This document shows positions 1 to 42,216 of a DNA stretch of 42,216 nt, in pieces. Numbering within the stretch: position 1 is the first letter of the stretch; every line of letters begins with the position of its first letter. The notes beneath the pieces were generated by a model. The model made no database searches, was not told the DNA's origin, and saw only the letters and a program-made list of their open reading frames with translations. The position numbers and the translations under genes are program-made. Source of the stretch: Halomicronema sp. CCY15110 (lineage in GTDB: Bacteria; Cyanobacteriota; Cyanobacteriia; Phormidesmidales; Phormidesmidaceae); the NCBI RefSeq assembly GCF_016888165.1, contig NZ_JACSWC010000397.1:1-42216 (forward strand), written 5' to 3'.

Positions 1-2510
1 ATCGCATCAAACCCCGGATTCTCCCGATCAAACACCTCTGGAAACTCAATTTCCCAGTTAAACGGCGTGATGGGCTTGGCGGCGTTGCGGAGGGAGTCGC
101 GGATGGCGTTTAGGGAGTGTGAGGGTGTGAGGGTATGAGAGTGAGAGGGTGGGGCATCTTCGGTGAGGGTGGATTGTCGCCAGGTGCGGACGAGGTCGCC
201 GTATTCCGAGAGCTTTGCCTCCCGGTCTTTCTTGCTCTTGCCGTCAAAGAACGCCGCAATCTTCACATCGCCGATCAGCTTGGCTTCCTCTAGCTCCTGT
301 TCCGCCCGCTGCCACTGGGCCAGCTTGGCCTCGGCATCCTGGTCGGTGCGGGTATCCAGCGCTTGAATTTGCGCCCGATACGACTTAGCGCGATCGACCT
401 TCTCCTTCAGGTACTTAAACAGCGGCAGATCTTCCGTGGGGTCTTTGCCAAAGGAGCCGATTTCCGCCCGCGTCAGCCCCACCAGCGAATCCCCACACTT
501 CAGCGCATGATCCACAAAGGTAAAGGGCTGGTCTTTGGACAGGGTCACCAGCCACAGCGACAGCTTCGCCAGGTTCACGGCAAAGGGGTTTTTGTCTACC
601 CCATAGAGGCAGCGCTGAGCCACGAGGCGACGGGCATAGAGCACCGGCTCCACCGCAGCGGGCAGGTCGGCGGGCTGACCGTGGGTGTCCCAGGCAGCCA
701 CCAGCGTTTCCGCCAGTTGCCGACAGGCTTCCACCAAAAACGCCGCCGACCCCATCGCCAGGTCGCACACCTTCAGCGCCAAAATCTGGTCGGGGGTGGG
801 GTGCGGCCCCAGCGCCTCCAGCACCGGACGCAGGGTGGTCTCCACAATCGGCTGGGTCAGCTTTCGGGGCGTATAGTGAGAGCCCGTGCGGCGGCGTTCT
901 TCCCCCGGTTGCAGGTACAGGCTGCCGGGGGGCAACAGGTTCGGCGTCCGCGACGATACCCGCCGCTCCAGCGCTGCCACCATGTCTTCCACGGTTTCGG
1001 CCTGCTTTAGCGCCGTAGCACTCTTGCCCGTGACCTTGCACTCGGCCTCATCCTTCAGCACCTTGGCCCGATCCTTCCCCTTGGTTGCCAGCAGCGCCTC
1101 CACATTCACCACCACATCCTTCGGCTTCACCGCAATGGAGCGCCCCTCGGCCACCTCCACCTCGTAGCCCATGATCGCCTCATACACCGAGCCGATCTGC
1201 TCCACATCCAGGGCGCGGTAAGAGAGGCGATCGCCATCCAGCATCAGCAGTTTGTCGAGCATCCGGTAAATCACCCCATCGGCAATGCGGGGCGCTTCTA
1301 CCCGGCCATGGGTCTCATACTGGGTGCCCTGGGGCCGCCCTTCCAAAAACGGATACTCGTCGGGGTCAAACAGTTGCCCGTGGCGGGCTGGGAGATATTC
1401 TTCGTAGGCACCGCCGCCGTCATATACCAGCCGAAACAGGCTCAGCAGCGTAGACCAGGCCCCATAGCGCTGATCCATCGTGTCGGGGTAGCTGCCCATG
1501 TCTTCCCGCAGCTTTTCGTACAGGCCCGAGACGGCATAGTTCTGCTGATACACCGGGTCATCGGGCATCAGCCCCTCGTCTTCGGCGTACAGCAAAAACA
1601 CCAGCCGCATCAGCGTGGCGATTAGGCCACCGTAGATGTGTTGGCCCTCACCCCCGGCCCCTCTCCCAGAACGGGCGAGGGGTGATAAGAGGGGGGCAAA
1701 GATTTTGCCGTTAGCGGCGGCATCTGCCGCCTGGAAGCCCCGCAGCAGTTCCCACAAGGCATCGAGCACCTGCTCCGCCAGCTTGGTAGACACTTCCGCC
1801 TGGTAGTTGCGGCTCTCCACCAGCAGGCGGTTCAACCGCTGATTTTCTGGCACGTTGAATAGGCGATCGGCCCCCAGGAGCAGATCCAGCGCCCCCAGAA
1901 TCAGCCGCCCCGGCACCTCCGTCATCGCCTGCACCGGCAAGGTCAGATACCCCGACGACTCGCCACTGGGGGCATACACCAGCCGAATGTCGGTACCATT
2001 CACCAGCAGCCCCGCCGCAATGCCCGTCTCCCGCAGCAGCCGCTCAAACTTGGCCTGAAAACTCGCCTTCCAGCCCTGCCCCGTCGCCGCCGCCGGGTCA
2101 TCCTCATCCAAGGGCAGCCCCGGTGCGAGCTCCTGAATCAGCAAAACCCACTCATCGCTGTCGGGGTCTTTGACCCCATAGGTGGGCCGCAGGGTCTCGC
2201 CATAGCTGGGCAGCACCGCCGAGAGGCGATCGGGCAGGTCCGCCGCTGGCACCAGGTCTTCGGGCATCCAGCCCAGCACCTGCTGGGTAAAGGCAGGAAA
2301 GTTCTCAATCCAGGCAATACCGTCATCCTGGTGGCGCGGGATGGCCTCGGTAGAGATCACCGCTTGCAGCCGCTCTTGCAGGTCTACCAGTTTGGCGCGA
2401 TCGATCACCGCCTGGGCTTTAATCAGCGCGGGCGGCGACACGACCAGACCCACCGGTTGCAGCAGGCCCAGCCATTCTTGGTGTCTGAGTATGTCGAGAT
2501 CCTTAGCCAT
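1..2510 (-). CDS. drmMI: DISARM-type adenine-specific DNA methylase (DrmMI-like), 3' end cut by window
   Basis: Reading frame open from an ATG at 2510 to the left edge (836 codons), starting MAKDLDILRHQEWLGLL. It carries SAM-binding motif I of N6-adenine methylases near residue 582 (CDLAMGSAAFLVEACR, with the preceding ILALKV). It runs off the edge at FPEVFDRENPGFDA, which in Eco57I-like enzymes is followed directly by the catalytic NPP(Y/F) motif, so that motif should lie just outside the window. In class 1 DISARM such a methylase marks host DNA beside the helicase DrmD. It starts 3 nt after the stop of the 511-aa gene, so the two are co-transcribed. Two low-complexity segments are read through in frame: a dispersed repeat at about 1643-1690 and an HTLTPSHS-type stretch at about 105-150. 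The DISARM assignment rests on resemblance and on the neighbouring helicase; an Eco57I-like methylase of another system is the alternative. Confidence 0.72.
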   Translation of the reverse strand, partial: MAKDLDILRHQEWLGLLQPVGLVVSPPALIKAQAVIDRAKLVDLQERLQAVISTEAIPRHQDDGIAWIENFPAFTQQVLGWMPEDLVPAADLPDRLSAVLPSYGETLRPTYGVKDPDSDEWVLLIQELAPGLPLDEDDPAAATGQGWKASFQAKFERLLRETGIAAGLLVNGTDIRLVYAPSGESSGYLTLPVQAMTEVPGRLILGALDLLLGADRLFNVPENQRLNRLLVESRNYQAEVSTKLAEQVLDALWELLRGFQAADAAANGKIFAPLLSPLARSGRGAGGEGQHIYGGLIATLMRLVFLLYAEDEGLMPDDPVYQQNYAVSGLYEKLREDMGSYPDTMDQRYGAWSTLLSLFRLVYDGGGAYEEYLPARHGQLFDPDEYPFLEGRPQGTQYETHGRVEAPRIADGVIYRMLDKLLMLDGDRLSYRALDVEQIGSVYEAIMGYEVEVAEGRSIAVKPKDVVVNVEALLATKGKDRAKVLKDEAECKVTGKSATALKQAETVEDMVAALERRVSSRTPNLLPPGSLYLQPGEERRRTGSHYTPRKLTQPIVETTLRPVLEALGPHPTPDQILALKVCDLAMGSAAFLVEACRQLAETLVAAWDTHGQPADLPAAVEPVLYARRLVAQRCLYGVDKNPFAVNLAKLSLWLVTLSKDQPFTFVDHALKCGDSLVGLTRAEIGSFGKDPTEDLPLFKYLKEKVDRAKSYRAQIQALDTRTDQDAEAKLAQWQRAEQELEEAKLIGDVKIAAFFDGKSKKDREAKLSEYGDLVRTWRQSTLTEDAPPSHSHTLTPSHSLNAIRDSLRNAAKPITPFNWEIEFPEVFDRENPGFDA
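1658..1682. repeat. dispersed palindromic repeat read in frame inside the methylase gene
   Basis: Imperfect inverted repeat with arms CCCCTCTCCC (1658-1667) and GGGCGAGGGG (1673-1682). It lies in the longer stretch CCTCACCCCCGGCCCCTCTC, a sequence type that usually occurs between genes in cyanobacteria. Here it is translated as about 20 residues rich in Gly and Arg without breaking the frame. Related CCTCTCCTT palindromes lie between genes at 27256-27277 and 37478-37573. Confidence 0.6.
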
Positions 2511-2513
2511 GTC

Positions 2514-4049
2514 TTATCGACCTCCTCGACTGTTTGTAGCCTTCCGTAGCGTGGGTTTGCGGGGGCGACTTCTTGTCGCCTTCCTTGGAGGTGGTTTTCG
2601 TGAATGACTCGTAGATTGCTCACCCACTGGCGCTAACTTTAGGTCATCTCCTGCCATCGAGAAAACATGAGTGCCTTCTGCATTCCGCCAGAACACATAA
2701 CCGTTTAAATCAGTTTGAGGCGCCAGAGAAGGGGCTTTAATGTCCTCTAAATCAAGCTTCTTAGCAGCTCGGACTTCTTTCTTGGTCTGACCAAAATCAA
2801 ATAACTTTTCCCACCAACGCATTGCCTTCAGGCAAACTTGCGCATGGCGCTCGACTTCACGAACCGAGGGAAAATGCTCAATCGTTTCATGATGGGTTTG
2901 CATTTTGGTCCGAATGCCTTCCTGTCGCCGCCCGACATCAGCCGGATTGTTTTGAATCGCTAAGAGCAAATAAGCCTGCTCTAGCTTTAAATCGGCGGCA
3001 ATCAGCCCGACCAAACACTGCATGTCATAAACTGCTTGGGGTCCATCAGCCTTCAGAAGTTCTGCTGCACTGCGGGCACCATGCTTGCCATGTTTGCGCT
3101 TAACACGGGAAGTTTTATCCTGGAAACGGTCTACGAGTAAGCGATTGCGTTCCAAAATTGAGCGAATGGTTTTCTCAGCAATTGCCAACCGGGCAATCCC
3201 ATCCACAGAAAAAATGCCTGTATTCATGCGACTCGCAAGCACATCGTCCAGCGTCTCAATCGCGCCATGAATCTCGCCCAAGATAGTGGCTTCTTGCCGG
3301 ACGTGCAATTCTTCTAACGTATGTTCAATTCTCGCGAGTCGTTGGTTGATCTGATTGAGCTGTTGGGTGCCAACAATGGCGTGCAGCACTTGATAGACCA
3401 AGAGCGGAGCTAAAACGGGCATGGCTGCCGCTGCACCATTGGCGAAGCGTAACTGGCCCACAAATTGACCTCCTCCTGTGGCTGTGACAGTACCGATAGA
3501 GCCCCCAGTGGTCTGAATCATCTGATGGGTACCAGCAGCAATTTTGGCGACCAGGTCTGGTGGTCCTACAACGCGAAAAAGCTGACCCGCTTGTAAGCCC
3601 GTTGCGACCAGAGAGGAGGAGACGCCGAGCTGATCAACGATCGCCCCATTGAGCTTGCCTTGGTGCCAGGGTTCCGGTGAGTGCAGATTGAGCTGCTTGA
3701 AATACTCAATGAGTTGTTGGCTTTGTTCCGGCGAGTACTCCATCAGTGCACCCACTAATTCGCCACCGTGGTTGTGCATTTTATGGAGCGTGACTGTCTC
3801 GGTAGGTACGAGGGCCGGGGACTCTTCGCCTTGAGGACTCGCTGATTTGTCGTCCATAGAAGCTTCCTGATGACTCAGAAAGACAGCTTTACAGATGCTC
3901 TCCCAGGCACTTAGCGATCGAAGACTGGTTAGTTCCAATCTTTCTACCAATGCTTGCCATGCCTCTAGCTGCTTCAGTTCGTCCAGGTTAGCAACATTGA
4001 AGTGATCGAAGATGGCTTGTTTGTAATCCTGTAGTTTCATCGATTCCAT
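2514..4049 (-). CDS. 511-aa protein of unknown function between the DISARM-like helicase and methylase
   Basis: I do not recognise a family. The first 60 residues are a predicted helical region, followed by an acidic low-complexity linker. Around residues 150-225 comes a Gly/Ala-rich, hydrophobic segment (TTGGSIGTVTATGGGQFVG, then AAAAMPVLAPLLVYQVLHAI) that could insert in a membrane. A helical and coiled-coil part follows (QLNQINQRLARIEHTLEELH). The last 30 residues form a basic repeat with several RK(P/A)T units. The gene lies 8 nt downstream of the helicase stop and 3 nt upstream of the methylase start, so it is an integral member of the operon. A second Met three codons in could also be the start. 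A nucleic-acid-binding tail plus a hydrophobic core would suit a membrane-acting effector or an assembly factor, but that is inference only. Confidence 0.8.
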   Translation of the reverse strand: MESMKLQDYKQAIFDHFNVANLDELKQLEAWQALVERLELTSLRSLSAWESICKAVFLSHQEASMDDKSASPQGEESPALVPTETVTLHKMHNHGGELVGALMEYSPEQSQQLIEYFKQLNLHSPEPWHQGKLNGAIVDQLGVSSSLVATGLQAGQLFRVVGPPDLVAKIAAGTHQMIQTTGGSIGTVTATGGGQFVGQLRFANGAAAAMPVLAPLLVYQVLHAIVGTQQLNQINQRLARIEHTLEELHVRQEATILGEIHGAIETLDDVLASRMNTGIFSVDGIARLAIAEKTIRSILERNRLLVDRFQDKTSRVKRKHGKHGARSAAELLKADGPQAVYDMQCLVGLIAADLKLEQAYLLLAIQNNPADVGRRQEGIRTKMQTHHETIEHFPSVREVERHAQVCLKAMRWWEKLFDFGQTKKEVRAAKKLDLEDIKAPSLAPQTDLNGYVFWRNAEGTHVFSMAGDDLKLAPVGEQSTSHSRKPPPRKATRSRPRKPTLRKATNSRGGR

Positions 4050-4057
4050 CTCCTCGG

Positions 4058-7000
4058 TTAGCTAGATACTGGCCACAAATACACAACCCCCACCGGCTCG
4101 ATGCGTTCCGCTTTGACCTGATAAGTCTGCTGAATTCGCTCCGGCTCCGTCAAAATTTCCTGCTCCAACTGCGCCACCCGGCTTTCCCAGTGACGCCGAT
4201 CGCTATCAATCTGCCGCCGCTCCTCCGGGTTAAACAGATTGAGCTGCTGCGTCTCATACTGCTGAGCCTGCTTGAGAATGCGATCGCGCTGTTCCGCCAG
4301 CAGTTGCTTCATCTCTGCTGCTTCCCGCTCCCCGCGCTTCTCCAGCTTGCGCTTCGCGCTCTCGGTGAGCTGCTGCGATCGCCGCTCCAGATGGGGCAAC
4401 AACTCCGCCACATCCTGAGCGGTGTACTGCTTCATCTGCGCCAAACGGTTCGGCGGCACCTCCTGCAAGCGCCGATTTGCCAGCGAATCCTCCAGGATTT
4501 TCAGCACATCCCGCTTTTCCCCCTCCGTCAGCGGTCGCAACTTACTGCGCCCCCGCGCTTCCGGGTCCAGCCACTCCGCCGCCACCGTGACAATCTCATC
4601 GTGGAGCCGCGCCGCGCGATCGCCATACAGCGACAGCCGCCCCAGCACCAACACCCGAGGAATGGGATCATCCGTGCGCACCACACAGGCCCGCGTCAGC
4701 TCATCATGGAGAAACCCTTGCGACAGAAACCGCCCCAACAGCCGCTGCACCATGCGGTGCTCCAGATGCAGGTGCACCACCTCGCCATCCAGCGACCCCG
4801 GATCGCGGAACACAATCGGACGAATCGGCGCTGACCTGCGCCATTCCCACAGCTTCTGCCCCCGCTGCCGGGGTGCCCGCAGGGTATCCAGCGTATTTGC
4901 CCAGGTCGGGTCGGCTCCCATCTCCTGATCCAGTGCGGGCACTTCCCAGCGGCTACGCTCCTCGTTGTCCACCGCTGCCTCTGCCGAGAGCGGTCTCAGT
5001 CCCGGTGCCCCCATCAGCTCTAGCGACACCGAGAGGGCATCGCGAAAGTGGCGATCGCTCAGCCCCAACCAGTCCCGCGAGTCCCGCAGAATCGTTTCCA
5101 GTTCTACTTGCTGCTGCCGCAGCTTGTCCTGACGTAGCCGAATCGCCTCTAACTCTTCCTTGATGGCGCGGCCCCTGACCTGAGACGTCTCACCAGCGGT
5201 ATCTGCCTCGTCGATCGCCCCCTTCAAGGTGGCCTCCTCGTCGGCCCGAATCCCCTGTTCCAACAGCTTTGAAACATTCTTCTCAATCACCGGAGAGAGG
5301 CTACCCAACTCCTCGTGGATGCGCTGGGTCTTCTGCACCAGCACATCAATTACCCGATCCTCCGGGCGCTGGGGCAGCACGAAATAGTGACAATGCACCA
5401 CGGGCGATCGCTGCAATTTTCGGTCGATGCGGCCGTTGCGCTGCTCCATGCGGCTGGGGTTCCACGGCACATCAAAGTGGAATAAATCGGCGCAATAGTT
5501 TTGCAAGTTAACCCCCTCCCGCGCCGCATCGGTGGCAATCAAAATCCGCAACGGATGCCGGGTGGGGTCGGCGTTAAAGGCTGCCTTGATTTCCTCACGG
5601 CGATCGTCCCCCATGCCTCCGTGGAAAGTGCCGATGCGATCGTGCTCCTGATCAGAGCGAGCAATAATCGTTTTGAGCTGCTGCTCCAGATAGCGCTTGG
5701 TGTCGGTGTACTCCGTGAAGATCAGCACCCGCCGATTGAGCCACTTCGCCCCAGATGCCCCCAAATCAGGGCAGAGGTTGGCTTTCATCCAGACTTCTAG
5801 CTGGCGAATGCGGCTGTCGGGCTGGTATTTGGCCTGCTCTGCAATCTGGCCCATCTCTGCTAGCAGATCCAACTCCGCCTGAGCAATGCCCGCCCCAGCG
5901 GCGTAGGTAGCCTTCTCCATCTGGGTATCTTCTTCCACCATCACCTCGTCTTCGCTGAGGTCGGCGCGATCGTCATCTGATCCTGCGGACTCTTGCAACA
6001 GCGACAGGGGACGGCTCGTCACCGCCTGCTGCTGCTCGGCCTGCCGTTCAATCGCCTTGCGGTGAACCCGCAGCGTCCGCGCAAAGGCTTCGATAGAAGA
6101 CAGCAACCGCTTTTGCAGATTGGTCATCACCAGCATTGCCGCCGTCTGGGTCGATCGCGGCATTTCCTGGAGCCGCTGCTCCCGGAGTTGGCGATACTGT
6201 TGCAGCAGGCGAGACAGCTTCAGCTCCGGCGCATCCTCCGGCAGTCCGTCAATCACTACCGGCACCACTTCCCGCTTCGGAAAGTCCGGTTCATTAATCT
6301 CGCGCAAATCCTGCTTCAGCCGCCGCACCATCACCGCATCTAGCAGCTTCTTGCTCCGCACGGGAACGCCCCGGCAAAACCGCTGGGGATCAAGAATTTC
6401 CAGGAGGGCCGCAAAGCTATTGGAGTGACCATTGTGGGGCGTTGCTGACAAAAACAGTCGATGCTCAAATCGGGTAGCTAAGTCCCGCACCACCTTGGTG
6501 AGCTGCGAGTCAATCGCATACCGCGACCCGCTGGCAGGAGCGGCGTTATGGGCCTCATCTAAGATGAACAAGCCCCCCGCCGAGAAGTCCCCCAGCCAGT
6601 CCCGCAGCGGCGCTGCATAGGTCTCATCCCGCAAGAGAGAATGGGAAATAATGAAGCGGGTGTGAGTCTTCCAGGGGTTGATGCCATAGCCCCGCTGCCG
6701 ACGCTTCGCGGCCATAAAGTCGCGATCGAAAATCACGAAGGTGAGACCAAAGCGGCTCTCCATTTCCTCCTGCCACTGACGCACCACCGATGGCGGACAG
6801 GAAATCACGACGCGCTTGATCTTCTGGCGCATCAACATCTCCCGCAGAATCAGCCCCGCCTCAATGGTCTTGCCCAAGCCCACATCATCGGCAATGAACA
6901 GGTTCACCCGTGGCATCCGCAGCGCCTTGCGCAACGGCTCTAGCTGATAGGTCTTAACCTCAATTCCGGCTCGATAGGGGGCCTGAAAGAGCTTCGGCTC

Positions 7001-7309
7001 AGTGGAAGTGACGCAGTTCCATCGCAAAGCATGGAGATACGCCGAAAAATAGCGGGGATCGTCGAACCCCTTACTCGCCACCGACTCCCAGGAATCCGTC
7101 TCCAGGATCTGGGCATCAATTTCCCGCTCCCAGAACACCTCCAGCGCTTCGCCCTGGGCATCGTCCTCCAAGCAAGCCAGGCTCACAATATGGTCGCCCG
7201 CTGGTTCTGCTGGGGGCGTGACTTCCTCGACCAGATATTGGCGCGATCGCACTCGCACGATCTGACCTGGATTGAGGATTATTTTTTCATTTGATTCAGT
7301 TAATAACAA
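4058..7309 (-). CDS. drmD: SNF2-family helicase, DISARM DrmD-like
   Basis: 1083 residues. The N-terminal part (NPGQIVRVRSRQYLVEEV) resembles that of DISARM DrmD helicases. The SNF2 core shows Walker A (DDVGLGKT, residues 141-148), DEAH (251-254), motif III (SATPHNGH) and, in the second RecA lobe, motifs V and VI (ATDAAREGVNLQ, then MEQRNGRIDR). The C-terminal third is rich in Gln/Glu/Arg coiled coil. It would translocate on DNA and restrict incoming phage DNA together with other Drm proteins. The start is TTG at 7309: an in-frame TAG lies two codons upstream, and a GAGG ribosome-binding site stands about 8 nt before the TTG. It is 34 nt downstream of the coiled-coil gene and 8 nt upstream of the 511-aa gene. 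A RapA-like helicase of another defence system is the alternative. Confidence 0.78.
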   Translation of the reverse strand: MLLTESNEKIILNPGQIVRVRSRQYLVEEVTPPAEPAGDHIVSLACLEDDAQGEALEVFWEREIDAQILETDSWESVASKGFDDPRYFSAYLHALRWNCVTSTEPKLFQAPYRAGIEVKTYQLEPLRKALRMPRVNLFIADDVGLGKTIEAGLILREMLMRQKIKRVVISCPPSVVRQWQEEMESRFGLTFVIFDRDFMAAKRRQRGYGINPWKTHTRFIISHSLLRDETYAAPLRDWLGDFSAGGLFILDEAHNAAPASGSRYAIDSQLTKVVRDLATRFEHRLFLSATPHNGHSNSFAALLEILDPQRFCRGVPVRSKKLLDAVMVRRLKQDLREINEPDFPKREVVPVVIDGLPEDAPELKLSRLLQQYRQLREQRLQEMPRSTQTAAMLVMTNLQKRLLSSIEAFARTLRVHRKAIERQAEQQQAVTSRPLSLLQESAGSDDDRADLSEDEVMVEEDTQMEKATYAAGAGIAQAELDLLAEMGQIAEQAKYQPDSRIRQLEVWMKANLCPDLGASGAKWLNRRVLIFTEYTDTKRYLEQQLKTIIARSDQEHDRIGTFHGGMGDDRREEIKAAFNADPTRHPLRILIATDAAREGVNLQNYCADLFHFDVPWNPSRMEQRNGRIDRKLQRSPVVHCHYFVLPQRPEDRVIDVLVQKTQRIHEELGSLSPVIEKNVSKLLEQGIRADEEATLKGAIDEADTAGETSQVRGRAIKEELEAIRLRQDKLRQQQVELETILRDSRDWLGLSDRHFRDALSVSLELMGAPGLRPLSAEAAVDNEERSRWEVPALDQEMGADPTWANTLDTLRAPRQRGQKLWEWRRSAPIRPIVFRDPGSLDGEVVHLHLEHRMVQRLLGRFLSQGFLHDELTRACVVRTDDPIPRVLVLGRLSLYGDRAARLHDEIVTVAAEWLDPEARGRSKLRPLTEGEKRDVLKILEDSLANRRLQEVPPNRLAQMKQYTAQDVAELLPHLERRSQQLTESAKRKLEKRGEREAAEMKQLLAEQRDRILKQAQQYETQQLNLFNPEERRQIDSDRRHWESRVAQLEQEILTEPERIQQTYQVKAERIEPVGVVYLWPVSS

Positions 7310-7343
7310 ACACTAACCCTCATCGCTTTTACAGATGCTCGAA

Positions 7344-8078
7344 TCAGCCTTTCAACTTCCTGACTTCTTGAGCAGTAGTTTCAATTACGTGAAACTTATC
7401 CAAATGATCTTCAATAAATGTATGCCCTCTCTCTGCCAAAAGATTAATATTTTGGTTTAGGAGCTTAATGTCATCATTCAGCTCAATCAAGAAGTTATGA
7501 GCCGTATCAATAATATTGGCAAGCCTTCTATCAACTGCTTTCAGCAAAATCTCACGGGCAGCAGTATTATCTGAAAACCTTTCCTCAATTTTCTCTAAAT
7601 CTATTGCCGCTTCAGCAAATGCGACATCCTGTAGCTCCTTATACTTGATGGTTTTTTCATATACCAAGGACTGAGCTTGATCTTTCAAGTCAAGCTGCAT
7701 TTGCCCAATCGCCATCACAGCATCAGTGTTTAATTTAGTGAGTTCTTTCTGATACCTCATAATGGCTTCGGAGACACATTTCATGCGTTCTAGCTCTCTG
7801 TCTTTTCTACACTCTTCAATTTCAACCAACACTCTTTGCACTTCAGTTTCTTTCTTGATGGCGAGTGCAGTATCCAGCTCTTTTTCTTCTTTTTTGATCT
7901 TTGCCTCAGCATTGATCATGGCTGTTTCCTGTTCAACTTTAATTTTATGGTCAATCTCCTTCAATTCTATTTGCCTCTTGTGCTCTATGTGCTTCAAAGG
8001 CTCACCAGCCCAGTCAGTGATCATTTTGATGGGCAAATAAACAATGTCATCCAATTTATCAAACATATTTAGTAGCAT
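7344..8078 (-). CDS. coiled-coil protein of unknown function
   Basis: 244 residues, mostly helical and highly charged. A long heptad-rich segment spans roughly residues 30-150 (IELKEIDHKIKVEQETAMI and following). The short N-terminal part (MITDWAGEPLKHIE) is less charged. No transmembrane helix or enzymatic motif is visible. The start ATG abuts the stop of the preceding gene (TAAATG), so translation is probably coupled. It belongs to a set of three coiled-coil genes placed just before the helicase gene. Together they differ from their surroundings by low GC, AAA/GAA-rich codon use and absence of GCGATCGC sites, which suggests a recently acquired cassette. Function unknown; a structural or scaffold partner of the helicase is conceivable. 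Confidence 0.8.
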   Translation of the reverse strand: MLLNMFDKLDDIVYLPIKMITDWAGEPLKHIEHKRQIELKEIDHKIKVEQETAMINAEAKIKKEEKELDTALAIKKETEVQRVLVEIEECRKDRELERMKCVSEAIMRYQKELTKLNTDAVMAIGQMQLDLKDQAQSLVYEKTIKYKELQDVAFAEAAIDLEKIEERFSDNTAAREILLKAVDRRLANIIDTAHNFLIELNDDIKLLNQNINLLAERGHTFIEDHLDKFHVIETTAQEVRKLKG

Positions 8079-8558
8079 TTAGCTTTGCTCCTGTAATTTA
8101 TCTAGTTGACGCTGAAACAATGCTCTATCTTTTTCTCTAGCAAAGAGCAGTTCATTATATTTTTTGTTGCCATTCGCACTAACATTGAGAAGACTCTCCA
8201 GAAAATCTATCTTTGCCCTCAGAACCGGAAAAACAAAGCTTTCTGATTTTTTGGCAAGGTGTTTCTGCTTATATTTAATATGCTCTTGAATCAGTGAAGA
8301 CATGAATACCAAGAAAGCCTGCCTGACAGCCTCTTTGTAATCGTCTGACTCTTCAGAAAGGAATGAGAAATGCTCATTAAGCCATCCTAGAAAATATTTC
8401 TCAATAGCAATATCCATTGAAACTGGTTCATTCTCATAGGCAAACATAGGAATAAAGACCTCTCGTTCTTGTGAAAGGAAGTCTGCGAGTAGTTTCTGAC
8501 GCATGCTCTTTAAGAAAACGAGCATTTCCGACAGTTCTTCCGGCTCTAATGAACTCAT
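8079..8558 (-). CDS. small helical protein of unknown function
   Basis: 159 residues, mainly alpha-helical, with no motif I can name. The middle part (YFLGWLNEHFSFLSEE) is more hydrophobic, and the last 30 residues are coiled-coil-like (LFQRQLDKLQEQS). The start ATG overlaps the upstream stop as ATGA, and its own stop is followed at once by the next ATG, so it is the middle gene of a translationally coupled trio. AT-rich like its two neighbours. Confidence 0.78.
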   Translation of the reverse strand: MSSLEPEELSEMLVFLKSMRQKLLADFLSQEREVFIPMFAYENEPVSMDIAIEKYFLGWLNEHFSFLSEESDDYKEAVRQAFLVFMSSLIQEHIKYKQKHLAKKSESFVFPVLRAKIDFLESLLNVSANGNKKYNELLFAREKDRALFQRQLDKLQEQS

Positions 8559-9052
8559 TTCTCTGTTTCTGTTGGAGAGTTGACTGACTGGGTAGCTTTC
8601 CTCGTTTGTTTTCTTAGTTCACCAATCATGTCTACTGTATTTTCCTCCATCAAGTTGCTAGATAGGTCTAGACTGCGAGTGTAACTTTCAACCAGATCTT
8701 CAATCCAGGCTGAAGCAACTTTGCTATCGACTTCTGAGTCTTTAAGTGTGTCGGACACCTCCTTTAGAGATTCAGAAAAGAATTTGGCCCTTTCTTTTCT
8801 AAGTTCTTCTTGCAAGTTGGCTGCAAACTTGATTTCCTCTTTGTATTCTTTCAAGAGTTCGAGATAATGTTTCTCATACTCATAAAGGATGTTGAGTTTC
8901 TCTTTGAGAACTTTGGGCTCGATTTTGTCTTGAATTCTATAGAGAATTGACTGGACGAGCTTTTCTTTAGCGTTGTTATCTATCTCAAGCTGGCTAAGGC
9001 TCGACCAAAGTATGGTCTTTAGTCCATCAAGGTTTCCATTTTGATTTGGCAT
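8555..9052 (-). CDS. coiled-coil protein of unknown function, first gene of the DISARM-like operon
   Basis: 165 residues, acidic, with a long coiled coil over residues 45-105 (YEYEKHYLELLKEYKEEIKF and after). No known domain recognised. It ends with an ATGA overlap into the next gene. As the first gene of a chain that continues with tight spacing through the two other coiled-coil genes, the helicase, the 511-aa gene and the methylase, it probably follows the operon promoter. That promoter should lie in the AT-rich 100-bp gap 9053-9152, where a perfect 8-bp inverted repeat is found. Confidence 0.78.
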   Translation of the reverse strand: MPNQNGNLDGLKTILWSSLSQLEIDNNAKEKLVQSILYRIQDKIEPKVLKEKLNILYEYEKHYLELLKEYKEEIKFAANLQEELRKERAKFFSESLKEVSDTLKDSEVDSKVASAWIEDLVESYTRSLDLSSNLMEENTVDMIGELRKQTRKATQSVNSPTETEK

Positions 9053-9088
9053 GTTTTTTCCTGATCCTTCTAAATAGCAAATCTTGGC

Positions 9089-9106
9089 TTAAATAAAATT
9101 ATTTAA
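9089..9106. promoter_or_regulatory. perfect AT-rich inverted repeat upstream of the DISARM-like operon
   Basis: TTAAATAA (9089-9096) and its exact reverse complement TTATTTAA (9099-9106) are separated by AA, 37 nt before the first ATG of the operon. Position and symmetry suit an operator or core promoter. No T-tract or GC stem supports a terminator. The regulatory role is inferred. Confidence 0.35.
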
Positions 9107-9152
9107 CTCGAATTCTTGGTCTCAAGATAATAGAGGACAATAGTCAAAAGAC

Positions 9153-9455
9153 TTATTCAACTGACTTTGATCTGTGACTGAAGAGATCGTGGGGCAACTG
9201 ATCAGTAATGCGGAAATAGGCATAAGCGAGACAGGCTCGAATGTCTTCACTTGTCATGTCGGGATGAGCCTGCATCAAGTCATGGTAGGAAAAACCATCG
9301 GCCAAACGGCCAATCACCTGAGCCACCGGAATCCAGCGTTCTCGAATCACAGGCTTGCCATCCAAGATGCCGGAATTTTCAGTAATACGTTCTAGCAACA
9401 GACGTCGGGGGGCATTTATTAGACAGATAAAGTATCCGTATCTCATTGAATACAT
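9153..9455 (-). CDS. DUF433 domain protein (antitoxin-like)
   Basis: 100 residues. The core from about residue 23 to 85 fits DUF433: GILDGKPVIRERWIPVAQVI, then LADGFSYHDLMQAHPDMTSEDIRA. DUF433 proteins are small winged-helix-like proteins, often antitoxins paired with a DUF5615 PIN-like toxin. No DUF5615 gene follows here; the next gene downstream is the coiled-coil gene. The usual GTRIP in the core is replaced by RERWIP. The first 20 residues are unusual for the family, so the true start may be internal or non-ATG. It is divergent from the WYL regulator. Confidence 0.7.
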   Translation of the reverse strand: MYSMRYGYFICLINAPRRLLLERITENSGILDGKPVIRERWIPVAQVIGRLADGFSYHDLMQAHPDMTSEDIRACLAYAYFRITDQLPHDLFSHRSKSVE

Positions 9456-9501
9456 CTATCATGGCAGCGATAATGGAGCTATTCAATAGAAAACATCACG
9501 A

Positions 9502-9515
9502 AGTGTCCGTACACT
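9502..9515. promoter_or_regulatory. candidate operator between DUF433 gene and WYL regulator
   Basis: Inverted repeat AGTGT-CCGT-ACACT in the 76-bp divergent intergenic region, 17 nt before the WYL gene start. WYL regulators of defence loci such as BrxR and CapW bind short inverted repeats next to their own genes, so autoregulation is plausible. Inference from position and symmetry only. Confidence 0.3.
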
Positions 9516-9531
9516 CACCTCCTTTCCCCTA

Positions 9532-10395
9532 ATGACTCGCAAAAAACGCTCCATTACCCTCTCCATCGAAGAGCATGAAAAGGCTGAGCTAGAGCAACTA
9601 GCCCTGGACTTTGGGCAAAAATGGGGTGACAGCCCAAATGTGTCCAAATTGTTGAAGGCGATCGCCCAAGGTAAACTTCGCCTCGCGGCTAACCACGACT
9701 GGAGTCGAGATCGGATTGACACCCTCAATGGTTCCCTGAATTTACTGAAGGATCTCGGTGAGCTGGAAAAGGCTACGGAGATGGCGCACTTACTGCTTGA
9801 ACGGAGCGAATTAAGTCTGCCATTACGCCAAGAAATTGAGCATTGGTTAAAACAACCCAGTGCTCCTTGGCGCGTTCATCTCGACAGCTTTATCCGCAGA
9901 CAGCGTCCCTTCTGCCTGACTTACCAAGATGCCGCTGACCGCATCATGACGTTCACCATTCGCCATGCCAAAGTTAAACGCCATGAAGATCGCCAGTATC
10001 TCGACTGCTGGTGCGATGAAACCGAAGACAATCGCGACCTTGAGTCCTTGCAACACAACTGGTCGTTGCGCATCGATCGCATTCCCGATGAAGCCACGAT
10101 TTCACCCGCTGAGGGCCACTGGCAGCCCGAACTCGGGCACCTCGAAGTCGAATTACATCTTCTCAATCAACTCGCTGTCGGCTATCGCACCAAGACGGGG
10201 GCCGACTTGGTCAACGAATGGCTGCCGGAACAGCAAGTACGGCGGGTGGTGCGGCGCCTTCACTACTCGTTTTGGTTCTTTCGTGAAGTGCGCCGCTATG
10301 GGGCTAATTGCGTCATTGTGGGACCGGATGCGGTGCGCGATCGCTTCGCCGAAGACATCGCCCGTCAGTATCAGCAGTACTTCCCTGTTGCTTAA
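9532..10395 (+). CDS. WYL-domain transcriptional regulator
   Basis: 287 residues. The N-terminal 50 residues are a basic helical region (MTRKKRSITLSIEEHEKAEL) likely to bind DNA. A WYL-type ligand-binding domain follows at roughly residues 115-190 (RPFCLTYQDAADRIMTFTIR, then HNWSLRIDRIPDE), and the end is a C-terminal WCX-like part. WYL proteins sense nucleotides or nucleic acids and commonly repress phage-defence operons. The position next to the DISARM-like operon, transcribed away from it, fits that role. A 14-bp inverted repeat just upstream is a candidate binding site. Confidence 0.78.
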   Translation: MTRKKRSITLSIEEHEKAELEQLALDFGQKWGDSPNVSKLLKAIAQGKLRLAANHDWSRDRIDTLNGSLNLLKDLGELEKATEMAHLLLERSELSLPLRQEIEHWLKQPSAPWRVHLDSFIRRQRPFCLTYQDAADRIMTFTIRHAKVKRHEDRQYLDCWCDETEDNRDLESLQHNWSLRIDRIPDEATISPAEGHWQPELGHLEVELHLLNQLAVGYRTKTGADLVNEWLPEQQVRRVVRRLHYSFWFFREVRRYGANCVIVGPDAVRDRFAEDIARQYQQYFPVA

Positions 10396-10420
10396 AGCAA
10401 ACGATTGCCTCAGCTAGGCT

Positions 10421-10888
10421 TCAGACTTTGAAAACTTGTGTTTCGTCTTCATTGGTGAAGTAGTACCCCTCAACGTGGAAATCTGGACCCAGTTTTGCAG
10501 CCAGAATATCGCGATATTTTTCCGCCTGTTCTCTTACTTTATTGCGATCCCTGTTCCGTCCTGTACGGACTGTCTTCCCGGTACGTACCAAGTCAATCCA
10601 TTTCACCTCTACAACAGCAAACCGGCTTTCACCATTGGTGAAAATCAAATCTCCTTTGCCTCGATCTCCTTGATTTGGCTCAGCCTCCCATTCGTCATCA
10701 ACGACAAATGGATAGTCAGGTAGCAGTTGAGAGCTACTCAGCACTAACTCGCGTTTGAGGGCAAACTCTTCATTGCCGTCCCAGTAACGTCCTTCAAAAT
10801 AGGCGCGCAGCACGCGATCGCGATGCCCAATTTCAGCTCTGTCAATCATGTGTTGGATTTCATCCTGTAACGATAAGAAGATCTCCAA
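10421..10888 (-). CDS. PD-(D/E)XK nuclease-like protein
   Basis: 155 residues. The core GKGDLIFTNGESRFAVVEVK has the arrangement D80 ... E94-V-K96 of PD-(D/E)XK phosphodiesterases, and a helix with Q121 (QAEKYRDIL) follows as in many members. The rest is a short N-terminal helical region. It could be a restriction-type or Holliday-junction-type nuclease, or a defence effector. No methylase partner is adjacent. It converges with the WYL gene across 25 nt. Family-level function is likely; target unknown. Confidence 0.62.
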   Translation of the reverse strand: MEIFLSLQDEIQHMIDRAEIGHRDRVLRAYFEGRYWDGNEEFALKRELVLSSSQLLPDYPFVVDDEWEAEPNQGDRGKGDLIFTNGESRFAVVEVKWIDLVRTGKTVRTGRNRDRNKVREQAEKYRDILAAKLGPDFHVEGYYFTNEDETQVFKV

Positions 10889-10974
10889 ACTCCGTGCTCG
10901 ACGTTCCTATTAATACATTGATGTGATTACACGACTTCCGTATGACGGTTTTGCCCACTGCAGCCAAGAATCCC

Positions 10975-11646
10975 CTAATCCTGCCAGAAGTCTCTGAAGC
11001 GCCCTGGCGACAACTCTGTGTACTTCACCGTGTGCTGGATGTTGCGGTGCCCCAGGTATGCCTGAATTGCCCGCGTGTCATGCCCCTTGGCGGCCAGATA
11101 GTAGCCACAGGCATGACGAAGTTGATGGGGATGCACGGGAAACGCCAACTCTGCCGCCTTCCCCGCTCGCTGAATGATGTTGTGCCCCGTGCGCTCTGTC
11201 ATCGGGCCACCTCGCTCCGTCACGAACAGGTACGGCGTGTCGGGATAATCGCGCTGGAGTTGTCGCAGCGATCGCAGCTCTGGCCCCCGGAGTGGATGAG
11301 TCGCTGGCGTCCCCTTCTTCCGTCGCGCCACGTGGAGCACTCCCGCTTTTAGATCAATCTGGTCCCACCGCAGGGAGATCGCCTCCGATACTCGAAAGCC
11401 GTGGCGATACATGATCATGATCAGCGTTGCATCGCGATGACCGTGGCGACCGATGTTCTTCGCGGCTTGAATGAGCTGATCGACTTCATCGGGGGTGAGG
11501 TGCTCGCGCGATCGCACCGCGTCATTTTTCGGTTTGCGCGGTGGCACGTTGGGCACCTCTTCAAACTTTGCCGAAAATGATGTTTGGGCAGTTTTGTCTG
11601 ACATGGCTCTAAAGATTGAAGCGTCGTTGTCGAATGGAGTGAACAT
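10975..11646 (-). CDS. short tyrosine recombinase (XerC/FimB-like)
   Basis: 223 residues with a complete tyrosine-recombinase catalytic set: R85 (GFRVSEA), K110 or K111, H174-x-x-R177 (HPHQLRHACG), H200 (YLGHRN) and Y209. It lacks the N-terminal SAM-like core-binding domain of full-size integrases, as in FimB/FimE-type invertases. The first 40 residues look unstructured, and MSDKT at residue 15 (11604) is an alternative start. The annotated ATG lies inside one arm of a perfect 13-bp inverted repeat, so either the gene is controlled by that structure or the later start is the real one. Role: DNA inversion or excision at nearby sites. Confidence 0.85.
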   Translation of the reverse strand: MFTPFDNDASIFRAMSDKTAQTSFSAKFEEVPNVPPRKPKNDAVRSREHLTPDEVDQLIQAAKNIGRHGHRDATLIMIMYRHGFRVSEAISLRWDQIDLKAGVLHVARRKKGTPATHPLRGPELRSLRQLQRDYPDTPYLFVTERGGPMTERTGHNIIQRAGKAAELAFPVHPHQLRHACGYYLAAKGHDTRAIQAYLGHRNIQHTVKYTELSPGRFRDFWQD

Positions 11647-11673
11647 TGCCGAAAATGCTCATTTTCGGCAATG
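11644..11673. repeat. perfect 13-bp inverted repeat at recombinase start
   Basis: Arm CATTGCCGAAAAT (11644-11656), spacer GCTC, and exact reverse complement ATTTTCGGCAATG (11661-11673). The sequence TGCCGAAAATG occurs again inside the gene near 11573. On the plus strand a TTTTT tract follows, so it could act as a terminator, but no plus-strand gene precedes it. A recombinase binding or crossover site, or an autoregulatory hairpin, fits the location better. Confidence 0.6.
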
Positions 11674-11717
11674 TTTTTAATTTCTGCGGATTGTCAGGGC
11701 TTTCTGATATTTGTGGA

Positions 11718-12026
11718 CTACTCTGGATCCTCCTCAAATAAAGCGGGCAGATCTTGATAGCCGCTCACGACTCGGAAGATCTCGATCGCGTCATTGAGCA
11801 GACGATAGAAAATCAAATACTGTTTGTAGGGCACACTGCGCAAACCAGGATAGAGTTCATCGCGTTTGCGACCGATTTCTGGAAACTGGGCAATGCGTTG
11901 CAAAGCAGCGTCGATACCACTGAGGAAATCTTCGGCTCTGGTCAAACTACTGTGAGTGGCCAGGTAATCGGCGATCGCCTCAATATCCTGACTGGCCTCC
12001 GGGGTAATGCGGCAGGAGCGGGTCAT
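11718..12026 (-). CDS. parE: ParE/RelE-family toxin
   Basis: 102 residues matching the type II ParE/RelE fold throughout: ITPEASQDIEAIADYL near the N-terminus, then FPEIGRKRDELYPGLRSVPY and YLIFYRLLNDAIEIFRV. ParE toxins poison DNA gyrase, while RelE relatives cleave mRNA; the sequence favours ParE. Its start overlaps the antitoxin stop by 4 nt (ATGA), the usual coupled arrangement with antitoxin first. Confidence 0.88.
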   Translation of the reverse strand: MTRSCRITPEASQDIEAIADYLATHSSLTRAEDFLSGIDAALQRIAQFPEIGRKRDELYPGLRSVPYKQYLIFYRLLNDAIEIFRVVSGYQDLPALFEEDPE

Positions 12027-12286
12027 TGTTGAGCGTGGCGATCGCGAAGGCGCTGACGAATGGCATCAATTTCCGTGGAGGCGTTTAACAGTTCTCCCTG
12101 CTCAGCTTCCGCCGCACCCAGTAAGATCTCTTGCCGTAACTCCTCAAATCGTCCCTGATAAATCTGTTCCCGCTCTGCCAGGGCTTGTAGTCCCGCCAAC
12201 AAAATGTCGTCCAGAGAAGCGTACTTGCCACTAGCGATTTGGCGATCGGTGAATTGTTTTAGGTCAGGGGGCAGCGAAAGGGCCAT
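12023..12286 (-). CDS. parD: ParD-family antitoxin
   Basis: 87 residues. The N-terminal ribbon-helix-helix is recognisable (MALSLPPDLKQFTDRQIASG, then YASLDDILLAGLQALAERE). The C-terminal part is a charged helix expected to wrap the toxin. ParD proteins neutralise ParE and repress their own promoter through the RHH domain. First gene of the two-gene TA operon. Confidence 0.85.
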   Translation of the reverse strand: MALSLPPDLKQFTDRQIASGKYASLDDILLAGLQALAEREQIYQGRFEELRQEILLGAAEAEQGELLNASTEIDAIRQRLRDRHAQQ

Positions 12287-12362
12287 TGCCTGGATGCCTG
12301 AAGGGTATTTGTGTAGAGTTTAGCGTGTGGGGCAAAAACGCCAGCACGGTAGCTGTTGGCGC

Positions 12363-14318
12363 TTACTCGCTCTTACCCTGCAAATCCCAGGTCGTTGAAG
12401 CGCCGCAGATGTCGTCAATGGTTTTCTGCACCTTCACCTCGATCAGCCGCATCTTTTGGTCGGGGCGACGTTTGTCGTAGATCCGCTCCAGGGTTTCCAT
12501 GGTATGACCCATGGCTGTTGCTAAGGACTTGAGTTCGGCCAGAGAACTGCTGTTCTCAATCATGTAGACCGCATAGACCGATCGCATCAAGTGCGGGTTC
12601 ATATAACGACGGCCCAATTGCGCATGCATGGTCATGCGGTTAAAGGCCAAAGCGAACTTAGTACCAAAGTCGCCAATTCGAATTGCTTTCCCAGACTTGC
12701 GACCGAGGAAAAACCATCCCGCTGGCTGCTCACCGCTGGCTTCTTCTATCTTCAGGAGTGATGAGCGCAGTTCATGGTATTTGAACTTTTCGTGAGGTCG
12801 CTCTAAGCTGCGGCCTAAACTTACCCAGTTGCCGCGCTTGTCGCGCCAGTAGCCCATTAGGTAAGCCTCTAGAAAGTCGTAGAGTGTTTTGCCCTGATAG
12901 ACTTGTCGATTCAAAATCGTGATCCGCTGGTAACGATGAGAATCGCCGCTCTTGGCGGCACGAGGTGGAGTGTCCTTAAACCACATCGGCACCCGCTCCA
13001 AGTAGCGGTCTGCGGGTGGCATGGTTCCTAGATAGGGGCCAAATTTCTCCCCCGTCTGAGGATCAACATGAACATACTGGCGGGTCAAGTAGCTGAACTT
13101 GATTTCGTCCTGACTCCGGCGATCGCTGGGTAGGGGCCAAATCCATTCACCTTCCCGCAAGTCGTCTGGACGGCTCTTGAGATCACAGGCCATCGCGATT
13201 TTGGCACGGCACCATTCACCCGAACGGCGTGGCGGCATTAAGGTGAATACCGCGAACATGATGGCATTGGCAAAATCATCTGCGATCTTGGTGTCTGACC
13301 GCTTAGACCAAGTGGCCGTGCGGTGTTCAGTCCATCTAAAGGCTGGCAGGGTGACATGATTAATCACATGGGGCAAATCGAGCCATTTCAGTTCCAGGGG
13401 AATCGCGGCCAATTCGTTGCTGGAAAGTTCTTCGTAATAGTTGATTAGCTCGCGTAGACGCCCCATTAGCGGGATATCGTTGCCGTGTTTATTGAGGTAC
13501 TGACCGCGATACTGGTACTGACAAAGCCGAGTCAGGCTAACTAAGTCACTCGAAATCGTCCGATTCACACAGCCGCGTGCGGCCATAAAATCTGCGTATT
13601 CCAGGGCCAAATCTTCAAAATCGTCGATCACCTGGTCGGTCGCTACCTGATCCTGAAAATCGGCCAGACCAATAATGGAATCAAAGGTGAGGCCTTCTTT
13701 CGGGATGCCTCGTTGGTTATGTAGAAAGCCCCAGAATTTACGTACTGCCCGTTGCCGCATCGAACTGGTGGTGTCGCGAATCGATTTTTGACGGCGCTGC
13801 CGTTGCCGTGTCTTCTCCAGGTAATCACCGTAGGTCTTGAGCAGTTGTGCTTGATCAGCCGTCAAATCCTTCTCGGCTAGAGCAAACTTGCTGAAATCAA
13901 TATCGTTTGGCCGGAGCTTGGGTCGCTTCCCAACCGCTTGCGGCTGTTCTGGAATTCGCTTCTGTTTTTGCGTCAGGATAGCAGGATTAATCAGGATGCC
14001 GTTTTCAAAGCACCAATTCACAAAACGTCGAACATGAGAGCGGTGCGCAGAACGATTTTTGTTCTCTTTTTGTTCGACATTAAATCCCGTTTCTAAAACG
14101 GCCTCCCAGTCATATAAACGTTCGATAGGAAGATTGCTTAGAGCATACTCAGTATTTGCTTTGTCGGCCAAAGTCGCTCGCGCCGAGGTCAAACGTGGGA
14201 AGCCTAGACCCACCATCCAGTAGCGGCGGAGTACTGACATCAAATCTCTGAGGTGCTGTTTGTCGTTCGATCTCAGACTCTTCTCGTAGTACTGTAGCGT
14301 TGCATGAATTGTTTGCAT
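12363..14318 (-). CDS. large tyrosine recombinase / integrase
   Basis: 651 residues. The C-terminal half has tyrosine-recombinase residues: Arg in MPPRRSGEW (about residue 362), HxxR in NPHLMRSVY (about 575-578), His in MGHTME (about 603) and the nucleophilic Tyr in ERIYDKRRP (about 612). The long N-terminal half is helical and contains two stretches resembling core-binding segments (HRSHVRRFVNWCFENGIL and RQRAVRKFWGFLHNQRG). It is much larger than phage integrases, resembling integrases that travel with multi-gene transposon-like elements. It is divergent from the two modular HTH proteins across a 240-bp gap. The N-terminal domain layout is uncertain. Confidence 0.8.
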   Translation of the reverse strand: MQTIHATLQYYEKSLRSNDKQHLRDLMSVLRRYWMVGLGFPRLTSARATLADKANTEYALSNLPIERLYDWEAVLETGFNVEQKENKNRSAHRSHVRRFVNWCFENGILINPAILTQKQKRIPEQPQAVGKRPKLRPNDIDFSKFALAEKDLTADQAQLLKTYGDYLEKTRQRQRRQKSIRDTTSSMRQRAVRKFWGFLHNQRGIPKEGLTFDSIIGLADFQDQVATDQVIDDFEDLALEYADFMAARGCVNRTISSDLVSLTRLCQYQYRGQYLNKHGNDIPLMGRLRELINYYEELSSNELAAIPLELKWLDLPHVINHVTLPAFRWTEHRTATWSKRSDTKIADDFANAIMFAVFTLMPPRRSGEWCRAKIAMACDLKSRPDDLREGEWIWPLPSDRRSQDEIKFSYLTRQYVHVDPQTGEKFGPYLGTMPPADRYLERVPMWFKDTPPRAAKSGDSHRYQRITILNRQVYQGKTLYDFLEAYLMGYWRDKRGNWVSLGRSLERPHEKFKYHELRSSLLKIEEASGEQPAGWFFLGRKSGKAIRIGDFGTKFALAFNRMTMHAQLGRRYMNPHLMRSVYAVYMIENSSSLAELKSLATAMGHTMETLERIYDKRRPDQKMRLIEVKVQKTIDDICGASTTWDLQGKSE

Positions 14319-14558
14319 CTGCTTCTCAATTTATCTAGGGTTTTCCGAATTGTTTCAATGTGTGCGGCCCAGTCATTGGAATAATAGCAAAAAGCGTAAA
14401 TTACGGAAGCCCTTAAATGATCTTTGGTTTGGCGATTTTGTCGAACAAATAGCTATATATAGAAAATCGCTTTATCTAACACCAAGATCTGTGAAAATAT
14501 TGCTAAATAAGGATTAGAATCGTTTCTAAACCGGTCAACGTGATAGTAGCTTTTGTCT
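14319..14558. promoter_or_regulatory. divergent AT-rich intergenic region between integrase and modular HTH genes
   Basis: 240 bp, clearly more AT-rich than the flanks. It contains an 8-bp inverted repeat, GCGATTTT (14432-14439) and AAAATCGC (14463-14470), enclosing GCTATATATAG, itself symmetrical. This is the natural place for promoters in both directions, for an operator bound by the HTH proteins, or for an integrase site. No small ORF or RNA was recognised. Confidence 0.4.
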
Positions 14559-15242
14559 ATGAATTCTCCTCCAACGAGCTGGGCCCCTGACTGGCAGGCA
14601 GCTCTGGTCAATGCCACCCTTGGGATCATCTGTTATCGCGAAGGACTGACTGGGAAAGAATTTGCGACTCTGGCAGGTGTCTCAGTTGGAGTCGTACATG
14701 AGCATGCCAAGGCTGGTCTAGCTCATTTTCAAACGCGCTTTGGCGAGCAGTGCTCTTTTCGCAAAGTTCATGACTCAAAATTTCAAATCGCTCGCCTGGT
14801 GTTCACCTTCGGCGGCGTGATCAGGCCCGCTGCCAGTAAGCCGCCATTGCCTGGATTGCTATCACTGCCTCAGTTTTGTGAGCAACAACAGGTGAAGGAT
14901 TGGCTGGTCAGACGCGAAGTCCGTAGGGGGCACGCGGCGTTTCGACGGCACTTCCCGGAATGGGATTTTCTTGAGCAAACGTACCCCTTTAGCAACTGGA
15001 CGGCTCGTTGGTTTGGGCGTATTGAGGACATTGGCGAGCAACCGGATGCTCCGCCAGACGAGACGGCCCTAACCATCTACAAATTGGCTCATTTGGTCGG
15101 CGTTCATTATCAAACGGTGCGTCGATTTAGAGATCAGGGACTCGAACGCTTTGAGCAGCGGTTTCCGGGGTGGAGCTTTCGTCAGGAAGGCCGAACGTTC
15201 GTCTACTGTCGCAAAGTTGAGGAGTTTCCCCATGCCCCCTGA
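14559..15242 (+). CDS. modular protein of three helix-turn-helix-like repeats
   Basis: About 227 residues from ATG 14559 (a TTG two codons earlier is also possible). It consists of three modules of roughly 60-70 residues. Each starts with a putative HTH and ends in a phenylalanine-rich (R)FP(G/E)W-x-F motif: LTGKEFATLAGVSVGVVHEH, LSLPQFCEQQQVKDWLVRRE and LTIYKLAHLVGVHYQTVRRF. The second module is followed by WFGRIEDIG, also present in the next gene. Excisionase/MerR-like winged HTH domains look similar, but I cannot name a family. It overlaps the next gene by 11 nt and is divergent from the 651-aa integrase, so DNA binding in the control or directionality of recombination is a reasonable guess. 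Confidence 0.72.
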   Translation: MNSPPTSWAPDWQAALVNATLGIICYREGLTGKEFATLAGVSVGVVHEHAKAGLAHFQTRFGEQCSFRKVHDSKFQIARLVFTFGGVIRPAASKPPLPGLLSLPQFCEQQQVKDWLVRREVRRGHAAFRRHFPEWDFLEQTYPFSNWTARWFGRIEDIGEQPDAPPDETALTIYKLAHLVGVHYQTVRRFRDQGLERFEQRFPGWSFRQEGRTFVYCRKVEEFPHAP

Positions 15243-16485
15243 GAGTTGGAATAGCCAATGGCAGGTCGCGCTGTTTGAGGCTAAGAAAGAGACGCCTTTT
15301 CTGAAATCGGGCATTTCATCGGTCGAGTTTGGCCAACTGGCAGGAGTGAGTTCTGGCAATGTCAGCGTTCATGCTGCCCGAGGGAAAGACCACTTCCGAA
15401 AGCGGTTTGCGGAGGATTGTGATTTTTGGGAAGTGGAGAAAAGCAAAATGCAGCATTGCCTCCCTTATCGCAGGCTGTTCACGTTTTATGGGACGTTGCA
15501 TCCGGCTGAATTGTATCGGTATGGTTTGTGGCTGCTGACGCTAGAGGATTTTGCCAAACGTCAGACGGTTGCGTTGGAGGAGGTGCAGCGCCTCGTTCGC
15601 AAGGGACATGAGGCGTTTCGAGAGCGATTTCCGGAATGGGAGTTTTTTACCCGCAAGCAATATGGCCAGTCTCCTTTGGAATACTGGTTTGGGCGCATTG
15701 AAGATTTGGGTGCCCGCGAGGATGCTAACCCCATTCCGGAGGATTTTTTGACGACGGAGCAGTTTGCGCGGCTACAGGGGCTAGAGCCGGTGGCGGTGTT
15801 CCGGGCAACCAGAGCCGGGAGAGAGGCCTTTCAAGCGCGGTTTCCGGGATGGAGCTTCTTTGGGCTCCGTAGTCAGCGATTTCGCTTTGTGCGTTTGGGC
15901 GATGCGGCTGAACTCTTGACGATTCAGAGCTTTATGAAACGGGCGGGCATCACGTTTTATCAGCTGAAGACACTGCTGGAACAGGGGCAATTTTCACAGA
16001 CGTTCCCAGGGTACCGGGCGCAAGGAACGGGTTTTAAGAGTGTGCGCTGGATTATTTTTCGGCAGCCGGGGGCCAAGCTGTGGGAGCCGCCCGCTAAAGC
16101 GATGCCCATTGCCCGATTCGCCAAAATCGTTCAGCTTCCTCTGGCAACCCTCAATAGCTACCTGAAGAACAACGCCCTTAATCAGGTATTTCCGGGGTGG
16201 CAGGCGGTTCAGCGCCCCAGGAACATGAAGTGGTTTTTGTATCCGGCGGATGCGGATGCACCGAATCCACCGCTGAGTGCAGTTGAGCTGTATGGTCTGT
16301 TTTCCATGCAGGAGGCAAGTGTGGCGTTGGAAGTGAGCAGCAGTCGAGTGGAGGTATGGGTAAGTACGCCTCGGCTGTTGCGAGAAAAGGCTCCGGGATG
16401 GACGGTGGTGCGTCTGACTTTTAGGGGCAAGTCGGTGTGGCTGAAGCCACCGCAGTGCTTGTTGACGGAGCGGCCAGAAGCCTGA
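15232..16485 (+). CDS. modular protein of six helix-turn-helix-like repeats, paralogue of preceding gene
   Basis: 417 residues from ATG 15232 (MPPESWNSQWQVAL), chosen because it aligns with the start of the upstream paralogue (PPTSWAPDWQAAL); an earlier in-frame ATG at 15151 would overlap too far. The first three modules match the preceding protein in order, including WFGRIEDLG after module 2. Three further modules follow: SFMKRAGITFYQLKTLLEQ, RFAKIVQLPLATLNSYLKN and SMQEASVALEVSSSRVEVW. Most modules close with FPGW/FPGY/APGW. Such an array could read a long or repeated DNA site. It converges with the lectin-fold gene, 65 nt away. Function unknown. Confidence 0.74.
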   Translation: MPPESWNSQWQVALFEAKKETPFLKSGISSVEFGQLAGVSSGNVSVHAARGKDHFRKRFAEDCDFWEVEKSKMQHCLPYRRLFTFYGTLHPAELYRYGLWLLTLEDFAKRQTVALEEVQRLVRKGHEAFRERFPEWEFFTRKQYGQSPLEYWFGRIEDLGAREDANPIPEDFLTTEQFARLQGLEPVAVFRATRAGREAFQARFPGWSFFGLRSQRFRFVRLGDAAELLTIQSFMKRAGITFYQLKTLLEQGQFSQTFPGYRAQGTGFKSVRWIIFRQPGAKLWEPPAKAMPIARFAKIVQLPLATLNSYLKNNALNQVFPGWQAVQRPRNMKWFLYPADADAPNPPLSAVELYGLFSMQEASVALEVSSSRVEVWVSTPRLLREKAPGWTVVRLTFRGKSVWLKPPQCLLTERPEA

Positions 16486-16506
16486 AAATGTCCGAAAAAT
16501 TTTGAG

Positions 16507-16551
16507 GCGCTGCGCGCCAGCAGAGGGAAAGAGGGCAAAAGCGCAGAGCGC
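16507..16551. repeat. post-VR hairpin, copy 1
   Basis: GCGCTGCGC (16507-16515) pairs with GCGCAGAGCGC (16541-16551), leaving a 2-nt bulge. It abuts the stop codon of the first lectin-fold gene, and the surrounding 80 bp (about 16484-16568) is nearly identical to 18824-18907 downstream of the vWA-FGE gene. DGR target genes usually carry a hairpin just after the variable repeat that promotes retrohoming, which this resembles. Here it could also terminate the convergent genes, but copy 2 is not between convergent genes. Confidence 0.55.
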
Positions 16552-17381
16552 TAGGAGAAGCCTGGGGCCGTAGCTTGCTTCTGCGGAGCAGTACAACAAA
16601 CGCGAAAACCGAGACCGTTGCTGCGGTCGCCGGGCGTAATGTTGTAGCGGTACGCGGAGCGGCAGAACCACGGAAAGACGAAACAAGAGCCGCCGCGTAG
16701 GATACGCCCTCCTTGATTGCCGCCCTCTGTCCAAGCACTACCGTCTGTCGGCGCACCCTCGTAATTGTCGTGCCAAACATCCTGGCACCATTCCAATATG
16801 TTGCCGTGCATGTCACATAGGCCGAAGTCGTTGGCAACTTGAAAGCTGCCAACTGGAGTAGTTTTCTCTCGGTACTTACCCTTGGGGCCATCGGCAAAAG
16901 CATAGTTGCCATCGTAATTGGCAAGTTCGGAGGAGATCGTCTCGCCAAAGTGGAATGGGGTGGTGGTACCCGCGCGACAGGCATATTCCCATTCGGCTTC
17001 GCTGGGCAAGCGATAGGGGCGTTGGGTGTGCTCAGCTAAGCGGGCACAGAACTCTACAGCTTCGTGCCAGTTCACTTGCTCTACCGGGCGATCGCCCCCT
17101 TTGAATTTGGCAGGATCACGCTTCAGTTCAATCTCTTGCTGGGGTAGCTCAGCGACAAACCGCCACTGGGCCTGAGTCACCGGAAAGCGACCGAGGAAAA
17201 AGCTGGGGATACTCACACGATGTTGCGGGCCTTCACTATCTCGACGCTCCGGCTCATCGGCTGGAGAGCCCATCAGAAACTCGCCAGCGGGAATCAGCAT
17301 CATGTCGAGGCCAAGATCGCCCAGAGGTTCGGTGTACCCTTGAGCTTGATGGCGGGTGCGCTGGAGGATGAGTTCGGGCAT
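16551..17381 (-). CDS. FGE-sulfatase/C-type-lectin-fold protein, putative DGR variable protein 1
   Basis: 276 residues from ATG 17381 (MPELILQRTRHQAQ), chosen because it aligns with the start of the second copy; an upstream ATG would only add translated purine-rich repeat. The whole protein is an FGE-sulfatase (SUMF1-like) domain: MMLIPAGEFLMGSP, PVTQAQWRFVAEL, YRLPSEAEWEYACRAGT, GLCDMHGNILEWCQDVW, ending RGGSCFVFPWFCRSAYR and GFRVCC. The last 60 residues hold the variable region. The Cys spacing of true formylglycine-generating enzymes is absent, so it is probably a ligand-binding lectin fold, not an enzyme. Last gene of the MoxR-vWA-VMAP cluster. Confidence 0.85.
   Translation of the reverse strand: MPELILQRTRHQAQGYTEPLGDLGLDMMLIPAGEFLMGSPADEPERRDSEGPQHRVSIPSFFLGRFPVTQAQWRFVAELPQQEIELKRDPAKFKGGDRPVEQVNWHEAVEFCARLAEHTQRPYRLPSEAEWEYACRAGTTTPFHFGETISSELANYDGNYAFADGPKGKYREKTTPVGSFQVANDFGLCDMHGNILEWCQDVWHDNYEGAPTDGSAWTEGGNQGGRILRGGSCFVFPWFCRSAYRYNITPGDRSNGLGFRVCCTAPQKQATAPGFS
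16593..16690 (-). repeat. putative DGR variable repeat VR1
   Basis: Compared with VR3, ten codons differ in the alignable stretch after the RGGS(C/W) motif. In all ten the third base is the same (for example TTC/CTC, GTC/TTC, TTT/AGT, ATT/GAT, AAC/CGC, CTC/ATC). The intervening codons (TGC CGC TCC GCG, GGT TTT CGC) are identical in DNA. Every variable codon can be derived from AAC or AAT, or from a codon with one A, by mutation of adenines only. The one exception at the edge is TGT against TGG. Confidence 0.8.
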
Positions 17382-17382
17382 G

Positions 17383-17463
17383 GGGCAGGAGATAGGAGTT
17401 AGGAGATAGAAGGCAGGAGATAGGAGATAGAAGGCAGGAGGGAGGAGACGGGAGTTAGGAGAG
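17383..17463. repeat. purine-rich short-unit repeat
   Basis: Degenerate tandem units of (A/T)AGGAGATAG(A)AGGCAGGAG between the four-helix-bundle gene and the first lectin-fold gene. The same sequence type occurs in reverse orientation at about 17881-17920, so the four-helix-bundle gene is flanked by inverted low-complexity repeats. A weaker version lies just upstream of the second lectin-fold gene (about 18772-18805). Not a CRISPR: the units are short and contiguous with no unique spacers. Confidence 0.6.
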
Positions 17464-17811
17464 GGAGCGGATGTAGGCGTTGAGGAGTTTGCCAACTTCG
17501 TCGAGTTGGGTCTTGAGGCTTATGGTATCGCCGTACCCCAGGTCTTGGGTCAAGATCAGGTAATACTGGCATTCTTCGAGGGAGCCTTGGGCGATGTTCA
17601 TCATGCGGGCTTTGTCGGCCTTGGTTTTACGCTTAAAGCCTTCGGCGATATTGGCAGGAATCGAAACCGCTGCTCGTCCGAGTTGAGACGTGAGGCCATA
17701 GGTCTCTGTTCGGGGGAAGTCTTCACTGTGTTTGTAAACAGCCAACACAAACTGATGGGCTTTTTGCCAGACGATGAGATCTTGAAAGGATCGGGCTGGC
17801 GATCGGGTCAT
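17455..17811 (-). CDS. four-helix-bundle protein (S23/IVP family), candidate DGR accessory protein Avd
   Basis: 118 residues matching the S23 / 23S-rRNA-intervening-sequence family of four-helix bundles (PF05635-like): FQDLIVWQKAHQFVLAVY, SQLGRAAVSIPANIAEGFKR, GSLEECQYYLILTQDLGY. The DGR accessory protein Avd has the same fold and is a basic pentamer that binds reverse transcriptase and template RNA. Because this gene lies between two genes with DGR-like variable regions, an Avd role is possible. The sequence itself looks like the generic S23 family, which is widespread without DGRs, so this is inference. Inverted purine-rich repeats flank the gene. Confidence 0.85.
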   Translation of the reverse strand: MTRSPARSFQDLIVWQKAHQFVLAVYKHSEDFPRTETYGLTSQLGRAAVSIPANIAEGFKRKTKADKARMMNIAQGSLEECQYYLILTQDLGYGDTISLKTQLDEVGKLLNAYIRSLS

Positions 17812-17880
17812 GGCAGGTAGGAGTGTGAATTTAGGAGACAGGAGAGCGGCACAATATCTACTCCAATGATTCCCATTGAC

Positions 17881-17920
17881 TGCTTCTACCTTCTATCTCC
17901 TACCTCCTCAACTCCTGCTC
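17881..17920. repeat. pyrimidine-rich repeat, inverted relative to 17383-17463
   Basis: Reverse-complement version of the AGGAGATAGAAGG repeat found on the other side of the four-helix-bundle gene. The rest of the gap 17812-17934 holds nothing else I recognise except the end of the post-VR sequence of the second lectin-fold gene. There GCTCT (17917-17921) can pair with AGAGC (17929-17933). Confidence 0.5.
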
Positions 17921-17934
17921 TAAAGCGCAGAGCG

Positions 17935-18768
17935 CTAAGAGAAGCCTGGGGCCGTAGCTTGCTTCTGCGGAGCAGTACAACAAATCCGAAAACCGAAATC
18001 GACGAAGCGGGAGCCGGGGTTATCGTAGGCGTGAGACGCGGAACGGCAGTACCCCGGAGAGCTGCCCCAAGAGCCGCCGCGTGCTACTCGTCTGTCTTGA
18101 TTTCCACCTTCTGTCCAAGCACTGCCGTCAGTCGGCGCTCCGTCATAGTTGTCGTGCCACACGTCCTGACACCACTCCCATACATTACCGTGCATATCGC
18201 AGAGACCAAAGGCATTGGCGGTTGTAAAGTGATCGACAGAGGTTGTTTTTTCCCGATATTCGCCGATTGGGCCGCCATCAAAAGCGGCAGTGCCATCGTA
18301 GTTGGCTAAGTCGGTTGTAATCGTCTCACCAAAATGAAACGGGGTGGTGGTGCCAGCGCGACAGGCATATTCCCACTCAGTTTCACTGGGAAGGCGATAG
18401 GGGCGTCCGGTGTAGGCTGCGAGGCGGGCACAAAACTCCACCGCTTCGTGCCAGTTCACTTGCTCTACTGGGTTCATGTCGCCCGGAAATTTAGCTGGAT
18501 CGGGGTTCAGTTCAGTTTCGACCTGGGGTAAACCTGCCACAGCTCGCCATTGGGCTTGAGTTACCGGGTACGTGCCCATAAAGAAGCTTGGCACCGTTAC
18601 CTGATGCTGGGGGCCTTCGCTGTCAAACCGCTCCAGCTCATCCTGTGGGGAGCCCATGAGAAAGGTGCCCGCAGGGATGAGGGTCATTTCCAGATCAATC
18701 CCATCGCCCAGTGACTCAATAAAGTATTGGGCTTGGTAGCGTTGGCGGTTAAGGGTGAGTTCGGCCAT
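17935..18768 (-). CDS. FGE-sulfatase/C-type-lectin-fold protein, putative DGR variable protein 2
   Basis: 277 residues (MAELTLNRQRYQAQYFIESL), a single FGE-sulfatase domain colinear with the first copy: MTLIPAGTFLMGSP, PVTQAQWRAVAGL, YRLPSETEWEYACRAGT, GLCDMHGNVWEWCQDVW, RGGSWGSSPGYCRSASH, FGFRICC. It ends with the same QKQATAPGFS tail as copy 1. The tail DNA contains AGAAGC and GCTTCT arms that could form a hairpin. The paired catalytic cysteines of formylglycine-generating enzyme are missing, so a binding role is more likely. It lies 121 nt downstream of the vWA-FGE gene. Confidence 0.87.
   Translation of the reverse strand: MAELTLNRQRYQAQYFIESLGDGIDLEMTLIPAGTFLMGSPQDELERFDSEGPQHQVTVPSFFMGTYPVTQAQWRAVAGLPQVETELNPDPAKFPGDMNPVEQVNWHEAVEFCARLAAYTGRPYRLPSETEWEYACRAGTTTPFHFGETITTDLANYDGTAAFDGGPIGEYREKTTSVDHFTTANAFGLCDMHGNVWEWCQDVWHDNYDGAPTDGSAWTEGGNQDRRVARGGSWGSSPGYCRSASHAYDNPGSRFVDFGFRICCTAPQKQATAPGFS
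17977..18074 (-). repeat. putative DGR variable repeat VR2
   Basis: Against VR1, sixteen codons differ in the core, and in fourteen the third base is shared (TTC/GGC, GTC/AGC, TTT/TCT, TGG/GGG, TAC/GCC, AGC/TTC, GGT/GAT and others). The exceptions (TAC/TCT, ACG/AAC), plus CGT for CGC and CGG ATT for CGC GTT at fixed positions, suggest that VR2 copied a slightly different template or has drifted since its last round. Confidence 0.72.
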
Positions 18769-18845
18769 AGGGAAGGGAACGGGAGTCAGAAGTTAGAAGA
18801 CAGAATGGCTATTTCCAGATACTCAAAATCGCCGAAAAATTCGAG

Positions 18846-18890
18846 GCGCTGCGCGCCCGCAAAGGGCAAGAGGGCAAAAGCGCAGAGCGC
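18846..18890. repeat. post-VR hairpin, copy 2
   Basis: GCGCTGCGC (18846-18854) with GCGCAGAGCGC (18880-18890), same stem and position relative to the stop codon as copy 1, inside a duplicated block of about 80 bp. It stands between two tandem genes of the same operon, so a terminator role is unlikely. An element tied to the variable region is the better reading. Confidence 0.55.
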
Positions 18891-21559
18891 TAGGAAAGAC
18901 CTGGGGCCGAACAACAAACGCGAAAACCGATAACGCGGCTGCGGTCGTCGGGCGTATCGTTGAGGCGGTACGCGGAGCGGCAGAACCACGCACTGAAGAG
19001 CCAAGAGCCGCCGCGAGTCACTCGTCTGTCCTGATTACCTCCCTTTGTCCAAGCACTACCGTTCGTCGGTGCTCCCTCATAATTGTCATGCCATACGTCT
19101 TGACACCACTCATAGACATTGCCGTGCATATCGCTGAGCCCCCACTGATTGGCGGGAAAGCTACCCACGGCTGTAGTCTTCCCGCGATTTTGTCCCTTGG
19201 GGCCATCGTTGTAGGCATAGCTGCCGTCATAGTTGGCCAAATCAGGCGTGATCATCTCACCAAAGTGAAAGGGTGTCTGAGTCCCCGCCCGACAGGCATA
19301 TTCCCACTCCGCCTCACTGGGTAACCGATACTCCCGCTGGGCATACGCTGAGAGTCGCCGACAAAACTCCTGGGCCTCTTCCCAACTCACCCTCTCCACT
19401 GGCAAGTCATCCCCTTTGAAGTTTGATGGTTCCGGGTTTAGCTCAAGCCCAACCTGTGGCAACCCTGCGACAAAACGCCATTGAGCCTGCGTCACCGGAT
19501 ACTGTCCGATCAAAAAGCTGGTCATTGTCACCTCGTGCTGCGGCCCCTCGGCGCTGGACCGCTCAGGCTCATCCTCTGGCGAGCCCATCACAAAGCTGCC
19601 ACTAGGCACCCACACCATCTCCAGCATCAAATCATCCCCCAGTCGCTCTACCAGGCGTCGCCCCTGGCCCCGCCGTTGGGTAATCTGCCAGCGGGGTTGC
19701 CACAGTCTAGAAAAGAACCGTCGCTGCGCCTTCTGAATCGTTGCAGTCTCAAACTCAAAGGACTCCAGAACCTCCCTCGATAGTTCCAGCTCAATAGTTA
19801 TCACCTCAAACTCTTTCGTGCGTAGCTCCGGCCAAGCTGCCGCAGCGGGCACAAACTTTGCCACCTCAAACTCAAACGTCTTCAACGGCGGGAAATTGGT
19901 TTCCGTGGAAGAGGTCGGAGTCTCGGTCGTAGATGGCGGGGTGGCCGGTTGTTCAAACAGTTGTAACCATTCCACATATTCCGGCCCCATCCGTTCTAAT
20001 GTCCGCCGCGCTAAATAAGCAAACCGCGCCACCTGCCCCGCTGCCTCATCATTCAATCCCAGATCGGGCGTCAGCAACGCCTCAAGGGTGCGAGTCCCCA
20101 AGCCCCAACGCTCAGAGAGATAGGCTGATACAGCGTCTAGTATCTTTTCGGTGGTAGGTACATCCACCGCATCCGTCAGCAGATCCCGCACCTCCTCGTT
20201 CACAAAATCGTAGACCTGGCTATGGCCTCCCTCCGGCCTCTCAGTGCGCGTCATGCAGATGAGGCCACTCATAAACACCTCCGCCACATGCACCTGCCGC
20301 GCCTCTGGCAGCAACGTCTGCCGCAGCAAATCGGTGATTTCCGGACTCACGGGCACCGCCGCCATCATCCCTGCCAATCGCTGGGCCACAATCGACGCCC
20401 CACCCCGAAACCGTCGCACCAAGGCCAGGGGCTCTGTATCCTCAGACGTTTGGGCTGCTGGCGGGGGAATATTAGCCCAATCAAACTGCACCGCCGCCGC
20501 TCGGTCTTCCCCTGCGCCAACCAGCACCCTCGCCCAAGACTTAATTGAGTTCGGCTCCACGGTTACCACCGGCACCGTCAGCGTAGCGGGTGACGGCTCG
20601 CTATCTGATTCATCCGCCAAAAAGTCGAGCGGGGCCTCGACCTGCCAGTTCGCGGTCACAGTACCGGGGGTGAGTGACTTGACCCACACGGGTGTCCCTT
20701 CCCCCAAGGCGCTCCGCTCCCATAACCGCTGGGGTAACAGCTGCATCACCGTCGTGGGGGCATAGGCTTCCCATAATTCTAGCCAGCGATATATCGAGCT
20801 TTGCCGCCACAGCGCCGACGTGCAATCGCTGACCAACAAAATCAGCCGCCGCCCCGCCGGGTCGATCAGTTCTTTGGGACTGCGCGATCGCTGCCCTGGT
20901 CGCGGCGCATGGTTGCCCGAAAATAGCTGCGGTTGCCCTGACTCAGAAGCCGTTAGCCGCCAAGACTGCACCGTGCGGAATGCACCCTGCCGCTCTGTGA
21001 GCAGTCGCAGCTCTTGGATTAGCGATCGCCAAATGGGCGTGGAATCCGTCTCTTCCACCACCAGGGCCAACTCCAGCCAGCGCTCCGCTGCCGGACGCAT
21101 CACCGGCAACCAGACATCCTGCTCCGCGATTTGATTCGCCGTTGCTTCTTCATCCAGATATTCTCGATTGAGCGCCGCTACCTTGCGCATCAAGGGCCGT
21201 AGGGCTCGCCCTAGTTCTAACCGAGTGCGCAACGCTGGTGCGGCTGGAGCCGACACAGCAATGCCACCGGAGGGCGACTTGCGAGTTTGTTGTTCCCCCG
21301 CGGCTGAAGAATCGCGCTGGGTCACGGCCACGCGATCTAGCGGGGGCAGCTCCGACAGCGGTAAGTCTTCGCCCCAGACGACTTCGACCTCGTTATCGTC
21401 ATCTTCGCTCGGGTCAGGGGCGATCGGCGGGATTGCTCCCGTCTGGTTTGCCAGCCAGAGAATATCCATCAAATCTTCAGCATAGAGATTCAACTTCACC
21501 TGCTTCAGCACATCGGTGAAGTTCTCAAACTCAGGAATGCCAAAGTCAGGATTGCTCAT
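18890..21559 (-). CDS. vWA (SAV_2336-type)-FGE fusion, ternary-system sensor and putative DGR variable protein 3
   Basis: 889 residues. About 105-330: a von Willebrand A-like domain of the SAV_2336 type (WLELALVVEETDSTPIWRSL, then RLILLVSDCTSALWRQSSIY), with a degenerate MIDAS (EETDS in place of DxSxS). About 330-560: a helical region (YDFVNEEVRDLLTDAVDVPT). About 560-640: a linker with three EFE(V/T) strands. About 640-889: an FGE-sulfatase/C-type-lectin domain (MVWVPSGSFVMGSP to GFRVCC) with a variable C-terminus. In MoxR-vWA-VMAP systems the vWA protein couples sensing to the MoxR ATPase, and here the sensing part would be the lectin fold. Its ATG overlaps the MoxR stop (ATGA). Confidence 0.85.
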   Translation of the reverse strand: MSNPDFGIPEFENFTDVLKQVKLNLYAEDLMDILWLANQTGAIPPIAPDPSEDDDNEVEVVWGEDLPLSELPPLDRVAVTQRDSSAAGEQQTRKSPSGGIAVSAPAAPALRTRLELGRALRPLMRKVAALNREYLDEEATANQIAEQDVWLPVMRPAAERWLELALVVEETDSTPIWRSLIQELRLLTERQGAFRTVQSWRLTASESGQPQLFSGNHAPRPGQRSRSPKELIDPAGRRLILLVSDCTSALWRQSSIYRWLELWEAYAPTTVMQLLPQRLWERSALGEGTPVWVKSLTPGTVTANWQVEAPLDFLADESDSEPSPATLTVPVVTVEPNSIKSWARVLVGAGEDRAAAVQFDWANIPPPAAQTSEDTEPLALVRRFRGGASIVAQRLAGMMAAVPVSPEITDLLRQTLLPEARQVHVAEVFMSGLICMTRTERPEGGHSQVYDFVNEEVRDLLTDAVDVPTTEKILDAVSAYLSERWGLGTRTLEALLTPDLGLNDEAAGQVARFAYLARRTLERMGPEYVEWLQLFEQPATPPSTTETPTSSTETNFPPLKTFEFEVAKFVPAAAAWPELRTKEFEVITIELELSREVLESFEFETATIQKAQRRFFSRLWQPRWQITQRRGQGRRLVERLGDDLMLEMVWVPSGSFVMGSPEDEPERSSAEGPQHEVTMTSFLIGQYPVTQAQWRFVAGLPQVGLELNPEPSNFKGDDLPVERVSWEEAQEFCRRLSAYAQREYRLPSEAEWEYACRAGTQTPFHFGEMITPDLANYDGSYAYNDGPKGQNRGKTTAVGSFPANQWGLSDMHGNVYEWCQDVWHDNYEGAPTNGSAWTKGGNQDRRVTRGGSWLFSAWFCRSAYRLNDTPDDRSRVIGFRVCCSAPGLS
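18911..19008 (-). repeat. putative DGR variable repeat VR3
   Basis: Third member of the variable set, codons TGG CTC TTC AGT GCG TGG after RGGS. Ten codons differ from VR1, all with the same third base. The identical end GGTTTTCGCGTTTGTTGT (18911-18928, minus strand) is the expected initiation-of-mutagenic-homing position. Confidence 0.8.
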
Positions 21560-22557
21560 ACCCCGTCGCGACTATCCAACCGTTTGAGAATCGCCTTAAT
21601 TAAATCTTCTCGGGTCGTCCCTTGAGGCGACAGTTGCCCTTGACTGACCAGATAAATAGCATTGAGCAACTGATCGGTCGCCATCTCGCCTTCGGTGCGC
21701 TGCGCTAGAAACGCTTTAATGCGCTTGGTCACCTCATCCGCGTCGGGCTCTCCCAAATGGGCGGCCACAATCCGCCGCAGTCTTGGTTCTAGGGGCTCGG
21801 CCATATCCAACCGCAAACAGCGCCGCAAAAAGGCGGGCGGAAAGTCCCGTTCGCCATTGCTCGTCAACACCACAAAGGGAAAATTGGTACAGCGTACTCG
21901 TCCCTTCGTCACCGTGGCGTAGGCGTCACTGTCCTCATCGGCGACATCGGCACTGCTGTAGGCCGTCTGCACGTTCACCGTGGGCTGGGTGGTGGCAATG
22001 CGTGTCAGCTCGGGAATGGTGTATTCCCCGTTTTCAAACACATGGAGCAAGTCATTCGGCAAATCTACGTCGCTCTTATCAATTTCATCAATCAGGAGTA
22101 CGCGGGGGCGTTCTGACGGCAGTAGCGCTGTGCCCAGTGGCCCCAGGGTGATGTACTTGCCAATGCGATTCAGACTGTCCTCTGGGTTCAGCTTGGCATC
22201 CTGCAAGCGGCCTACCGCGTCGTAGTTGTAGAGTCCATCTTTCAACGTGGTGCGGGTCGTAATCGGCCAGTACAGCACTTCCCCTAAGTCCAGCTCATAG
22301 GCGACGGAATAAGCCAGAGATGTTTTGCCCGTGCCAGGATTGCCCGTGACCAGCAGCGGTCGCCGCAAATACAGCGCCGCATTCACCATATTCACCTCTT
22401 CTTCTTCCGCGTAGAAGAGCGCTCCCCGATGGGATTGCTCATTTTCCGCTTCCGCCGCCGAATGCTGCTGGGTAAAGGTGCGCCAACTGGGAGGGGGTGG
22501 CAGTTGCCACTCGCTATGGGGGGTGCGGTTATTTTTATAGACTTTCCAGTCGTTCAT
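21556..22557 (-). CDS. MoxR-type AAA+ ATPase of the ternary conflict system
   Basis: 333 residues. Walker A GNPGTGKTS (72-80), Walker B VLLIDEID (153-160), sensor 1 VVLTSNGER (229-237) and an arginine-finger-like FLRRCLRLDM follow in MoxR order. The N-terminal 45 residues (NDWKVYKNNRTPHSEWQLP) are typical of MoxR proteins that pair with vWA partners in these operons. It is expected to act as a chaperone-like ATPase remodelling the vWA and VMAP partners when a signal is sensed. ATGA overlaps with the genes on both sides indicate one translationally coupled operon. Confidence 0.9.
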   Translation of the reverse strand: MNDWKVYKNNRTPHSEWQLPPPPSWRTFTQQHSAAEAENEQSHRGALFYAEEEEVNMVNAALYLRRPLLVTGNPGTGKTSLAYSVAYELDLGEVLYWPITTRTTLKDGLYNYDAVGRLQDAKLNPEDSLNRIGKYITLGPLGTALLPSERPRVLLIDEIDKSDVDLPNDLLHVFENGEYTIPELTRIATTQPTVNVQTAYSSADVADEDSDAYATVTKGRVRCTNFPFVVLTSNGERDFPPAFLRRCLRLDMAEPLEPRLRRIVAAHLGEPDADEVTKRIKAFLAQRTEGEMATDQLLNAIYLVSQGQLSPQGTTREDLIKAILKRLDSRDGV

Positions 22558-24356
22558 GAGGCCAAATCGTCCGATTCAGGTGGCACTAGGTTAGGGTCTT
22601 CCCACACTAAGGACAAATGATGCCCGATGTGTTCATCTTTTGCCAGGGGAAAGGCCGCTCGACGGGCTTGCCTAATGGAGTCTGGCAAGCCCTCGACACA
22701 ACATCCCAAAAGGGTCGTAAACTCCGCGCCGCAGTCCACTTGACTCAGAGACTCGCGCAGCCACACAGCCGTGGGCGCACCACTCATCAACACCGCTTTC
22801 AGAGGATTCCCCATGGCTAGCTGAGTCGGACACTTGAGCGAGCGGATGCCGACCTTGTTTGGATTTTGCAACAGCTCAATTTTGAGATCTTTCAAATCGG
22901 TGTCATCTTCAACCGGCAACAGCGCCATGCAACAGGAGGTGTGTTGGATAGGGGAGACTTGTGTCCATTTCTGCTCCCATAGTGCCCGAAAGCCTTTACG
23001 TTTGTAGGCTTTTAACAACCGATCCGAACATCGCGCAACCAAGCGATGCAGAATCGCCAGCGGGTCAGGCTCGTCTTCATCCTCTAGAAATTCCAATTCT
23101 TCGTCATCCTCACCATCGATGGCAAAAGCCGCTTCCCATTCCAGAGACTCTTTCAGCAGTGAGAAGGGTAGAAATAATTCAATCGTCAAGTTGGCCAGGT
23201 CAGCACTGCTACACAACCCTCGGCAATCGACGAGACACGCCCGGATGACTTCGGGTAGCTGGGAGAGTTTGATCGGCGTGTCTTCGTAGGGAGCGATCGC
23301 GGGAATTGATTCAAAGCCTTCTGACCTTTTCCAGTTGTACCGAGTGCGATCAGGGATGAACAAGGAGCCGACGGAATAGACACCCTTAATGTCCGAGGTT
23401 TTCAGCCAGATTAACAAGTGAGGAGATGCCGTGTTGGCAGTGATGGCCTGTTCTAACTGGATTTGAGAGGCGATCGCCTGCTCAACGGTATCCGTATCCA
23501 CTTCGCGCTGTCTTAGCCATTCCCGAAGCTGCTGCTTCACTGCCAGCGGCACCGGAAACTCGACCAGAGTCAGACACACCGCGAATCGCAACAGCGCCGA
23601 GTACCCGGCTTGATCTCTCATGCGAGCCAACGCCTTGACCGTTCCCGGCAAATCCTCCGGAATTGGATTCAGCGAGCCTTCTGGCCGACAGACTCGATAA
23701 GCGCCCTCAATACTCTCATCCGGTACACCGACACTGTTTTCGAGCAACGTGAGTAGACCAATCGCCTCGCCTACTTTTAAGGCATCAATGAGCTGCCGGT
23801 AGGGAATCAGGTAGGCGATTTTTGCTTCCGGTCGATCTTTATCCCGTAGGCGGGTCAAACCAATGATGCCGCCAAAATCCTCGCTCCAAACTGGTGCCCC
23901 ACTAAACCCTGGCTCGATACCATAACCCTGGTCGGTATCTCCTTGAATTTGCACCAGGTCGCTGGTAGCATCGCCGATAATTTTTCCGAGTGCCCAACCA
24001 CCGATGGGCTGCCTATCAGGGAATCCATAGACCTGAAAGCCCCCACCGATGTAGTTGCGAGAGGGTCGAAAAGGTAATGGAGCTGCCCCCGGAGGCACCG
24101 GATCTAGCAGTCTAATACCGGCGACGTCGCGATCGGGTTCCCAGTACTCCACTGTGCCCTGAAGCTTTAGGCCATCCGCCTTAAACGGAAAATCAAGATT
24201 GACCTCTTTCGGTGGAGTGTTGGCTCGCGTCAACACATGGGCACAGGTCAGCACATAGCGATCGGACACTAAGATACCCGCACCGACAACTCTAGAGCCG
24301 TTATAGAACCGCACTAGGGCAGCTTCATATTTTGCCGCGTCTTCAGGCGTCCACAT
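22554..24356 (-). CDS. trypsin-like protease fused to VMAP-C-type domain
   Basis: 600 residues from ATG 24356 (MWTPEDAAKYEAAL), which leaves a 4-nt gap to the upstream gene; a start 17 codons earlier would overlap that gene by 47 nt. Residues 1-210 are a trypsin/HtrA-like protease with H40 (LTCAHVL), D77 (EPDRDVAG) and S152 (GFSGAP). About 235-310 is a helical VMAP-M-like part. About 320-600 is VMAP-C-like (HLLIWLKTS ... GNPLKAVLMSGAPTAVWLRE) with the characteristic end HHLSLVWEDPNLVPP. No signal peptide, so a cytoplasmic protease. In this system class the protease probably cleaves host proteins or activates an effector after sensing. The acidic stretch DGEDDEELEFLEDEDE is a linker. Confidence 0.87.
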   Translation of the reverse strand: MWTPEDAAKYEAALVRFYNGSRVVGAGILVSDRYVLTCAHVLTRANTPPKEVNLDFPFKADGLKLQGTVEYWEPDRDVAGIRLLDPVPPGAAPLPFRPSRNYIGGGFQVYGFPDRQPIGGWALGKIIGDATSDLVQIQGDTDQGYGIEPGFSGAPVWSEDFGGIIGLTRLRDKDRPEAKIAYLIPYRQLIDALKVGEAIGLLTLLENSVGVPDESIEGAYRVCRPEGSLNPIPEDLPGTVKALARMRDQAGYSALLRFAVCLTLVEFPVPLAVKQQLREWLRQREVDTDTVEQAIASQIQLEQAITANTASPHLLIWLKTSDIKGVYSVGSLFIPDRTRYNWKRSEGFESIPAIAPYEDTPIKLSQLPEVIRACLVDCRGLCSSADLANLTIELFLPFSLLKESLEWEAAFAIDGEDDEELEFLEDEDEPDPLAILHRLVARCSDRLLKAYKRKGFRALWEQKWTQVSPIQHTSCCMALLPVEDDTDLKDLKIELLQNPNKVGIRSLKCPTQLAMGNPLKAVLMSGAPTAVWLRESLSQVDCGAEFTTLLGCCVEGLPDSIRQARRAAFPLAKDEHIGHHLSLVWEDPNLVPPESDDLAS

Positions 24357-24360
24357 GCGA

Positions 24361-24705
24361 TCAGTCAGCCTTTGCCTCGTCACCTTTCCACTTGAGAGTG
24401 ACTTCAAAGTTAACTTGCCCGCCTACGGAAGAAAACACCACCCCCGCATCCACGCTCAAATTCAATCCAAACTTGACTTCCACCTCATCAGCGGGTGTGG
24501 TCAGTCCTGTTTTGAACCGAGTCGCGATCGATGAGACGACGGGACGGACCTGGGCGATCGCCTCTTCAAAACTCTTCGTCGCTCGATAAACCATCTGCCC
24601 ATCCACCGATACGGGCTCTAAAGCGCTCTCTGATTCGGGTTCCGGAACCTCGATCAGGAAGGTGCCACCACCTTCTAGCTGAAACTCTGCGAGGGCTCTG
24701 TCCAA
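24361..24705 (-). CDS. Trypco1 (CU044_2847) family protein
   Basis: 114 residues, first gene of the operon. The sequence fits the trypsin-co-occurring domain 1: FLIEVPEPE at the start, YRATKSFEEAIAQVRPVVSS in the middle, and VEVKFGLNLSVDAGVVFSS with VNFEVTLKW at the end. The family is known by its linkage to trypsin-VMAP proteins; its biochemical role is unsettled, possibly binding or restraining the protease. The start is TTG at 24705, supported by GGAGAAG about 6 nt upstream. It is 4 nt upstream of the protease gene. Confidence 0.85.
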   Translation of the reverse strand: MDRALAEFQLEGGGTFLIEVPEPESESALEPVSVDGQMVYRATKSFEEAIAQVRPVVSSIATRFKTGLTTPADEVEVKFGLNLSVDAGVVFSSVGGQVNFEVTLKWKGDEAKAD

Positions 24706-25261
24706 AGCGCTTCTCCAATACTGTCCTTTGAATGATGGCTAGATGAGTTAGAGGCGTCAAGAGGAATGCCCATCGATTTAGAAGAAGCGACTGCACAAAG
24801 TTAACTGAGCTTTGATAGGTTCTCAGATCAAGTTACAGGTATTCAAACAACCTAGACAGCCCTTCAGCCGCACCTAATATTTCTGCCACGATGGAACAGC
24901 AGACCTAGCCAGCAAGACAATGCTCGCCCCTTAAGACTTTTTCGAACACTACACAAAAGAAAGGATCATTGATCCTTGTAGTCTGAAAAGCTTATATGGA
25001 ATAGCTTTTAATAAGATCACTGGAAGGATCTATCGTGTTCCGAAGATCACAAATGCCCCCTAACCAGTACAAATGCTTCCCCCAATCAGTTATGAGGCGC
25101 TCTTGCCAAACAACCTGGACACCCCCTAGGGATGAAAAAAAACAAGAATTACACCATCAACAATTCGGTGGATCAACATCAAACCAATCCCCTTTGTTGT
25201 GCTTTTCTAGGACAGATTTAGGACAGTCACGAGAGCGCAATCTGAGAACCATCTTTAATAA
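24706..25261. other. 556-bp intergenic region at island edge
   Basis: No convincing gene. It holds the promoter region of the ternary-system operon. It includes a 17-nt palindrome with arms AAGGATCA (24961-24968) and TGATCCTT (24970-24977). The DNA is more AT-rich than its surroundings. I looked for a DGR template repeat or reverse-transcriptase remnant here and saw none. The right end runs into the tRNA-like sequence. Confidence 0.45.
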
Positions 25262-25329
25262 AGGCTTTCAAGTTCTAGAGCAACCGCCTTCTAAGCGGTC
25301 GGTCACAGGTTCGAATCCTGTAAGGCCCG
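25262..25329 (+). tRNA. degenerate tRNA-Arg(UCU)-like sequence, probably a 3' fragment
   Basis: Anticodon arm ACCGC-CTTCTAA-GCGGT (anticodon TCT), T arm ACAGG-TTCGAAT-CCTGT and 3' acceptor strand AAGGCCC-G are intact. The D arm is shortened by about five nucleotides, with no proper D stem. The 5' acceptor AGGCTTT pairs with six of seven bases using one G-U, so it may be fortuitous. Total length is only 68 nt against the usual 73-77. A 3' tRNA piece is the classic footprint left by integration at a tRNA gene, and here accessory DNA ends and ordinary genes begin. A functional but odd tRNA is less likely. Confidence 0.5.
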
Positions 25330-25517
25330 TCCTGTCATCATGAAAGACTTTCCCGCCAGCCCAAAACATGTCTACCTAGCCTCACCGGGGTTCTCACATA
25401 AAGCGGAGCTCAACGGCTGGTTGGCAACTCGGCAGCAGTGCTTCTCATTGATAACGGTGATGGCCCTCATGAGTCTGCTCCCGACAGCAGGCGGGGGCGG
25501 AGCGATCGCGCGGGCTG

Positions 25518-26210
25518 CTAACCTTCCGGTGGGGCTTCAACGCCAAAGTCGGTCGTCAAATGTTCGCGGGTCATGGGTTGTCGCACTTCTAAGCCTTCGC
25601 CGCCGAGCAGCGTTAACGGCTCACCTTCCACGTCAATCCACACTGCGGCATCGGGGTCAAAAGCCGTGGCCGTGTAGATAACCTGAGCGAGGCGGCCAAT
25701 CATCGAGGCGCTGCCGCCGCCATCGGTAAAGTCTTCGGACAGATTGACGTAAACTCCGTCGGACTCAACGGAGAGCGCCAGCAATTCTGTCTGTTCGGGA
25801 ATGCCAGTAGCGACGCCTTCGCTATTGGGACCACCCATGAGATTACTGAACGCCAACTCTAAGGCATCGGCATCGGTCGCGTTGACAGGGACTTCGATGG
25901 TGACGGGATTAAGGGCCACAGTCGTACCATCGGTCGAAAGCCAGTAAAGCGTCCCCGACTGATTAGGGTTGGCAGCGACCTCGGGAGCCGGGAGATCCGG
26001 CACTTCAATCGGCGCAGTTGTGGGCGGATCGAAACCCTCTGGAACGGCCTCGCCATCAATTTCGAGTTCCGGAAATTCAACGGTGGGGTCGGGTGGCGCA
26101 ACCGATCGCCAGGTAAACCATGCGGTGGCACTACCGGCACTCAAAACAAGCGCCGCGAGGGCGATCGCTACGCCTAGTGGGGGTCTCCGTCGAGTCGTTT
26201 GGTCTTCCAT
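25518..26210 (-). CDS. GerMN-domain protein with N-terminal membrane anchor
   Basis: 230 residues from ATG 26210, supported by GAGG about 9 nt upstream; a GTG six codons earlier is possible. A basic N-terminus is followed by one hydrophobic segment (LGVAIALAALVLSAGSATAW), so the protein is anchored in or exported across the plasma membrane. A Pro-rich linker leads to a GerMN domain (about residues 85-215: LYWLSTDGTTVALNPVTIEV, then LALSVESDGVYVNLSEDF). GerMN domains occur in sporulation proteins and in cyanobacterial envelope proteins, probably as peptidoglycan-associated modules. Role here unknown. Confidence 0.82.
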   Translation of the reverse strand: MEDQTTRRRPPLGVAIALAALVLSAGSATAWFTWRSVAPPDPTVEFPELEIDGEAVPEGFDPPTTAPIEVPDLPAPEVAANPNQSGTLYWLSTDGTTVALNPVTIEVPVNATDADALELAFSNLMGGPNSEGVATGIPEQTELLALSVESDGVYVNLSEDFTDGGGSASMIGRLAQVIYTATAFDPDAAVWIDVEGEPLTLLGGEGLEVRQPMTREHLTTDFGVEAPPEG

Positions 26211-26341
26211 CTCTGAATCCCTCAGCACTGCCTACAGCTTGACACAGCGGCTCATGAAACCGGGGCTACATTATGACACTTCTTCTCAGTGGGAATGCGC
26301 AAACTCGGAAGATCCCATTGCCTGAACAGGCTCCCTGCGGA

Positions 26342-27145
26342 TCACTCCGCGGCCAAATTTAGCAGCGGCGAACTGGGATCAACCCGTACGTAAACCACCA
26401 CATCCAGGTCTTCGGGCTGCAGCTCAAACTGCAGCACCCGCGCCACGATGGCTAAGGCATCAAACTGTTTGAGGGTGAGTTCGGAATCGATGCCTTCGGT
26501 AAATGCGGTGATCAGTTGCTGGGGCACAGGCTGACCATCAATGACGATGGTCGGCTCTAATAGCACCAGTTGATGGCCATCAATGACTTGAATCCCAGTT
26601 TCGACCAGCGCCTCAACTTGTTCCTGCTGCACGCGATCGGCTAAATCTACCGTGATGCGTACCCGGCTGCCCCCGAGAAATGCAATCTGCGGATTGCTTA
26701 GGCCATAGCGGTTTCTTTCTCGCTCTGAGGTGCCGGGCAGATTGAACTCCAGGGTGTTGAGTAATTCTTGTACGCGGGGCGATCGCAAGAACGCATTAAT
26801 ATCCTCTGTACTGAGTACCAGGTGCATCGCCGCCTGAATCGGCTCATCCAGCGCAAACTTGCCATCTTGCAGCGCGGGCAAGTCAATATCAATGGGGTCG
26901 GTTTCGACATCGAGCACGTCAATGCGCAGTTCGGGAATCGGTGAAATGCCTCGCCCGGCAAACCGCACCCGATCAACCCGACCGCCCACGAGGCGAAAGT
27001 TGGGGGTATTGTCAATGCGAACGTTGATGAGTTCCGCCTGATAGAGGTTGTCGCGAATTAACCCCTCGGCCACCTGGTCAGCCACTAAACCCACGGGCGA
27101 GATCAGCGTGAATAAGCTGGAAATGATAATCGTGATCCATTCCAT
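26342..27145 (-). CDS. DUF2993 (LmeA-like) lipid-binding protein
   Basis: 267 residues. A short hydrophobic start (MEWITIIISSLFTLISP) may be a signal or anchor. The rest fits DUF2993, common in cyanobacteria: VADQVAEGLIRDNLYQAELI, GGRVDRVRFAGRGI, DVLDVETDPIDIDLPAL, then the repeated half with VRITVDLADRV and LQPEDLDVVVYVRV. Family members are related to mycobacterial LmeA and are thought to bind phospholipids at the membrane. A single-gene unit, separated by 131 bp from the GerMN gene. Confidence 0.85.
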   Translation of the reverse strand: MEWITIIISSLFTLISPVGLVADQVAEGLIRDNLYQAELINVRIDNTPNFRLVGGRVDRVRFAGRGISPIPELRIDVLDVETDPIDIDLPALQDGKFALDEPIQAAMHLVLSTEDINAFLRSPRVQELLNTLEFNLPGTSERERNRYGLSNPQIAFLGGSRVRITVDLADRVQQEQVEALVETGIQVIDGHQLVLLEPTIVIDGQPVPQQLITAFTEGIDSELTLKQFDALAIVARVLQFELQPEDLDVVVYVRVDPSSPLLNLAAE

Positions 27146-27255
27146 AACAATGGCCTCTAGGCGGGATTGGCATTACGGTCGAGGGCAAGGCTTGTGATCG
27201 AAAACCTCATCCAGATTCAGACGTGTTGTTAGGGAACTACTCAAACCTCTCCTAG

Positions 27256-27277
27256 CCTCTCCTTACTCAAGGAGAGG
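27256..27277. repeat. dispersed CCTCTCCTT palindrome
   Basis: Perfect 9-bp arms CCTCTCCTT (27256-27264) and AAGGAGAGG (27269-27277) around ACTC, followed by a T6 run at 27284-27289 on the plus strand. The same arms occur at 37478-37499. Part of a GC-rich repeat stretch at about 27240-27340 downstream of proS. It could terminate plus-strand transcripts, but no plus-strand gene precedes it. Confidence 0.6.
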
Positions 27278-27350
27278 GACCAGATTTTTTACGACACCTC
27301 TCCTGGACGAGGAGGGGGGCCGCAGGTGGTGAGGTTGGCGCCATGCCATC

Positions 27351-29156
27351 TTACGAAGCGTCGGCGACCCATTGTTTGAGGGTCGGCACCACATCGGCGA
27401 TCGCCATTTCTTGGGCTTCCCCAGTGGCCCGCTGCACCACTTCAACTTGGCCATTTTTCAGCGATCGCCCAGTGACAATCCGGAAGGGAATACCCACCAG
27501 TTCCGAGTCTTTGAACTTGACCCCGGCCCGTTCATTGCGATCGTCCAATAGCGTTTCCACCCCGGCGGCGTTGAGGTCGGTGTAAAGCTGCTCGGCGGCG
27601 GTCATCTGGGCCTCATCGCTGACATTGGGCACGACCACGATCGCGTGATAGGGCGCGATCGCCACCGGCCAGATAATGCCGTTCTTATCGTGAGATTGCT
27701 CCACCGCTGACTGCGCCAAGCGGGATACACCCACGCCGTAACAGCCCATCCACAGGGGCACCTCTTCGCCTGACTCAGCGGTATAGGTCGCGCCCATGGC
27801 CTGGGAATATTTTTGTCCCAGCTGAAAGATATGCCCAATTTCAATGCCGCGAGCGGTTTGCAGCGTTTGGGTGGGATCATGAGTGGCGCGATCGCCTGCT
27901 TTCGCCTCCCGCACATCTACCACCAGCGTCGGTTTCGGGTATTCCTGATCCCAGTTGCCGCCAACGGTGTGATAGCCGGACTCATTCGATCCCGTGACAA
28001 AATTCTGTAACTCGACGGCGGTCTGATCCACCAGGCGCAAAAATTTCGGCTCTACCTCTTTGAGTCCAGGCTGGATATAGTCATCGGCTAAGTTCGGTGC
28101 GATGTAGCCCAGCGGCAGCGGCTTCGTCGCCCACTGGCCCTGCATCTCGGCATCGGGAACGTCCAGGGCGATCACCGCACTGGCTCCATAATTGCCCGCC
28201 AGCTTCGACAACTCATTTTGCAATTTGGTGTCGTTCACATCTTGGTCGCCGCGAATGTTTACCAGCACGAGCACGGTATGTCCCGTGTCGTAAGTCACCT
28301 GGTACAGCACGTTCTTCACGATTTGCGTCGGCGAACATTTTAGGAACTGCGCCAGTGATTCGATGGTGGGGGTGTTCGGTGTTTCTAACTTTTCAAACTG
28401 CGTGAACTCAGAGGGCACCGCATCCGCTGGCAAAGAGGTGGCCTTTTCGACGTTGGCGGCGTATTTGCCATCTTCGGTATACAGCACCTCGTCTTCGCCC
28501 GCGTCGGCCAACACCATGAACTCCGTCGAGCCCGAACCCCCGATCGCCCCCGAATCCGCATCCACCGCCCGAAACTTCAGCCCGCACCGCCGCAAAATGT
28601 TGGTGTAGGCCACGTACATATCCTGATACGTTGCTTTCAGGCTGTCTTCGTCCGCATGAAAGGAGTAGGCATCCTTCATGATGAATTCGCGACCCCGCAT
28701 CAGCCCAAAGCGCGATCGAATCTCATCGCGAAACTTAGTCTGAATTTGGTACAGGTTTAGTGGTAGCTGGCGATAGGAACGAATCATGTCGCGGGCGATC
28801 GCGGTAATCACCTCTTCGTGGGTCGGCCCCAGCCCCATTTCCTGATCGCGGCGATCGATCAGGGAAAACATAATGCCTTCCGCCTTGGTGTAGGTATCCC
28901 AGCGCCCCGACTCCTTCCACAGGTCAGAGGGCTGTAGTTGGGGTAATAGGCATTCCTGGGCTCCCGTAGCGTCCATTTCTTCGCGCACAATGGCCGAGAC
29001 CTTATTCATGACCCGCCACAGCAGCGGCAAATAGGCATACACGCCACTCGCGATGCGCCGCATATACCCCGCCCGCAGCAGCAGCTTATGACTGGGAATT
29101 TCCGCCTCGGCGGGGTCTTCGCGCAGGGTAACGAACAACATCTGAGAGAGGCGCAT
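27351..29156 (-). CDS. proS: prolyl-tRNA synthetase, bacterial type
   Basis: 601 residues, the usual length for bacterial-type ProRS. It charges tRNA-Pro in the cytoplasm. Class II core: motif 1 region [20 protein letters not shown], motif 2 around [20 protein letters not shown], motif 3 with [17 protein letters not shown]. The editing (INS) domain, which hydrolyses Ala-tRNA-Pro, lies between motifs 2 and 3 at about residues 225-400. The anticodon-binding domain is C-terminal ([38 protein letters not shown]). No truncation or frameshift. Core gene that marks ordinary chromosome to the right of the tRNA-like boundary. Confidence 0.97.
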
Positions 29157-29622
29157 GGGGCAATCTCCTGCCTACAACATTCCATCCCAGCATTGTAGAG
29201 ACTTTTGGTCTGAGGCTAAAGCGGTCTTCTCGATGCGATCACGTTGCTGGGGACACCGAAAGATGTCGTACTGAGTACACTGCTGAGAACTTTTCGCTGC
29301 GCGCCAGGACAGCGAGTATCCGTCAGGCGTTAGCCGCGCCCCAAAAGTCAAACATCATTAAGCACAGCAATATTAACGGCTAGAATCTGTCAATCCTAAT
29401 GCAGATCAACGCGGCTCAGCTCTGGGAATATCCGTCCCATGATTAAATTTCAGCGTGATTGTTGGGAAACACTGTCTTTATCCCGAAAAATGATTAACTA
29501 ACTTGAATAGAAAATCATCGCTTGATGCGCTGAGAACCTCGTCATTGCATCCGGTACTGGCTTCAGGCAAAAGCCGCGTAACCATCATCAGCCCCCCATA
29601 GATAGCAGGTGTTCACGTCGTA
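29157..29622. other. 466-bp intergenic region between proS and the kinase-cyclase gene
   Basis: Divergent gap that must contain promoters for proS and for the large plus-strand gene. A weak possible sigma-70 pair for the latter is TTAAGC and TAGAAT 17 nt apart around 29358-29386. No ORF, RNA or repeat that I can support. Confidence 0.4.
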
Positions 29623-32600
29623 ATGCTCAGCGTCGAAGGTTATCAAGATTTAAACTTGATTCACAGCGGTTTTAACTCTCAGGTCTATCGCGCCTGCCGG
29701 GCTTCTGACCAGCAGCCGGTCGTCCTGAAAATTTTGCGCAAGTCCTATCCGACGCCCGAAGAAGTGGCGCGCTTTCGGTTGGAATATGACCTGACCCAAT
29801 GCCTGACAACGCCTGGCATCATTCAGGCCTATGCCCTAGAGCCGTACAACAACACGTTGATGCTGGTGCTGGAAGACTATGGGGGGCAGTCTCTCAAGGG
29901 AGTCACCCAAACCGCGCCTTTGACCCTGCCAGCGGTGCTGGAAATTGCGTTGCAGGTAGCCCAGGCGCTAGCGGTGATCCACCAGCACGGCATCATTCAC
30001 AAAGACATCAATCCCGCCAATATTCTGCTGAATCAGGCAACGGGCAAGGTCAAGATCATCGACTTTGGCATTGCGACTCAGCTCTCGCAGGAAAACACTC
30101 GCCCCGGCAACCTGGACAGCCTGGAGGGCACCCCGGCCTATCTCTCGCCCGAGCAAACCGGGCGCATGAACCGATCGCTGGACTACCGCAGCGACTTTTA
30201 TTCCCTCGGGGCGACGCTGTATGAGTTGCTGACGGGGCAGCCCCCCTTTGTGAGTGAAGATTTGGCGGAACTGGTGCATAGTCACCTGGCCCGCCAGCCG
30301 ATCGCTCCCGCGCAGGTCGATCCCCAAATTCCCGGCATGGTGTCGCAGATCGTGATGCGCTTGCTCGCCAAAAATGCGGAAGCGCGGTATCAAAGTGCCC
30401 ACGGCCTGGCTCATGATTTGCAGCGCTGTTTACAAGCTTGGCAAGCAGCCGGACACATTGAACCGTTTGCGCTGGGGCAGGCCGATCGCAGCGATCGCTT
30501 CCAAATTCCCCAAAAGCTGTACGGTCGCGAGGCCGAGGTCGCCGCCTTGCTCGCCGCCTTTGACCGCATCAGCCAGGCGGATACACCCGCAGAACTGGTG
30601 TTGGTGTCGGGCTATTCGGGCATCGGCAAATCGGCCCTAGTGCAAGAAATTCACAAGCCGATTACCGCCAAGCGGGGCTATTACATCAGCGGCAAGTACG
30701 ACCAGTTTCAGCGCAACTTGCCCTACAGCGCCTTGATTCAAGCGTTCACCACGTTGGTGCGGCAGTTGCTCACCGCCAGCCGGGACGGGATTGATCAGTG
30801 GCGCGATCGCCTCAACGCCGCCCTTGCCCCTAATGCCGCCGTGCTGATTGAAGTGATCCCCGAGCTGGAGCTGATTTTGGGGTCACAGCCTGAGGCCCCT
30901 GCCCTCAGCGCCGACGCCGCCCAAAACCGGCTGAACCTGGTGTTTGAGCAATTCATTCGCGTCTTTAGTCAGCCCCAGCATCCCCTGGTGCTGTTTTTAG
31001 ACGACCTGCAATGGGCCGATAGTGCCTCGCTGCAACTGATTCAGGTGCTGATGCGCGCCGATGCCCAGCAGTCTTTATTGTTGGTCGGGGCGTATCGCGA
31101 CAACGAAGTGGATGCGACCCATCCCCTGCGGGCGACCCTGACGGACTTGCAGCAAGCCCAGGTCACCCGCCACGACTTTCACCTGACAGCGTTGCAGTTT
31201 GAGCAGATTCAGGCCCTGTTGCAAGATACGTTTGTGGGGGCCACGGTTGCTGACTGTCAGGCCCTGGCTACCCTGCTGCAAACCAAAACGAACGGCAACC
31301 CCTTCTTCATGGGGGAGTTTTTGAAGTCGCTTTACAGTGACGGGTTGGTCTATTTTGAGGCCTCGGCGGGCTGGCAGTGGAGTCTTGAGCAGATTGAAGC
31401 GGCGCAAATCACCGATAACGTGGTCGAGCTGATGGCCGACAAGTTGCAAAAGCTGCCAGCGGCGACGCAACAAGCCCTGCAAGTGGGGGCCGGGATCGGC
31501 AATGTGTTTACGCTGCATTTGGTAGCAGCGGTGCGGCAAGCCGCCCCCCAACAAACGGCGGCGGCCCTGTGGGAAGCGGCCCAGCAGGGGTTGATCATTC
31601 CTGAAGACGACAACTACAAACTGTGGCAGGCGATCGCGGCCCATGACGATGACCCATTCACCGTGACGGCTGGGGTCAGCTACCGCTTTTTGCACGATCG
31701 CGTGCAGCAGGCCGCCTACTCGCTGATTGATCCCGAACAGATTAACGCCCTGCACCTGCAAATTGGTCGCACCTGGCAGCAACAGCTCACCCCCGAGCAG
31801 CAGCAAGAGCGCCTGTTTGACCTGGTGAATCAGCTCAACTTTGGGGTCGATTTGCTCACCGGGGCGGCGGAGCGTCAAGCCCTGGCCGAGCTGAACCTGG
31901 CGGCGGGGCAAAAGGCGATCGCTGCCGCCGCCTACGGGCCGGCCTATGCCTACCTGAGCGCCGGACTGCGCTGCCTGTCGGCGCAAAGTTGGCAACCGCA
32001 ATACGACCTGACCCTGCAACTGCACCAAGCCGCCGCCGAAGCCGCGTTTTTGAGTGGCGACTTTGAGGCGATGGATCGGCTGGTGACCACCGTCGTCAGC
32101 CACGCCCCTGGCGTGCTGGACTGCATCGCGGTGTATACCGTGCAGATTCAGGCGTTGATGGCCCGCCACGAACTCGCCGCTGCAGCTCAGCTAGGGCTGC
32201 GGGTGCTGCAGCAATTGGGGGTGAAACTGCCCGCCGCGCCGAACCAAATCCAGATTTTGCTAGGGCTGGCCCGGACGAAATGGGCTCTATGGGGAAAATC
32301 AACGCCGAGCCTGGCACAACAGCCGGATATGGGCGATCCCTACGCGATCGCCGCCACGCAGATTTTGGCCAGCATTGCCTCGGCAACCTATATGGCCGTG
32401 CCTAACCTGTTTCCCCTAACCGTGTTTAAGCAGGTGGAGTTATCGGCCCGGTACGGCAACTTGCCACTGTCAGCATTTTCCTACGCCATGTATGGCCTGA
32501 TTTTATGCGGGGTGGTGGGCGACCTCAAGGGCGGTTACAGCTTTGGCGAACTCGCCATGACCTTGCTCAATCGCTTTCAGGGGGCAGCGCTGCCCCCCCG

Positions 32601-34971
32601 CACCCTGTTTGTGGTGAACTCCTTTGTGCGGCACTGGCGCGATCCCCTGCGGGAAACCCTGCCCGAACTGCAACGAGGTTTTCAAGCGGGGTATGAAACC
32701 GGCGACACTGAATATGCGGGCTTTTGTGCCCAGCTGTCGACGATGCATGGCTTGTTTGCCGGGGAACCCCTGCCTGGATTGGCCGAGCGGGCGCAAATTT
32801 TTGCTGAAGCCATTCTCAAGTTCAAAAAGCAGCCCATTTACGAACTGATTCAGCAGTCGCGACAGACGATCGCCAACTTGCAGGGGACTAGTGCGAGTCC
32901 GACTGAGTTGGTGGGCGAGTTTTACAACGTGGAGGAGCAGCTGCCACAACATTTAGCAGGCAACTACCGCACCGCGATCTTTTATGCCTACACCTATCAA
33001 CTGGTGCTGAACTATAGCTTTGGCAACTATGAGGCGGCGATCGCGGTCGCCAATCAAGGTCAACAGTACCTCGAAGCCGTAGTGGCGCTGTACATCACCG
33101 GCTGGTTTACCTTTTACCAAGCACTCACCCAGCTTGCCCTCGCCACCAGCGCCCCGCCCCAGCAGCGGCGTCAGCTCATCCGTGCCGCGCGAAAAAATCG
33201 CCGTAAATTAGCCGCCTGGGCCGCCTCTGCGCCGACCAACTACGCCCACAAACTCGCCCTGGTAGACGCTGAATTCCATCGGGTTCATGCTCGTCACCAA
33301 GCCGCCGCGATCGCCTACGATCGCGCCGTTCAACTGGCCTTAGACCATCAGTTCATCCCCGAGGCCGCCCTCGCTAACGAACGGGCCGCCCTGTACTATC
33401 TGGCCCAACAGCGCCCCAAAATCGCCTCCCCCTATTTACAAGAAGCGCACTATCTCTACAGTCAGTGGGGGGCGATCGCCAAGGTCAACGCCCTCGCCGA
33501 GCAATTTCCGCAGTTGACGTCGCTGGGCACTGCCCCCACCAGTCGCAGTGTGTATTCCACGCTGGGGAATACGGTGTCGGCGCACACGACCGGGGGCAAA
33601 AGTAACGACAACCTGGATTGGATGGCCGCCATGCGCGCCTCCCAAGCCCTGTCGGAAGAAATTCAGCTCGACAAACTGCTCAAAACGCTGATGCGGCTGC
33701 TGATTGAGAATGCGGGGGCGCAGCGGGGGCTGCTGCTGCTGGAAACCGATGGCGACTTTCGCATTGAAGCCCAGGGCAGTGTCGAGCCGGCGGAGGATGA
33801 TCAGGCCGATGTCGAAGTCACAGAGTCGATCGCGATCGCCGACATCGCCGATACCGACGTGCTCTCTGTGGGCATCGTCAACTACGTGGCCCGAACGCAA
33901 ACCAGCGTGGTGCTCAACGACGCCACCCAAGTCGGCGACTTTGTGCAAGATGCCTACGTGCAAGCCCATCAGCCCCAGTCAATTCTCTGCGCGCCCTTGC
34001 TGAATCAGGGCAAACTGGCGGGCATCGTTTACCTCGAAAACAACCTGACCACGGGCGCGTTCACCCCTAAGCGGCTGGAATTGCTGAACCTGATTTCGAC
34101 CCAGGCGGCCATTTCCATCGCCAATGCGCGGCTGTATACCGACCTCGCCACCCTCAACCAAGCCTATGAGCGCTTTGTGCCGGGGCAATTTTTGCAACTG
34201 CTGGGCAAAGACAGCATCACCAAAGTCGAACTCGGCGACAGTGTGCGGCAGGAAATGTCCATTCTGTTTTCCGACATCCGCGACTTCACCTCCCTGTCAG
34301 AAAAACTTTCTCCCGAAGATAACTTTGCCCTGATTAACGGCTTTCTCAGTCGGATGGATCGCGTCATTGCCGAGCATAACGGCTTCATTGATAAGTACAT
34401 CGGGGATGCCATTATGGCGCTGTTTAGCGGCTCCGCCGATGAAGCGGTGCAGGGCGGCATTGCCATGCTGGAGCAATTGCGGGCCTACAACGAGCACCGC
34501 TCCCACAACGGCTATCAACCTCTGCACATCGGCATCGGCATCAATACCGGCTCTTTGATGCTGGGCACGGTCGGCGGCCAAAACCGCATGGATAGTACCG
34601 TGATCAGCGATGCCGTCAACCTGGCCTCGCGGATTGAGGGGCTTACCAAGGTGTATAACGTGCCCCTGCTCATTGGCGAAGGCACTTTTTTTAACTTGAC
34701 CAACCACGATCGCTACCATCTGCGCATTGTGGATAAAGCCAAAGTTAAAGGCAAGTCGATCGCGGTGACGGTGTACGAAGTGTTTGACGCGGATGAGCCC
34801 GCCAGTAAAGCGGGCAAAATCCAAACGCGATCGCAGTTTGAGCAAGGCTTACTGCTTTACTACAACCAAAAGTTTGGTGACGCCTACCAGTGCTTCCAAG
34901 CATGTCTCACCGATAATCCTGAAGATTCCGTTGCGCGAATTTATGTGGAACGCTGTCAGTCGCCACGCTGA
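29623..34971 (+). CDS. giant Ser/Thr kinase-AAA ATPase-GAF-adenylate/guanylate cyclase
   Basis: 1782 residues. About 8-270: Hanks-type kinase with Lys in VVLKILRK, catalytic HKDINPANILL (HKD for HRD) and DFG (IIDFGIA). About 285-600: AAA-type ATPase with Walker A GYSGIGKSAL (about 329) and Walker B LVLFLDDLQWAD (about 455). About 700-1290: long TPR-like helical region. About 1343-1507: GAF domain (GLLLLETDGDF ... ILCAPLLNQGKLAGIVYLEN). About 1540-1720: class III nucleotidyl cyclase with metal-binding Asp in SILFSDIRDFT and DKYIGDAIMALF, and VISDAVNLASRIEG. Usual cyanobacterial relatives end in a histidine kinase; here a cyclase takes that place. Lys of DKYIGD suggests ATP, so cAMP is the likely product. 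No membrane segment: a cytoplasmic signal integrator. Confidence 0.93.
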   Translation: MLSVEGYQDLNLIHSGFNSQVYRACRASDQQPVVLKILRKSYPTPEEVARFRLEYDLTQCLTTPGIIQAYALEPYNNTLMLVLEDYGGQSLKGVTQTAPLTLPAVLEIALQVAQALAVIHQHGIIHKDINPANILLNQATGKVKIIDFGIATQLSQENTRPGNLDSLEGTPAYLSPEQTGRMNRSLDYRSDFYSLGATLYELLTGQPPFVSEDLAELVHSHLARQPIAPAQVDPQIPGMVSQIVMRLLAKNAEARYQSAHGLAHDLQRCLQAWQAAGHIEPFALGQADRSDRFQIPQKLYGREAEVAALLAAFDRISQADTPAELVLVSGYSGIGKSALVQEIHKPITAKRGYYISGKYDQFQRNLPYSALIQAFTTLVRQLLTASRDGIDQWRDRLNAALAPNAAVLIEVIPELELILGSQPEAPALSADAAQNRLNLVFEQFIRVFSQPQHPLVLFLDDLQWADSASLQLIQVLMRADAQQSLLLVGAYRDNEVDATHPLRATLTDLQQAQVTRHDFHLTALQFEQIQALLQDTFVGATVADCQALATLLQTKTNGNPFFMGEFLKSLYSDGLVYFEASAGWQWSLEQIEAAQITDNVVELMADKLQKLPAATQQALQVGAGIGNVFTLHLVAAVRQAAPQQTAAALWEAAQQGLIIPEDDNYKLWQAIAAHDDDPFTVTAGVSYRFLHDRVQQAAYSLIDPEQINALHLQIGRTWQQQLTPEQQQERLFDLVNQLNFGVDLLTGAAERQALAELNLAAGQKAIAAAAYGPAYAYLSAGLRCLSAQSWQPQYDLTLQLHQAAAEAAFLSGDFEAMDRLVTTVVSHAPGVLDCIAVYTVQIQALMARHELAAAAQLGLRVLQQLGVKLPAAPNQIQILLGLARTKWALWGKSTPSLAQQPDMGDPYAIAATQILASIASATYMAVPNLFPLTVFKQVELSARYGNLPLSAFSYAMYGLILCGVVGDLKGGYSFGELAMTLLNRFQGAALPPRTLFVVNSFVRHWRDPLRETLPELQRGFQAGYETGDTEYAGFCAQLSTMHGLFAGEPLPGLAERAQIFAEAILKFKKQPIYELIQQSRQTIANLQGTSASPTELVGEFYNVEEQLPQHLAGNYRTAIFYAYTYQLVLNYSFGNYEAAIAVANQGQQYLEAVVALYITGWFTFYQALTQLALATSAPPQQRRQLIRAARKNRRKLAAWAASAPTNYAHKLALVDAEFHRVHARHQAAAIAYDRAVQLALDHQFIPEAALANERAALYYLAQQRPKIASPYLQEAHYLYSQWGAIAKVNALAEQFPQLTSLGTAPTSRSVYSTLGNTVSAHTTGGKSNDNLDWMAAMRASQALSEEIQLDKLLKTLMRLLIENAGAQRGLLLLETDGDFRIEAQGSVEPAEDDQADVEVTESIAIADIADTDVLSVGIVNYVARTQTSVVLNDATQVGDFVQDAYVQAHQPQSILCAPLLNQGKLAGIVYLENNLTTGAFTPKRLELLNLISTQAAISIANARLYTDLATLNQAYERFVPGQFLQLLGKDSITKVELGDSVRQEMSILFSDIRDFTSLSEKLSPEDNFALINGFLSRMDRVIAEHNGFIDKYIGDAIMALFSGSADEAVQGGIAMLEQLRAYNEHRSHNGYQPLHIGIGINTGSLMLGTVGGQNRMDSTVISDAVNLASRIEGLTKVYNVPLLIGEGTFFNLTNHDRYHLRIVDKAKVKGKSIAVTVYEVFDADEPASKAGKIQTRSQFEQGLLLYYNQKFGDAYQCFQACLTDNPEDSVARIYVERCQSPR

Positions 34972-35336
34972 TCCCGATGGTGAGCGAGGAGGGCGATCGC
35001 GACGGGGACATCCCAGTTTGGCCGCGAGGACGGCAGGCGGTCAGCCGACTCAATCGGACGCTTGAGCAATCTTGTCAGAGTTGGCAGCGCTTTGGTTCAA
35101 TCGCCCTCCTAGCCGTCCGAGGCCGACAAACGAAATTGCCAAGTCGGGATACACTCGATCTCGAATCCCTGTTTGAATCTTTCACCGACCGGCAAATCGG
35201 TCGCGCCTAAAAAAAATGTGCTGGTCTGTACGGCCCGGCATAGGCCAGCCATGGTGCGGTCAAGAATTCGCCCGCCCCCCAATCACCCAGCCACCCAACC
35301 CCTCCATCTACCTACTCTGCCCTTAGCGCTAAACCT
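34972..35336. other. 365-bp intergenic region with a doubtful 77-codon ORF
   Basis: An ORF (34977-35210, plus) starts 5 nt after the cyclase stop and has mildly protein-like composition (LDLESLFESFTDRQ), but no family or ribosome-binding site supports it. Near its end CGACCG and CGGTCG form a 6-bp hairpin. At 35270-35325 lies a CCACCCAACC-type low-complexity stretch before the carotenoid oxygenase gene. Confidence 0.35.
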
Positions 35337-37412
35337 ATGCCTGCCCCCAGCTTTCCCAAAGCGGCCATGACCGCCGATCGCACTGATCACATTGGCGACA
35401 CCGTTCTGACCCTGCACTGCATCGAGGGCACCGTCCCGACCGATTGGTACGGCTCCTCTTTTTTCATCGCTCCTGTGGGCACCGTCGCCTCCGACGGGTT
35501 GCCCAATCCCAACGGCACCCATATTTTTAACAGCGATGGCATGGTTTACCGTCTCGACTTGGGCGCAGGCGAGGTTAAAGCCGCCAATCGCCTCATGCGC
35601 ACCCCCTGCCACTACGCCGATCGCGCCACCTTTGATGATCCCGTCTTTCAGCCCTATCAGTTTCGCGACTATGGCATGTTGCGGTTTTCCTTTGCGTTGG
35701 GCCTGCGGGATGAAGTGGACATCGCCTTTCTGCCCTTCAAAGCTGCGGGCGAGGAGCAGGATCGGCTGCTGGTGACTTACGAGGCCGGTCGCCCCTACGA
35801 AATTGACACCCACAGTCTGGAAGTCGTCACTCCGGTGGGTCAGCAGCAGCACTGGAAAGCCTTTTTGCCGATGGACTATCCCTTTGCGCCGTTGATGACC
35901 ACCTCGCACCCCGCCTACGACGGCTACACCCACGAGGTGTTTATGGTGAATTATGGGCGATCGCTCAACAACTTTTTGGAAAGTGCCCGCTTTGTCTACG
36001 GGCTCGAAGGCTTGCCCCAAGAAGTGGAGCAAGTGCTGCATCATCTCACCGAAATCCTCAATGCGCCCTTGCTCAAAGGGCCGTTGGCGAGCCTGGTGAG
36101 TTTGACCGAGGGCATCAGCCAGCACCTTTGGGACTGGCTCAGTCACCGGCTGGGGGAAGTGCTGCCCAACTTTACATATCTGGTCAGTTGGGATGGGCAG
36201 GGCGACATTCAGCGGTGGCAACTGATGCAGCCCGATGGCACCCCCGTCCGCATTGAGCAGAGCCTGCACCAGGTCGGCGTCACCCAAGATTATGTGGTGC
36301 TCATGGATACGTCGCTGAAAATTGGGCCAGAGCAAATTCTCAACAACCCAGTGCCCGACAGTCCTGAAACGGAGCGCTTGCTGCGCCAGACCCTCACCCG
36401 CCCCCAGCAGCCCGACTCGCCCACCTACATTGTGAAACGGGCTGATCTCGCCGCCACCGCGACACCCAACGCCGACGGCACGATTCCCACGGTGACGGCC
36501 CAGTTTTGCCGCATTCCCATGGAGATCGTTCACTATCTGGTGGACTACGACAATCCCCATGGCGAAATCACCCTGCACGCGGCGCACCTGGCGGCCACCG
36601 ACATCGGGGAATGGCTGCACGACTTTGATGTGTTCAAATTTGACCCACCCCACGGGCCGCCCGCCTGGCTGCGGGGCATGATTGCCAACGGCCAAATGGA
36701 TATTGGCCGCGTCGCCCGCTATCGCATCGACGGCGACACGGGCCGCCTTACCGACGCCAAAATCACCTACGACAGCAAGCGCCACTGGGGCATCGGCTTC
36801 TACGCCTATCAGGAACGGACGGCTGAGGGGATGCCGCCCCGCCAGCTCAAAAAGCTGTACTGGCAATCCCTCGGCTTTTGGCCGGAACTGCTGACGGAGT
36901 TTGTCTACGACTTATACGCGGATTATCCGTATCGGGCGATCGCCCTCTCCGAATTACTCGACCAGGAGGCCGATCGCCCCTCGTCGTTATTCCAGGTCGA
37001 TGCCGCCACCCTCGACATCACCTCCGCCTACGATGCACCGCCCGGCTACTTTCTCAGTTCGCCCCAGTTTGTGCCCCGCCAAAACGGCGACGACAGTGGC
37101 GAAGACGGCTACATCATTTGCACCGCCTTTGGCACCGATCCCCAGGCAGAGCAGGCGGTGAATCGCGATCGCAAGGAAATTTGGGTCTTCCGGGCCGACG
37201 ACATTGCCGCTGGCCCCCTGTGCAAACTCAGCCATCCCGAGTTTCAGTTTGGCTTCACGATGCACACCGACTGGCTACCGGCGATCGCGCCCCGCACCGC
37301 CACTTACCATGTCCCCGTTCGCCAAGACTACGATCCCCTGCTCACCCAACCGGAGATCCGCCGCCTGTTCCACGAACAGGTCTACCCCCACTTTGAGACA
37401 TCCTCGACCTAA
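35337..37412 (+). CDS. carotenoid oxygenase (RPE65/CCD family)
   Basis: 691 residues. The start (GDTVLTLHCIEGTVPTDWYG, then NSDGMVYRLDLGAGEVK) and the His residues expected to bind Fe(II) place it in the family: TSHPAYDGYTHEVF, QSLHQVGVTQDYVVLMD, EIVHYLVDYDNP and FTMHTDWLP. Such enzymes cleave carotenoids or apocarotenoids with O2 to give aldehydes or ketones. It is longer than typical cyanobacterial members (about 450-500 aa). Extra sequence lies around residues 205-280 (helical, QEVEQVLHHLTEILNAPLL) and 450-560, so the substrate may be unusual. An FAD oxidoreductase gene follows after 250 bp. A second Met at residue 11 is an alternative start. Confidence 0.87.
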   Translation: MPAPSFPKAAMTADRTDHIGDTVLTLHCIEGTVPTDWYGSSFFIAPVGTVASDGLPNPNGTHIFNSDGMVYRLDLGAGEVKAANRLMRTPCHYADRATFDDPVFQPYQFRDYGMLRFSFALGLRDEVDIAFLPFKAAGEEQDRLLVTYEAGRPYEIDTHSLEVVTPVGQQQHWKAFLPMDYPFAPLMTTSHPAYDGYTHEVFMVNYGRSLNNFLESARFVYGLEGLPQEVEQVLHHLTEILNAPLLKGPLASLVSLTEGISQHLWDWLSHRLGEVLPNFTYLVSWDGQGDIQRWQLMQPDGTPVRIEQSLHQVGVTQDYVVLMDTSLKIGPEQILNNPVPDSPETERLLRQTLTRPQQPDSPTYIVKRADLAATATPNADGTIPTVTAQFCRIPMEIVHYLVDYDNPHGEITLHAAHLAATDIGEWLHDFDVFKFDPPHGPPAWLRGMIANGQMDIGRVARYRIDGDTGRLTDAKITYDSKRHWGIGFYAYQERTAEGMPPRQLKKLYWQSLGFWPELLTEFVYDLYADYPYRAIALSELLDQEADRPSSLFQVDAATLDITSAYDAPPGYFLSSPQFVPRQNGDDSGEDGYIICTAFGTDPQAEQAVNRDRKEIWVFRADDIAAGPLCKLSHPEFQFGFTMHTDWLPAIAPRTATYHVPVRQDYDPLLTQPEIRRLFHEQVYPHFETSST

Positions 37413-37477
37413 TCCAGCTAATCCAGTCAGGGGGTAGGATTCATGCTCAAGGGGTTACAACCTCACCGCCTGCGGCA

Positions 37478-37573
37478 CCTCTCCTTCCTAAAGGAGAGGT
37501 TTATCCAAATGCTGGCCACCTTTGTCCCGAATGTGACAGGGCTGCCGGTTCCTCTCCTTGACAAGGAGGTGAG
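37478..37573. repeat. dispersed CCTCTCCTT palindromes between carotenoid oxygenase and FAD oxidoreductase genes
   Basis: First palindrome CCTCTCCTT-CCTA-AAGGAGAGG (37478-37499), identical in its arms to 27256-27277. A second, CCTCTCCTTGACAAGGAGG, begins at 37551, preceded and followed by CCTCAC and GTGAGG elements. This fills most of the 253-bp gap. Confidence 0.6.
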
Positions 37574-37665
37574 GTTCTACAGTCGATGAAATTCGCGTCC
37601 TGCCTGCCACCGTTCAAAATTTTGCTAACCCGCCCGACTGTTCATTGTTCATCAGGTGACTGCTC

Positions 37666-39060
37666 ATGGTTTCGAAAAGCGATCGCATCTGCATTGTGGG
37701 GGCTGGGGCCGCTGGCCTCTCCACTGGCTACTACCTCAAGCAAAAGGGCTACGAACACGTCGTCGTGCTGGAAAAGCAGGGGCGCGTGGGGGGCCTGTGC
37801 TGCTCCGTCACCCACGAGGGCAAATCCTTTGACCTGGGGGCCAACTACCTCACCCCGGCGTACAAAGAAGTGCTGGCCCTGGCCCAGCAAGTTGGCGCTG
37901 ACCTCTACACCGAAGGGCCAGGTCAGGTTTACAATCCCCTCGAATCGGCCCCGAACCAGCCAGCCTACCAGTCCATCATGAGTGCGGTGATGCAGGGCAC
38001 CGACCCCATCACCTATGCGGCAGCGGTGGCCCGCTACACCTGGGAGCGACTGCAACTGGAACCGATTGTGTCCGTACCGGGATTTCGGGGCATTAGCCAG
38101 CATCCCGACCTGACTCAATCCTTCGCGGCCTGGCTCGAAGAGAAGGATCTGAGCTGCCTAGGCACCCTGTTCGAGATTCCGATTACCGCGATGGGCTATG
38201 GCTATCTCCACGAGATTCCCGCCATCTACGCCCTCAAATACATGACGCTGGAAACCTTTGGCACCCTGGTCACCTACGGGGCGGGGCTGGAATGCGGCTG
38301 GCCCAAGCGGTTTGTGCAGGGCTTTCAGCGCCTTTGGGAGCGCGTATCGTGGAATCTGGATGTGCGGTTGAACGTGGATATCCACTCCATTCAGCGGGGG
38401 GCGGGCATTGAGGTGAAGTTCTCAGAGCGGGAGCAGGTGATCGATCGCTACGGGCGATCGCACCATCACGAAACCTTCGACTGGCTGATCCTGGCCTGTC
38501 CGCTCACTCTCGATGTGCTTGCTGAAGGCGACACCTCGCTCCACCTGGATTTGTCAGACCACGAACGCGACTTGTTCCAACAAATCGTGCTCAACCCCTA
38601 CGCCCTGACCACCTACGCGATTCCTGATCTGTCGATGCCCACTGGGGTTACCAACGTCGTGCCGCTGGATGCGATGGCAAATCCCTGGTTCATTTCCCAA
38701 CAGTTTCCCGACAATGACTTGATCGCCTTTTACAGCCGCATCCCCAGCGCAGATTGGGCCACTTTGCAGGCCACTGAGGATCACCAGGCAGTTTTGGCAG
38801 ACTTCCAACAGCGCATTCTCGCGGGCATTGAAACGACCGTGACAAATCTGGGCGGCCAATTGCCTGAGCAGTACTTCACCTACGACCTCTGGCCCTACTT
38901 TCCCCATGTCACGTCGGCGGCCCTGGCCCACGGCTTTTACGACCAGTTAGAAGCCATGCAGGGACAGCGCCACACCTTTTATGTCGGGGGGCTGATGAAC
39001 TTTGAACTGGTGGAAACCATCGTGGAATACACCAAAGCCCTGGTTAACGAGAAGTTTTGA
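37666..39060 (+). CDS. FAD-dependent oxidoreductase (amine-oxidase/phytoene-desaturase-like)
   Basis: 464 residues. The N-terminal Rossmann dinucleotide fold is clear (ICIVGAGAAGLSTGYYLKQK, then the acidic VVVLEK and GRVGGLCCS). The C-terminal FAD contact region is FYVGGLMNFELVETIVEY. ATG 37666 is preceded by AGGTGA at about 8 nt. The family oxidises amines, carotenoids or related hydrophobic substrates in the cytoplasm or at membranes. The adjacent carotenoid oxygenase suggests an apocarotenoid or terpenoid substrate, but the 250-bp gap filled with repeats argues against a tight operon. Confidence 0.85.
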   Translation: MVSKSDRICIVGAGAAGLSTGYYLKQKGYEHVVVLEKQGRVGGLCCSVTHEGKSFDLGANYLTPAYKEVLALAQQVGADLYTEGPGQVYNPLESAPNQPAYQSIMSAVMQGTDPITYAAAVARYTWERLQLEPIVSVPGFRGISQHPDLTQSFAAWLEEKDLSCLGTLFEIPITAMGYGYLHEIPAIYALKYMTLETFGTLVTYGAGLECGWPKRFVQGFQRLWERVSWNLDVRLNVDIHSIQRGAGIEVKFSEREQVIDRYGRSHHHETFDWLILACPLTLDVLAEGDTSLHLDLSDHERDLFQQIVLNPYALTTYAIPDLSMPTGVTNVVPLDAMANPWFISQQFPDNDLIAFYSRIPSADWATLQATEDHQAVLADFQQRILAGIETTVTNLGGQLPEQYFTYDLWPYFPHVTSAALAHGFYDQLEAMQGQRHTFYVGGLMNFELVETIVEYTKALVNEKF

Positions 39061-39065
39061 TCATC

Positions 39066-39100
39066 AGGGGACGCACCCCTTGAAGGGGTGCGCGTCCCCT
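39066..39100. terminator. strong hairpin between convergent genes
   Basis: AGGGGACGCACCCC pairs with GGGGTGCGCGTCCCCT around a TTGAA-type loop, with one 2-nt bulge. It lies 6 nt after the FAD oxidoreductase stop and 13 nt before the end of the convergent HAD gene. Stem very stable; no long T tract, so termination efficiency is uncertain. Confidence 0.7.
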
Positions 39101-39112
39101 AAGCACACCGGG

Positions 39113-39910
39113 TCACAGCGCCCCCACCCACCCCATAAACTCGCCCGAAAACTGGGACAACGATAAGAGATGGACGCGGCGATCGCTGGCGGCGCGATCG
39201 CGCTCCGTTGCCGTGTTGTAGCCCCAATCCACCAAAAACAACGTGACCTCATTCAGCGCTGCATCAGCTTGCACTTTATCCAAAGTTTTGAGGCGGTCTT
39301 CGACAAACCAGAGGGGACGCGGGGCAGCGGCCTCGGCAGGCGGAGCGGTTTGCAGTTGTTTAAGCGTGACCGTCTTGGGCTGCTGAATTTCTTTGCCGAT
39401 GATCTGCTCCGGGGGCAGCTCGACGCCCGCTTGGGCGAGCAGCGCTTGAATAAAGCGGCCCTCTTTGGTGGAAATGATGACGGGAAAGATGCCCGCCGCG
39501 ATCGCCCCTTGCAGCCACTCAATCACGCCGGGATAAAAGCGATGCAGGCTGAGCCAGCCTTCCAAGTCAGATTGAATCCAGCGATCGCGCACCCCATCCA
39601 CCGCCGCCATCGCCACATCGGGCTGAATTTGTGTTTCTTGCAAAATCTCTTGCACGACCGATTGCCAGTGGTCTAACACGGCAGCATCGTCTACCCCTTG
39701 CTGCAATGCGTGGAGCAAGAGGGGCATTTCCCACCCAGTTTCAATTACCGGACGCAGCGGATAAAAACGATCGGCCAGGCCATCCGGTGGCGGCGTGAGG
39801 GGCTGGTCAAACAGTTGGCAATAGGCTCGCCACGCGGTTTGAAAATATTCCACCAGGCCATCGCAGAGCACACCGTCAAAATCTAGCGCCAGGATTGCAG
39901 GAGCCAACAT
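39113..39910 (-). CDS. HAD-superfamily hydrolase
   Basis: 265 residues. HAD motif I is LALDFDGVLCDGL (residues 7-19), motif II is VIISTKEGRF with Ser/Thr, and a motif III/IV-like acidic segment is LWFVEDRLKTLDKV. The helical cap between motifs I and II is about 100 residues. HAD enzymes of this size are phosphatases of small metabolites; substrate not predictable. It stands alone: the neighbour on the left is convergent, and the Roco gene upstream is 180 bp away. Confidence 0.88.
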   Translation of the reverse strand: MLAPAILALDFDGVLCDGLVEYFQTAWRAYCQLFDQPLTPPPDGLADRFYPLRPVIETGWEMPLLLHALQQGVDDAAVLDHWQSVVQEILQETQIQPDVAMAAVDGVRDRWIQSDLEGWLSLHRFYPGVIEWLQGAIAAGIFPVIISTKEGRFIQALLAQAGVELPPEQIIGKEIQQPKTVTLKQLQTAPPAEAAAPRPLWFVEDRLKTLDKVQADAALNEVTLFLVDWGYNTATERDRAASDRRVHLLSLSQFSGEFMGWVGAL

Positions 39911-40090
39911 AAAAGCGCCTCAAGGTCGTTAGGGCAAGTCGCGGCGGAATGTCATATTCCGTCCCCACTATATTCTTGGCGAGGACCGTAACTTTGTTAA
40001 GGGTGGCGGCCCAACCACCGGGCACGGGGCGGCGCTGAGTCCGGTTGCTGAACTGAGTAACCATGATGCTGCGCGATGTTGGCGGGCGGC

Positions 40091-42216
40091 TTAAAAGCGC
40101 CGATCGCCCTTCCTCGTTTCAATCACCGCTTTGATGCCCTGCTCGACGTTGAGCCACGCCGCATCGCGATCGCGCCACTGGGTCACCGGCTCGCCATTCT
40201 GGGGCAGCCAACTCAGCTGGTTGAAGGGAGTACCGCGCCAATCGACGGGCCGCACAATCACGGGAATGACGGTGGCTTCTTTCGCCTCGTGGCGCTCCAT
40301 GGCACGGGGCATCTCGATTTCGTAGCAGTAGTCAGAGTTTAAGAAATCAGGACTAACGAGGAACAAAATGATGTCGGCGCGGTTGAGGTTGTCGTCGATG
40401 TCCTGCTCCCAATCGCTACCGGGGACGATGCGGCGATCGTGCCAGGGCTGAATGAGGCCCTGGCGCTGGAGCAGTTTGAGGTGGGTTTCCAGTTGTTCGC
40501 GCAGCAGGTCGTCTTTGTGGGAGTAGCTGTAGAACAGGCGCAGGGCATCGGTTTGGCGCTCTAGCCGGGATTCGCGTTTACGGCTGCCTTCGATATCGAC
40601 GCCGTTGAGGAGGTCGCGCACGTTGAGCTTTTCGACTTTGCCGTTGATGACTTGGGGCATCTCTTGCAGGCCAGACTCTTCCATGACGAGCAAATCCTGG
40701 TAGGGCAGCATGACCTGAGGGTGAGCGGGCACGGGGACGAGTTCTTGGGGGGTGAATTTGAAGCTGCTGTGGATGCGATCGAAGTCGTAGCGGATGATGG
40801 CGAGGAGGCGGCGACGGCTGGCGAGGGGGCCAGCGACGCTGATGGTGACGCAGCGATCGGCGCGATCGGCTTTGACCAGGGCGCGGTTGCCCTCGAAGTG
40901 GAGGATGACGCCCGTGCGCCAGCGCAGTTGGTGCTCACTGAGCACGTGGGTGCGGACAATGAAGCGGGGCAGCAAGCCCTCGGGCAGGATGGGGTATTCG
41001 TAGCGGAAGTTGAGGCAGTCGGCAAGCTGGAACTCGGCGGCCTCAGGGGGTTGCTGTTTGTCGAGCAGGTCGGGAATGAGGAAGCGGTTTTCGTCTTCTT
41101 CGAAGCGGAAGCACAGCTCGAATTTGCGCATGAGATCGAGCAGGAAGCCGTGGCGCTCGGGGGGATAGGCGGCGCGATCAAGAGTACGGCCCAGGCAGGC
41201 GGCTTCCAGTTCGCCTTTGGTGGTGGCGAGTTCTTTGGCGTTGAGCAGGGTGTAGATGCCGTTGGTGACCCAGCGGGGATTGAGCACGTGGGTATCGCGC
41301 AGGCGGGGGTCGTCTTTGTAGTTGAGGGCGATGCCGAGGCTGTGGAGATGGACGGCGAGGGAATCTTGCTGGCCCAGGTCGGCTTCGCCGTCTTGGTGGC
41401 AGAGGGCGCGGTATTGCTCAAAGGAGATGTAGTTGTCGGCCATCGCGGCCAGCTTGTTTTTGATGGTGAGCCAACTGGCAGGAAAGGGCGCGCGCAGATG
41501 CTCTAATGCGTCCGTTTCTTGTTCGATGACCTGGCGGAGTGGCGAGAGGCCCTGCTCGGTCTGGCAATCGGTGGGGATGAAGGCGCGAATGTTGGGATAC
41601 TTTTGCTGGAGGGCGGCGCGGTTGACATCAAAGGGCTGCTCGCTGATTTTGTTTAGGGCCACAATCACGGGGGAACTGCCGCCAAAGCTCTGGATCAGCT
41701 CTAGCCAGTAGTCGGCGTCTTCGTCTTCGTGGCCCTGGCGACCGTTGAGCACTAGCAGGTAGAGGCTGCGCTCGGTGAGGAAGAATTGGTGGGTGGAGTG
41801 CATGATCTCTTGGCCGCCGAAGTCCCAGACGTGGAGGGTGATAGCTTCGGTTTGGTTGAGGATGACGGGCCACTGGGTGATCTGGATGCCGTCGGTCTTT
41901 GGGGAATCGCGATCAAATTTTTGGTGAATGAGGCGATTGACCAGGGAGGTTTTGCCCACGGCCCCAAACCCCACCAAAATCAGCTTGGCTTCGTTGAGGG
42001 GGGTCCCGTTTTCTAGAAGCTGAAAATAGTAATTCAGAATATCTTTGGGATCAGCCGGAGAAGCCTGCTCGCTGATGACCTGCTTCCAGGTTGGGCCTAA
42101 AACCTCATCCGAGAGTCCGAGCTGAGGATTGTCGTGTAAGTAAAGCTCCGTCAGATTGGCCAGTTGGCCCAGTTCTGGCGGCACCGCCGTCAGTTGATTT
42201 TGGTCGAGGTAAAGCT
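40091..42216 (-). CDS. LRR-Roc-COR-TIR (Roco) protein, 5' end cut by window
   Basis: Open to the right edge, where a leucine-rich repeat is being read (LYLDQNQLTAVPPELGQLAN, LTELYLHDNP), so the N-terminal LRR array continues outside. Then a Roc GTPase: P-loop GFGAVGKTS, switch DFGGQEIMHSTHQFF, NKIS. A COR-like region spans about 250-540 counted from the internal GTG at 42184. The C-terminus is a TIR domain from about residue 548: LRLFYSYSHKDDLLREQLE, with the acidic CYEIEMPRAMERH segment near 620 that in NADase TIRs contains the catalytic Glu. Roco proteins are GTP-regulated; a TIR end suggests NAD cleavage or signalling in defence-type cell death. Cyanobacteria often encode several. Confidence 0.92.
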   Translation of the reverse strand, partial: LYLDQNQLTAVPPELGQLANLTELYLHDNPQLGLSDEVLGPTWKQVISEQASPADPKDILNYYFQLLENGTPLNEAKLILVGFGAVGKTSLVNRLIHQKFDRDSPKTDGIQITQWPVILNQTEAITLHVWDFGGQEIMHSTHQFFLTERSLYLLVLNGRQGHEDEDADYWLELIQSFGGSSPVIVALNKISEQPFDVNRAALQQKYPNIRAFIPTDCQTEQGLSPLRQVIEQETDALEHLRAPFPASWLTIKNKLAAMADNYISFEQYRALCHQDGEADLGQQDSLAVHLHSLGIALNYKDDPRLRDTHVLNPRWVTNGIYTLLNAKELATTKGELEAACLGRTLDRAAYPPERHGFLLDLMRKFELCFRFEEDENRFLIPDLLDKQQPPEAAEFQLADCLNFRYEYPILPEGLLPRFIVRTHVLSEHQLRWRTGVILHFEGNRALVKADRADRCVTISVAGPLASRRRLLAIIRYDFDRIHSSFKFTPQELVPVPAHPQVMLPYQDLLVMEESGLQEMPQVINGKVEKLNVRDLLNGVDIEGSRKRESRLERQTDALRLFYSYSHKDDLLREQLETHLKLLQRQGLIQPWHDRRIVPGSDWEQDIDDNLNRADIILFLVSPDFLNSDYCYEIEMPRAMERHEAKEATVIPVIVRPVDWRGTPFNQLSWLPQNGEPVTQWRDRDAAWLNVEQGIKAVIETRKGDRRF

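Follow-up and report, generated by a model that had tools for sequence, protein, structure and literature searches.

Tandem arrays of predicted winged-helix modules encoded divergently from a large tyrosine recombinase in a few cyanobacteria

RESULTS

Two overlapping genes encode module arrays beside a 651-aa recombinase

The window analyzed here is a stretch of 42,216 nucleotides of Halomicronema sp. CCY15110, corresponding to contig C331 of its 6.1-Mb genome (G000). It contains two array genes and a recombinase gene facing away from each other across a shared intergenic region. Four array loci form the basis of our comparisons, namely, those of G000 (the window), G170, Phormidium tenue (G428, locus L021), and G433 (locus L022). 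The features of the window are as follows.

12363..14318, minus strand: tyrosine recombinase P0003, 651 aa (PHROGs integrase 5.2e-8; catalytic residues kept)
14319..14558, no strand: divergent intergenic region common to the recombinase and array genes, aligned over the four array loci and L026
14330..14338, plus strand: candidate site TTTATCTAG adjoining the recombinase start (motif search)
14453..14462, no strand: palindrome CTATATATAG, once per array locus (4/4), always in the intergenic region
14471..14479, plus strand: candidate site TTTATCTAA, in the same orientation as TTTATCTAG (motif search)
14559..15242, plus strand: array protein A, ATG start, 227 aa, three modules
14640..14837, plus strand: module A1 (leave-one-out HMM, module profile)
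14853..15044, plus strand: module A2 (leave-one-out HMM, module profile)
15060..15227, plus strand: module A3 (leave-one-out HMM, module profile; sub-threshold HTH_17/MerR match)
15232..16485, plus strand: array protein B, read from the ATG at 15232, 417 aa, six modules
15307..15516, plus strand: module B1 (leave-one-out HMM, AlphaFold2, module profile)
15529..15720, plus strand: module B2 (leave-one-out HMM, AlphaFold2, module profile)
15742..15915, plus strand: module B3 (AlphaFold2, module profile; folded alone, pLDDT 87.8)
15910..16089, plus strand: module B4 (leave-one-out HMM, AlphaFold2, module profile; the range is an alignment cut, with two codons common to the range of B3)
16099..16266, plus strand: module B5 (leave-one-out HMM, AlphaFold2, module profile)
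16294..16452, plus strand: module B6, the weakest (leave-one-out failed; predicted topology same as the others)

Genes A and B overlap by 11 bp, and their products, like the recombinase, are basic proteins (pI 9.2-9.7). The two arrays share 43% identity across ~210 residues, and therefore modules 1 to 3 are equally ordered in both. Local alignment placed 14 of the 36 module pairs above all 300 shuffles, including same-position pairs (A1-B1, Z 35; A2-B2, Z 24; A3-B3, Z 9) and cross-position pairs (B2-B3, Z 13; B4-B5, Z 7; A3-B4, Z 6). The other 22 failed to exceed every shuffle (e.g., A1-A2, Z 1.3; B1-B4, Z -1.2), and every pair that includes B6 is among them. In a leave-one-out HMM analysis, eight of the nine modules scored above every one of 1000 shuffles, and B6 failed (4.0 bits against 8.5 for the best shuffle). 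The modules are true repeats; the assignment of B6 rests on its predicted structure, in which AlphaFold2 gives the same order of elements as in the other five. Collectively, these data confirm what the initial annotation had described, that is, two overlapping genes with three and six module copies (B6 by predicted structure) and the same order of the first three modules in both proteins.

The initial annotation had also named a divergent 651-aa tyrosine recombinase, and this identification holds. The catalytic set of tyrosine recombinases is R-K-H-R-(H/W)-Y. In the window's enzyme, R364, R365, K456, H576, R579, and Y614 are invariant across nine aligned recombinases (9/9), and H605 is present in five of the nine, the other four carrying T, M, T, and S. 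The protein thus combines the two marks of a tyrosine recombinase, the catalytic set and similarity to known integrases (PHROGs, 5.2e-8). No integrase match was obtained in Pfam, and the XerD-type NCBIfam model matched below its cut-off (E 0.003). When compared with five small integrases by hhalign, the enzyme aligned in the PHxxR region, with a low probability of 17.9% and an E value of 0.0014.

The modules are predicted to adopt a winged helix-turn-helix fold

When array B was modeled together with five relatives (mean pLDDT 75, pTM 0.47), AlphaFold2 gave the order helix-helix-short helix-strand-strand, with the strands forming a hairpin, in all six modules. A single module modeled with 26 aligned rows reached a pLDDT of 87.8 and a pTM of 0.70, and in that model the turn linking the short helix to the wing is formed by FPGW (residues 34-37). 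On these models, we predict a small winged helix-turn-helix (wHTH) for each module. The earlier proposal of HTH-type modules is supported by this topology and by the VIA-align matches given below; moreover, folding one module, which had been suggested as a check, yielded a predicted DNA-binding fold and not a non-DNA-binding one.

Foldseek returned nothing with E <0.001 for either the six-module or the one-module model, and fold searches with the former gave little more specific than "winged helix." VIA-align was run on the Foldseek candidates, and families outside its lists may be related as well. All Z scores were below 6, i.e., weak. For one module, the best match was TraN (Z 5.0, 2.9 A, 54 residues), followed by BldC (Z 4.7, 2.8 A, 45 residues, 22% identity), RacA (Z 4.5), the phage P2 protein 4lhf (Z 4.2), which we take to be Cox, Pukovnik Xis (Z 4.2, 2.2 A, 43 residues), RdfS (Z 3.8), and Tn916 Xis (Z 3.6). 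Many MarR proteins, which are not excisionases, score comparably (Z up to 4.3).

Neither array matched a Pfam or NCBIfam family above cut-off, in line with the earlier view that this build belongs to no described family. The sub-threshold profile matches are to HTH_17, MerR, and AbiEi-type families; in Pfam, array A reached 19 bits for HTH_17 (cut-off 27) and 16.2 for MerR_1 (cut-off 21.6), both on A3. The PHROGs family "Cox-like excisionase and repressor" matched the whole of array B at 3.7e-5, a sum over repeats in which no single stretch reaches even E 1, and it matched the P. tenue array at 0.082 only. Array A matched an excisionase family of PHROGs at 0.0014 and other HTH families from 2e-4, and the PADLOC mad1 model matched B at 1.3e-5, with a best stretch of 28 residues and none passing alone. 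The sequence profiles are thus the same in kind as the predicted fold, yet point to it weakly.

Arrays and a close recombinase occur in the same genomes

Among 63 genomes of the family, four carry arrays (G000, G170, G428, and G433), and a close recombinase is found in the same four. Identity to the window's enzyme is 80% in G170, 47% in G433, and 36 and 56% in the two pieces of G428; three further genomes of the 63 have distant recombinases only (27-28%). Array and recombinase are adjacent and divergent at all four array loci, so the pair does recur outside the window, as a comparative search proposed in the initial annotation was meant to establish. Related recombinases have named carriers in Nodosilinea sp. 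WJT8-NPBG4, Phormidium tenue FACHB-1052, and a metagenome-assembled cyanobacterium.

We built a module profile from 24 modules of G000, G170, and P. tenue and ran it over 18 sources. Matches were confined to the window, L013, L021, and L022, and given the training set, G433 (L022) is the only independent find. The profile marks three (A) and six (B) modules in G000 and the same numbers in G170, all of them in the training set. The P. tenue array, likewise a training-set member, is one 479-aa protein with six modules by profile; judged by eye, the module types run 1-2-3-4, a linker, and then 1-2 again (four plus two). In G433, the profile marks two good modules and a fragment, and the contig ends within the array gene.

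Other searches gave few additional loci. Among 386 genomes of the phylum, a profile search found arrays only in G000 and G170, and the module HMM marked none at L045-L048, where other large recombinases of G000 and G170 lie. One candidate from the phylum search with array B (G307, 9e-4) was rejected, as its match comprises an 80-aa open frame and three stops and is absent by profile. Array B had no tblastn match in plasmids or phages, and the queries P0007 and P0001 had none in plasmids; these plasmid searches also covered the records of loci L104-L107, which were outside the HMM scan. The recombinase had no phage match by tblastn, and scans of viral contigs confirmed none of 59 pattern matches with the array alignment and none of 51 with the recombinase alignment. 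A pattern scan with the recombinase alignment over GTDB 220 (one genome per species) gave three loci, two in genomes with G433- and G428-type arrays and one new (L026); it missed G170 and is therefore not exhaustive. In the open-access literature, we found no report that pairs tandem HTH or tandem winged-helix arrays with a recombinase, integrase, or excisionase, although other wording could escape such a search.

The array-type recombinases form one clade with a support of 100/100, in a tree for which the program warned that long branches meet. Four of the five recombinases in this clade have arrays, and the exception is L026. Its recombinase shares 92% DNA identity with that of P. tenue, the match ending at L021:9197, which lies between the recombinase and array genes, and at its own locus the L026 recombinase is followed by no array. 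Since L026 is sister to P. tenue (100/99) and lies within the array clade, it seems to have lost its arrays.

The shared intergenic region contains conserved candidate sites

Alignment of the four intergenic regions and that of L026 revealed conserved blocks amid diverged sequence. The region at 14319-14558, which had been put forward earlier for footprinting, thus contains conserved candidate sites. CTATATATAG was absent from all 11 other loci scanned, L026 included. The pattern TTTATNTAR has nine copies over the four regions, all on the array-gene strand, against 0.5 expected, and none of 500 shuffles reached nine; these counts overstate the case, because the alignment had been viewed before the patterns were picked, and because the four regions are related. 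A joined pattern of CTATATATAG plus TTTAT, with spacing one base off so that the window's own site has three mismatches, was uninformative, giving no match in the loci and 64 matches in the window's genome against 86 in a backward control. The intergenic sites may instead be promoter elements.

The predicted recognition helix is the fastest-diverging array element

G000 and G170 share 80% identity in the recombinase, 65% in A, and 60% in B. The second helix, which is the expected recognition helix, is the fastest-diverging element of the arrays. In B, its identity is 38% against 63% elsewhere (6 of 416 shifts were as low), and in A, with helix limits taken from the alignment to B and not from a model of its own, 43% against 68% (4 of 226 shifts). 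The helix dN in B is 0.58, compared with 0.10-0.33 in other elements, and B has an identity of 86% in its last wing strand. Overall dN/dS (Nei-Gojobori) is ~0.06 in the recombinase and reaches 0.09 and 0.25 in A and B, respectively, with dS of 1.3-2.7 being near saturation; the helix dN/dS is well below 1. Within the helices, 17 of 63 exposed-like and 25 of 36 buried-like positions are kept.

As a control, we used LuxR-type proteins of the same two genomes (10 in G000 and 8 in G170), which gave six reciprocal pairs. In 6/6 pairs, conservation of the helix (93-100% identity) equals or exceeds that of the remaining protein, although in one pair the helix (0.93) falls slightly short of the other parts of its HTH domain (0.97). 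At 88-98% outside the helix, the LuxR proteins are much better conserved overall than the arrays, and the comparison is consequently not matched. The helix divergence may mean that targets change or that an exposed helix is weakly constrained, and the data are compatible with both. In addition, the helices diverge yet the intergenic motif is kept, which is not as expected of a pure autorepressor.

Flanks of the array-recombinase units

In P. tenue, an imperfect 31-nt direct repeat (81% alike; L021:7382-7412 and 12834-12864) bounds the array and the recombinase. Its score exceeded those of all 100 resampled flank pairs, and that genome contains exactly two copies of its 14-nt core. The right copy lies directly upstream of a gene for a small integrase. 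A similar sequence is found ahead of the relative of that gene in G406, which weakens the case for attL/attR; judging from these sequences, the repeat perhaps belongs to the upstream region of the small integrase itself. An inserted IS1-like element interrupts the P. tenue recombinase. A search for an empty site through the gene on the right flank matched 24 of 26 genomes of the genus, at 42-52% identity besides its own copy.

Flank-against-flank comparison found no repeats above chance around the units of G000 and G170. On the array side, these two genomes have the same neighbor genes, and on the recombinase side, their match ends 4 bases beyond the recombinase stop codon. A VMAP-type gene cassette adjoins both units; by eye, none was seen within 19 kb in P. 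tenue.

Distant recombinases lie near small putative DNA-binding proteins

In the plasmid collection, nine records carry relatives of the recombinase (21-27% identity), all cyanobacterial and 15-55 kb long. We inspected the neighbors of eight distant recombinases. Sub-threshold ribbon-helix-helix matches were obtained for four of six small neighbor proteins tested, and a YDE[LI]K motif occurs near five of the eight recombinases, so that by either sign (profile or motif) all eight have a ribbon-helix-helix-like neighbor. At L025, this protein lies downstream of the recombinase on the opposite strand. The motif is absent from all five array-clade loci. A small DNA-binding partner therefore seems usual for this recombinase family, and the arrays may occupy the same role in one clade, taking the place of that partner.

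Separately, the window encodes a ParD-like antitoxin downstream of the recombinase, with a match to a ribbon-helix-helix-type family below cut-off.

DISCUSSION

Known wHTH directionality factors are small, with a single module, and we know of none with six. We give about even chances to the reading that the arrays are accessory proteins of the adjoining recombinase, serving both as a recombination directionality factor (excisionase) and as a repressor that acts at the common promoter region. Three or six wHTH modules (four plus two in P. tenue) would come pre-linked in one chain, and a head-to-tail wHTH filament that is normally assembled would here be made as a single chain. Because the modules are pre-linked, one protein could span the whole site without assembly. 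The array protein would control excision and exert repression at the divergent promoters; DNA binding, bending, excision control, and repression of the recombinase gene are what we infer for it. Perhaps the arrays are the one-piece counterpart of helper proteins that are put together from many copies in other mobile elements.

Binding of phage 186 Apl to direct repeats is cooperative, with little sequence specificity in each monomer, and Apl bends DNA and is both excisionase and regulator (PMC7498355); RdfS binds attP and its own promoter and forms filaments (PMC11963761); and BldC forms head-to-tail multimers on direct repeats (PMC5859096). Stepwise DNA reading by the arrays, as first suggested for them, is plausible, but the low specificity per monomer and strong cooperativity of Apl make cooperative coating as likely as a sequence code. 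Factors of the Apl/RdfS type act as assemblies of small subunits, and the number and order of these subunits are therefore hard to control or study. A natural pre-joined chain would allow a direct test of subunit number, order, and sequence reading versus mere DNA coating. If the modules do read sequence, they would represent a compact modular DNA-recognition scaffold tied to a recombinase.

The arrays might otherwise select the target, reading a long species-specific DNA module by module and bringing the recombinase to its insertion site, which we consider unlikely. The predicted recognition helix changes fastest in both A and B, in contrast to the LuxR-type helices, which are as conserved as the rest or more in 6/6 pairs; array length and arrangement vary among genomes, and, judged by their neighbors, the units occupy different loci from genus to genus. 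However, the array-side flank is common to G000 and G170, so similar targets would be expected for them, an exposed helix that is weakly constrained can drift, and the helix dN/dS is well below 1. Furthermore, the helix limits in A come from the alignment to B, and the LuxR control is unmatched (88-98% conserved outside the helix) and includes a helix at 0.93 against 0.97 for the rest of its HTH domain. The full version of this idea, that a covalent wHTH chain picks the recombinase site at a few bp per module and that its fast-diverging helices make it a modular, naturally re-targeted DNA reader, is slightly less likely still. If true, such a protein would work with a tyrosine recombinase.

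That the arrays are instead dedicated transcriptional regulators of the divergent promoters, and perhaps of neighboring conflict-system genes, with no part in recombination, appears improbable to us. It would agree with the divergent layout, the conserved sites in the common intergenic region, the sub-threshold HTH_17, MerR, and AbiEi-type profile matches, and the MarR- and MerR-type structure matches, but some profile matches are to excisionase families, and the arrays track the recombinase and not the VMAP-type genes, which adjoin the units of G000 and G170 but were not seen by eye within 19 kb in P. tenue (the far side in G433 lies beyond the contig end). We find it very improbable that the locus is the remnant of a decaying mobile element whose arrays are no longer functional and were kept by chance. 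The IS1-like insertion that splits the P. tenue recombinase, the lack of arrays at L026, and the absence of flanking repeats in G000 and G170 would fit such decay, yet all three genes are open throughout in both genomes and have low dN/dS (~0.06, 0.09, and 0.25 by Nei-Gojobori for the recombinase, A, and B, at a near-saturated dS of 1.3-2.7). Moreover, the last wing strand of B remains 86% identical while the helix drifts, unlike neutral decay.

We return to the reading of the arrays as directionality factors and repressors, for which the closest comparison is with the wHTH directionality factors (phage 186 Apl, P2 Cox, RdfS, lambda Xis, and Tn916 Xis). The arrays resemble them in predicted wHTH fold and basic charge, in having a tyrosine recombinase as neighbor and candidate same-strand sites in the common promoter region, and, weakly, in the PHROGs Cox-like match and the Xis and RdfS structure matches. 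They differ in consisting of three to six covalently linked modules and in the short helix before the wing. Known directionality factors are small and assemble on DNA (PMC7498355, PMC11963761); ordinary wHTH ones line up on direct repeats and bend it. With three to six modules per chain, the arrays are not small proteins and thus not plain members of this class.

TraN of Enterococcus, the best VIA-align row, is titled a double-stranded-DNA-binding protein of type IV secretion, with chains of 112-117 residues; presumably, it has two domains like the array module, and to our knowledge no recombinase is involved. BldC shares with the arrays a module structure match and the idea of serial modules along DNA, but it is a single 68-residue developmental regulator whose abstract mentions no tie to a recombinase (PMC5859096). 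Finally, the recombinases of small cyanobacterial plasmids (about 650-710 aa) are related to the window's enzyme at 21-27% identity, and that of L041, a locus taken as a plasmid, keeps R-R-K-H-R-Y in a residue-by-residue alignment. These plasmid recombinases occupy a separate branch of the tree, with no array found and a small ribbon-helix-helix-like protein nearby.

Small integrase, its palindrome and neighboring genes

Downstream of the large tyrosine recombinase that lies divergent from the arrays, the window carries the following features:

9532-10395, 287-aa protein with a WCX-domain match slightly below the cut-off
10975-11676, small Phage_integrase protein (223 aa)
11718-12286, genes for a ParE-type toxin and a ParD-like antitoxin, situated between the small integrase and the large one

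The 287-aa protein is possibly a WYL-type regulator, and the family match of the ParD-like antitoxin likewise falls below the cut-off. The small integrase gene is immediately preceded by the palindrome ACATTGCCGAAAATGAGCATTTTCGGCAATGT, and this integrase-palindrome pair was found again near the large recombinase in L022 (the array locus of genome G433) and in L026 (L026:1-15494), where a recombinase of the same clade stands without arrays. The homology between the Phormidium tenue array locus (L021) and L026 ends at a degenerate palindrome that has no small integrase. By eye, the L026 recombinase is bordered on one side by a Tn7-like integrase/AAA/TniQ set, next to which an MZB-domain protein was also identified (not by eye), and on the opposite side by CRISPR-like repeats, along with genes of the type III CRISPR type.

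The P. tenue locus

L021:7061-7090 and 7345-7374, two copies of CCCATAACGTTATGGGTAAA, 284 bp apart
L021:7382-7412 and 12834-12864, imperfect 31-nt direct repeat flanking the array and recombinase
L021:10136-11203, IS1-like insertion with two open frames, named by eye

The insertion interrupts the P. tenue recombinase. Both copies of CCCATAACGTTATGGGTAAA lie directly past the 3' end of the array gene, and each is the center of a palindrome. The 31-nt repeat is a possible att pair; it is also possible that it forms part of a small integrase's own region.

Distant recombinases

Proteins of 340-390 aa adjoin three distant large recombinases:

L023:9198-10328
L025:8727-9755
L041:8320-9489

They resemble one another by eye; two have no Pfam match, and the third has only a sub-threshold match to DUF3847. 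Small cyanobacterial plasmids also carry a family of large tyrosine recombinases (loci L104-L107 and nine plasmid records), annotated as hypothetical proteins in seven of the nine records. Upstream of the recombinase, all four plasmids examined contain a small gene with a sub-threshold ribbon-helix-helix match.

A VMAP-type cassette beside the arrays

16551-24407 (window), VMAP-type conflict system: a VMAP-C/VMAP-M1/trypsin protein, an AAA protein and FGE-sulfatase proteins

This system adjoins the arrays in the Halomicronema genome and, as judged from DNA similarity and gene order, does likewise in G170, a relative with arrays and recombinase. VMAP-type conflict systems are among the subjects covered in PMC7159879.
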